Positions 1-36,482 of a stretch of 36,482 bases of DNA are shown here, piece after piece; positions within the stretch are counted from its first letter, which is position 1; every line of letters starts with the position of its first letter. The position numbers were made by a program, and so were the translations under genes. Source of the DNA: an uncultured Demequina sp. (lineage in GTDB: Bacteria; Actinomycetota; Actinomycetes; Actinomycetales; Demequinaceae); NCBI RefSeq assembly GCF_913055775.1, contig NZ_CAJXJX010000008.1:1-36482 (forward strand). Direction: 5' to 3'. Under the pieces are notes generated by a model. It was given only the letters and a program-made list of their open reading frames with translations. It was not told where the DNA came from and ran no database searches.

Positions 1-744
1 GCCACCGGCGATCCCCCCCGTCCCGGCACTCGCCGGCTTCAACAGGACCACGCCGGCGGCGTCCTCGCCCTGCACCGGGTGCGGGATCGACGCGGCGATC
101 CGGGGCACCTTGAAGAAGTGCTTCTTGGCCTCCTCGACGCCCTTGGCGATCGCCGCCGGCACCTCCTTGGCCTTGCCGTAACCCACGCCGACCGTGCCGT
201 CGCCGTCGCCCACGATCACGTCTCCCGGCTGCACCGAGGCGCCGCCGCACGCGACCGTCACGTCCGACTCCCACGGCACGTGCCGCCTGCCCAGCACCGC
301 AGGGTGCGCCCCCGCAGCGAACACGGGTAGGCCCGAGCCGGCCACCGCATCGGCGTCCCGGACGGCACCATCAGAGACGATCCCCGCGGCCCCGAGCGCC
401 TGCGCCCGGGCCGCGAGGATGTCGCCCAGCGTGCCCGCGTCCTTCACGCCGCGCGCCTCGATCACGATGACCTCACCCGGTGCGACCGAGTCGAACAGCC
501 GCTTCTGCGCGTTGTAGCCGCCGCCGTGGGACTCGAAGAGGTCCTCGCGAAACGGGATGTACCGCAGCGTGCGGGCCACGCCCACGAAGGACGCGCCGGG
601 CTTCAGCGCCGCCACCCCGTCGATGGTCACGGCGTTGAGGCCGTGGGCGCGCAGCCGCTGGGACAGCGCGGCGGCGGGAATGCGCTCGAGCAGCGCACGC
701 AGGTCGGGGTCGAGCGCGGGGACGCCCTCAGTCTGGTCCGTCAT
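1..744 (-). CDS. RraA-family aldolase fused in frame to ribosomal protein S5 C-terminal sequence (partial)
   Basis: The ATG at 744 follows AAAGGTG and lies 35 bases after the upstream dioxygenase stop; the frame stays open for 248 codons to window base 1. Residues 1-180 look like the RraA / HMG-CHA aldolase family, which cleaves 4-hydroxy-2-oxo acids to pyruvate, including the family signature [10 protein letters not shown] at 121-130. From about residue 178 the sequence becomes ribosomal protein S5: [38 protein letters not shown] and GTGGIAGG are textbook S5 C-terminal domain. The switch falls at VIVGDGDGT (bases 193-213), a stretch both families resemble. RraA has no reason to carry S5, so this is a recombination chimera or an assembly misjoin. 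The original gene was probably the pyruvate-forming aldolase of the pathway, in an operon with the dioxygenase. Confidence 0.85.
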
Positions 745-779
745 CGTCACCTTTCCGTGGCTGGAAACAGTCTGGCAGG

Positions 780-1778
780 TCAGTGGATGGACAGGTAGTC
801 CTCGAGCGTGGCCGGGGTGGCCTTGAGCAGCGGCTCGAGCACGTCCTCGCCCGGGAACTCGCTGGCCTCGAAGAACCAGCGGCGGCTCGCCGGCATGCCC
901 CACTGCTGCGCGCGGCGGGGGTCGGACACGTCCCAGCGGATGGGCTCGGACTCCATGTCGATGAACTGGTAGTGCGTGGTGAACAACTCGATCCGGTGCT
1001 GGTCGGGATCGCGGATGTAGAGGAAAAGCGCGTTCGACAGCCCGTGGCGACCGGGGCCGCGATCGATCTCGTGGCCGAAGCCCATCGAGCCCGTCACGTC
1101 CGCCGCGTGGATCAGCGCGGTGGCGTCCGGGACCGTGTACGCGAAGTGGTGCAGGCGCGGACCGCGGCCGTTGGTGAAGACCAGGTCGTGGGTGTTGCCC
1201 TTGACCTCGAGCCACGTGCCCCACAGCTCGTCGGTGCCGTCCTTAGCGGTGTACTCGGACATGCGCATGCCCAGGCCGGTCCAGAAGTCGGTGGCCTCCT
1301 GCACGTCGTAGGTCACCACCTGGTAGTGGTCCAGGCGCTGCGGGGCGCCGGCGCGGAAGTCGTGGAAGTCGGCCATCTTGCGCGGCACGGTCTCCATCGA
1401 GCTCGTGAGCTCCATGTGCGTGCCGACGGGGTCGCGGAACCGCAGGGTCGCGCCCTGGTGGTCTGCCTCGACGCGCTCGTGCTCAACGCCTACCTTCTTG
1501 AAGAACTTCTCCGCGTCGAGGATGTCCTCCTCGGAGCGCACGCGCAGGCCCACCTGCAGCGCCTTGGCCTCGGTGCCGTGCTCGAGCACCATCGAGTGGT
1601 GGCAGTCCTCTTCGAGGCCGCGCAGGTAGATCGCGTGGTCCGTCTCCTCGGTCACCACGAGCCCGATCACGTCGCGGTAGAAGTCGCGGGACTTCTCGAG
1701 GTCCGTGCACTGGAGGCGGACGTGCCCGGCGCGGGTGATCGCGAAGTCCGGGTCCTGGTTGAACGTGGGAAGCGTCAT
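780..1778 (-). CDS. hpaD: HpaD-like type I extradiol ring-cleavage dioxygenase
   Basis: This 332-residue protein has two VOC (glyoxalase-fold) modules, about 15-130 and 145-270, and resembles homoprotocatechuate 2,3-dioxygenases of Brevibacterium/Arthrobacter. Expected metal ligands are visible: His151 (RLDHYQ), one of the pair His210-His211 (RLHHF) and Glu264 (HRIELF). Second-sphere residues His197, His245 (GRHGLSN) and Tyr254 are also present. The family opens a catechol ring next to the hydroxyls using Fe(II) or Mn(II) and O2. The start at 1778 was chosen over an in-frame ATG at 1817 because AGAAGGAG stands just before it. It is divergent from the LysR gene and followed by the RraA-type gene. 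The natural substrate may differ from homoprotocatechuate. Confidence 0.85.
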
Positions 1779-1823
1779 CGGGGTCTCCTTCTGGGATCGG
1801 CGTTGATCTGTCTCCATGGTGAC

Positions 1824-1837
1824 GGCCGATGCGGTGG
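1824..1837 (-). repeat. Dispersed 14-mer, exact copy
   Basis: GGCCGATGCGGTGG, an exact copy of the window-wide motif CCACCGCATCGGCC. This copy is intergenic, between the dioxygenase and lysR. Confidence 0.8.
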
Positions 1838-1866
1838 CGGGGAACTATCGGTCACCCTCACCGGCA

Positions 1867-1881
1867 ATACATGATGGCTAT
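1867..1881. promoter_or_regulatory. Candidate LysR-type regulator box
   Basis: ATAC-N7-CTAT is one base from the BenM/CatM consensus ATAC-N7-GTAT and contains T-N11-A (T1868, A1880). It lies between the divergent dioxygenase (start 1778) and lysR (start 1911), the usual place for a LysR box controlling both genes. Inferred from pattern only. Confidence 0.4.
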
Positions 1882-1897
1882 GGGCAAGGGCATTCAC

Positions 1898-1911
1898 TAT
1901 CCTTGGGAGTA
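1898..1911 (+). promoter_or_regulatory. -10 element of lysR, probably giving a leaderless mRNA
   Basis: TATCCT (1898-1903) ends 7 bases before the A of the lysR ATG, so transcription would start at the start codon. No ribosome binding site with normal spacing is present. Leaderless mRNAs are common in actinobacteria. No clear -35 was seen. Confidence 0.4.
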
Positions 1912-2804
1912 TGGAAATCCGGCACCTGCGCTATTTCGCCACGGTGGTCGAGGCGGGCTCGCTCACGGCGGCCGCCGCGCGCCTGCACATGTCCCAGCCG
2001 CCGCTGTCCGTCGCGATCCAGAAGCTCGAGGCGGAGGTGGGCGTCCCGCTGCTCGAGCGATCCGCGCGCGGCGTGGAGCCCACCAGCGCCGGCCGCTTCC
2101 TGCTGGACAGGTCCTCGAGGGTGCTGGGCGAGGTGGACGACATCGCGGCCACGCTGGCGCGATACGGCGACGGCGCCGCGGGCACGCTGACGGTGGCCGC
2201 GGTGCCGGCGCTGCTGTGGCGGCGCATCCCCGCCGCCCTGCGGGAGCTCGCCGCCCAGGTCCCCGAGGTCGACGTGCGGCTGCTCGACCCGCCGCCGTGG
2301 ACGGCGATCGACATGGTGCTCGAGCGCCGCGCGGACGTCGCGGCGATTCTGGTCGCAGACGCCCGGGCATTCGCCGTCCGCCACCGAGGCGAGCTCGACA
2401 TCAGCGACTGGGGCGAGGTGCCGCTCGTAGCCGCACTGCCGCCCGGCGAGGCCGATGCCCCCGACCCGCTCCCCCTGTCCGCCCTCGAGGGCCGCGAGGT
2501 CCTCGTGCCCCGGCGCACCACCGCCGTCCCGAGCCTCCCCGAGGCCGTCGACGACACGCTGCGCCGCCACCGCATCGGCGCCACACTGAGAACCGTCGAG
2601 ACCATCCAGACCTCCGTGCCCCTCATCGAGGCGGGGCTCGGCTGCGCGGTGCTGCCCGATGCCGACCGCGACAGCCTGCGGCGCTTCGCGCTCACGGTGC
2701 GGGCTCTCGAGCCGGCGCCGCAGCCCCTGCGCGCGCTGGTGCTGACGCGGGCGGGCGAGACCAACCCTGCGGTGAGGAGGCTGGTCTCGATTCTTGGGGG
2801 ATGA
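1911..2804 (+). CDS. LysR-family transcriptional regulator
   Basis: This 297-residue protein has an N-terminal LysR winged helix-turn-helix (about 1-60; MEIRHLRYF..., AAARLHMSQPPLS, LEAEVGVPLLER) and a periplasmic-binding-protein-like effector domain (about 90-295). The family binds an aromatic or related ligand and activates a divergent catabolic operon. Here the divergent genes are the extradiol dioxygenase and the RraA-type aldolase, which are the likely targets, and a T-N11-A box sits between them. The effector is unknown. Length and domain order are normal. Confidence 0.88.
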   Translation: MEIRHLRYFATVVEAGSLTAAAARLHMSQPPLSVAIQKLEAEVGVPLLERSARGVEPTSAGRFLLDRSSRVLGEVDDIAATLARYGDGAAGTLTVAAVPALLWRRIPAALRELAAQVPEVDVRLLDPPPWTAIDMVLERRADVAAILVADARAFAVRHRGELDISDWGEVPLVAALPPGEADAPDPLPLSALEGREVLVPRRTTAVPSLPEAVDDTLRRHRIGATLRTVETIQTSVPLIEAGLGCAVLPDADRDSLRRFALTVRALEPAPQPLRALVLTRAGETNPAVRRLVSILGG

Positions 2805-2809
2805 CCTCC

Positions 2810-2838
2810 CTGGAATCGCACACGGAGGACGATAGGAT
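2810..2838 (+). promoter_or_regulatory. Possible promoter of the first gntR
   Basis: CTGGAA, a 17-base spacer and TAGGAT stand just after the lysR stop and about 65 bases before the GTG at 2903. The -35 match is poor. Confidence 0.3.
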
Positions 2839-2902
2839 CGAGCACGGCTGAGCCGCACCGGGCCACGGCCCGCTTCGAGGACGCAGCGATGAAGGAGCTT
2901 CA

Positions 2903-3589
2903 GTGGCGACCAGCAAGGCCGACCAGGCATACGACATCCTCAAGGCGCGCATCATGGACGGCACCTACGCGCCCGGGCACCGCCTGGTGATCGACCAGCT
3001 CGCGCGCGAGCACCAGATCTCGTCAGTGCCGTGGCGCGAGTCGCTGCGCCGCCTCGAGGCCGAGGGCTGGGTCGACATCGTCCCCAACGTGGGCGCGCTC
3101 GTGAAGACCTTCGACACCGACGCCTGGCAGCGCACCATGCGCCTGCTGGCTCGGCTGGAGGGGCTCGCGACGTCGCTGTCGGCTGCGAACCTCACCGAGG
3201 AGGACATCGCTCAGGCGCGCGAGCTGAACCGTCAGGCCGGCGAGGCGCTGGCGGACTTCGACACCGCGCGTTTTGGCGAGCTGAACCGGCAGTTCCACGA
3301 ACTGCTGTGCTCGAAGTGCGAGGATGACAGGCTCTTTGGCCTGGTGCACCACGAGTGGACGCGCCTGGACCTCATTCGACGCTCGGCCTTCTTCTACGCT
3401 CCCGGACGCGCGCAGGCGTCGCTGTCCGAGCACGAGGCCCTGCTCGACCTCATCGAGGGCGGCGCGGACCCCGAGGTCATCGAGACCGCCGCTCGTCGCC
3501 ACGAGACCAGCACGCTCAAGGCTGTCATGGAGTACGACGCGACTCACACGGAGAACCGCCGGCCCGGCGGAGCCGTGGGGATGTTCTAG
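2903..3589 (+). CDS. GntR-family regulator, FCD (FadR-type) subfamily
   Basis: This 228-residue protein has a GntR winged helix (about 5-72) followed by an all-helical FCD ligand-binding domain (about 80-215). Histidines in NRQFHELL, LSEHEALL and AARRHETS, plus an upstream acidic residue, match the FCD metal/ligand site. The GTG start is set by GAAGGAG at 2891-2897 with 5-base spacing. FCD regulators are usually repressors released by carboxylic acid intermediates. It is paralogous to the regulator at 12051-12746 (similar length, same LSEHEALLDLIE/VKEHEEILVLIE region). Its operator was not identified. Confidence 0.87.
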   Translation: MATSKADQAYDILKARIMDGTYAPGHRLVIDQLAREHQISSVPWRESLRRLEAEGWVDIVPNVGALVKTFDTDAWQRTMRLLARLEGLATSLSAANLTEEDIAQARELNRQAGEALADFDTARFGELNRQFHELLCSKCEDDRLFGLVHHEWTRLDLIRRSAFFYAPGRAQASLSEHEALLDLIEGGADPEVIETAARRHETSTLKAVMEYDATHTENRRPGGAVGMF

Positions 3590-3625
3590 CCGGTCGACCA
3601 GCGCCGTCCAGGGGTGCAGGAGCCG

Positions 3626-3641
3626 CCACCTAGAATGGTGG
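3626..3641 (+). promoter_or_regulatory. -10 element within a small inverted repeat, upstream of the MTHFR-like gene
   Basis: TAGAAT (3631-3636), five of six matches to TATAAT, is flanked by CCACC and GGTGG, which pair with each other. It lies about 70 bases before the ATG at 3705. The symmetry could be an operator; no good -35 is visible. Confidence 0.35.
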
Positions 3642-3704
3642 TGTTGTTCGCCGTGTCCCCGGGGCCGTGCGCGACGCTCCCCCGACTGCCGAGGAGGCCC
3701 GTCC

Positions 3705-4547
3705 ATGCCCGGTCCCGACTCAGTGCTGAGCGGCGCCTCGCTCGAGATCACCGCGGCCGACGGGCCGGGGTTCAGCGCGGCAGCAGGTGCCCTCGCTCCC
3801 GGCACCCGGGTCGCGATCACGCATCTGGGCACCCAGACCGCCCAGCAGCATCTCGACGCCGCCCGCGCCGTCGCCGCTGCTGGCCACATCCCCGTGGCAC
3901 ACTTGGCGGCACGGCGACTCGCCAGCGCCGCCGAACTCGAGGCGACTCTGGCCGCGCACGCCCAGCACGGCACCGACGGCCGCGTGGTCGTCGTCGGCGG
4001 GGACCCGCGACAGCCGCTCGGTCCGTTCTCGGAGGCCGCCCAACTCATCGAGACCGGCATGCTCGCTTCTCACGGCGTGACCGACGTGGGGATCGCCGGC
4101 TACCCCGATGGCCACCCCACTATCGCCGACGAGGTCCTGTGGGCGGCACTCACCCGCAAGCTCGCCGCGATCGCTGATCACGGCATGCAGGCCAGGATCG
4201 TCACCCAATTCTGCTTCGACGTCGACCTGGTGCTCGCGTGGATCGAGCGGGTGCGCGATGCGGGGATCGACGCACCTCTCCAGGTGGGTGTGCCTGGCCC
4301 TGCGAACGTCAGGCGCCTCGTGGGCTTCGCCCGCCGTTGCGGCGTGCAGTCGAGCGCGGCGCTCGCGCGCAAGTACGGCTTCTCGGTCTCCGCGCTGGTG
4401 GCGAACGCCGGCCCCGACAGGTTCATCGACGGGCTGCGCGAGGGCCTGGATCCCGCCGTGCACGGCGACGTTCACCTCCACCTGTTCGCGCTGGGTGGCG
4501 TCGGGGCCGCCGTGGAGTGGCTCGCCCGCCAGCACGCCGCCGCCTGA
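3705..4547 (+). CDS. Methylenetetrahydrofolate reductase-like protein
   Basis: This 280-residue protein belongs to the MetF (5,10-methylenetetrahydrofolate reductase) superfamily, a FAD TIM barrel interconverting methylene- and methyl-tetrahydrofolate. Supporting segments are VAITHLGTQT, VVVVGGDP (about 101-108), TDVGIAGYPDGHP (about 126-138) and ARIVTQFCFDVDLVLAW (about 164-180), a typical MetF strand order. The start is set by GAGGAGG at 3691-3697; the open frame runs further upstream but without support. It is convergent with the DUF3500 gene. Stand-alone MetF-like genes in catabolic islands often serve tetrahydrofolate-dependent demethylation, so a methoxylated or N-methylated substrate is possible, but no demethylase was seen here. 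Confidence 0.75.
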   Translation: MPGPDSVLSGASLEITAADGPGFSAAAGALAPGTRVAITHLGTQTAQQHLDAARAVAAAGHIPVAHLAARRLASAAELEATLAAHAQHGTDGRVVVVGGDPRQPLGPFSEAAQLIETGMLASHGVTDVGIAGYPDGHPTIADEVLWAALTRKLAAIADHGMQARIVTQFCFDVDLVLAWIERVRDAGIDAPLQVGVPGPANVRRLVGFARRCGVQSSAALARKYGFSVSALVANAGPDRFIDGLREGLDPAVHGDVHLHLFALGGVGAAVEWLARQHAAA

Positions 4548-4582
4548 GGCGCCGCGACGACGACTCGCGCTTGCGACCGCGA

Positions 4583-5950
4583 CTACGACGCGCGGCCAGC
4601 GCGCCACTGCGCGATGAATGCCTTGCCGTAGTCGTTGCCGTTCGGCAGGCGCAGCGTGGTATGCACGTGGAAACGTTGGGGCACCCGGTTCGACAGCCAC
4701 ACGCCCGCGTGATGGTCGAGCTCCGCCAGGATCACGGGCGACTGAATGCGCAGGTAGAACGGCTGGGAGCCGTCAGTCGCGCCGTACCAGGCGAGACGCG
4801 TCTGCGGCAGGTGGGCCCGCACCTCGGCGAGTGCGAGGGCGCGCTGGTCCGCAGGGAGCAACAGGAGGAAGTCCTCGACGATCACGAGCAGCAGCCGCCA
4901 CTGCTCCGAGTCGAGGGACGATGCGGTGAGGCCCTCGTACGGCACCACACGGTTGTCGCGGAAGGCTCCCGCGACGTGGCGCTCGTCGGCGGGGTGGACC
5001 CTGCCCTCGGGCATCGCCGGGTCGAGCACGGTGTCGTAGACCACCGCGTCGCCGCGCTGCTCGTCCGTCAGAGACGAGGCCAGCGCGATCGCCATCCGCT
5101 CGCGCGCGTCGAAAATGGGCGGGTGTGCGCCGTCGGACAGCGCGGGCTCCGCGCCGATGAACACCGGCGCAATCACCTGCCGGCCGCCCACGAACACGCA
5201 GTTGAGTGCCACATGGTGACCGAACAGCTGCCAGCCCCAGGGCGCATCGGCGCTGGGATCGCCGTAGATCGCGACCCAGTAGCTGAGCGGGTTCATCAGC
5301 TCGGTGAGTTCGGTGAGCTCCCCCAGGTAGCCGTTCAGATCCATGGCCTCGCGAACGCGCGCGTAGCCTTCGGGGCTCAGCGACGCTTCGACCAGTCCCA
5401 GCACCGCCTCCACCTGCGCGGGCGCGAGGTCCTCGAGGCGCAGGCCCACCCGGTGGATGACGAATTCGGGGTTGGACCAGGCGCGCCACTCGGGCGCGTC
5501 GAGCGGGTAAGCGATGGCCTCGCGCTCGTCGCCGTCGAGCAGCTCGAGCACACGGCGTGCCGCCGCGACCGGCGCCTCACCGTTGGCATGGGTGCCGGCC
5601 GATGCGGCGGCCGGGTCGAGCGTCCAAGCGGTGGTATCGACGGTGCCGTCTGCGGTGATGCCCACGAAGGGCTCGTCGTAGAGCGCGCGCCAGTCGCCCA
5701 GCAGCTCCTGCACGAAGTCGGGTTCGCGCTTGCGGCGCGAGAACTCCTCGTAGTCGAGCCCGCGCCAGTCAGCCAGTACCGCATCGGCCGGGTCGTACAG
5801 GAACTCGCGGAAGCTGTCAGTCGTCACCGTGATCGCATCGCCGCGTGCGGCGGTGCGATCGGTCGAGAACCACGCGTCGAGCGCCTCGGGGCCCCCCGCA
5901 TCGGCCTCCCGGTCTCCGCCGTCCTGCTCCCCGTCGTACGAGGCGGCCAT
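4583..5950 (-). CDS. DUF3500 domain protein, last gene of the ABC importer operon
   Basis: This 455-residue protein has the DUF3500 pattern: WGWQLFGHHVALNCVFVGG (about 239-257), an APVFIGAEP segment and a C-terminal RLPNGNDYGKAFIAQW. The function of the family is not established. There is no signal peptide or membrane segment, so it is probably cytoplasmic. The conserved HH, HVH and acidic residues suggest a metal-dependent enzyme, but this is a guess. Its ATG overlaps the stop of the ABC ATPase gene by one base (TGATG), so it is translationally coupled to the importer and probably processes the imported compound. Copies related to the dispersed 14-mer fall in Ala-rich stretches near residues 115-118 and 15-18. 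Confidence 0.82.
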   Translation of the reverse strand: MAASYDGEQDGGDREADAGGPEALDAWFSTDRTAARGDAITVTTDSFREFLYDPADAVLADWRGLDYEEFSRRKREPDFVQELLGDWRALYDEPFVGITADGTVDTTAWTLDPAAASAGTHANGEAPVAAARRVLELLDGDEREAIAYPLDAPEWRAWSNPEFVIHRVGLRLEDLAPAQVEAVLGLVEASLSPEGYARVREAMDLNGYLGELTELTELMNPLSYWVAIYGDPSADAPWGWQLFGHHVALNCVFVGGRQVIAPVFIGAEPALSDGAHPPIFDARERMAIALASSLTDEQRGDAVVYDTVLDPAMPEGRVHPADERHVAGAFRDNRVVPYEGLTASSLDSEQWRLLLVIVEDFLLLLPADQRALALAEVRAHLPQTRLAWYGATDGSQPFYLRIQSPVILAELDHHAGVWLSNRVPQRFHVHTTLRLPNGNDYGKAFIAQWRAGRAS

Positions 5951-6816
5951 CAGCTCGCCTGACGCAGGCTCGGCACGGACACCCGCCGCTTCTGGCGCAG
6001 CTCGCGGCGCTCGTCGCGACCCTCCGGGGTCGAGGACGGACTCGCGGTCAGCAGCGCCTGCGTGTACTCGTGCTGGGGGTTGTCGAACAGCTCCTCGGTC
6101 ACGCCCTCCTCGACCAGCTCGCCGAGCTTGAGGACGCCCACGCGCTGAGAGATGTGGCGCACCACGCCCAGGTCGTGCGTGATGAACAGGTAGCTCACGC
6201 CCGAGTCCTTCTGGAGGTCCATCAGCAGGTTGATGATCTGGCTCTGGGTGGACAGGTCAAGGGCGCTGACGGCCTCGTCGCAAATCACCAGACGCGGCTC
6301 GAGCACCAGCGCGCGGGCGATCGCGACGCGCTGCAGCTGGCCGCCGGACATCTCCGACGGGAAGCGATCCAGGTGCGCGGCCGTGAGGCCCACCTGCTCG
6401 AAGGACTCCAGGGCCTTCTTCCGACGCGACGCACGGTCGCCGATGCCGTGGCGCTTGAGCGCGTCCGTCACCGCACGACCCACGTGGTGGCGGGGGTTCA
6501 GCGAGGCGCCCGGGTCCTGGTACACCGCCTGTACGTCGCGACGGTAGGACAGCGGCGTCCGCGATCCCATTCCGGCGATGTCGGTGCCGTCGAAGTCGAT
6601 CGACCCGCCCGCGATGTCTGCCAGCCGCAGGATCGCCCTGCCGGTGGTGGACTTGCCCGAGCCGGACTCTCCCACCAGGCCGTAGGTCTCGCCCGGGGCG
6701 ATGTGGAAGCTCACCCCCTTGACCACCGTGGTCATGGACTTGCGGAAGAGGCCGCCCTTGGTCTCGTACGCAACCTCGAGGTCACGAACGTCGAGCAGGG
6801 GCCGGTGCGCCGTCAT
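5950..6816 (-). CDS. Oligopeptide/opine-type ABC transporter ATP-binding protein (DppF/OppF type)
   Basis: This is the cytoplasmic ATPase of an importer: Walker [10 protein letters not shown], signature SGGQLQRVAIARAL, Walker B LVICDEAVSALD, switch THDLGVVRH and the Opp/Dpp C-terminal NPQHEYTQALL. The start at 6816 is preferred because AGGTGA lies nine bases upstream and the gap after the previous stop is eight bases; an ATG at 6840 would overlap the previous gene without a site. It pairs with the ATPase half of the fusion encoded upstream to form the usual two-ATPase motor. Confidence 0.9.
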   Translation of the reverse strand: MTAHRPLLDVRDLEVAYETKGGLFRKSMTTVVKGVSFHIAPGETYGLVGESGSGKSTTGRAILRLADIAGGSIDFDGTDIAGMGSRTPLSYRRDVQAVYQDPGASLNPRHHVGRAVTDALKRHGIGDRASRRKKALESFEQVGLTAAHLDRFPSEMSGGQLQRVAIARALVLEPRLVICDEAVSALDLSTQSQIINLLMDLQKDSGVSYLFITHDLGVVRHISQRVGVLKLGELVEEGVTEELFDNPQHEYTQALLTASPSSTPEGRDERRELRQKRRVSVPSLRQAS

Positions 6817-6824
6817 GGGGATGA

Positions 6825-8717
6825 TCACCTCGCGATCCATTCTCCATCAGCGGTCACGAAGTCCGCGATGGTGGGCAGTCGGTCGACCTTGTGGTCGGCC
6901 GTCGGGTGGGACGCCAGGAGCGCCTTGGTGTACGGGTGGTGGGGCTCGTCGAACAGGCTGAACACGTCATTCACCTCGAGGAGCTGACCGTGATACATGA
7001 TCGCGACGCGGTCGCAGGCCTCGGCCGCCACGCCCAGGTCGTGGGTGATGTTGATGACGGCCATGCCGAGCTTCTCGCGCAGGTCGAGCACCAGGTCGAG
7101 TACCTGGCTCTGGGTGGTGACGTCGAGCGCCGAGGTCGCCTCATCGAGGATCAGCACGTCCGGGTCACCGGCCAGCGCGATCGCGATCGCGACGCGCTGA
7201 GCCATGCCGCCCGAGAACTGATGCGGGTAGTCATCCAGGCGCTTGGCCGCGTCCTTGACACCCACCATGTCCAACAGGTCCGCAGCCTGGTCACGCGCCA
7301 CGGCCTTCGACATGCCGTGGTGGATCCGCAGCGGATCGATCAGCTGGCGACCCACCGTGTGCACCGGCGAGAGGTTGGCCTGCGGGTTCTGGAAGACCAC
7401 GCCCAGCTTCTTGCCGCGGATCTCGCGCCACTGACGCTCCGTGCGGCCCACGAGCTCCTCGCCGGCCAGCTCGACGGAGCCGGACTCGACGCGCACTCCC
7501 GCGGGCAGCAGCCCCAGGATCGACTTCGCGAGCATCGACTTGCCAGAGCCGGACTCTCCCAGCAGGCCCATGACCTCGCCGCGACCCACGGTGAGGTCGA
7601 GACTGGAGACCAGCGGCACCACCTCGCCATCGGGACGGTCCGCGACGATGTGGATGTCGCGCACCGCCAGGACGGGGTCGGGGTGCTTGTCCGTGGTCAC
7701 GAGGGCCTGGGCGAGCGCCGGGGCAACCGCGACGGGCGTCGTGACGACGCTCGACACGGCGCGCTTGGCCTCTTCGACCTCGGCCAGCGTGGGCGCCTGG
7801 TGGAGGGCCCTCTTGCGCTGCTTGCGGGAGGTGCGGGCGCCGGACAGCGCATCGTTGATGCCGTCGCCCAGCAGGTTCAGGGCGAGCACGGTGATGACGA
7901 TCGCGATACCCGGGGGGAGCGCCATCCAGGGGTGGTCGACCTGGTGCTCCGCAGCAGTGCGGAGCATGCCGCCCCACGAGGGCTGGTCATCCGGAAGGCC
8001 CAGCCCCAGGAAGGACAGCGCCGCCTCGACCTTGATCGCGTTGCCCAGGAACACGGCGCCCTGCACGGCGAGGGGGCCCACGAGGTTGGGCAGCACCTGG
8101 CCGAACACGATCTGGCGGTTGCGCAGTCCCGTGACATGGGCGGACTCGACGTAGAGCTTCTTGCGCTCGGTCAGCGTAATGGCGCGGACCATGCGGGCAA
8201 AGTTCATCGAGAAGATGAGTCCGATCGCGAAGATCAGGATGAGAGTGCCGCGGCCAAGGATCGCGATGACGACAAAGCCGATCATGATGCCGGGCATCGC
8301 GTCCGCGATGTCCATGACACGCGAGCCCAGGCGGTCATACCAGCCGCCCTTGTAGCCCAGGATCAGACCCATCGGCACGCCGATCAGCATGGCGACCAGC
8401 ACCGAGCCGACGCCCACGATCAGCGCCGTGCGCGCGGCGTAGATGAGCTGGCTCAGGATGTCGTGGCCAAAGTCGTCAGTGCCGAGAAGGTGGTCGGCGG
8501 ACGGGCCCGCGAGCACCGAGGTGAAGTCGGTCTCGCCGGCGTCGTACGGAGCGATGAGGGGCGCGGCGGCGGCGATCACGATGATGATCGCGATAGTGAT
8601 GACTGCGGCCAGCGTGACGGGCTGATGGCGGAGCCGGCGCCACGCCTGGGCGGGGCCGGAGGCCTGACGGGCTGCGGGTGCGGAGGCGGCCGCGGGGCCG
8701 ACGGTGGAGGTGGTCAT
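6825..8717 (-). CDS. ABC transporter permease-ATPase fusion (DppC-DppD in one chain)
   Basis: This 630-residue protein combines a DppC-type permease (about 1-300; membrane segments, the [20 protein letters not shown] entry motif and the EAA loop around [10 protein letters not shown]) with a complete ATPase (Walker [10 protein letters not shown] near 382-390, signature [15 protein letters not shown], Walker [13 protein letters not shown]), joined by a charged linker near 300-345. No stop or frameshift lies between, so the fusion is genuine; such fusions are known in actinobacteria. Its ATG overlaps the stop of the DppB gene (ATGA). The open frame extends upstream to 9458, but that part is antiparallel to no known domain and overlaps DppB. 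Confidence 0.9.
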
Positions 8718-9658
8718 GCGGGCCTCGCCTGCGGGTTGATCAGTCCGTACAAGATGTCGATGAGCAGGTTGACCGCGATCACGAGCGTCGCGGTGAACAG
8801 CACCACTCCCTGCACGACCGGGAAGTCCTGGCCGATGGTGCTGGTGAGCATGAGGGAGCCCAGGCCCGGGAACGAGAAGACCTTCTCGATCACGAAGCTC
8901 ACGCCAATCAGAATGGCGAAGACCACGCCGATCGAGGCGAGCACCGGGACCATGGCGTTCTTCACGCCGTACTGGTAGAGGATCTTCCAGCGGGGCACGC
9001 CCGCGGCAGTGAGCGTGTCCGTGTAGGGAGCGGCGAGAGCTCGCACCATGGAGGCCCTCGTCTGGCGCGCGATGATCGCACCGCCGGTGATGCCGAGCGT
9101 CAGCGACGGCAGGATCAGGCCCACGAACCAGCCCCACGGGTCCACGGTGAACGGCACCCAGCCGATGATGGGCAGCCACCCCAACTGGGCCGCGAAGACG
9201 GTGGTGAGAAGGATGCCGAGCCAGAACTCGGGGATCGCGATGCCCAGGACGGTGCCTCCCGTGAGGAGGCGGTCCGCCTTGGTGCCGGGGCGGGTGCCGG
9301 TGTAGACACCGACACCCACCCCGATCACGATGGCGACGACCATGCCGCCGAGGATCATCGACAGGGTCGCGGGGATGCGCTGAGCGAGCATCTCCGTGAC
9401 AGGGAGCCCGGACCGGTAGGCCGTGCCCAGGTCTCCCTGCACGAGCCCGCCGAACCATTCGAGCAGGCGCTCGCCTGCCGGGCGATTGAGCCCCAGCTGC
9501 TCCTCCACCAGTGCGATGGACTCCGGTGTGGCCGAGACCCCGAGGATCGCGGCCGCCGGAGATCCCGGCACCAGGTAGGTCAGTGAGAACACCACCACCG
9601 ACACCACCAGTAGCTGCGGTATTGCGAACCCCAGCCGGTAGAGGACAAGCTTCCCCAT
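8714..9658 (-). CDS. ABC transporter permease, DppB/OppB type
   Basis: This 314-residue inner-membrane protein has about six membrane segments. The N-terminal LYRLGFAIPQLLVVSVVVFSL segment, the LGLNRP...LEWFGGLVQGDLG motif typical of DppB, and an EAA-like loop TLTAAGVPRWKILYQYG are all present. It forms the translocation pore with the permease half of the downstream fusion. AGGAG stands nine bases before the ATG. It lies 41 bases after the binding-protein gene in one operon. Confidence 0.9.
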   Translation of the reverse strand: MGKLVLYRLGFAIPQLLVVSVVVFSLTYLVPGSPAAAILGVSATPESIALVEEQLGLNRPAGERLLEWFGGLVQGDLGTAYRSGLPVTEMLAQRIPATLSMILGGMVVAIVIGVGVGVYTGTRPGTKADRLLTGGTVLGIAIPEFWLGILLTTVFAAQLGWLPIIGWVPFTVDPWGWFVGLILPSLTLGITGGAIIARQTRASMVRALAAPYTDTLTAAGVPRWKILYQYGVKNAMVPVLASIGVVFAILIGVSFVIEKVFSFPGLGSLMLTSTIGQDFPVVQGVVLFTATLVIAVNLLIDILYGLINPQARPA

Positions 9659-9699
9659 CGAAACGATCTCCTAGTCGATCTGTCTGTTTGCTGCCGCGA

Positions 9700-11271
9700 T
9701 CAAGACCCTGCGGGACGCAGATCGCGGAAGTTGATCAGGACCGTCTCCCACGGCTCGCTGGGAGCCGCAGCACCCGAGACCGTGTCCGTGTTGACGGCGA
9801 TCAGTTCCTGCGACTGGATGTGAGCGCAGGTCAGCGCCTCCTCGGAGATGATCAGCGTCACCTCCGCCCACAGGTCGTCTGCCTCCTCCGACGTGCCCGC
9901 GGCGATCGCCGCATCCGCAGCGGCCTTGAGCTGGTCGGACTCGACACCGGCCGGGTTGCCCGGGGCCTCCGCAGCGAACCACGACTGGTACCAGTCGTAC
10001 GGCGTGAGCTCGTCGTTCGAGCCCAGGCCGATGGGGTAAGCGCCGGCGTTCCACTCGGAGAAGTACTGCGGCGGCGGGGCCTCCTGCACCGTGAGGTTGA
10101 ACCCGAGCTCGCCCAGCTGCTCCGCGTAGACCGAGATCTGGCGGTTGTTGAACGAGGTCGACAGCCAGTCGCCCTCGACCGCCGGGCTGCCGGCCTGGCT
10201 GTAGAGCGTCTCTGCCATCTCCAGGTCGTGCTCGTAGCCGGTGATCGCGGGGTTGTAGCCCTGCTCGCCCTCGGCGAAGTGCTGCGACACAGGCGTGACG
10301 TCGGGGTCGAGGTCCGCGACGACCTGCGTGTTGATCGCGTAGCACGCGGCCTGACGCACCTCGAGCTCCTCGAACATGCCGCCGGGGCCACGGTCGAAGA
10401 ACATCGGGTTGTTCCGGATGCCGGGGTAGGCGATGGTCTCGAACGTTCCAGCCTCCTCGAATACGGACAGCTGGTCGAGCTCGGTGTCGGTGACGTCGAT
10501 CTCGCCGTTGATCATCGCGGTGCTGGCGGCGTTGTCCTCCTCGATCGCGAACAGCTGGACCGTCTCGAAACCGGGGGCGTCGCCCCAGTACTCGGCGAAC
10601 GGACCGAACGTCATGCGGGTGCCGGCGATCGAAGCCGCCTCGTCGTACGCCCACGGACCGGTGCCGACCGGGGTCTGCGCGATCGAGCCGTCCGCGATGG
10701 CCGCGGGGCTCGCCATCGGAGCGGCACGGGTGGCCAGGGTGGTGAGCAGCGACGGTGCCGGCGCCGACAGGTTGATCTGGACCGTCAGGTCGTTGACCGC
10801 GTCGATAGAGTCGATCACCTGGAACGGCCCGGCGTAGGGGCCGGGCGTGTTCTTGATGAGCTCGAGGTTGACCTTGACGGCCTCGGCATCGAACGGCGTG
10901 CCGTCGTGGAAGGTGACGCCGGGCTGAAGCTCGAGGGTCAGGGCCTCGTCCGTCTGCTCCCACGACGTGGCGAGCCACGGTGCAGGCTTGCGATCGTCAC
11001 CCAGCTTCGTGAGGTTCTCATAGGGAACGCGCATGTAGCCGGCTTCCATCTCGGCGCCAGGCGCCCAGTTCTCGGGGAAGCCGCCCCAGTTGGCGCGGAG
11101 GACGGAGCCGGCGACCTGACCGCCCGCACTGGGCGCGGCGTCCTCGGTCGTGGTGCTGGTGGGCTCGTCGCTGGAGTCTTCTGCGGGGTCGTCGGAGCTG
11201 CAGGCACCGAGGAGCAGCGCGGCGGCCGCGACGGGGACGGCAAGCCGAGCGAAGCGTGTGGTCTTCATCAT
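9700..11271 (-). CDS. ABC transporter substrate-binding lipoprotein, family 5 (DppA/OppA type)
   Basis: This 523-residue protein has a lipoprotein signal peptide (MMKTTRFARL..., lipobox LGAC with Cys24) and an acidic Ser/Thr-rich spacer before the solute-binding fold. The segment LQPGVTFHDGTPFDAEAV is the family 5 signature. The lipoprotein captures the substrate outside the membrane for the permeases encoded downstream. Family 5 members bind peptides, opines, nickel chelates and diverse small compounds, so the substrate cannot be named; the surroundings suggest an aromatic or amino acid derivative. The start at 11271 (the first of two consecutive ATGs) is 10 bases after AAGGAGG. The next DNA upstream carries a promoter with two GntR-type palindromes. 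Confidence 0.9.
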   Translation of the reverse strand: MMKTTRFARLAVPVAAAALLLGACSSDDPAEDSSDEPTSTTTEDAAPSAGGQVAGSVLRANWGGFPENWAPGAEMEAGYMRVPYENLTKLGDDRKPAPWLATSWEQTDEALTLELQPGVTFHDGTPFDAEAVKVNLELIKNTPGPYAGPFQVIDSIDAVNDLTVQINLSAPAPSLLTTLATRAAPMASPAAIADGSIAQTPVGTGPWAYDEAASIAGTRMTFGPFAEYWGDAPGFETVQLFAIEEDNAASTAMINGEIDVTDTELDQLSVFEEAGTFETIAYPGIRNNPMFFDRGPGGMFEELEVRQAACYAINTQVVADLDPDVTPVSQHFAEGEQGYNPAITGYEHDLEMAETLYSQAGSPAVEGDWLSTSFNNRQISVYAEQLGELGFNLTVQEAPPPQYFSEWNAGAYPIGLGSNDELTPYDWYQSWFAAEAPGNPAGVESDQLKAAADAAIAAGTSEEADDLWAEVTLIISEEALTCAHIQSQELIAVNTDTVSGAAAPSEPWETVLINFRDLRPAGS

Positions 11272-11593
11272 GGTTCTGGCGCCTCCTTGCGCCGGGGAAC
11301 TCGTGGCTGTCGATTCTAGGGGCCGGGGAACGGTCCGGGGTTCGCCCCCTGACCGATCCCATGGGTGGGGACGGGTCAGGTGATTCCGCTCTCCCTGACT
11401 GACCCGGCGGCGAGCGTGGATGCGCCCCTGCCGAGCCGGACTGACGACGTGCCGCTGAAGCCTCGTGAGCGAGTGGCGAGGAGCGGGGACACACGCGAAG
11501 CGACGCCACTGCGTCCTGTGCGGTGGTGCGGAGCCTTCATGGATCCTGCCTCCCCGTCGACTCTCCCTCGAGCCGACATCGTCGTGTCCATGG

Positions 11594-11622
11594 ATCGTAT
11601 ACGACGTGTGAATCCTGCGCAA
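11594..11622 (-). promoter_or_regulatory. Promoter of the ABC importer operon
   Basis: On the minus strand TTGCGC (11622-11617), a 17-base spacer and TACGAT (11599-11594). The -10 is embedded in the palindrome TCGTATACGA, so a bound repressor would block RNA polymerase. Confidence 0.45.
11595..11604. promoter_or_regulatory. GntR/FCD-type operator, copy 1
   Basis: TCGTATACGA is a perfect 10-base palindrome in a GGATCGTATACGAC context. The related sequence recurs exactly 30 bases away and again at 15311. It is the probable site for the GntR regulator encoded at 12051-12746. Confidence 0.6.
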
Positions 11623-11624
11623 GA

Positions 11625-11634
11625 TCGCATACGA
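11625..11634. promoter_or_regulatory. GntR/FCD-type operator, copy 2
   Basis: TCGCATACGA, one base from the perfect palindrome and identical to the site at 15311-15320. Its centre is 30 bases (about three helical turns) from copy 1, and it lies just upstream of the -35. Confidence 0.58.
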
Positions 11635-11910
11635 CTTCAGAACGGTATCGGTTCGGTAACGACGCGATGATCCCCCGCAACACGCGTGAAATCGGCATTG
11701 ATGCCCCCACAACCCTCGGTGCGACCCCAGCCATTCGCGTCCGACCCTTGCCGAGAGTCGAGGGAATGTATATGATTTTCGTCACGCCGAGGCTTGCGTC
11801 CCACGCGGGGCGCTGGCCCCGGCGCAGGAGTCTCGCAGCGTCGCGAGGCCGGGGACCCGTTCCCCAGCCCTGGACCTGCGTCTCCACACACGGATAGAGA
11901 GGCACGCAGC

Positions 11911-12054
11911 GTGAAGGCAACGGACAAGCGCCGGCATCGCCCCCGCATCGGCCTGCCCGCGGCACCCGCGTCCCGCCTCTCCCTCTCCCTCTCCCACTCC
12001 CACGCGCAGGCCACCCTGCCCGCGCATCGGCCCTACCGAGGACTCACCTCATGA
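11911..12054 (+). CDS. Possible short leader ORF overlapping gntR
   Basis: A 47-codon frame starts at GTG 11911, eight bases after AGAGAGG, and its TGA overlaps the ATG of gntR (TCATGA). The product is basic and low in complexity, with a SLSLSLSHSH run from a CTCTCC hexanucleotide repeat. Two CGCATCGGCC motifs lie inside. Spacing suggests translational coupling, but composition could equally be noncoding leader DNA. Confidence 0.3.
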   Translation: MKATDKRRHRPRIGLPAAPASRLSLSLSHSHAQATLPAHRPYRGLTS

Positions 12055-12746
12055 CTGACGCCTCTCTGTCCAAATCGCAGCGCGCGTATGACTGGATCAA
12101 GGCGCGCATCGCGACGCAGGAGTTCACGCCGGGCTACCGCCTGGTGCTGGGGACCATCGCCAAAGAGCTCGACATGTCCGTGGTGCCTGTGCGCGAGGCA
12201 GTGCGCCAGCTCGAGGCCGAGCGCGTGGTGACCTTCGAGCGCAACGTGGGAGCACGCGTCGCGATGGTCGATGACTCGGACTACCGAGCGACCATGCAGG
12301 CGGTGTCCATCGTCGAGTCGGCCGCGACCGCGCTCGCGTCCCGCTCGCTCACCGTGGACGACATCCGGCAGGCGCGCTCGGTCAACGAGGTCATGGTGAG
12401 GTCGCTGGACCGGTTCGAGCCCCGCACCTTCAGCGCCCTCAATCAGGAATTCCACCACCTGCTGTACTCGCGCTGCCCCAACCACCGCCTGGTCCAGATC
12501 GTCGACGCCGAGTGGGGCCGCATGAGCCACCTGCGCGACTCGATCTTCACCTTCGTGCCCGGGCGGGCGGCCGAATCCGTCAAAGAGCACGAGGAAATCC
12601 TCGTGCTCATCGAACGCGGGGCGCGCCTCGAGGACATCGAGGCCGCCGTGCGACGCCATCGCACCGGCACGCTCGCCGCGTATCTGGTCCACGAGCACCC
12701 CGACGAGACCCTCGGCCTTCCCATCGAGGACGAAGCCCGACTGTAG
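12051..12746 (+). CDS. GntR-family regulator, FCD subfamily; probable cluster regulator
   Basis: This 231-residue protein has a GntR winged helix (about 8-75; RAYDWIKARI, GTIAKELDMSVVPVREAVRQLE) and an FCD domain (about 85-220) with histidines in NQEFHHLL, VKEHEEIL and VRRHRTGT that normally hold the metal and acid ligand. A GAGGA precedes the ATG. The next gene, 36 bases on, is the HpaH hydratase. The palindromes TCG(T/C)ATACGA at 11595, 11625 and 15311 are the likely binding sites, making this the candidate repressor of the importer and catabolic operons. The inducer is probably a pathway acid. Confidence 0.88.
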   Translation: MTDASLSKSQRAYDWIKARIATQEFTPGYRLVLGTIAKELDMSVVPVREAVRQLEAERVVTFERNVGARVAMVDDSDYRATMQAVSIVESAATALASRSLTVDDIRQARSVNEVMVRSLDRFEPRTFSALNQEFHHLLYSRCPNHRLVQIVDAEWGRMSHLRDSIFTFVPGRAAESVKEHEEILVLIERGARLEDIEAAVRRHRTGTLAAYLVHEHPDETLGLPIEDEARL

Positions 12747-12782
12747 CCCGCCACTCACCCACCGACTGCCCCAGGAGTACGG

Positions 12783-13568
12783 ATGCTTCCCCAGCCCACG
12801 ATCGACGCTCTCGCCGAGGAACTCGCCGAAGCGCATCGCTCGCGCAGCGTGATCCCCCGCATCACCGCGCGCCACCCCGAGGCGACCGTCGAGGACTCGT
12901 ACGCGATCCAAGGCCTGTGGCGCGACCGCGCGCTCGCGGACGGACGCCGGCTCGTGGGGCGCAAGATCGGGCTGACCTCGAAGGCGATGCAGCAGGCCAC
13001 CGGGATCAGCGAGCCTGACTACGGCGTGATCCTCGATGACACCGTATGGGAGTCCGGCGCCGTGGTGCCGTTCGACGACTTCTCCAACGTGCGTATCGAG
13101 GTCGAGCTGGCGTTCGTGCTGGCGTCGCCGCTCGAGGGACCGCACTGCACCGTGTTCGACGTCCTGCGCGCGACCGAGTACGTGACGCCCGCTCTCGAGA
13201 TCCTCAACTCGCACATCGAGCTCGAGGGCCGCACCATCGTCGACACGATCGCGGACAACGCTGCCTACGGCGGGCTGGTCCTGGGCGGCCGCCCCGTCGC
13301 GCCCGCGGACGTGGACCTGCGCTGGGTGGGCGCGATGCTGTACCGCAACGAGACCATCGAGGAGACCGGCGTGGCCGGCGGCGTGCTGGACAACCCGGCC
13401 TCGGGCGTCGCGTGGCTCGCGAACAAGCTGCACCAGCACGGCGACTCGCTCGCGGCGGGCGAGGTGATCCTCGCGGGCTCGTTCACCCGGCCGGTGTGGT
13501 GCGAGCGCGGCGACTCGGTGCTGTGCGACTACGGCCCGCTGGGGAACGTGAGCGTCCGCTTCGAGTAG
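12783..13568 (+). CDS. hpaH: 2-oxo-hept-4-ene-1,7-dioate hydratase (HpaH/MhpD family)
   Basis: This 261-residue protein closely resembles E. coli HpaH across its length: AIQGLWRDRALADGRRLVGRKIGLTSKAMQ (about 41-70), SEPDYG, IEVELAFVLASPL with metal-binding Glu106 and Glu108, and Glu139. The C-terminal GVLDNPASGVAWLANKL, GSFTRPV and the CDYGPLGNVSVRFE end also match. The enzyme adds water to a 2-hydroxydienoate using Mg2+, giving the 4-hydroxy-2-oxo acid that an aldolase splits to pyruvate and an aldehyde. AGGAG precedes the ATG. It is co-directional with gntR. Confidence 0.88.
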   Translation: MLPQPTIDALAEELAEAHRSRSVIPRITARHPEATVEDSYAIQGLWRDRALADGRRLVGRKIGLTSKAMQQATGISEPDYGVILDDTVWESGAVVPFDDFSNVRIEVELAFVLASPLEGPHCTVFDVLRATEYVTPALEILNSHIELEGRTIVDTIADNAAYGGLVLGGRPVAPADVDLRWVGAMLYRNETIEETGVAGGVLDNPASGVAWLANKLHQHGDSLAAGEVILAGSFTRPVWCERGDSVLCDYGPLGNVSVRFE

Positions 13569-13585
13569 GCCCGGCGCTTCTCCGC

Positions 13586-13690
13586 TACCGGTTCTGCACA
13601 CGCCTGTGACGCCCGTGGCGCATGAGGCGCACGTGAGTCCCCACGCGCCTCAGCAGCCCCATCGTTCCCAGGTGTGTGCAGAACCGGTAG
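13586..13690. terminator. Large nested hairpin between convergent genes (first of two)
   Basis: Left arm CTACCGGTTCTGCACAC (13586-13602) pairs perfectly with 13674-13690, and with one mismatch the stem extends to 22 bases. Inside it TGAGGCGC (13623-13630) pairs with GCGCCTCA (13645-13652). It starts 17 bases after the hpaH stop. It may act as a two-way terminator but is much larger than usual. Confidence 0.6.
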
Positions 13691-13714
13691 GGACTGCGAC
13701 GGCACCCGACAGCG

Positions 13715-13796
13715 TGAACCACCACACGCGACGACACCCCGGCGCGCGAGCCGTCAGGGCCCGTCGCACCGGGGTGTCGCCCGGCTGTGTGGTTCA
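13715..13796. terminator. Second long inverted repeat between convergent genes
   Basis: TGAACCAC (13715-13722) pairs with GTGGTTCA (13789-13796), and CGACACCCCGG (13732-13742) pairs with CCGGGGTGTCG (13769-13779). It ends 19 bases before the amidohydrolase stop, so it could terminate that gene on the minus strand. Confidence 0.6.
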
Positions 13797-13814
13797 GACT
13801 GTCAGGAGAGCAGC

Positions 13815-14861
13815 CTAGATCGGGAGGTTGAACATCTCCTTGGCGTTCTTCCACAGGATCTTCTCGCGGTCCTCGTCCGAGACCTCGATCTCGTTCTTGA
13901 GGAACTCCACGCCCTGGCTCATCCACGAGTAGAACACCGGGAAGCTCGACCCGAACATGTAGTGGTCGGCGCCGTTGATGCGCAGCGCAGCCTCGACCTG
14001 CTCCTTGCCCCACGAGTGCGGGTGCGTCATGTCGAAGAAGATGTTGTTCTCGAGGTACTTGCGGATCGCGTCGCCGCCCGTCGGGTCAAGGCGCTGCATC
14101 GCCTCCTTCTTGTGGGTGGCGTGCGGCGTCATGAGCGCGGTGTTGGCGAACCAGTTGCCGCCGAACATCGTGTGCGTGAACTTCAGGTTGGGCCAGCGGT
14201 CGAACATGCCGGAGAACAGCTCGCGGCCCACGGCGGTGGCCTGGTCCACGATGCGCCCGTACTCGCGGCGCAAGTTCGTGTAGTCGATCACCGAGCGCCA
14301 CTCGACGGGCAGCGGCGTGTGGTGCACGATCACCGGCACGTTCAGCTCGTTGATCGCGTCGAGGTAGGGCGCGAACGCCTCGTCGTCCAGGTAGAGCTGG
14401 CCGTAGTGGCATGCGAGCTGGACGGCGACGGCCCCGTTGTCGAGGCAGCGCTTGAGCTCGTCGATGTTCTCCTTGCCACCCCACGGCGGCACGCACGCGG
14501 TCGAGAACAGGCGGCCGCCCGAGCGCTCCACGATCTCGCGAGCGTTGTCGTTCACGACCTTGCAGGTGTCCAGGCGCAGCCACTCCTGCCACACCGGCAC
14601 GCGCATGATGCCGTAGTCCACGCCGGCCTCGTCCATCGCGGCGAGCTTGGCGTCCACGTTGTAGTCGCCCTCGACGTAATTGAGGTTCTGGTAGCCCGCG
14701 GGCTTCTCGAGGATGAGCTGGCGGCGGCCGTCATCCATGGTCTTGACGGTGGCGATCTCGCCGAATCCGCGCGGCGCGGTCGACAGGAAGCCGTTCAGGG
14801 TCTGCTCGTTGTCGAACAGGTCCTCGGGGAGGTGGTGGATGTTGATGTCGACGACGGTCAT
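13815..14861 (-). CDS. ACMSD-like amidohydrolase with altered metal site
   Basis: This 348-residue protein belongs to the amidohydrolase-2 / ACMSD-like decarboxylase group: DINIHHLPEDL at the start, KLAAMDEAGVDYGIM (about 72-86), ALFAPYLDAI-like helix, VPVIVHHTPLP (about 175-185) and a terminal MFGSSFPVFYSW (302-313). Members are metal-dependent decarboxylases or hydrolases of ring-cleavage products and hydroxybenzoates. Usual ligands are disturbed: the N-terminal HxH reads N7-x-H9 followed by H10, and the near-universal Asp of GSDFP/GTDYP is Ser306. The remaining histidines, including H180-H181, are present. AGAAGGGA precedes the ATG. It is divergent from the dienelactone-hydrolase operon. 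Confidence 0.8.
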   Translation of the reverse strand: MTVVDINIHHLPEDLFDNEQTLNGFLSTAPRGFGEIATVKTMDDGRRQLILEKPAGYQNLNYVEGDYNVDAKLAAMDEAGVDYGIMRVPVWQEWLRLDTCKVVNDNAREIVERSGGRLFSTACVPPWGGKENIDELKRCLDNGAVAVQLACHYGQLYLDDEAFAPYLDAINELNVPVIVHHTPLPVEWRSVIDYTNLRREYGRIVDQATAVGRELFSGMFDRWPNLKFTHTMFGGNWFANTALMTPHATHKKEAMQRLDPTGGDAIRKYLENNIFFDMTHPHSWGKEQVEAALRINGADHYMFGSSFPVFYSWMSQGVEFLKNEIEVSDEDREKILWKNAKEMFNLPI

Positions 14862-15018
14862 GGTCGTCCCTTCTGAGAGTTCGGGTGCGCCAGGGGCGCG
14901 AGTATGGAGCGCCGATGCGGGCGCGGGGTACGTGCAGAGGTGCGGCCGGGCTGCGGGGTCGGGGATGCGCGGTCAGTCGCGTCGAGCGCGGCTTCAGGCC
15001 CGGCGGGCCGATGCGGTG

Positions 15019-15144
15019 TCAGGCTGGCGGCGCGAGGTTGCGGCCGGGGTGCACGGGACGGCGGCGGCCACGGGAGCCGAGGCGGGCGGAGGTGCGGGCG
15101 GCGCCGCGAGCGTGCGTGGGGCTCCGAGCAACGGTTCTGCTCAT
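15019..15144 (-). CDS. Possible small arginine-rich leader peptide
   Basis: A 41-codon ATG frame with an exceptionally strong site, GGAGGAAGGAGG, eight bases upstream. The product is Arg/Ala/Pro rich (begins MSRTVARSPTHARG). It ends 157 bases before the amidohydrolase ATG, in the same direction, with its TGA overlapping a near copy of the dispersed 14-mer. The Shine-Dalgarno match is the main support; codon content looks like generic GC-rich DNA. Confidence 0.3.
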   Translation of the reverse strand: MSRTVARSPTHARGAARTSARLGSRGRRRPVHPGRNLAPPA

Positions 15145-15304
15145 GGGCGCGGCCTCCTTCCTCCGGCGAGCGACGTCTGCGTCATCCCAAACTGTACGCG
15201 CATCGCACGCGATGTCCAGCCAGATTCGGCTTCGAGGCGCGGCCAACCCTGCGGCGCGACACCCTCCCCCGCACGACTGCCGCGCACCGCCCGCAGCTTC
15301 ACAC

Positions 15305-15333
15305 TTGAGATCGCATACGATTTCGTTTACAGT
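15305..15333 (+). promoter_or_regulatory. Promoter of the catabolic operon with operator in the spacer
   Basis: TTGAGA (15305-15310), exactly 17 bases, then TACAGT (15328-15333). The palindrome TCGCATACGA fills 15311-15320, directly between -35 and -10, a classic repressor position. Confidence 0.6.
15311..15320. promoter_or_regulatory. GntR/FCD-type operator, copy 3
   Basis: TCGCATACGA, identical to the site at 11625-11634, in the context GAGATCGCATACGATTTC. It links this operon to the regulator encoded at 12051. Confidence 0.6.
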
Positions 15334-15467
15334 CGTTCCACGCTTCACGGTCGGGCTCTCGCCGGCACCGGGCAGCGCGTCGAGGATGACGATTCCCTTC
15401 CCCGGCGCCCGTCCGCGCCGGAGCCTTCCGATCGTGGCGCGGCACAGGCACAGCCCCGGGAGGAACC

Positions 15468-16226
15468 TTGAGCACGGACACCCCGCTCACCGAGCGCGAC
15501 GTCGAGTACACGCACGACGGCACGCGCATGATCGGCCTCCTGGTCGCACCCGTGACCGCCTCTTCCGAGGCCCCCCTCCCCGGCATCCTGCTGGTCCACG
15601 ACGCGTTCGGCCTGGGCGAGGACATGACCGCCACCGCCCGCCGCTACGCCCAGCTGGGCTACGCGGTCTTCGCCGCCGATGTCTGGGGCGAGCGCACGCA
15701 GCCCACCGAGGGCAGCCAGATCGGCCCGCTGATCGGCTCGATGGTCTCCGACCGCGAGCGCTGGATGGGCCGGATGGCAGCCGCGCACGCCGCGATGGTC
15801 GCGCAGCCCGAGGTGGACGCCGCCGCGATCGCCGCGGCCGGCTACTGCTTCGGAGGCTCCTCCGCCCTCGAGTTCGCCCGGACCGGCGGCGAGGTCCGCG
15901 GCGCGATCGGGATCCACGCGGGGCTCGACCTGCTCGACAGCGACTGGTCCGCCCCCGGGCCCGTCGAGCGCGTCCTCATCTGCACCGGATCCGCCGACCC
16001 GATGGCCACGTCCGATCAGCGCGACGCCCTCCAAGACGCCCTCACCGGCGCAGGCGTCGACTGGGAGACGGACCTGTACTCGGGCGCCCAGCACGCCTTC
16101 ACCAATCCCAAGTCGGACCTTCCCGGCATGCCCCCGGGCGTCGGCTATGACGCCCGCGCCTCCCAGCGCGCCTGGGACTCCACCGCGAGGTTCCTCGCGG
16201 ACCTCCTGACCCCCGCATCGGCCTGA
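15468..16226 (+). CDS. Dienelactone hydrolase family protein
   Basis: This 252-residue alpha/beta hydrolase has the dienelactone hydrolase triad: nucleophile Cys127 in GYCFGGS, Asp177 in GSADPM and His209 in GAQHAFTNP. The family opens lactones formed during aromatic breakdown, though many members hydrolyse other esters. The TTG start is set by GGGAGGAA immediately upstream. It is the first gene of the operon behind the 15305 promoter. The last codons carry CCCGCATCGGCC directly against the stop, a partial copy of the dispersed motif. Confidence 0.85.
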   Translation: MSTDTPLTERDVEYTHDGTRMIGLLVAPVTASSEAPLPGILLVHDAFGLGEDMTATARRYAQLGYAVFAADVWGERTQPTEGSQIGPLIGSMVSDRERWMGRMAAAHAAMVAQPEVDAAAIAAAGYCFGGSSALEFARTGGEVRGAIGIHAGLDLLDSDWSAPGPVERVLICTGSADPMATSDQRDALQDALTGAGVDWETDLYSGAQHAFTNPKSDLPGMPPGVGYDARASQRAWDSTARFLADLLTPASA

Positions 16227-16269
16227 CGCACCCACCCCCGTCTGAACTCAACGAAGAGAAGAGAACCCC

Positions 16270-17625
16270 ATGTCGACTTCCAAGGACCTCAACGTCGCGA
16301 TCATCGGCGCCGGCCCCGCCGGCCTCGCCACCGCGCTGCGCCTGCACCAGCAGGGCTTCACGCCCAAGATCTACGAGACCGTCGAGGAGCTCAAGCCGCT
16401 GGGCGTGGGCATCGACGTCAAGGTGTACGGCACCAAGGAGCTCATCGAGCTGGGTGTGTACGAGGAGTTCAAGGACATCTCAGTGGACGCCAAGACCTCG
16501 ATCTTCTTCAACAACCACGGCCAGGAGATCTACGCGGAGCTGTGCGGCGTGCACATGGGATATCTGCACGAGCAGCGCTTCGTGCACCGCGGCACCCTGC
16601 AGATGCTGCTGTTCGACAAGGTCATCGAACGACTGGGGGCCGATGCGGTGGTCCAGGGCGCGCGGTTCGTCAAGTACGAGAACAAGGAGGACGGCGTCAC
16701 CGTCCACCTGCGTCACCGCGACGGCCGCGAAGAGCAGGTCTGGGCAGACGTGCTGATCGCGGCGGACGGCATCAAGTCCGAGGCCCGCAAGCAGATGCAC
16801 CCGAACCAGGCCGAGCCGCACTACTCGGGCATCACGATGTACCGCGGCACCACCCTGATGGACCGGTACCGCGACGGCCACACCATCCTGCACATCGGCG
16901 CCCCGGACATCGCCACGATGATCGTCTACCCGATCGCGGAGAACTTCGAGGGCACCGGCAAGGTGCTGGTCAACTGGGTGGTCGAGCGCACCCGCGACGA
17001 GACCGTCGAGGACTGGAACCAGCTGGGATCCGTGGACGAGATCATCGACCTGTTCGACACGGTGAAGCTGCCCTTCCTGGACGTCCAGGAAATGCTGCGC
17101 AACAACCGCGAGATCTACCTGTTCCCGCTGATTCGCCACGAGCCGCTGGACAGCTGGACCGACGGTCGCGTGGTCCTGATCGGCGACGCGGCTCACGCGA
17201 TGTACCCGCGCGGCGGCAACGGCGCGTGCCAGGCGATCGTCGACGGCGGCGTGGTCGCCGCCAAGCTCGCCGAGATCGACGACGTCCCCGCCGCGCTGAA
17301 GGCCTTCGAGCAGGCGCGCATCAAGCAGGTCAACGGCATGGTCATGGCGCACCGTGGCGAGGGCTACGAGGTCATCCGCCGCATGGTCGCGGACCGCACC
17401 GGCGCCCAGCCCTTCGAGGACATCGAGGACGTGCTCCCGCTGGCCGAGGCCGACGAGATCTTCTCCAAGTACCACGCCATGGTGGGTCAGCCCCGTCCCG
17501 GCTTCGAGGCGGGCGAGACCACCGGCTTCCGCACGTGGGAGGTCGAGGATGAGACGGTCGAGGCCATCCAGGCCGCGGCTGCGGCGAAGAAGGCCGTGCC
17601 TGACACGGCCGCGTCGGCCCGCTGA
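16270..17625 (+). CDS. FAD-dependent aromatic monooxygenase, PhzS-like
   Basis: This 451-residue group A flavoprotein monooxygenase has GAGPAG at 13-18 for FAD, a DG motif (IAADGIKS, about 165) and GDAAHAMYPRGGNGACQA (305-322). The LGVGIDV, FVHRGTLQMLL and SGITMYRGTT segments resemble PhzS, the 5-methylphenazine-1-carboxylate 1-monooxygenase, more than salicylate hydroxylase. It would use NAD(P)H and O2 to hydroxylate a ring, often with loss of a carboxylate, producing the diol for the extradiol dioxygenase. The C-terminal 55 residues go beyond the core fold and end in an Ala-rich tail. An exact 14-mer lies inside (residues 123-128). Confidence 0.88.
   Translation: MSTSKDLNVAIIGAGPAGLATALRLHQQGFTPKIYETVEELKPLGVGIDVKVYGTKELIELGVYEEFKDISVDAKTSIFFNNHGQEIYAELCGVHMGYLHEQRFVHRGTLQMLLFDKVIERLGADAVVQGARFVKYENKEDGVTVHLRHRDGREEQVWADVLIAADGIKSEARKQMHPNQAEPHYSGITMYRGTTLMDRYRDGHTILHIGAPDIATMIVYPIAENFEGTGKVLVNWVVERTRDETVEDWNQLGSVDEIIDLFDTVKLPFLDVQEMLRNNREIYLFPLIRHEPLDSWTDGRVVLIGDAAHAMYPRGGNGACQAIVDGGVVAAKLAEIDDVPAALKAFEQARIKQVNGMVMAHRGEGYEVIRRMVADRTGAQPFEDIEDVLPLAEADEIFSKYHAMVGQPRPGFEAGETTGFRTWEVEDETVEAIQAAAAAKKAVPDTAASAR
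16638..16651 (-). repeat. Dispersed 14-mer, exact copy
   Basis: GGCCGATGCGGTGG inside the monooxygenase gene, read as Ala-Asp-Ala-Val. Confidence 0.8.
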
Positions 17626-17654
17626 CGGGTTCCTGACCAGGAAGGATAGGCACC

Positions 17655-18437
17655 GTGGACCTCGGGATCGCCGGGCGCACGGCCCTCGTGACGGCCTCGT
17701 CGCAGGGGCTGGGGCTGGCGTGCGCCACCTCGCTCGCTCGCGAGGGCGCGACGGTATGGCTCAACGGGCGCGACCGGCAGCGCCTGGGACGGGCGGCCGA
17801 TGCGGTGGTCGCCCAGGTGCCGGACGCGTCAGTCCGATGGGTCGCGGCGGACCTCACGATTCCCGAAGGTCGCGCGGCCATCGTGGAGGCGGTCCGCGAC
17901 GTCGACATCCTCGTCACCAACAACTCGGGCCCGCGGCCCGGGCCGATGGAGGACTGGGACGAGGCTGCGATCCTGGGCGCCCTGCACGCGAACTTGATCC
18001 CCGCGGTCGAGCTCATCCGCGCGTACGTGTCGGGCATGCGCGCAAGGAAGTTCGGGCGCATCGTCAACATCACGTCCGCGATGGTGAAGTCGCCGGCCGC
18101 GGACATGGGACTGTCGACCTCCGCCCGCGCTGCGCTCACGGCGATTTCGAAGTCGATCTCCAAGACGGTGGCCGCGGACAACGTGACGGTCAACAACCTG
18201 CTGCCGGAGCGCATCGACACCCCGCGCCAGGAGTTCATGGCGAAGCGCCGCATGGAGCGCGACGGGATCACCCGCGACGAGGCGTACGCGGCGATAGCGT
18301 CGACCGTGACGGCCGCTCGCCTGGGCCGGCCCGAGGAGTTCGGGGACGCGTGCGCGTTCCTGTGCTCGGCGCAGGTGGGCTACATCTCCGGGCAGAACCT
18401 GCAGCTCGACGGCGGCACCTACGAAGGGTTGATATGA
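17655..18437 (+). CDS. Atypical short-chain dehydrogenase/reductase
   Basis: This 260-residue Rossmann-fold SDR has a nucleotide-binding loop TASSQGLGLA (13-22), an NNSG motif (89-92), Ser141 and a C-terminal SGQNLQLDGGTYEG. The catalytic YxxxK is absent: the equivalent region reads GLSTSARAAL (152-161), with no Tyr and Arg/Ala where Lys belongs. A subgroup of SDRs with this replacement exists; its chemistry is not settled. The GTG start follows CAGGAAGGAT. Its stop overlaps the next ATG (ATGA). It may act on a pathway intermediate by another mechanism or be non-redox. An exact 14-mer covers residues 47-51. Confidence 0.85.
   Translation: MDLGIAGRTALVTASSQGLGLACATSLAREGATVWLNGRDRQRLGRAADAVVAQVPDASVRWVAADLTIPEGRAAIVEAVRDVDILVTNNSGPRPGPMEDWDEAAILGALHANLIPAVELIRAYVSGMRARKFGRIVNITSAMVKSPAADMGLSTSARAALTAISKSISKTVAADNVTVNNLLPERIDTPRQEFMAKRRMERDGITRDEAYAAIASTVTAARLGRPEEFGDACAFLCSAQVGYISGQNLQLDGGTYEGLI
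17795..17808 (-). repeat. Dispersed 14-mer, exact copy
   Basis: GGCCGATGCGGTGG inside the SDR gene, read as Ala-Asp-Ala-Val in the same frame as other coding copies. Confidence 0.8.
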
Positions 18438-18913
18438 CAGACGTGACACTCGCTGACGAGGCCACGCGCGACGCGATCCTCGCCCTCGAGGAGCGGCGCC
18501 GCCAGGCGCTGATCGACCTCGACATGGAGACGCTCGACGATCTCTACGACGATGCCCTGATCCACATCCACGCCCCCGGACTGGTGCACACCAAGGCGCA
18601 GCTCATGGAGCACGCCGCCACCCGCAACCCCTACATCGACATGTGGCGCGAGGACCTGCTGATGCGGGCCATCGGCGACGTCGTGATCGTGACCGGTCCG
18701 CTGGTGAATCGCCTGCGCAACCCCGGCGGCGGCGAGCGCACCGTGCGCGGCCAGGTCACCCAGGTGATCCGGCGCTGCGACGACGGCGCTTGGCGCTATC
18801 TCACCTTCCAGATGACCCCCGACGGCGAACAGGTGTGGGGCGCGCTGAAGTCCGGGTCGGACGCCAGCCAAGCCACCGCATCGGCCCCTACTACCGAACC
18901 CCAGGAGAACTGA
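18434..18913 (+). CDS. NTF2-like / SnoaL-like small protein
   Basis: This 159-residue protein has the cone-shaped NTF2 fold pattern: a helical start (EERRRQALIDLDMETLDDLYDDALIHIHAPG), then strands ending in WRYLTFQMTP. Such proteins serve as small isomerases, dehydratases or ring-hydroxylase partner subunits; the sequence does not decide. Its ATG overlaps the SDR stop by ATGA. The last 20 residues form a Ser/Ala/Thr tail containing an exact 14-mer copy. It probably handles the same intermediate as the SDR. Confidence 0.75.
   Translation: MTDVTLADEATRDAILALEERRRQALIDLDMETLDDLYDDALIHIHAPGLVHTKAQLMEHAATRNPYIDMWREDLLMRAIGDVVIVTGPLVNRLRNPGGGERTVRGQVTQVIRRCDDGAWRYLTFQMTPDGEQVWGALKSGSDASQATASAPTTEPQEN
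18873..18886 (+). repeat. Dispersed 14-mer, exact copy
   Basis: CCACCGCATCGGCC in the C-terminal tail of the NTF2-like gene, read as Ala-Thr-Ala-Ser-Ala. Confidence 0.8.
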
Positions 18914-18916
18914 GAC

Positions 18917-19771
18917 ATGAAGCTTGCCCGCTACCGCCTGGGCGACGGCCCCGTGCGCATCGGCCGTGTCGACGGCGACCGCGTGACCAACATCTCCGGC
19001 GTCCCCGGCGTCGGCACCTCGCTCAAGGCGCTGCTGCCGCGGCTGGACTCGCTGCGCGATGCGATCCTCACCGCCGAGGCGTCGACCACGCCGCTGTCCT
19101 CGGTGACGCTGCTGCCGCCCATCGACGAGCCGCAGAAGTACCTGGGGATCGGCATGAACTACGCCGCGCACGCCGAGGAGGCGCGCCAGGCCGGGATCCC
19201 CATCCCCGAGACGCAGATGTGGTTCAACAAGCAGGTCAGCTGCATTGTGGGCCCGTACGACGACGTCGAACGCCCCACCGTGTCCGAGCAGCTCGACTAC
19301 GAGGTCGAGCTCGCCGTGGTGATCGGGCGCGAGTGCCGCCACGTGTCGCGCGCGGACGCGCAGAGCGTCATCGCCGGCTACATGGTCGCCAACGACGTCT
19401 CCGTGCGCGACTGGCTGGCCAAGCGCTCCCCCACCTTCACGCTGGGCAAGTCCTTCGACACCCACGGGCCCATCGGACCCTGGCTCACCACCGCTGACGA
19501 GGTCCCGGATCCGCACGCGCTCGAGCTGTCGCTGACCGTCAACGGCGAGGAGCGCCAGCGGGCCCGCACCGACGACCTCATCTACGACATCTTCGAGCAG
19601 ATCGAGTACCTCACCACCGTGATGACGCTCATGCCCGGCGACATCCTCGCGACCGGCACCCCCGCCGGCATTGGTGCGCCCACCCAGAACTGGCTGCGGC
19701 CGGGCGATGTGGTCCGCGCGACCGTCGAGGGCCTGGGATCCATCGAGAACACGATCGTCGAGGGGCGCTGA
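18917..19771 (+). CDS. Fumarylacetoacetate hydrolase-family protein (HpaG-like)
   Basis: This 284-residue protein has the FAH fold after an N-terminal cap (1-70). Metal ligands are visible in LDYEVELAVVIG (Glu129, Glu131) and AGYMVANDVSVRD (Asp160), with GKSFDTHGPIGPW (177-189) and the terminal DILATGTPAGIG. The family covers C-C hydrolases, isomerases and decarboxylases; in homoprotocatechuate meta-cleavage HpaG decarboxylates and isomerises the product before HpaH. That role fits here but acylpyruvate hydrolysis is also possible. It starts four bases after the NTF2-like stop. Confidence 0.85.
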   Translation: MKLARYRLGDGPVRIGRVDGDRVTNISGVPGVGTSLKALLPRLDSLRDAILTAEASTTPLSSVTLLPPIDEPQKYLGIGMNYAAHAEEARQAGIPIPETQMWFNKQVSCIVGPYDDVERPTVSEQLDYEVELAVVIGRECRHVSRADAQSVIAGYMVANDVSVRDWLAKRSPTFTLGKSFDTHGPIGPWLTTADEVPDPHALELSLTVNGEERQRARTDDLIYDIFEQIEYLTTVMTLMPGDILATGTPAGIGAPTQNWLRPGDVVRATVEGLGSIENTIVEGR

Positions 19772-19774
19772 GTC

Positions 19775-20203
19775 ATGTCGGGGGGTGAGCGTGCTGCGCG
19801 AGGCGAGCGTCGCCGCCAGAGCATCGACCTACCCGGCTTCGGGCACGCCAACCCCATCCCGGCGGCCGCGCGCATCGGCGAACTGCTGATGTCCGGGGTG
19901 CTGACCGGCCGTGACCCGTCGACGCGCGAGATGCCGGCGACTCTCGACGAGCAGTGCGCGAATGTGTTCGCTCACGTGCGGACGCTTCTCGCCGAGGCCG
20001 GCGGCTCCACCGACGACATCATCAAGATGACCTTCTGGCTTGCGGACTACCGCGATCGCGACGCCCTCAACCGCGAGTGGCTCGCGATGTTCCCCGACTC
20101 GTCGAACCGTCCCGCACGTCAGGCGATGGCTGCCTCACTCGACGGAGGGTGCCTGATCCAGTGCGACCTCGTGGCGGTGCTCGGCGACTCCGCAGCGCCG
20201 TGA
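19775..20203 (+). CDS. RidA/YjgF-family protein, possible enamine/imine deaminase
   Basis: This 142-residue protein has an N-terminal basic extension (1-15) and then the RidA fold: IGELLMSGVLTG, QCANVFAHVRTLLAEAGGSTDDIIKMTFWLADY and Arg115 in PARQAM at the place of the RidA substrate arginine. RidA-type proteins hydrolyse reactive enamines and imines; in 2-aminophenol and aminomuconate pathways a YjgF-type protein is the 2-aminomuconate deaminase. The start is the ATG four bases after the FAH stop. Its presence suggests a nitrogen-containing intermediate in this pathway. Its stop overlaps the GTG of the next gene. Confidence 0.85.
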   Translation: MSGGERAARGERRRQSIDLPGFGHANPIPAAARIGELLMSGVLTGRDPSTREMPATLDEQCANVFAHVRTLLAEAGGSTDDIIKMTFWLADYRDRDALNREWLAMFPDSSNRPARQAMAASLDGGCLIQCDLVAVLGDSAAP

Positions 20204-21438
20204 GCACGGTGGAGCCCACGAACCCGGAGACGTCACGCGGCAACCCCGCAGGCGTCCCGGTCGCGCGGCTCCTTCCTCTCCTCGCCGTGCTCACGGCGCT
20301 CGGACCCATCTCCGTCGACATCTACACGCCTTCGCTGCCCGCGATGCAGGAGGACCTGGGGGGCTCCGACGCCCTGACCCAGGCCTCGGTGACCACGTTC
20401 CTGCTCGGAATCGGCGTGGGCCAGCTGGTGTGGGGTCCGCTCTCGGATCGCGTGGGGCGGCGCCCGGTCATCCTGATGGGAGTCGGGGCGTGGGCGGTCG
20501 CGTGCGTCGCGGCGGCCTTCGCGACCTCGCCCGAGATGCTCGTCGCCGTCCGGCTGCTGGCGGGGCTGTGCGCCGCCGCGGGCATCGCGGTCGCGCGCTC
20601 GGTGGTGCGCGACGTGTCGACAACGCGGGCCCAGATGGCCTCGCGCATCGGCCTGCTGTCGATGGTCACGGCGCTCGCGCCGGTGCTCGCGCCCGTGATC
20701 GGCGCCGGCATCGCAGCGCTGTGGGGCTGGCGGGCCGACTTCGTGGCCATGGCCGCGGTGGGCGGGGTCATCGTGCTGGCCTACGCGTGGATGGTGCCGG
20801 AGACACTGCCCGCTGCACGCCGGGAGTCCGGCGGGGTCGCCGCGATCGGCGGCGCGCTGGTGCGTGCGGTGCGCGACCGCGAGCTGCGCGGCGTCGCGCT
20901 CGCGCTCGGGGTGCACTCGTTCGGGTTCTACGCGTACGTGACCACGGCCGCCTTCATCGTCGAGCGGGAGTTCGGGCACTCGCCCGCGGTGTTCGCCGCG
21001 GTGTTCGGGTCCAACGCCGTAGCGGTGATCGTGGGCAACCAGCTGTTCCGTCGCGTGGTGCAGCGACGCCACCCGGTCTCACCGCTGGGTGTGGGATTCG
21101 CGATGTGCGCCGTCGCCGGCGCCGGGCTGGGCATCCTCGCGGTCGTGGGCGCGCCCGAACTGCTGCTGTGGGCGGCGTCCATGGTCTACGCCCTGGGCCA
21201 GGGCCTGGTGCTGCCGGGGTCGCACTCGTGGGCCCAGACCACCGCGGTCGCGTCGGGCGCCGCCTCGGCGCTCGCCGGGTCCGCGCAGTTCCTCGGCGGC
21301 GTGTTCGGATCGCCCATCACGGGCCTGCTGGGCCCGACCGCCGCGAACCTGGGTCTGGTGACGGCGCTGGCCTCGGGAGTCGGCGTGCTCGTCTGGGTCT
21401 CCACGCGCCGACACGTCCCGGCGGAGGTGCCGACATGA
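20200..21438 (+). CDS. Bcr/CflA-type MFS efflux transporter
   Basis: This 412-residue inner-membrane protein has about 12 membrane segments. The start LLAVLTALGPISVDIYTPSLPAM and WGPLSDRVGRRPV are characteristic of the Bcr/CflA proton-drug antiporter group. The GTG at 20200 overlaps the RidA stop (GTGA), so the open frame further upstream is discarded. Inside the catabolic operon it probably exports the aromatic substrate or a toxic intermediate, although uptake is not excluded. Confidence 0.85.
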   Translation: MSTVEPTNPETSRGNPAGVPVARLLPLLAVLTALGPISVDIYTPSLPAMQEDLGGSDALTQASVTTFLLGIGVGQLVWGPLSDRVGRRPVILMGVGAWAVACVAAAFATSPEMLVAVRLLAGLCAAAGIAVARSVVRDVSTTRAQMASRIGLLSMVTALAPVLAPVIGAGIAALWGWRADFVAMAAVGGVIVLAYAWMVPETLPAARRESGGVAAIGGALVRAVRDRELRGVALALGVHSFGFYAYVTTAAFIVEREFGHSPAVFAAVFGSNAVAVIVGNQLFRRVVQRRHPVSPLGVGFAMCAVAGAGLGILAVVGAPELLLWAASMVYALGQGLVLPGSHSWAQTTAVASGAASALAGSAQFLGGVFGSPITGLLGPTAANLGLVTALASGVGVLVWVSTRRHVPAEVPT

Positions 21439-21650
21439 CCGCGACTCGACTCGACCTGCCGACGCCCCTCGGCACTCCCGCCCAGCCACCGCATCGGCCC
21501 TCATCCATCCATCACCCTGCGTCCCGGCAGTCAACAAGTGCCATTCTTCGCCCACATTCGGCACGGAACGACTGCCGGCGCGCATCCACCACCTGCGACA
21601 ATGCATACCCAGCGGTATGTGATCACTCTGCACCCAAGGAGCTGCCATGA
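21435..21650 (+). CDS. Doubtful small ORF filling the gap between MFS and ALDH genes
   Basis: A 71-codon frame begins ATGA-overlapped with the MFS stop and ends ATGA-overlapped with the ALDH start. It contains an exact dispersed 14-mer read in a frame unlike other coding copies, and the ALDH regulatory inverted repeat. No family is recognised. The overlaps suggest coupling, the content suggests noncoding DNA or a gene remnant. Confidence 0.2.
   Translation: MTATRLDLPTPLGTPAQPPHRPSSIHHPASRQSTSAILRPHSARNDCRRASTTCDNAYPAVCDHSAPKELP
21486..21499 (+). repeat. Dispersed 14-mer, exact copy
   Basis: CCACCGCATCGGCC in the gap between the MFS and ALDH genes. Confidence 0.8.
21604..21619. promoter_or_regulatory. 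Inverted repeat upstream of the ALDH gene
   Basis: CATACC-CAGC-GGTATG, a perfect six-base inverted repeat 27 bases before the ATG. It could be an operator (its ATACC...GGTAT form is reminiscent of LysR sites) or a small mRNA hairpin. It differs from the GntR palindrome. Confidence 0.4.
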
Positions 21651-23110
21651 CTGACACCCGCGAGACCGACCTTCTCGCCTCCGTCCCCGACGGCCTGTTT
21701 ATCGATGGCCGCTGGCGCGGCGCGACCGGCGGCGCGACGCTCGACGTCCAGGACCCAGCGACGGGCGACGTGATCAAGACCATCGCGTCGGCCTCGCCGG
21801 AGGACGGGCTGGCCGCGCTCGACGCCGCCGACCGCGCGTTCCCCGCCTGGGCCGCGACCCCCGCGCGTGAACGCGGCGAGATCCTCCGGCGCGCGTTCGA
21901 CCTGCTCACCGAGCGCGCCGACGACTTCGCCCTGCTCATGACCGTCGAGATGGGCAAGCCGCTCGACCAGGCGCGCGGCGAGGTCGCCTACGGCGCCGAG
22001 TTCCTGCGCTGGTTCGCGGAGGAGGCGCCGCGCCTGTCCGGCCGCTACGGTGCCAACCCCGAGGGCACCGGCCGCACCATCGTGACGCAGCATCCCGTGG
22101 GCCCGTGCTTCCTCATCACGCCGTGGAACTTCCCGCTCGCGATGGCGACCCGCAAGATCGCGCCCGCGCTCGCCGCCGGCTGCACCGTGGTGATCAAGCC
22201 CGCTGCCCTCACGCCCCTCACCACCCTGGCGTTCGCGGCCCTGCTCGAGGAGGCCGGCGTGCCCGCGGGCGTGGTGAACGTCATCACCACCACGAGCTCG
22301 GGCGCCGTGTCCGAGCCCATCATCCGCGACCCGCGCCTGCGCAAGCTGTCCTTCACCGGCTCGACCGGCGTGGGCATCGCGCTGCTCGAGCAGGCTGCGT
22401 CCGGGGTGCTCCGGACGTCGATGGAGCTGGGCGGCAACGCCCCGTTCGTGGTCTTCGAGGACGCGGACCTGGACGCCGCCGTCGACGGCGCGATGGCGGC
22501 GAAGTTCCGCAACATCGGCCAGGCGTGCACGGCAGCCAACCGGTTCATCGTGCACGAGTCCGTGGCCGACGAGTTCGCGCGACGGGTGACGGAGCGCGTG
22601 GCCGCGATGCGCGTGGGACGCGGCACGGAGGACGGCGTGGCCATTGGCCCGCTCATCGACGACAAGGCCGTCGCGAAGGCCGATGCGCTGGTCACCGATG
22701 CCGTCACGCGTGGGGCGACGGTGCTGGCCGGTGGCTCCGCGATGGAGGGTGCGGGCACGTTCTACCTGCCCACCGTGGTCACCGGCGTGCAGTCCGGGGC
22801 GGACATCTGGCGCGAGGAGATCTTCGGTCCGGTCCTGGCCATCGCAACCTTCTCCACCGAGGAGGAGGCCGTGGCCATGGCGAACGACACCGAGTACGGG
22901 CTCGTGTCCTACGTCTACACCGAGTCGCTCGCGCGCGGTCAGCGAATGATCGAGCAGCTCGCCACCGGGATGATGGGGCTCAACGTGGGCGTGATCTCCA
23001 ACGCCTCCGCACCGTTCGGCGGATGGAAGATGTCGGGTCTGGGCCGCGAGGGCGGCGCCGAGGGGATCCACGAGTACCTGCAGACCAAGTACACGATGAC
23101 GCCCGCGTAA
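21647..23110 (+). CDS. gabD: Aldehyde dehydrogenase, succinate-semialdehyde dehydrogenase-like
   Basis: This 487-residue NAD(P)-dependent aldehyde dehydrogenase has the motifs TPWNFPLAM, FTGSTGVG, MELGGNAPFVVFEDADL (catalytic Glu) and NIGQACTAANRF (catalytic Cys). The C-terminal SAPFGGWKMSGLGREGGAEGIHEYLQTKY is typical of GabD-type succinate-semialdehyde dehydrogenases. It would convert succinic semialdehyde, the expected aldolase product of an HpaH/RraA-type route, to succinate. Oxidation of a ring-cleavage semialdehyde (HpaE role) is an alternative. AAGGAG lies six bases before the ATG. It closes the operon; a repeat-type hairpin follows. Confidence 0.87.
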   Translation: MTDTRETDLLASVPDGLFIDGRWRGATGGATLDVQDPATGDVIKTIASASPEDGLAALDAADRAFPAWAATPARERGEILRRAFDLLTERADDFALLMTVEMGKPLDQARGEVAYGAEFLRWFAEEAPRLSGRYGANPEGTGRTIVTQHPVGPCFLITPWNFPLAMATRKIAPALAAGCTVVIKPAALTPLTTLAFAALLEEAGVPAGVVNVITTTSSGAVSEPIIRDPRLRKLSFTGSTGVGIALLEQAASGVLRTSMELGGNAPFVVFEDADLDAAVDGAMAAKFRNIGQACTAANRFIVHESVADEFARRVTERVAAMRVGRGTEDGVAIGPLIDDKAVAKADALVTDAVTRGATVLAGGSAMEGAGTFYLPTVVTGVQSGADIWREEIFGPVLAIATFSTEEEAVAMANDTEYGLVSYVYTESLARGQRMIEQLATGMMGLNVGVISNASAPFGGWKMSGLGREGGAEGIHEYLQTKYTMTPA

Positions 23111-23124
23111 CCACCGCCCCACCT

Positions 23125-23205
23125 CCCCCGTTTCCTAGCGCGCCAGTGGAGCGTGAGTGTGGATCTGGCGCGCTCCGTGTCACCCAGTGGAGCGTGAGCG
23201 GTGCG
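23125..23205 (+). repeat. Intergenic repeat element A, after the ALDH stop
   Basis: About 80 bases resembling, in reverse complement, the DNA at 25615-25690. Shared core: TTCCTAGCGC, CCAGTGGAGCG, AGTGTGGATCTG. AGCGCGCCAG (23137-23146) pairs with CTGGCGCGCT (23165-23174), and CCAGTGGAGCGTGAG occurs twice. It sits between convergent genes and may terminate transcription. Confidence 0.65.
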
Positions 23206-23213
23206 ACTGCGCG

Positions 23214-24932
23214 CTACCGCGGCCCGCGCCGCCCGAACACGACGTGCGCGAGCGGGACCACCGAGCCGATCATGAGCGCTGCGCCCAGCCCCGGCTCGTC
23301 CGGCCGGACCATCGCGCCGCCCACCAGCAGCGCGGCGAACACCAGCGCGGACACGAGCCGGCGCACCGTGGCCTCGGCGCGCGAGACCGCCTCCTCGAGG
23401 CGCGGCGTGCGGATCTTCACGTCGCCCTTGTCGATCTGCTCCAGCACGCGGTCGACCCGGCGCGGCAGGCGCCAGGCGATCCCCAGGATCTCGATCGCCT
23501 CGCGCCCCACGTCGGCCGCGAACCGGCCGCCCTGCTCCCGCAACAGCTTCTGCGCGTAGGGCTCGAGCGTGTCCCACACGTTGTACGCGGGATCGAGGGT
23601 GCTGCACACGCCCGAGGTCAGCGACACCGCACGGATGATGAGCAGGAAGTCCTCGGGCATCTGGAACGGCATCGACAGCATGACGTCGCCGAACTCGAGC
23701 GCGAACTCGCGGAACTCCCGCTCGTCCACCTCGCGCAGCTCCGCGAAGCCCATGCCACCGAACCGCGAGAACACCTCGGTGATGACGCGCTCGAGCTCGT
23801 CGGTGTCGGCCCCGGGCAGCAGTACGCCCGCGTCCAGCATCGCCTGAACCATACCCGCGCCGTCGCGCGCCGCCGAGGCGATGATCAGTGCCCGCAGCGA
23901 CGAGCGCAGGTGCTCCGGAACCCGGCCCATCATCCCAAAGTCCACGAAGGTGATCGCCCAGCCGGACCCCTCGGGGCTATGCGCGTCACCCCCCGACCCA
24001 GCCACCGCATCGGCCATCTGCGATGTCGGCGTCACGAACAGGTTGCCGGGATGCGGATCCGCATGGAAGAAGCTGTGCTCGAAGAGCTGCTCGAACATGA
24101 TGGACGCGAACGCGGAGGCGACCTCGGTGGGGTCGATGCCCGCGGCGGTCAGCCCCGCACGGTCCGAGATCTTGATCGCGGTGACGTCCTCCATGGTGAG
24201 CACCTGGCGGGTCGTCCGCTCCCACACAATCCGTGGCACGCGCACGCGCGGGTTGTCCGCGAAGATCTCGTCGAAGCGCTCGGCGTTCGCGCCCTCGTGG
24301 AGGTAGTCGATCTCCTCGCGGCTGGTGGACGCGAACTCCTCGATCAGCGCGGGCATGTCGACGCGCTTGTTGACGAATCGGAGGCGCGCGAGCCACCGCG
24401 CGATGCGGCGCAGCGCCTCGATGTCGACGGCGACGATCCCTCCGATGCCGGGACGCTGGACCTTGACGATGACGTCGGCGAATCCCATGTCCGCGGCGTC
24501 CGCGTCCGCGAGCCGAGCGCGGTAGGCCTGGCCCAGCGAGGCGGCCGCGACCGGGTCCGTGTCGATCTGCGCGAACACACGCTCGAGCGGCACGCCCAGC
24601 TGCTCCTGCGCGAGGGCGCCGATCTGGTCGAAGTCGACTGGCGGCACCTCGTCCTGGAGCCCCTCGAGCTCCTTCGTGACCTCGGGCGGCAGCACGTCCA
24701 GGCGCGACGACATGAACTGTCCCAGCTTGATCATGAGGCCGCCGAGCTCGATCGCGAGCCCGCGGAAGCGCCGGGCGAAACGCCTCAGGCGCTCGGTGCG
24801 CGTGCGCTCGGCGATCCCCCGCAGCCCGATGAGGGGCAGCAGGATCTCGTACCACCACGTGACCGCGAGGTGCCGGGCGGCGAAGCGCAGGATGCGGCGG
24901 TAGCGCGCGCGATCGTGCGTCGGGGCGGGCAT
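23214..24932 (-). CDS. ABC1/UbiB-family atypical kinase-like protein (AarF)
   Basis: This 572-residue protein has the UbiB-family features: KxGQ (IKLGQF, Lys69-Gln72), the Ala-rich loop AAASLGQAY (129-137), VIVKVQRPG with Lys157, EIDYLHEGANAERF, HADPHPGN (290-297) and DFG (331-333). Two C-terminal hydrophobic segments (about 523-560) anchor it to the membrane. UbiB proteins are ATPases that help handle quinones and other prenyl lipids, here menaquinone. A 23-residue Ser/Gly insert (303-325) between HADPHPGN and DFG carries an exact 14-mer copy. It is 37 bases after the PadR gene and likely co-transcribed with it. Confidence 0.9.
   Translation of the reverse strand: MPAPTHDRARYRRILRFAARHLAVTWWYEILLPLIGLRGIAERTRTERLRRFARRFRGLAIELGGLMIKLGQFMSSRLDVLPPEVTKELEGLQDEVPPVDFDQIGALAQEQLGVPLERVFAQIDTDPVAAASLGQAYRARLADADAADMGFADVIVKVQRPGIGGIVAVDIEALRRIARWLARLRFVNKRVDMPALIEEFASTSREEIDYLHEGANAERFDEIFADNPRVRVPRIVWERTTRQVLTMEDVTAIKISDRAGLTAAGIDPTEVASAFASIMFEQLFEHSFFHADPHPGNLFVTPTSQMADAVAGSGGDAHSPEGSGWAITFVDFGMMGRVPEHLRSSLRALIIASAARDGAGMVQAMLDAGVLLPGADTDELERVITEVFSRFGGMGFAELREVDEREFREFALEFGDVMLSMPFQMPEDFLLIIRAVSLTSGVCSTLDPAYNVWDTLEPYAQKLLREQGGRFAADVGREAIEILGIAWRLPRRVDRVLEQIDKGDVKIRTPRLEEAVSRAEATVRRLVSALVFAALLVGGAMVRPDEPGLGAALMIGSVVPLAHVVFGRRGPR
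24002..24015 (+). repeat. Dispersed 14-mer, exact copy
   Basis: CCACCGCATCGGCC; the UbiB gene on the minus strand reads it as Ala-Asp-Ala-Val inside the nonconserved loop insert. Confidence 0.8.
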
Positions 24933-24969
24933 CGACTCTCCTCGTCCTCGCCGCGCCGGGTGCGTCTGG

Positions 24970-25491
24970 TCAGTCCTGAGCGAGGATCGAATAGATCTTA
25001 CGTCGGGTGCTGTCGAGAAGGTCCGCGACCTCGCGCTGCTGGTCGGCGGTGCCGGTGCGGGCGGCCTGGGCGGCTGCCTGGGCGAGGTCGACGCCGGCCT
25101 TGGGGACGGGGCCGAAGTGGCCGTCCTCCTTCTCGTCCTTCACCCAGGGGGCCGATGCGGCGGCGACGGTCGCTTCGGCCTCGGCTTCCGCGGTGAGCGA
25201 GTAGACCTTGCGGTCGTTCTCGGTGGCGGACGTGACGAGGCCCTCGTCCGCGAGGAGCTGGAGGGTCGGGTAGACCGAGCCGGCGCTCGGCCTCCAACGG
25301 CCGCCGGTGCGCTCGCCGATCTCGCGGATGATCTGGTAGCCGTGCATGGGCTCCTCCTGGAGGAGGGCGAGGACGGCGGCGCGGACGTCGCCGCGGCCCA
25401 TGCGCGGGCCCACGCGCTTGGTGAACTCGGAGCGGAGCTGCTCCATGGCCTCCCACATGGCGTCTGCGGGGTTGCCGGACTTGGTGCTCAT
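24970..25491 (-). CDS. PadR-family transcriptional regulator
   Basis: This 173-residue protein has a PadR winged helix (about 30-105; GDVRAAVLALLQEEPMHGYQIIREIGERTGGRWRPSAGSVYPTLQLLADEGLV) and a C-terminal helical dimerisation region, with an Ala-rich linker carrying a one-mismatch 14-mer. PadR proteins repress their own gene and a neighbour, often for stress or transport. ACAGGAGG precedes the ATG at 25491, so the further-upstream open frame is ignored. Two palindromes 36-65 bases upstream are the probable operators. The UbiB gene follows directly. Confidence 0.9.
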   Translation of the reverse strand: MSTKSGNPADAMWEAMEQLRSEFTKRVGPRMGRGDVRAAVLALLQEEPMHGYQIIREIGERTGGRWRPSAGSVYPTLQLLADEGLVTSATENDRKVYSLTAEAEAEATVAAASAPWVKDEKEDGHFGPVPKAGVDLAQAAAQAARTGTADQQREVADLLDSTRRKIYSILAQD

Positions 25492-25526
25492 GGTGACCTC
25501 CTGTAGTGCTGGTCGACGGATGAACG

Positions 25527-25556
25527 CACTATCGGGCGATAGTGAACGATATATCG
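25527..25556. promoter_or_regulatory. Paired palindromic operators of padR
   Basis: CACTATCG-GG-CGATAGTG (25527-25544) is a perfect 18-base palindrome and CGATATATCG (25547-25556) a perfect 10-base one, centres 16 bases apart. Both lie over the expected padR promoter, consistent with autorepression. Confidence 0.65.
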
Positions 25557-25614
25557 CTAGTGTCGCACGGGCTGAGGCCAACTGCAAGCGCGTGTGGGCC
25601 CTGTGACGCTCAGA

Positions 25615-25690
25615 CTCCACCAGGATCCGCGGCCGCGTTCAGATCCACACTGGCGCTCCACTGGGGCGCTAAGGAAGCGGGCGAGTGGGT
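25615..25690 (-). repeat. Intergenic repeat element B, after the GH43 stop
   Basis: Read on the minus strand, it begins about 30 bases after the GH43 stop and matches element A (23125-23205): TTCCTTAGCGC, CCAGTGGAGCG, AGTGTGGATCTG. Position and orientation relative to the upstream stop are the same in both copies. Confidence 0.65.
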
Positions 25691-25719
25691 GGGCGCGGGG
25701 GGGGTGGGGGCGCGGGGCG

Positions 25720-26736
25720 CTAACCCGACAGGCCCTCCGGCGGCAGCACCTCTGTCGAGGTGGGCGCCGGGCGCGACAGCGGCAGCGGGGTGCCCCACAC
25801 CGGCTTGCCGTCGACGAACGGCAGCACCTGCGCGCACGCCTGACGGTTGGGCTCCCACAGCGGGTCACCCACGATCTCGGTGTAGGTGCGCGCGTGGAAG
25901 ACCAGGACCGTGTCGCCATCGGGGGTCTCGGTGAAGGAGTTGTGGCCCGGTCCGTAGATTCCCACCGAAGGGTCGGACGTGAAGACCGGGTCGGGCGACT
26001 TCTCCCACGAGGACGGGTCCAGCAGATCCGCATCCGCAGAGGCCGTAAGCACGCCCATCGCGTACTCGATGCCGGTGCCGGACGCTGAATACGTCAGGTA
26101 CACGCGCCCGTCGCGGATCAGCACCGACGGCCCCTCGTTGACAGAGAAGACCTGCTTCTCCCAGTCGAACTCGGGCCGCGTCAGCTCGACCGCCGGGGTC
26201 GCGAGCGTCCACGGGTTGGCCATGCGCGAGATGTAGAGGTTCGAGTGCCCGTGGACGCCGGCGCGCTCCTGCGCCCACACCAGGTACTGCACGCCCCCGT
26301 GCACGAAGCTGGTGGCGTCGAGCGCGAACGACTCCCACCCGGTGTCCACCTGCCCGCGCTCGACCCACTCCCCCTCGATGGGATCCGCGTCCGTGCACTC
26401 GAGCACGTAGACGCGGTGGTTGAACGTGTCCGCAGCGCCGGGCGCGTCCGCGCTGGGCGCGCCGTTGGGGGCAGCGGCGTAGTAGATGTACCAGGCGTCG
26501 CTCACGCGGTGGATCTCGGGCGCCCAGATGAGGTGCGACTGCGGCCCGTCCGTGTGCTTGGTCCAGATGGTCGCCTCGGGAGCGGCCTGGAGATCCTCCA
26601 AACGCGACGCCCGGCGCAGAACGATCCGGTCGTACAGCGGGTGAGAACCGGTGAAGTAGTACTGGCCGTCGTGGCGTAGCACGCACGGGTCGGCGCGCTG
26701 CAGAACGATGGGGCTGGGGATCGCGAGAGCGGTCAT
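25720..26736 (-). CDS. Glycoside hydrolase family 43 protein
   Basis: This 338-residue five-bladed beta-propeller hydrolase has the GH43 catalytic acids visible: Asp16 in RADPCVLR, Asp140 in ALDATSF and Glu201 in SVNEGPSVL. WAPEIHRV (71-78) is also characteristic. GH43 enzymes remove arabinose or xylose from plant arabinan and xylan fragments. There is no signal peptide, so it acts on oligosaccharides imported by the MFS symporter encoded just upstream (14-base gap, GAGGAGGAG site). Exact linkage specificity cannot be read from the sequence. Confidence 0.88.
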   Translation of the reverse strand: MTALAIPSPIVLQRADPCVLRHDGQYYFTGSHPLYDRIVLRRASRLEDLQAAPEATIWTKHTDGPQSHLIWAPEIHRVSDAWYIYYAAAPNGAPSADAPGAADTFNHRVYVLECTDADPIEGEWVERGQVDTGWESFALDATSFVHGGVQYLVWAQERAGVHGHSNLYISRMANPWTLATPAVELTRPEFDWEKQVFSVNEGPSVLIRDGRVYLTYSASGTGIEYAMGVLTASADADLLDPSSWEKSPDPVFTSDPSVGIYGPGHNSFTETPDGDTVLVFHARTYTEIVGDPLWEPNRQACAQVLPFVDGKPVWGTPLPLSRPAPTSTEVLPPEGLSG

Positions 26737-26750
26737 GGTCTCCTCCTCGC

Positions 26751-28163
26751 TCAGCGTACGGGCACGCGGGCCGGCTCGGTGGCGACGGCGTCACCTGCCG
26801 CTGGGACCGCATCGACGATGTCGACGGGTGCCTCGGCGGAGGTGCCGTCCAGGCCATCGGGCCCCTCGATGCCGGCCGCCACGTCCTCCCCCGGAGCCAG
26901 CCTGCCCAGGTCGTTGCGCATGAACAGGCTCGCCACCACGGTGAGCACCACGATCGCCCCCGTCATCACGAGGTAGGTGCTCGAGTAGCCGATGGCCTCG
27001 TAGGACAGCCCGAACGTGGTCGAGAACAGCGCCACGCCCAACGACTTCGCGACGCCGAAGCCCAGCATGTAGGCCGTCGCAGAGATCTTCACGTCGAACA
27101 TCCGGGTGATGTACTTCATGACGGACACCAGCATCAGCGGCATCTCGATGGCCGCGAGCAGACGCCACGCGATGAGCGCCTCGGTCGTGGTGAACAGGGC
27201 CGAGCCCAGCACCCGCACCACCAGGATCGCGGCGAACAGCTGCAGCCCGCGCTTCGCGCCGATCTTGTTGACGAACCACGGCGCCACCAGCATCACCGCG
27301 GCCTCGCAGAAGATCTGGATCGTGACGACGTTCGCGAAGAGCTGCTCGGGGTTGCCGTGGTCCACGAAGCTCGCGAAGTAGATCGAGAACTGCTGGTCGA
27401 ACACGTCGTACAGCGCCGCCGTGCCGAACATCAGCACGACGAAGCCCGCGAAGCTGCGGTCCGTGAGCAGCTGCTTGATCGTGGCGACCGAGATCTTGGT
27501 GCCGCTCTCGCGGGAGGTGCCCGCCGCATCGGCCGCCTGCTCCGGCACCCTCGCGACGAACAGCAGGACTCCCAGCACCAGGGCAGCGAACGACGCCGCC
27601 CACCACACGCTGGTGGGGTTGGACGCCCACAGGACTCCGCCCACGAACGTCGCCGAGGCACCGCCGAGCGAGCCGAACAGGCGCGCGTGGCCGTACTCGA
27701 AGCGGTTGGCGCGGGACGCGCGCTCGTTGAATGCCTCGACCACGGAGACGCCGGCGAGCAGCACCAACGCGAGGTACATGCCCCCCACGACGGCCGCGAG
27801 CGTCATGTTCACACCCATGAGCGGCACGAACACGAACGAGAAGAACGGCCCCACCATGGCGGCGCACAGCACCACGAAGGCGAACAGGTGCTTACGCAGG
27901 CCCAGGCGATCCTGGAGATAGCCGTACAGCGGCTGCAGGCACAGCGCGGTGATCGCCATCACCGTGTTGACGAGGCCGATGTTGGCGGGGTTCATGCCGC
28001 CGTCCGCGAGCCACAGGCCCAGGAAGCTGAAGGCGATCTGCCAGATCGCGAAGTAGAAGAAGTACAGGCCCCCGTAGTTCCAGAAGACGCCTCGGTTGAC
28101 GGAGGTGAGGAGGCTGGAGGTCGCTTCCGGTGCGGCTGCTGCGGGTGCTGCGGGTGCGCTCAT
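26751..28163 (-). CDS. MFS oligosaccharide:proton symporter (LacY/OHS-like)
   Basis: This 470-residue inner-membrane protein has about 12 membrane segments. The features WNYGGLYFFYFAIW, FEYGHARLFGSLGGA and the WFVNKIGAKRGL loop are LacY-family-like. It probably imports arabino- or xylo-oligosaccharides with protons for the GH43 enzyme. The start at 28163 follows AAAGGA; an ATG eight codons earlier lacks a site. The Ala-rich central loop carries a one-mismatch 14-mer, and the C-terminus has an acidic tail of about 50 residues beyond the last membrane segment. Confidence 0.85.
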   Translation of the reverse strand: MSAPAAPAAAAPEATSSLLTSVNRGVFWNYGGLYFFYFAIWQIAFSFLGLWLADGGMNPANIGLVNTVMAITALCLQPLYGYLQDRLGLRKHLFAFVVLCAAMVGPFFSFVFVPLMGVNMTLAAVVGGMYLALVLLAGVSVVEAFNERASRANRFEYGHARLFGSLGGASATFVGGVLWASNPTSVWWAASFAALVLGVLLFVARVPEQAADAAGTSRESGTKISVATIKQLLTDRSFAGFVVLMFGTAALYDVFDQQFSIYFASFVDHGNPEQLFANVVTIQIFCEAAVMLVAPWFVNKIGAKRGLQLFAAILVVRVLGSALFTTTEALIAWRLLAAIEMPLMLVSVMKYITRMFDVKISATAYMLGFGVAKSLGVALFSTTFGLSYEAIGYSSTYLVMTGAIVVLTVVASLFMRNDLGRLAPGEDVAAGIEGPDGLDGTSAEAPVDIVDAVPAAGDAVATEPARVPVR

Positions 28164-28232
28164 GGCGACACGTCCTTTCCGCGGCACGGGGCCGTGTCGC
28201 GCGGGGGTGGGTCCGGGGCGCGTCGCGGACGG

Positions 28233-28280
28233 CGTGACCCAGGCGGTTCCTGGAGGGATGTGGCCCGACTGCGGGTCACG
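28233..28280. promoter_or_regulatory. Inverted repeat in the leader of the sugar operon
   Basis: CGTGACCC (28233-28240) is complementary to GGGTCACG (28273-28280). It shares GTGAC/GTCAC arms with the palindrome at 28302, so it may be a second operator or an mRNA hairpin. Confidence 0.3.
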
Positions 28281-28301
28281 GCGTTCCCTTGATTGTCCGA
28301 C

Positions 28302-28315
28302 TGTGACCGGTCACA
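28302..28315. promoter_or_regulatory. LacI-like operator of the MFS-GH43 operon
   Basis: TGTGACCGGTCACA is a perfect 14-base palindrome with a central CG, typical of actinobacterial LacI-family sugar operators. It overlaps a TTGTGA (-35-like) on the minus strand, about 140 bases before the MFS start. No lacI gene lies in the window. Confidence 0.5.
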
Positions 28316-28387
28316 AGCGCGGGTCCGAGGTCCTGGGAGTAGGGGCGTTCGCCGTGGCCTCGTGGGGCGACTGCGCGACGCGGCAGC

Positions 28388-28400
28388 TAGCATGCGGACA
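28388..28400 (+). promoter_or_regulatory. -10 element of the S4 gene, leaderless
   Basis: TAGCAT (28388-28393) ends six bases before the ATG at 28400, and no ribosome binding site is present. No -35 is recognised. Confidence 0.4.
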
Positions 28401-28627
28401 TGACCAGACCTGCTCCCATCGACGACGTCCCCGCCGGCGTCGACGTCATTCGCCTGGGCCAGTTCCTCCAGCTCGCCGGGCTCGTGGACACCGGCGGCGA
28501 GGCCAAGGCCGCGATCCGCGAGGGCGAGGTGACAGTCAACGGAGAGGTGGATCTGCGCCGGGGTCGCCAGCTCGTCGTCGGGGACGTGGTGAGCTTCGCC
28601 GGACGCCAGGCGCGCGTCAGCGACTGA
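28400..28627 (+). CDS. S4-domain RNA-binding protein (YbcJ/YaaA-like)
   Basis: This 75-residue protein is essentially one S4 domain: IRLGQFLQLAGLVDTGGEAKAAIREGEVTVNGEVDLRRGRQLVVGDVVSF, with the helix-loop-strand pattern and basic residues that contact RNA in ribosome-associated proteins. Its exact role is unknown. The gene is single, convergent with the MarR gene, and probably leaderless because a -10 stands six bases before the ATG. Confidence 0.85.
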   Translation: MTRPAPIDDVPAGVDVIRLGQFLQLAGLVDTGGEAKAAIREGEVTVNGEVDLRRGRQLVVGDVVSFAGRQARVSD

Positions 28628-28681
28628 CTACATCGCACGACAGTCCGGCACCGCTCGCGCGGAGAATGCTGCGGGCGGCCC

Positions 28682-29557
28682 TCAGGCCGCACGCACGCCC
28701 AGGCGGAGGCTCGAGAAGCGGGCGTGGATCGAATCGCGGTGATCGAGCAGTCCGAGGACATAGGTGTCCGCGGCCGCACGTCCCGCGTCGGTGAGCCGGA
28801 TGCTGACCGCGCGCCCGTCGGCCGCACTGTCGCGAGAGCGCTCGACGAGGCCGTCCTGCTCCAAAAGGTTCACGAGGTACGTCACCGTGGAGGCGGACCG
28901 GCGCAGACTCTGCGAGAGGCTGCCCGGCCTCAGCACGCCGTGGGCCCGCAGGAGCGACAGGATATGCATGCGCGGGCCGCGCATGCCGTGGAGGCCCATG
29001 TCGTCGAGCCGCTGGCGCACCGTGTTCGAGAAATCCATGCCCACCTGGGCGATCATGACCGCCAGGTCGAGGGGGTCGCTCGCCGCCCGGGCGTCGGCTG
29101 ACACCGCCTGGCGCGCCGATGACGACCTGCCGGACAACGGGGCATCGCTACGCGGCGCGGTCAGGTCGGCGATCTCTTGCGCGAGCGGAGCGGCCTCGTC
29201 GAAGAAGGCCGCGAGGCGCTTCCTCGCTTCGGCTACCGCCGCCACGCCCGACGTGGACAGCTGGACGAGCCGCACCCGCCGGTCTGCGGGATCGGACGCC
29301 ATCTCCACCAGGCCGACGGCCTCGAGCTGCTGGATGAACTCGTTGAGCGTGCGCCGATTCACCTGAGCCACGCGAGCGAGCTCACCGGTGGCGAGGCCGC
29401 GCCCGCGAGCGAGCGCGGCGATCGCGAAGAGCTGGGGGTTGTTGAGGTGGTCTGTCCCGAACCCTTCGTCTGCGGCCGCAGTGAACGCGGCGGCATACTC
29501 GCGGACGGCGCGGATGAGCCGCGCCGACTGCGCGTCCAGCTCACCCTCGGATTCCAC
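28682..29557 (-). CDS. Tandem (two-domain) MarR-family regulator
   Basis: This 291-residue protein contains two MarR winged helix domains in one chain: about 38-125 (LFAIAALARG...TGELARVAQVNRRTLNEFIQQLEAVGLVEMASDPADRR) and about 190-275 (MHILSLLRAHGVLRPGSLSQSLRRSASTVTYLVNLLEQDGLVERSRDSAADGR), joined by a linker of about 60 residues. Ordinary MarR proteins are about 150 residues and dimerise, so this is a single-chain pseudo-dimer. The GTG start at 29557 has TAGAAT six bases upstream and no ribosome binding site, suggesting a leaderless mRNA. Its target is unknown; the CPBP operon lies directly upstream. Confidence 0.85.
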   Translation of the reverse strand: MESEGELDAQSARLIRAVREYAAAFTAAADEGFGTDHLNNPQLFAIAALARGRGLATGELARVAQVNRRTLNEFIQQLEAVGLVEMASDPADRRVRLVQLSTSGVAAVAEARKRLAAFFDEAAPLAQEIADLTAPRSDAPLSGRSSSARQAVSADARAASDPLDLAVMIAQVGMDFSNTVRQRLDDMGLHGMRGPRMHILSLLRAHGVLRPGSLSQSLRRSASTVTYLVNLLEQDGLVERSRDSAADGRAVSIRLTDAGRAAADTYVLGLLDHRDSIHARFSSLRLGVRAA

Positions 29558-29563
29558 TCACCA

Positions 29564-29569
29564 ATTCTA
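29564..29569 (-). promoter_or_regulatory. -10 element of the tandem marR, leaderless
   Basis: TAGAAT on the minus strand ends six bases before the GTG at 29557, so transcription would begin at or next to the start codon. Confidence 0.4.
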
Positions 29570-29599
29570 GGCCGAGCGCGAGAGTCGCGCGGCGAGAAC

Positions 29600-29655
29600 G
29601 ACGGAGGCCCCGCGCAGGGATGACGCGGTGGTCACCTCTGCACGGGGCCTCCGTC
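29600..29655 (-). terminator. Hairpin terminator after the CPBP gene
   Basis: A perfect 13-base stem (29600-29612 with 29643-29655, GACGGAGGCCCCG) around a 30-base loop, 19 bases after the CPBP stop. It lacks a clear U-run, as often in actinobacteria. Confidence 0.65.
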
Positions 29656-29673
29656 CTGGAGCCACCGAGAGCC

Positions 29674-30441
29674 TCAGGCTGTCGCGGGCTCCGGAACGCG
29701 GTCGAGCCGCTCCTTGGCGCCCTTGATGGCCCAGATCAGAGCCAGCGGCAGAGCGACATAGAGCACGATGGTCAGCAGGCTGTTCATGACCGGAACCTCA
29801 CCCGCCTCGCCGTTGACGAAGATGGAGAAGTCCCACAGAGCGTGCAGGAGCATCGCCCAGATCAGCGAGCCCGTGGCACGGCGCAGGATGTAGAAGCCCG
29901 TGCCGAAGATCATGGTGAGGGCCACCTGCTGGAGCGTCCCCCCGAGGTCCTGACCGAAGACGAAGTTGAGCAAGTGCATGAGGCCGAAGCACACCGTGCT
30001 CACCAGCCACGCAACGAACTCGTTCGCCCTGCCGCGCATGGACACGAGCAGGACTCCGCGTGTGGTCAGCTCCTCGCCCAGGCCCACGAGCAGCATGCCG
30101 CCAGCGAGCACCAGCAAGTAGCTCGTCTCCAGCTGTCCGAAGTCGGTCCCGACCAGATTGAAGACGACCATTCCCACCATAAGCAGCGGTGCGATGATGG
30201 TCCACGCGGGAGCGCGGTGACGGTCCCGCAGCGCTGGCCCCCACCAGCCCAGGTACGACGTGAGCGCGACCATGCCGACGGCTGCTGCGCCGACCGGGAT
30301 GACGACGCCGTTGAGGATGTTCTCCGTCGACGCCGCGACCTCGTCGTAGTCGGGCCCGACGAAGACCGTGAGTGCGGCGACGACGCCGACGTACAGCAGG
30401 AATGCCACGATTCCGACGAGGGGCTTGGGTTCAACTCTCAT
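29674..30441 (-). CDS. CPBP-family intramembrane metalloprotease
   Basis: This 255-residue membrane protein has about seven or eight membrane segments and the CPBP (Abi/CAAX-protease) motifs: GEELTTRG (EExxxR), FGLMHLLNF (FxxxH) and LLHALWDF (HxxxD variant). Such proteases cleave within the membrane and are linked to bacteriocin immunity or prenyl-protein processing; the substrate is unknown. GAGGAGA precedes the ATG. It is the last gene of an operon with AIM24 and an ABC exporter. Confidence 0.87.
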   Translation of the reverse strand: MRVEPKPLVGIVAFLLYVGVVAALTVFVGPDYDEVAASTENILNGVVIPVGAAAVGMVALTSYLGWWGPALRDRHRAPAWTIIAPLLMVGMVVFNLVGTDFGQLETSYLLVLAGGMLLVGLGEELTTRGVLLVSMRGRANEFVAWLVSTVCFGLMHLLNFVFGQDLGGTLQQVALTMIFGTGFYILRRATGSLIWAMLLHALWDFSIFVNGEAGEVPVMNSLLTIVLYVALPLALIWAIKGAKERLDRVPEPATA

Positions 30442-30494
30442 AGTGTTGTCTTCTCCTCTTGTTAGCCACGATCAACTCGGCGCGATGCCACCGC

Positions 30495-31169
30495 TCAGCT
30501 GTTCCGCTGGGGGTTGACCTTCTTGATCCAATCAACCAAGTCATTGCTGGAGCGCGTCTGCAGCCACACGCGCCCGGGTCCGGTGAAGTCCGTGACCAGT
30601 CCCTCGCCGCCCAGGATCGTGGACTTCCACGAGCCGGCCTTGCGCACCGAGTACTGCACCGAATCGTCGAAGGCCACCACGTGGCCCGTGTCGAGGGTGA
30701 GGGTCTCGCCGGCCTCGAGGGTGACTGCCTGAATGGCGCCGTACGAGGCCAGCAGCAGCTCGCCTGCACCGGTGCAGCGCAGCAGGATCAGGCCCTCACC
30801 CGAGAAGAATGACTTGCCGCCGCCCCACTTCGAGTCCACCTCGATCGACGTGTCCGACGCGATCCACGACCCGGACTGCACCAGCAGCGCACCGGAGCCG
30901 TCGAGCGACACCTCTGCCATGTCGCCCGGGAGGGTCGCCGCGACGCCCACCTGGCCACCGGAGCCGGACTGGAAGTCGTTGACGAAGAAGCTCTCACCGC
31001 CGAACGACCGCTTGAGGCCGCTCATGAACCCGCCGCGCGTCGACGTCTCCATTGAGATGTCTCCACGCGTCATGGCCATCGCGCCGGCCTCGACGCGGAC
31101 CGAGCCACCAGCGGGAACCGTGATGGTGCCCATCGCGAACGCAGGGCCAGAGGTGATCTGAACGTCCAT
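30495..31169 (-). CDS. AIM24/TIGR00266-family protein
   Basis: This 224-residue all-beta protein has the family features: an early GAMAMTRGDISMET segment (about 28-42), SFFVNDF, the repeated Gly-rich GGGKSFFSGEGLILLRCTGAGELLLASYG and a terminal GGEGLVTDFTGPGRVWLQTRS. The fold is cupin-like; function is poorly known (AIM24 acts in mitochondrial membrane organisation). There is no signal peptide. GAGGAGT precedes the ATG. It lies between the ABC permease and the CPBP protease genes, which suggests a shared membrane role. Confidence 0.87.
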   Translation of the reverse strand: MDVQITSGPAFAMGTITVPAGGSVRVEAGAMAMTRGDISMETSTRGGFMSGLKRSFGGESFFVNDFQSGSGGQVGVAATLPGDMAEVSLDGSGALLVQSGSWIASDTSIEVDSKWGGGKSFFSGEGLILLRCTGAGELLLASYGAIQAVTLEAGETLTLDTGHVVAFDDSVQYSVRKAGSWKSTILGGEGLVTDFTGPGRVWLQTRSSNDLVDWIKKVNPQRNS

Positions 31170-31214
31170 GTGCGTACTCCTCAGTAGTGCCGTGTGGTGG
31201 TGTCAGGTGCTGCT

Positions 31215-31997
31215 CTAGGCGTCGCGGCGCTTCATGGCGATCGCGGCGAACAGGCATGCGCCCACGGACCACGCGAGCATCACTGCGGAGCCGAGCCACA
31301 CGCCCAGGTCCTTGCTGCTGGCACCGAATGCTCCGCTCTGGACGATCGAGTCGCCCGCACCAGTGGGCAGGTAGGCGGTGATCTCCGCCAGCCAGTCGAG
31401 CCCGAACAGGCCCGCGAACGGCAGCAGCACGAGCAAACCGACCACCACGACGACGGCGATGCCACTCGAACGCACCAGCGCGCCGATGCCGACCGCCATG
31501 ATCGCGGTCATCACGCACACCGCGGGCACTCCGATGAACGTCTCCCACGTGCGCACGTCGGCCAGGTCGACGACCGACTCGTCGGGGTACCGGAACAGCA
31601 TGATCGCCGTGGACGCGGCCGTCACGACGATCGCGACCAACCCTGCGTAGATGCCCATAACGGTCGCCTTGGCGGCCAGCCACAGGTTCCGCTTGGGCAC
31701 CACGGCGAAGGTCACCCGGTACATGCCCGAGCTCCACTCGCCAGTGGCCTGCAGGGCGGCATAGACCGACACGATGACCCAGGCGGTGACGATCGCGCTC
31801 GCGATGGTCGACATGGTCCAGTCGAGTTCGGCGCCGGCTTCCGGCGGAGCGTGGCTCGAGGTGCCGACGGTGACCAGGCTCAGCGCAACCGAAGCAATCG
31901 CGACCCACCACATGCCGCGCATGGTGGTGAGCTTCAGCCATTCGGCACCGACCGCGTTGCCGTAGCTCAGGCGTGCCTTCTCAAGAGTGGCGCTCAC
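31215..31997 (-). CDS. ABC-2-type transporter permease
   Basis: This 260-residue membrane protein has about six hydrophobic segments and the ABC-2 pattern: EWLKLTTMRGMWW at the start, then RVTFAVVPKRNLWLAAK. It is the membrane partner of the ATPase encoded directly upstream. The start is the GTG at 31997 that overlaps the ATPase stop (GTGA). Likely an exporter or a lantibiotic-immunity-type system; the substrate is not known. Confidence 0.87.
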   Translation of the reverse strand: MSATLEKARLSYGNAVGAEWLKLTTMRGMWWVAIASVALSLVTVGTSSHAPPEAGAELDWTMSTIASAIVTAWVIVSVYAALQATGEWSSGMYRVTFAVVPKRNLWLAAKATVMGIYAGLVAIVVTAASTAIMLFRYPDESVVDLADVRTWETFIGVPAVCVMTAIMAVGIGALVRSSGIAVVVVVGLLVLLPFAGLFGLDWLAEITAYLPTGAGDSIVQSGAFGASSKDLGVWLGSAVMLAWSVGACLFAAIAMKRRDA

Positions 31998-32914
31998 TGG
32001 GCCGCTCCTTCCTGGGACGTGGCGTGGTATTCGACGGCATCGGCGGTGAGGCTCAGGTAGGCCTCCTCGAGGGTGGCGTTGGTCTTCACCAGCTCATGCA
32101 GGTCCAGGCCGGCGCCCACCGCGAGCTGCGCGATACGCGCAGGCTCCAGTCCGTCGACCACGAGCGCCTCACTGGACGGCGTGGCCTTGCCGCCCTCCGC
32201 GGCAATGATCTGCGTGAGCTTGGCGTCGTCAGAGGTCCGCACGGTGACCGCGCCCGACGCGGCCTGCGCGGTGAAGTCCGCGATCGTGCCCTGCTCGAGG
32301 ATCCTGCCGCGCCCGATCACGACTACACGGTCCGCTGTCAGCTGCACCTCGCTCATGAGGTGGCTCGACAGCAGGACAGTGCGGCCTTCAGAGGCGAAGT
32401 GGCGGGCGAGGTTGCGCACCCACAGCACGCCGTCAGGGTCGAGTCCGTTGACCGGCTCGTCCATGATCAGCGTCGAGGGGTCGCCGAGCATCGCGGTGGC
32501 GATGCCCAGGCGCTGGCCCATGCCGAGCGAGAAGCCCTTCACGCGCTTCTTCGCGACGGTGTCGAGGCCGGTCATCTGGATGACCTCGTCCACGCGCTTC
32601 TTGCCGATCCCGTGGGACGCGGCGATGACGCGCAGGTGGTTGCGCGCCGTGCGGCCCGGCGTCACCGACTTGGCCTCCAACAGCGCGCCGGCCACCCGCA
32701 TGGGCGCGGCATGTGCGGCCAGAGGCTTGCCGTCGATGGTCGCGGTGCCCGCGTTGGGCCGGTCGAGCCCCATGATCATCCGCATCGTGGTCGACTTGCC
32801 CGCACCGTTAGGTCCGAGGAACCCGGTCACCGATCCCGCCGGAGCGGTGAAGCTCACATCGTCGACGGCCTTCTTGGACCCGTAGGTCTTGGACAGTCCA
32901 GCAACTTCGATCAT
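31994..32914 (-). CDS. ABC-2-type transporter ATP-binding protein
   Basis: This 306-residue ATPase has Walker A GPNGAGKST, signature FSLGMGQRLGIATAML, Walker B TLIMDEPVNGLDPDG, a switch histidine in SSHLMSE and a C-terminal region with an EEAYLSLT end, as in bacitracin/lantibiotic-type exporters (DrrA/BcrA group). The start at 32914 is the only one that keeps the normal N-terminus (MIEVAGLSKTYG). A -10-like TAGACT lies about 32 bases upstream on the minus strand. It is the first gene of the operon ending at 29674. Confidence 0.9.
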   Translation of the reverse strand: MIEVAGLSKTYGSKKAVDDVSFTAPAGSVTGFLGPNGAGKSTTMRMIMGLDRPNAGTATIDGKPLAAHAAPMRVAGALLEAKSVTPGRTARNHLRVIAASHGIGKKRVDEVIQMTGLDTVAKKRVKGFSLGMGQRLGIATAMLGDPSTLIMDEPVNGLDPDGVLWVRNLARHFASEGRTVLLSSHLMSEVQLTADRVVVIGRGRILEQGTIADFTAQAASGAVTVRTSDDAKLTQIIAAEGGKATPSSEALVVDGLEPARIAQLAVGAGLDLHELVKTNATLEEAYLSLTADAVEYHATSQEGAAQ

Positions 32915-33047
32915 GAGCCATGCCCTCTCGTCCGGTTCCCTCGGCAGTCTAGCCACAGAAAGCCAGATAGGCACAAGGTTCGAAAGACTTTGTACATGTC
33001 GCGAATGTCCGCGTTCGCGATCACCGCGACGCGCAACGGACCATGAG

Positions 33048-33076
33048 AAAACCCCGGTCTCGAGGAGAGACCGGGG
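33048..33076 (-). terminator. Rho-independent terminator of tRNA-Thr
   Basis: On the minus strand CCCCGGTCTC, loop TCCTC, GAGACCGGGG and then TTTT. A perfect 10-base stem, 8 bases after the tRNA 3' CCA. Confidence 0.9.
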
Positions 33077-33083
33077 CTTCCAG

Positions 33084-33159
33084 TGGAGCCGCCTAAGGGA
33101 ATCGAACCCTTGACCTATTCATTACGAGTGAATCGCTCTGCCGACTGAGCTAAGGCGGC
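33084..33159 (-). tRNA. tRNA-Thr (anticodon CGT)
   Basis: Minus strand; acceptor stem GCCGCCT pairs with AGGCGGC, the D-arm reads AGCTCAGTCGGCAGAGC, and the anticodon loop CTCGTAA between ATTCA and TGAAT gives anticodon CGT (codon ACG). The T-arm contains GGTTCGATTCC, and CCA is encoded. A TAAGAT lies about 45 bases upstream as the possible -10. Confidence 0.95.
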
Positions 33160-33215
33160 GTGCGCCTGACGACGCGCGCGCCGCACGAGGCGACGCGAGT
33201 AGATATCTTAGCGCG

Positions 33216-34778
33216 TCAGCATCGAGTTCCCGAATCCGGCATCACGCCGTCCACCAGGAAGCCGTCGACGGCATCCGTCACGCATTGGTTGGAGCGCCCG
33301 TACGCGGTGTGGCCCTCGCCCTCGTAGACCACCATCCCGGCGCCCAGGCGCTCGGCCATGTCCTCGGACCACGCGAGCGGAGTCGCCGGGTCGCCCGTGG
33401 TGCCGATGACGAGCATCTGCGGTGCCGTGGCGGCGTTGTCGAGCGACGTGATGATCTCGTCGGCGTGCCACGGCCAGCCTTCGCACCCGGTGTCGGAGAC
33501 GAAGGTGCGCCCGAACGTGGGCGAGGCCTGCTCCATGAGATCGCGGAAGTCGTCGATCTCTTCGATGCTCCAGTTGTCCTCCTCGGGAGCGTCCAGGCAG
33601 TTGATCGCCGTGAAGAACCAGGTCTGGTTCGCCAGGTACTCGCCCGAATCCGCATCACGATCCAGGTAGAAGTTGGCGAGCTGGAAAAGTATCGAGCCGG
33701 TGCGCTGGTCGAGCACCTCCTCGAGCCCGATGTTGAGGTACTCCCACGCCGCCTCGTCGTACAGCGTCGCGACCATCCCGGTCTCCATGAGGTTGCGGTT
33801 CAGGTCCACGTCGAATCCGGTGAACATCGGGTCCGCCTCGGCCTCCGCGAGCAACGCCTGAACCGTCGAGCGCGCCTGCTCCACCGTGCCGGTCAGCGCG
33901 CACTCGCTGCGCGCCAGGCACCAGGTCAGGAAGCTGGTGAGCGCATCTTCGAAGCCGCGTGCCTGCTCGAGGGCGAAGTCCTCGGCGGGGCGCAGGAAGT
34001 CGGCGACCGCGTCGAGCACGACACGACCGACGTTGTCGGGGTAGAGCTCCGCATAGACGCTGCCCAGCCACGTGCCGTACGAGAAGCCCAGGTAATGCAG
34101 CTTGTCGTCGCCCAATACCGCACGGATCACGTCCATGTCGCGCGCGGCGCTCACGGTGTCGATGTTGCGGATCAGGGGCCCGGTGTCCGCCTCGCACACG
34201 GCCGCGAATTCAGCGACGCGCTCGCGATCCGCCTGGGCCTGTGCCTCCGTCTCGACGAAGACGTCCTGCAGGTAGAACGCGTCGATCTGCGCGTCCGAGC
34301 CGCACACCACCCCCGTCGACTGCCCCACGCCACGGGGGTCGAAGCCCACGATGTCGTAGGTGTCGATGAGGGCGTCGCCGGACCGCGCCACGAGGCTCTC
34401 GGTGAAGTCGAGCCCGGATCCGCCCGGCCCACCGGGGTTGATGAGCAGGGAGCCGATGCGCTGGTCGGCTTCACGCGCCGGGTGGCGGTTGATAGCGAGG
34501 TCGATGGTCGCGCCGTGGGGATCCGACCAGTCGAGCGGGACCTGGATGGTCGCGCACTCGAGCTCGTCGCACGTGCTCCACGAGACCTCCTGCTCGTAGA
34601 CCGCGGGCAGGTCGCCCGACGATGGCGCGGTGGCCTCAGCCGAAGGCCCGACCTCGACGGCGTCGCCGTCGGACGGCCCGGCGGTGGGCGAGACTTGCGT
34701 CTTGTCGGGCGAGCAGCCGGTCACGACGAGCGCGCCGAGGGCGAGCACGACCGCCACAGCACGGGGTCCGAGGGTCAT
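33216..34778 (-). CDS. Secreted TAP-like alpha/beta hydrolase lipoprotein (tripeptidyl-aminopeptidase-like)
   Basis: This 520-residue protein begins with a lipoprotein signal (lipobox VVTGC, Cys22) and a Ser/Thr/Ala spacer to about 55. It has an alpha/beta-hydrolase fold with oxyanion region NPGGPGGSG (114-122), nucleophile Ser233 in GFSYGT, a C-terminal acid in GTTGDPATP and His in GEGHTAYG. The C-terminal TAP-like domain matches Streptomyces tripeptidyl aminopeptidases (SlpD/E type). It likely trims peptides at the cell surface. In related Micrococcales it follows holB, as it does here, 9 bases after that stop. Confidence 0.88.
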   Translation of the reverse strand: MTLGPRAVAVVLALGALVVTGCSPDKTQVSPTAGPSDGDAVEVGPSAEATAPSSGDLPAVYEQEVSWSTCDELECATIQVPLDWSDPHGATIDLAINRHPAREADQRIGSLLINPGGPGGSGLDFTESLVARSGDALIDTYDIVGFDPRGVGQSTGVVCGSDAQIDAFYLQDVFVETEAQAQADRERVAEFAAVCEADTGPLIRNIDTVSAARDMDVIRAVLGDDKLHYLGFSYGTWLGSVYAELYPDNVGRVVLDAVADFLRPAEDFALEQARGFEDALTSFLTWCLARSECALTGTVEQARSTVQALLAEAEADPMFTGFDVDLNRNLMETGMVATLYDEAAWEYLNIGLEEVLDQRTGSILFQLANFYLDRDADSGEYLANQTWFFTAINCLDAPEEDNWSIEEIDDFRDLMEQASPTFGRTFVSDTGCEGWPWHADEIITSLDNAATAPQMLVIGTTGDPATPLAWSEDMAERLGAGMVVYEGEGHTAYGRSNQCVTDAVDGFLVDGVMPDSGTRC

Positions 34779-34787
34779 GCGGCCAGC

Positions 34788-35930
34788 CTACGCGGCGCTG
34801 CGCGGCCTCAGCGCGAGCGCCATCGCCTCGAGCGCGAGCAGCGGCGACACGTTCTGCGCCAGTCGCTCGCGGGTCTGGGCCAGCGCGTCCAGGCAGCGCA
34901 TCGTGTCCGCGAGCACCGTGCGTCCGGCAAGGGACTCGACGTGGCCCCGGTGCGACTCGTTGATGAGGGGATCTCGCGCCCCCACCTGGATGCTGGCGAC
35001 GTCCCGGTACAGCGACATCAGGTCCACGATCGCTCGGTCGAACACATCGCGCTTGTGCCGGGTCGCGCGCCGCTTCTGGTCGTCCTCCAGCTGCTTGACC
35101 TGGGAGCGCAGCGCGGGAGGCAGCCGGCCCCCATCGTCGGCACCGAGCGTGCGCAGCAGCTCGTTGCGCTCGGCGACGTCGCGCTCCTCGGTGGCCGCTT
35201 TGGCATCCGCCTCGGCAACTTCTACCAGGTCCGCTGCCGCCAGCACCGCGTCCCCGACCCCGCGAATCTCCGTCGCGAGAGCGAGCACCTGGTCGCGGCG
35301 TGCACGGGCCTCGGGGTCACGAGCGAGACGCCGCGCGATGCCGATGTGGCTCTGCGCCGCATAGGCGCACTGACGCGCGAGCTCGGGCTCGACGCCGTCG
35401 CGGTCCACCAGGAGTTGGGCCACCACCTCCGGGTCAGGCATCCGCAAGGTCACCTTGCGCGACCGCGAGCGGATGGTCACCGCGATGTCCTCGCCCGCGG
35501 GCGCGCACAACAGCCACACGGTCCGCGGCGGCGGCTCCTCGATGGACTTCAGCAGGACGTTGGAGGTGCGCTCCGTCATGCGGTCGGCATCCTCAATGAT
35601 GATCACGCGCCAGCGCCCCTCGCTGGGCGAGGTCTGCGCGGTCGAGATGAGTCCGCGCACCTCCTCGATCGAAATGGTGACCTTCTCCGTCGCCAGCACC
35701 GTGACATCGGCGTGCGCGCCGCTCAGCGCAGTGGTGCATGCCTGGCACTCGCCGCACCCCTGCTGCGGGCACTGCAGCGCAGCAGCGAACGCCCGCGCGG
35801 CATGCGAGCGGCCGGATCCGGGCGGCCCGGTGATGATCCACGCGTGAGTCATCGCGGACACATCCGCCGCCGCGGTCTTGAGCGGCGCGATGGCGACCTC
35901 CTGGCCCACCACCGCATCCCACACACTCAC
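34788..35930 (-). CDS. holB: DNA polymerase III delta-prime subunit
   Basis: This is the clamp-loader subunit, about 380 residues. N-terminal VWDAVVGQ, a P-loop GPPGSGRSHAA with Arg in place of Lys, a zinc-finger CPQQGCGECQAC, IIEDADRMTERTSNVLLKSIEEPPPRTVWLL and the sensor region TIRSRSRKV are standard for actinobacterial delta-prime. The start is uncertain: GTG at 35930 overlaps the tmk stop (GTGA) and is preferred to GTG at 35942. It sits directly downstream of tmk in the usual replication operon. Confidence 0.92.
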   Translation of the reverse strand: MSVWDAVVGQEVAIAPLKTAAADVSAMTHAWIITGPPGSGRSHAARAFAAALQCPQQGCGECQACTTALSGAHADVTVLATEKVTISIEEVRGLISTAQTSPSEGRWRVIIIEDADRMTERTSNVLLKSIEEPPPRTVWLLCAPAGEDIAVTIRSRSRKVTLRMPDPEVVAQLLVDRDGVEPELARQCAYAAQSHIGIARRLARDPEARARRDQVLALATEIRGVGDAVLAAADLVEVAEADAKAATEERDVAERNELLRTLGADDGGRLPPALRSQVKQLEDDQKRRATRHKRDVFDRAIVDLMSLYRDVASIQVGARDPLINESHRGHVESLAGRTVLADTMRCLDALAQTRERLAQNVSPLLALEAMALALRPRSAA

Positions 35931-36482
35931 GGGGTGCCCCACGGCTCGGTCGCGAGATCCCCGGCGCCTTCGTCACCCGGGGTGCCCGCCGCTCCCAGCC
36001 GAGCCCATGCATCGGCCGGGCCGAAGCCCTTCCTCGCCATGGCATCGGCCGTCGCGGCGGCCACGTCTGCCGCCACTTCCTCGACCGTGCGCGCGGCGTC
36101 GATGACCGCGTAGCGCTCGGGCGCGCGCGCCGCGAGGTCGCGGAAGGCCTGGCGGATGAGCGCGGCGTACTCGGCGGTCTCGCGCTCGACCCGGTCCAGC
36201 TCGCGGTCCAGGCGGCCCTGCGACGGCTCCATGTCGAGAACGATCGTGAGGTCGGGCAGCAGGCCCTCCGTGGCCCAGCGGGAGATCCGCTCGACCTCCT
36301 CGCCCAGCCCGCGCGCGCCGCCCTGGTACACGATCGACGAGTCGACGTAGCGGTCCTGCAGCACCACCGCGCCGCGCTCGAGAGCCGGCCGCACCTTGGT
36401 GTGGATGTGGTGCGCGCGGTCTGCGGCGTACAACAGCGCCTCCGCGCGCGGGGCCACGTGGCCGCCGTGCATGATCGCCTGG
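35927..36482 (-). CDS. tmk: Thymidylate kinase, C-terminal part (cut by window edge)
   Basis: The frame is open to the right edge. The visible part holds HVAPRAEALLYAADRAHH, the DRYVDSSIVYQG substrate motif, LLPDLTIVLDMEP and a C-terminal extension of about 45 residues beyond the normal kinase end. The P-loop lies outside the window. The enzyme phosphorylates dTMP to dTDP. The ATG at 36472 is internal, not the start. The extension carries two GCATCGGCC (partial 14-mer) copies. Confidence 0.92.
   Translation of the reverse strand, partial: QAIMHGGHVAPRAEALLYAADRAHHIHTKVRPALERGAVVLQDRYVDSSIVYQGGARGLGEEVERISRWATEGLLPDLTIVLDMEPSQGRLDRELDRVERETAEYAALIRQAFRDLAARAPERYAVIDAARTVEEVAADVAAATADAMARKGFGPADAWARLGAAGTPGDEGAGDLATEPWGTP

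Follow-up and report, generated by a model that had tools for sequence, protein, structure and literature searches.

P0002, an amidohydrolase-fold protein encoded in a window of 36,482 nucleotides from an uncultured Demequina sp. (by window we mean the whole stretch of DNA that was analysed), belongs, as judged from aligned sequences, to a distinct and widely spread clade within the group of ACMSD and the ortho-hydroxybenzoate decarboxylases, and the unusual active site of this clade is fixed. Our analysis suggests that the clade has abandoned the standard metal site and takes part in the catabolism of plant polyphenols. Its genes often stand in polyphenol islands, and they do so in several phyla. 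As far as a search of the open-licence literature goes, the family is undescribed: we found there no paper on an ACMSD-type metal-independent enzyme, none linking DUF3500 with an amidohydrolase, and none on an amidohydrolase associated with catechol dehydroxylase in Gordonibacter. A Dehalococcoidia cell has been described as having amidohydrolase-family proteins of unknown function (PMC4959651, in part).

Fold and relatives of P0002

The open reading frame of P0002 has the base profile of coding DNA, with a GC content by codon position of 0.60/0.36/0.98. The protein scores 81.5 bits against the Pfam family PF04909 (Amidohydro_2), for a curated cut-off of 26.4; no NCBIfam model matches it at E 0.001. 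By sequence, its nearest relatives of solved structure are LigW2, gamma-resorcylate decarboxylase, 5-carboxyvanillate decarboxylase and ACMSD. A profile built from 56 family members matches LigW2 at 6e-27 and gamma-resorcylate decarboxylase at 4e-22. The AF2 model, with a mean pLDDT of 93.6 and a pTM of 0.91, fits the (beta/alpha)8 amidohydrolase fold of the ACMSD/ortho-hydroxybenzoate decarboxylase group. Among the matches listed, the best solved structure superposed on this model is LigW (Z 34.6, 2.8 Å, 314 residues), with ACMSD at Z 33.7 and gamma-resorcylate decarboxylase at Z 33.1. The barrel is shared near full length, with Z between 31.7 and 34.6, across ACMSD, LigW/5-carboxyvanillate, gamma-resorcylate, 2,3-dihydroxybenzoate and salicylate decarboxylases of PF04909, and the profile homology is clear. 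An earlier note, made from the letters of the DNA, had described an ACMSD-like amidohydrolase with an otherwise intact fold, to be aligned with LigW, gamma-resorcylate decarboxylase and ACMSD; sequence, profile and structure matches all agree with this description.

LigY and LigJ, a C-C hydrolase and a hydratase of Amidohydro_2, have the same fold (Z 29.1 and 28.5 to the model) and are more distant from the family by sequence (E 1e-4 and 4e-11, respectively). LigY breaks C-C bonds by hydrolysis, and both enzymes keep their metal ligands.

An altered active site, conserved in six phyla

The motifs of P0002 are D5-I-N7-I-H9-H10, H180-H181-T-P, T229-H230-T231-M232-F233-G234-G235 and G304-S305-S306-F307-P308. 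A frame or assembly error behind them is ruled out, as the same motif recurs in other genomes at 80-98% identity. We compared them with 12 distant paralogues from 10 genomes of the same order (two pairs of these being near-copies) and with 83 family members, using the metal-binding positions that we take to hold for ACMSD and gamma-resorcylate decarboxylase. The first ligand of these enzymes, the His or Glu of the H/E-x-H motif, is replaced by Asn7; the family has Asn in 82/83 members, while the paralogues have His in 9/12, Glu in 1/12 and another residue in 2/12. The second histidine of that motif and the barrel histidine are both kept, as H9 (81/83 members, 11/12 paralogues) and H180 (83/83 and 12/12). 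The Asp at the barrel end, at once metal ligand and proton donor and present in 12/12 paralogues, has become S306 (Ser in 82/83 members, Thr in one). Finally, the histidine of HxGG, presumably catalytic and not itself a metal ligand, is M232 (His in 10/12 paralogues). Unlike the ACMSD/LigW-type decarboxylases, the family also has the motifs HHTP, RR-x3-R and HTM-x-GG throughout.

The earlier note had read the N-terminal HxH as N-x-H-H, the usual Asp of GSDFP as Ser306 and the HLGG-type histidine as shifted (THTMFGG), and these motifs are as it described them. Its broader statement, that the standard metal ligands are missing, is right for N7 and S306, two of the four positions, and wrong for H9 and H180, which are retained. 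The alignment indicates that P0002 is devoid of half of the ligand positions and of both residues that usually handle protons, and that two histidines of the site stay.

To know how general this is, we must leave the single sequence. A scan of 84,980 prokaryote species genomes with two peptide patterns found at least 199 relatives; P0002, the best 80 of 199 relatives and two plasmid relatives, from Thioclava (45% identity) and Enterococcus raffinosus (L023, 41%), make up the 83-member set, which spans six phyla. Genomes of Gordonibacter and Adlercreutzia carry the family. Invariant in 83/83 are H180, H181, T182, P183, R198, R199, R203, R213, H230, M232, G234 and G235; one of the two scan patterns includes M232, G234 and G235, so that the counts at these three are partly selected, the other positions lying outside the patterns. 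The pattern that contains M232 is carried by 79/83 members, and the four with the other pattern only also have Met. Four tryptophans, W91, W94, W284 and W313, are near-invariant. Among the paralogues, H181, H230, R199 and R203 are found in 0/12, R198 in 2/12 and R213 in 6/12. The exceptions within the family are few: L094 has Asp at positions 7 and 9, L023 has Tyr at 9 and L079 has Thr at 306. The alteration of the metal site is more general than one sequence could reveal.

In a maximum-likelihood tree that included 8 of the 12 paralogues, all family members form one group, with a support of 100/100, on a long branch whose place and length are unsure, the paralogues being very distant. Several copies deserve a mention of their own. 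The genome CTSoil_080 has two, L073 and L094 (the second, with D7 and D9), 68% and 52% identical to P0002. Genome G569 has one that keeps the motifs, with 45% identity to P0002 and 60% to the divergent L103. In L078 (10001-11406) a complete copy is directly followed by a C-terminal fragment from another, related copy. The Propionispora copy (L099:10001-11035) is interrupted by a single in-frame stop codon and shows a change at Glu214; it is possibly a decaying gene.

The actinobacterial neighbourhood

The genes that surround P0002 in the window are collected in Table 1.

Table 1. Features of the window around P0002.
Feature	Positions	Strand	Remarks
HpaD, 3,4-dihydroxyphenylacetate 2,3-dioxygenase	780..1817	-	TIGR02295, 340.3 bits (cut-off 321.4)
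LysR-type regulator	1911..2804	+	
GntR/FCD regulator	2903..3589	+	
DUF3500 protein, proposed ring-cleavage enzyme for 1,2,3,5-tetrahydroxybenzene	4583..5950	-	PF12006, 309.5 bits
ABC transporter ATPase, oligopeptide type	5950..6840	-	
ORF with permease and ATPase of oligopeptide-type transporter	6825..9458	-	N-terminal part overlaps next permease; true start likely further in
Oligopeptide-type ABC permease	8714..9658	-	
Solute-binding protein family 5	9700..11712	-	SBP_bac_5 at residues 242-567; true start probably further in
GntR/FCD regulator	12051..12746	+	
HpaH, 2-oxo-hept-4-ene-1,7-dioate hydratase	12783..13568	+	TIGR02312, 358.8 bits (cut-off 351.5)
P0002, amidohydrolase-fold protein	13815..14861	-	348 aa; canonical ligand set replaced by N7/H9/H180/S306
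Dienelactone hydrolase (DLH) family protein	15468..16226	+	
FAD monooxygenase	16270..17625	+	PRK07538, 435.7 bits (cut-off 400); nearest solved 2rgj/3c96, flavin-containing monooxygenase
Short-chain dehydrogenase (SDR)	17655..18437	+	
DUF4440 small protein	18434..18913	+	
Fumarylacetoacetate (FAA) hydrolase family protein	18917..19771	+	No NCBIfam model over cut-off
RidA family protein	19775..20203	+	Over Pfam cut-off, below NCBIfam ones
ORF with MFS transporter	19954..21438	+	MFS_1 at residues 111-452; start further in
Aldehyde dehydrogenase, succinate-semialdehyde/HpaE-like	21647..23110	+	Below both NCBIfam cut-offs

Further along the window, at 25720-28187, a GH43 glycosidase adjoins a LacY-type sugar symporter, apparently as a separate unit for sugar use.

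This arrangement is not peculiar to the window. We looked at 53 loci of Actinomycetota (outside the Coriobacteriia, L084 and L085), taking in some 10 kb to either side as far as the contig reached; 7 of them are from Demequina, so that they do not count as independent, and similar genes were put into one group, named from one representative. Close to the family gene stand an FAA hydrolase in 44/53 loci, a FAD monooxygenase in 43/53 and a DUF3500 protein in 43/53, then GntR (38), DLH (27), DUF4440 (27), RidA (26), HpaD (25) and HpaH (20), with at least one of HpaD, HpaH and HpaI in 36. The window and 35/53 loci have DUF3500, FAD monooxygenase and FAA hydrolase all together, and two, L056 and L069, have none of the three. 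As for import, a sugar-type ABC system lies beside the family gene in 26 of the 53 loci (which fall among L024-L096), an oligopeptide-type one in 25, both in 3 and neither in 5. Within the genus, P0002 and DUF3500 are found in exactly the same 8/44 genomes and neither is found in the other 36; in other parts of the order there are also genomes with DUF3500 but no amidohydrolase of this type. Outside the Actinomycetota, the alphaproteobacterium Thioclava has DLH, SDR, NTF2, MFS, FAD monooxygenase, amidohydrolase and FAA hydrolase genes in a row, with DUF3500, HpaD and HpaH nearby. HpaD and HpaH suggest that there is a second product, one that bears a catechol and is of the homoprotocatechuate type.

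With both the residues and the neighbours in hand, we can turn to loss of function, which the earlier note had kept among its options beside altered metal use and a new reaction. It is unlikely, because the altered site is strictly conserved over several phyla and its catabolic neighbourhoods are conserved with it; that fixation rules out a pseudogene, or loss of activity, as the main reading. That P0002 would be a non-catalytic or regulatory descendant, a pseudoenzyme, is in our opinion very improbable: the canonical catalytic residues are lost, as one would expect of such a protein, but new polar residues (H181, H230, R199 and R203) are invariant in their place in 83 sequences, and the gene is kept beside metabolic genes.

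A possible bacterial route through 1,2,3,5-tetrahydroxybenzene

What could the common neighbours be doing? In Aspergillus, gallate is converted into 1,2,3,5-tetrahydroxybenzene, whose ring is proposed to be opened by a DUF3500 protein, with 5-hydroxydienelactone as the product (PMC12388069, in part). This ring-cleavage pathway has been thought to be fungal only (PMC13094099, in part). The fungal pathway and the loci studied here have in common a DUF3500 gene, a FAD monooxygenase gene and a gene of the FAA-hydrolase family, found together; the latter differ in being bacterial and in having an amidohydrolase, DLH, RidA, HpaD/HpaH and importers as well. Work by Martins from 2024 is said to place an FAA-hydrolase-like gene in the fungal cluster. 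Taken together, the bacterial DUF3500, FAD monooxygenase, FAA hydrolase and DLH resemble what would be a bacterial version of the tetrahydroxybenzene pathway, and by analogy the DUF3500 protein of the window could be its ring-cleaver. The only solved relative that we found for the latter is 9x86, named Amc20 (75.5 bits). On chemical grounds, hydroxylation of phloroglucinol, or decarboxylative hydroxylation of 2,4,6-trihydroxybenzoate, would give 1,2,3,5-tetrahydroxybenzene.

The same molecule has a place in anaerobic metabolism. Transhydroxylase is reported to need 1,2,3,5-tetrahydroxybenzene as a co-substrate, and in the available part of the source it is named in that role only (PMC13039779). 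As co-substrate of the transhydroxylase and proposed substrate of DUF3500, 1,2,3,5-tetrahydroxybenzene thus appears on both the anaerobic and the aerobic sides.

The family in anaerobes and perhaps in peat lineages

Several of the groups carrying a P0002-type protein are obligate anaerobes, which are not expected to use oxygenases. In some anaerobes the gene has for neighbours molybdoenzymes that resemble pyrogallol transhydroxylase or catechol dehydroxylase; in others none of these was found. The L085 locus is a block made of part of a TRAP transporter, the amidohydrolase, a MarR regulator, a protein that matches no Pfam family, a lactonase of the beta-propeller type, two large subunits and an Fe-S subunit. 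The two large subunits, which score 853 and 799 bits against 4v4c, resemble pyrogallol hydroxytransferase. G569 repeats this block, although its amidohydrolase is closer to that of L103 than to P0002. The protein without Pfam match (L085:6239-7393) is conserved, between MarR and lactonase, in the transhydroxylase block of L127 (7651-8886): the two are about 384-411 aa long and 84% identical. A 7-bladed lactonase gene is near the amidohydrolase in L085, L127 and L103, and about 9 kb away in L075.

In the Coriobacteriia (Gordonibacter, Adlercreutzia and their relatives), the family gene comes after a molybdoenzyme gene in 7/9 loci (these molybdoenzymes all fall into one cluster), precedes an MFS gene in 8/9, and has beside it, in 8/9, a small Fe-S-like protein that falls below its Pfam cut-offs. 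The adjacent molybdoenzyme of Gordonibacter has acetylene hydratase as its nearest among solved structures. Catechol dehydroxylases have been described as nearest to that enzyme (PMC7028382, in part), in a paper from the text of which the word ‘amidohydrolase’ is absent. In several Bacillota (Negativicutes, Desulfosporosinus) the family gene stands with MFS and MarR genes. None of the annotated neighbours in the Enterococcus locus L023 is a polyphenol gene, and no polyphenol-type match was found among the three neighbours scanned in all (one or two each) in the Oscillospiraceae L080 and L081. Two long hypothetical proteins come after the Enterococcus raffinosus amidohydrolase (L023:9691-15474), which also has a LysR regulator, an ECF transporter S component and a DUF4430 protein beside it, a context not seen in the other loci that we looked at.

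The N-terminal domain of transhydroxylase is present in 19/26 further amidohydrolase genomes, mostly anaerobes by name, and in 12/60 genomes around Desulfosporosinus, its own genome included; 2 of these 60 have the amidohydrolase, one of them with the transhydroxylase domain. The co-occurrence of amidohydrolase and transhydroxylase domain is weak. A phloretin-hydrolase family protein is present in 6/32 amidohydrolase genomes, and in 0/6 of the aerobic actinobacteria among those 32. Its absence from the other 26/32 means that, by this measure, a flavonoid reading does not hold for the family at large. In the surroundings of G490 (99 genomes) it is found in 3/3 genomes with the amidohydrolase versus 9/96 of the others, but these are kin.

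The catechin degraders of peat are reported to include the family CTSoil-080 and a genus printed as CAQPS01 (PMC12203004, in part). L073 and L094 come from the isolate CTSoil_080 and L084 from contig CAIQPS010000005; the match to the peat degraders is one of labels only, and the family is perhaps present in peat lineages.

What P0002 might catalyse

Family membership, conservation and gene context are observations; the chemistry and the substrate are what we infer from them. Our preferred reading, which we hold tentatively, is that P0002 is a probably metal-independent enzyme that cleaves a C-C bond on the polyhydroxylated ring of a plant phenolic, as a decarboxylase or as an aryl-ketone hydrolase, by ipso-protonation. 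Protonation of the ring carbon that bears the leaving carbon would break the bond beside the ring. In a decarboxylase the leaving carbon would be CO2, with 2,4,6-trihydroxybenzoate or gallate as first candidate substrates. In a hydrolase the attack of water would yield a carboxylic acid, and flavonoid-derived aryl ketones such as alphitonin would be the first candidates. The invariant R198, R199 and R203 might substitute for the metal in holding a carboxylate or phenolates, H181, H230 and H180 might donate protons, and W91, W94, W284 and W313 might clamp the ring. In aerobes, the FAD monooxygenase, DUF3500, dienelactone hydrolase and FAA hydrolase would take up a product of the trihydroxybenzene type, and HpaD/HpaH one of the catechol type; in anaerobes, transhydroxylase or catechol dehydroxylase would handle the products.

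A metal-free mechanism is favoured because two of the four ligand positions, the Asp and the HxGG His are gone, while H181, H230, R199 and R203 are invariant. A pocket of Arg, His and Trp could dispense with the metal since an electron-rich, phloroglucinol-like ring needs less help. There is a precedent for this chemistry, although not in a relative of P0002: AGDC1, which with PPP2 represents the cofactor-independent gallate/protocatechuate decarboxylases of fungi, uses a His-Asp dyad, an Arg anchor and a Trp clamp, and these enzymes are set apart from the decarboxylases of the amidohydrolase superfamily (PMC7862292, in part). Against it stands the retention, almost throughout, of H9 and H180, for which a wholly metal-free enzyme has no need.

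These two histidines are the starting point of the main rival, which we consider somewhat unlikely. In this view P0002 would not have lost its divalent metal but would hold it with a new combination of residues, H9 and H180 together with, for instance, H181, H230 or N7, and would carry out an ordinary metal-assisted decarboxylation or hydrolysis. H9 is indeed present in 81/83 members and H180, H181 and H230 in all 83, N7 and S306 are polar and could be weak ligands, and the fold closely matches that of metal enzymes. Yet ligands have been replaced at both ends of the site (N7 and S306), and the presumed set is not constant, H9 being Tyr in L023 and positions 7 and 9 both Asp in L094.

Metal-independence has another precedent, this time in the same superfamily: LigI, the 2-pyrone-4,6-dicarboxylate lactonase, is metal-independent and keeps its Asp. 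A LigI-type, metal-free hydrolysis of a phenolic lactone by P0002 appears distinctly unlikely to us. It would agree with the lactonase genes that lie near the amidohydrolase in some loci. The P0002 family, however, has lost the Asp that LigI keeps, the set of DUF3500 and FAD monooxygenase implies no lactone substrate, and LigI is not among the 50 structural matches listed or the 41 sequence hits, which is no exclusion.

Coming back to the metal-free cleavage of a C-C bond that we prefer, its two versions draw on different evidence. The ortho-decarboxylases of this fold are metal-dependent, their conserved Asp protonating the ipso carbon, and all metal-dependent decarboxylases then known belonged to the amidohydrolase superfamily (PMC6644310, in part). 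Decarboxylation fits the homology best, as the nearest relatives protonate the ipso carbon and release CO2 with a metal. The likeness does not carry over to mechanism, because the Asp and two ligand positions are missing in the P0002 family. Hydrolysis of a two-ring aryl ketone, by contrast, fits best the joint presence of genes for trihydroxybenzene and for catechol. In its most specific form, a conjecture to which we give little credit, the family would supply the C-C hydrolase that flavonol/flavanol breakdown has so far lacked: the auronol alphitonin, or its open-chain diketone, would be split without metal into a phloroglucinol-type ring and a 3,4-dihydroxyphenyl C2/C3 acid, and this step would be common to aerobic actinobacteria (with the bacterial tetrahydroxybenzene pathway and HpaD) and to anaerobes of gut and peat (with transhydroxylase and catechol dehydroxylase). 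Alphitonin cleavage has been ascribed to an unknown enzyme (PMC12203004, in part).

One further candidate comes from the earlier note, which proposed activity tests with ring-cleavage products. Such a substrate, in a true ACMSD- or LigY-type role, is less likely, in that groups known as obligate anaerobes, or presumed to be so, carry the same protein.

Implications

Should the proposed chemistry be true, P0002 and its kin would bring a further mechanism to a superfamily in which decarboxylation has been described as relying on a metal (PMC6644310, in part). The loci of the family would likewise point to a bacterial counterpart to the ring-cleavage pathway thought to be fungal (PMC13094099, in part), and there would be a testable gene for those steps of polyphenol degradation that lack an enzyme, the cleavage of alphitonin for example (PMC12203004, in part). 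In peat, where the breakdown of polyphenols affects metabolites and methane, the family is perhaps carried by resident lineages.
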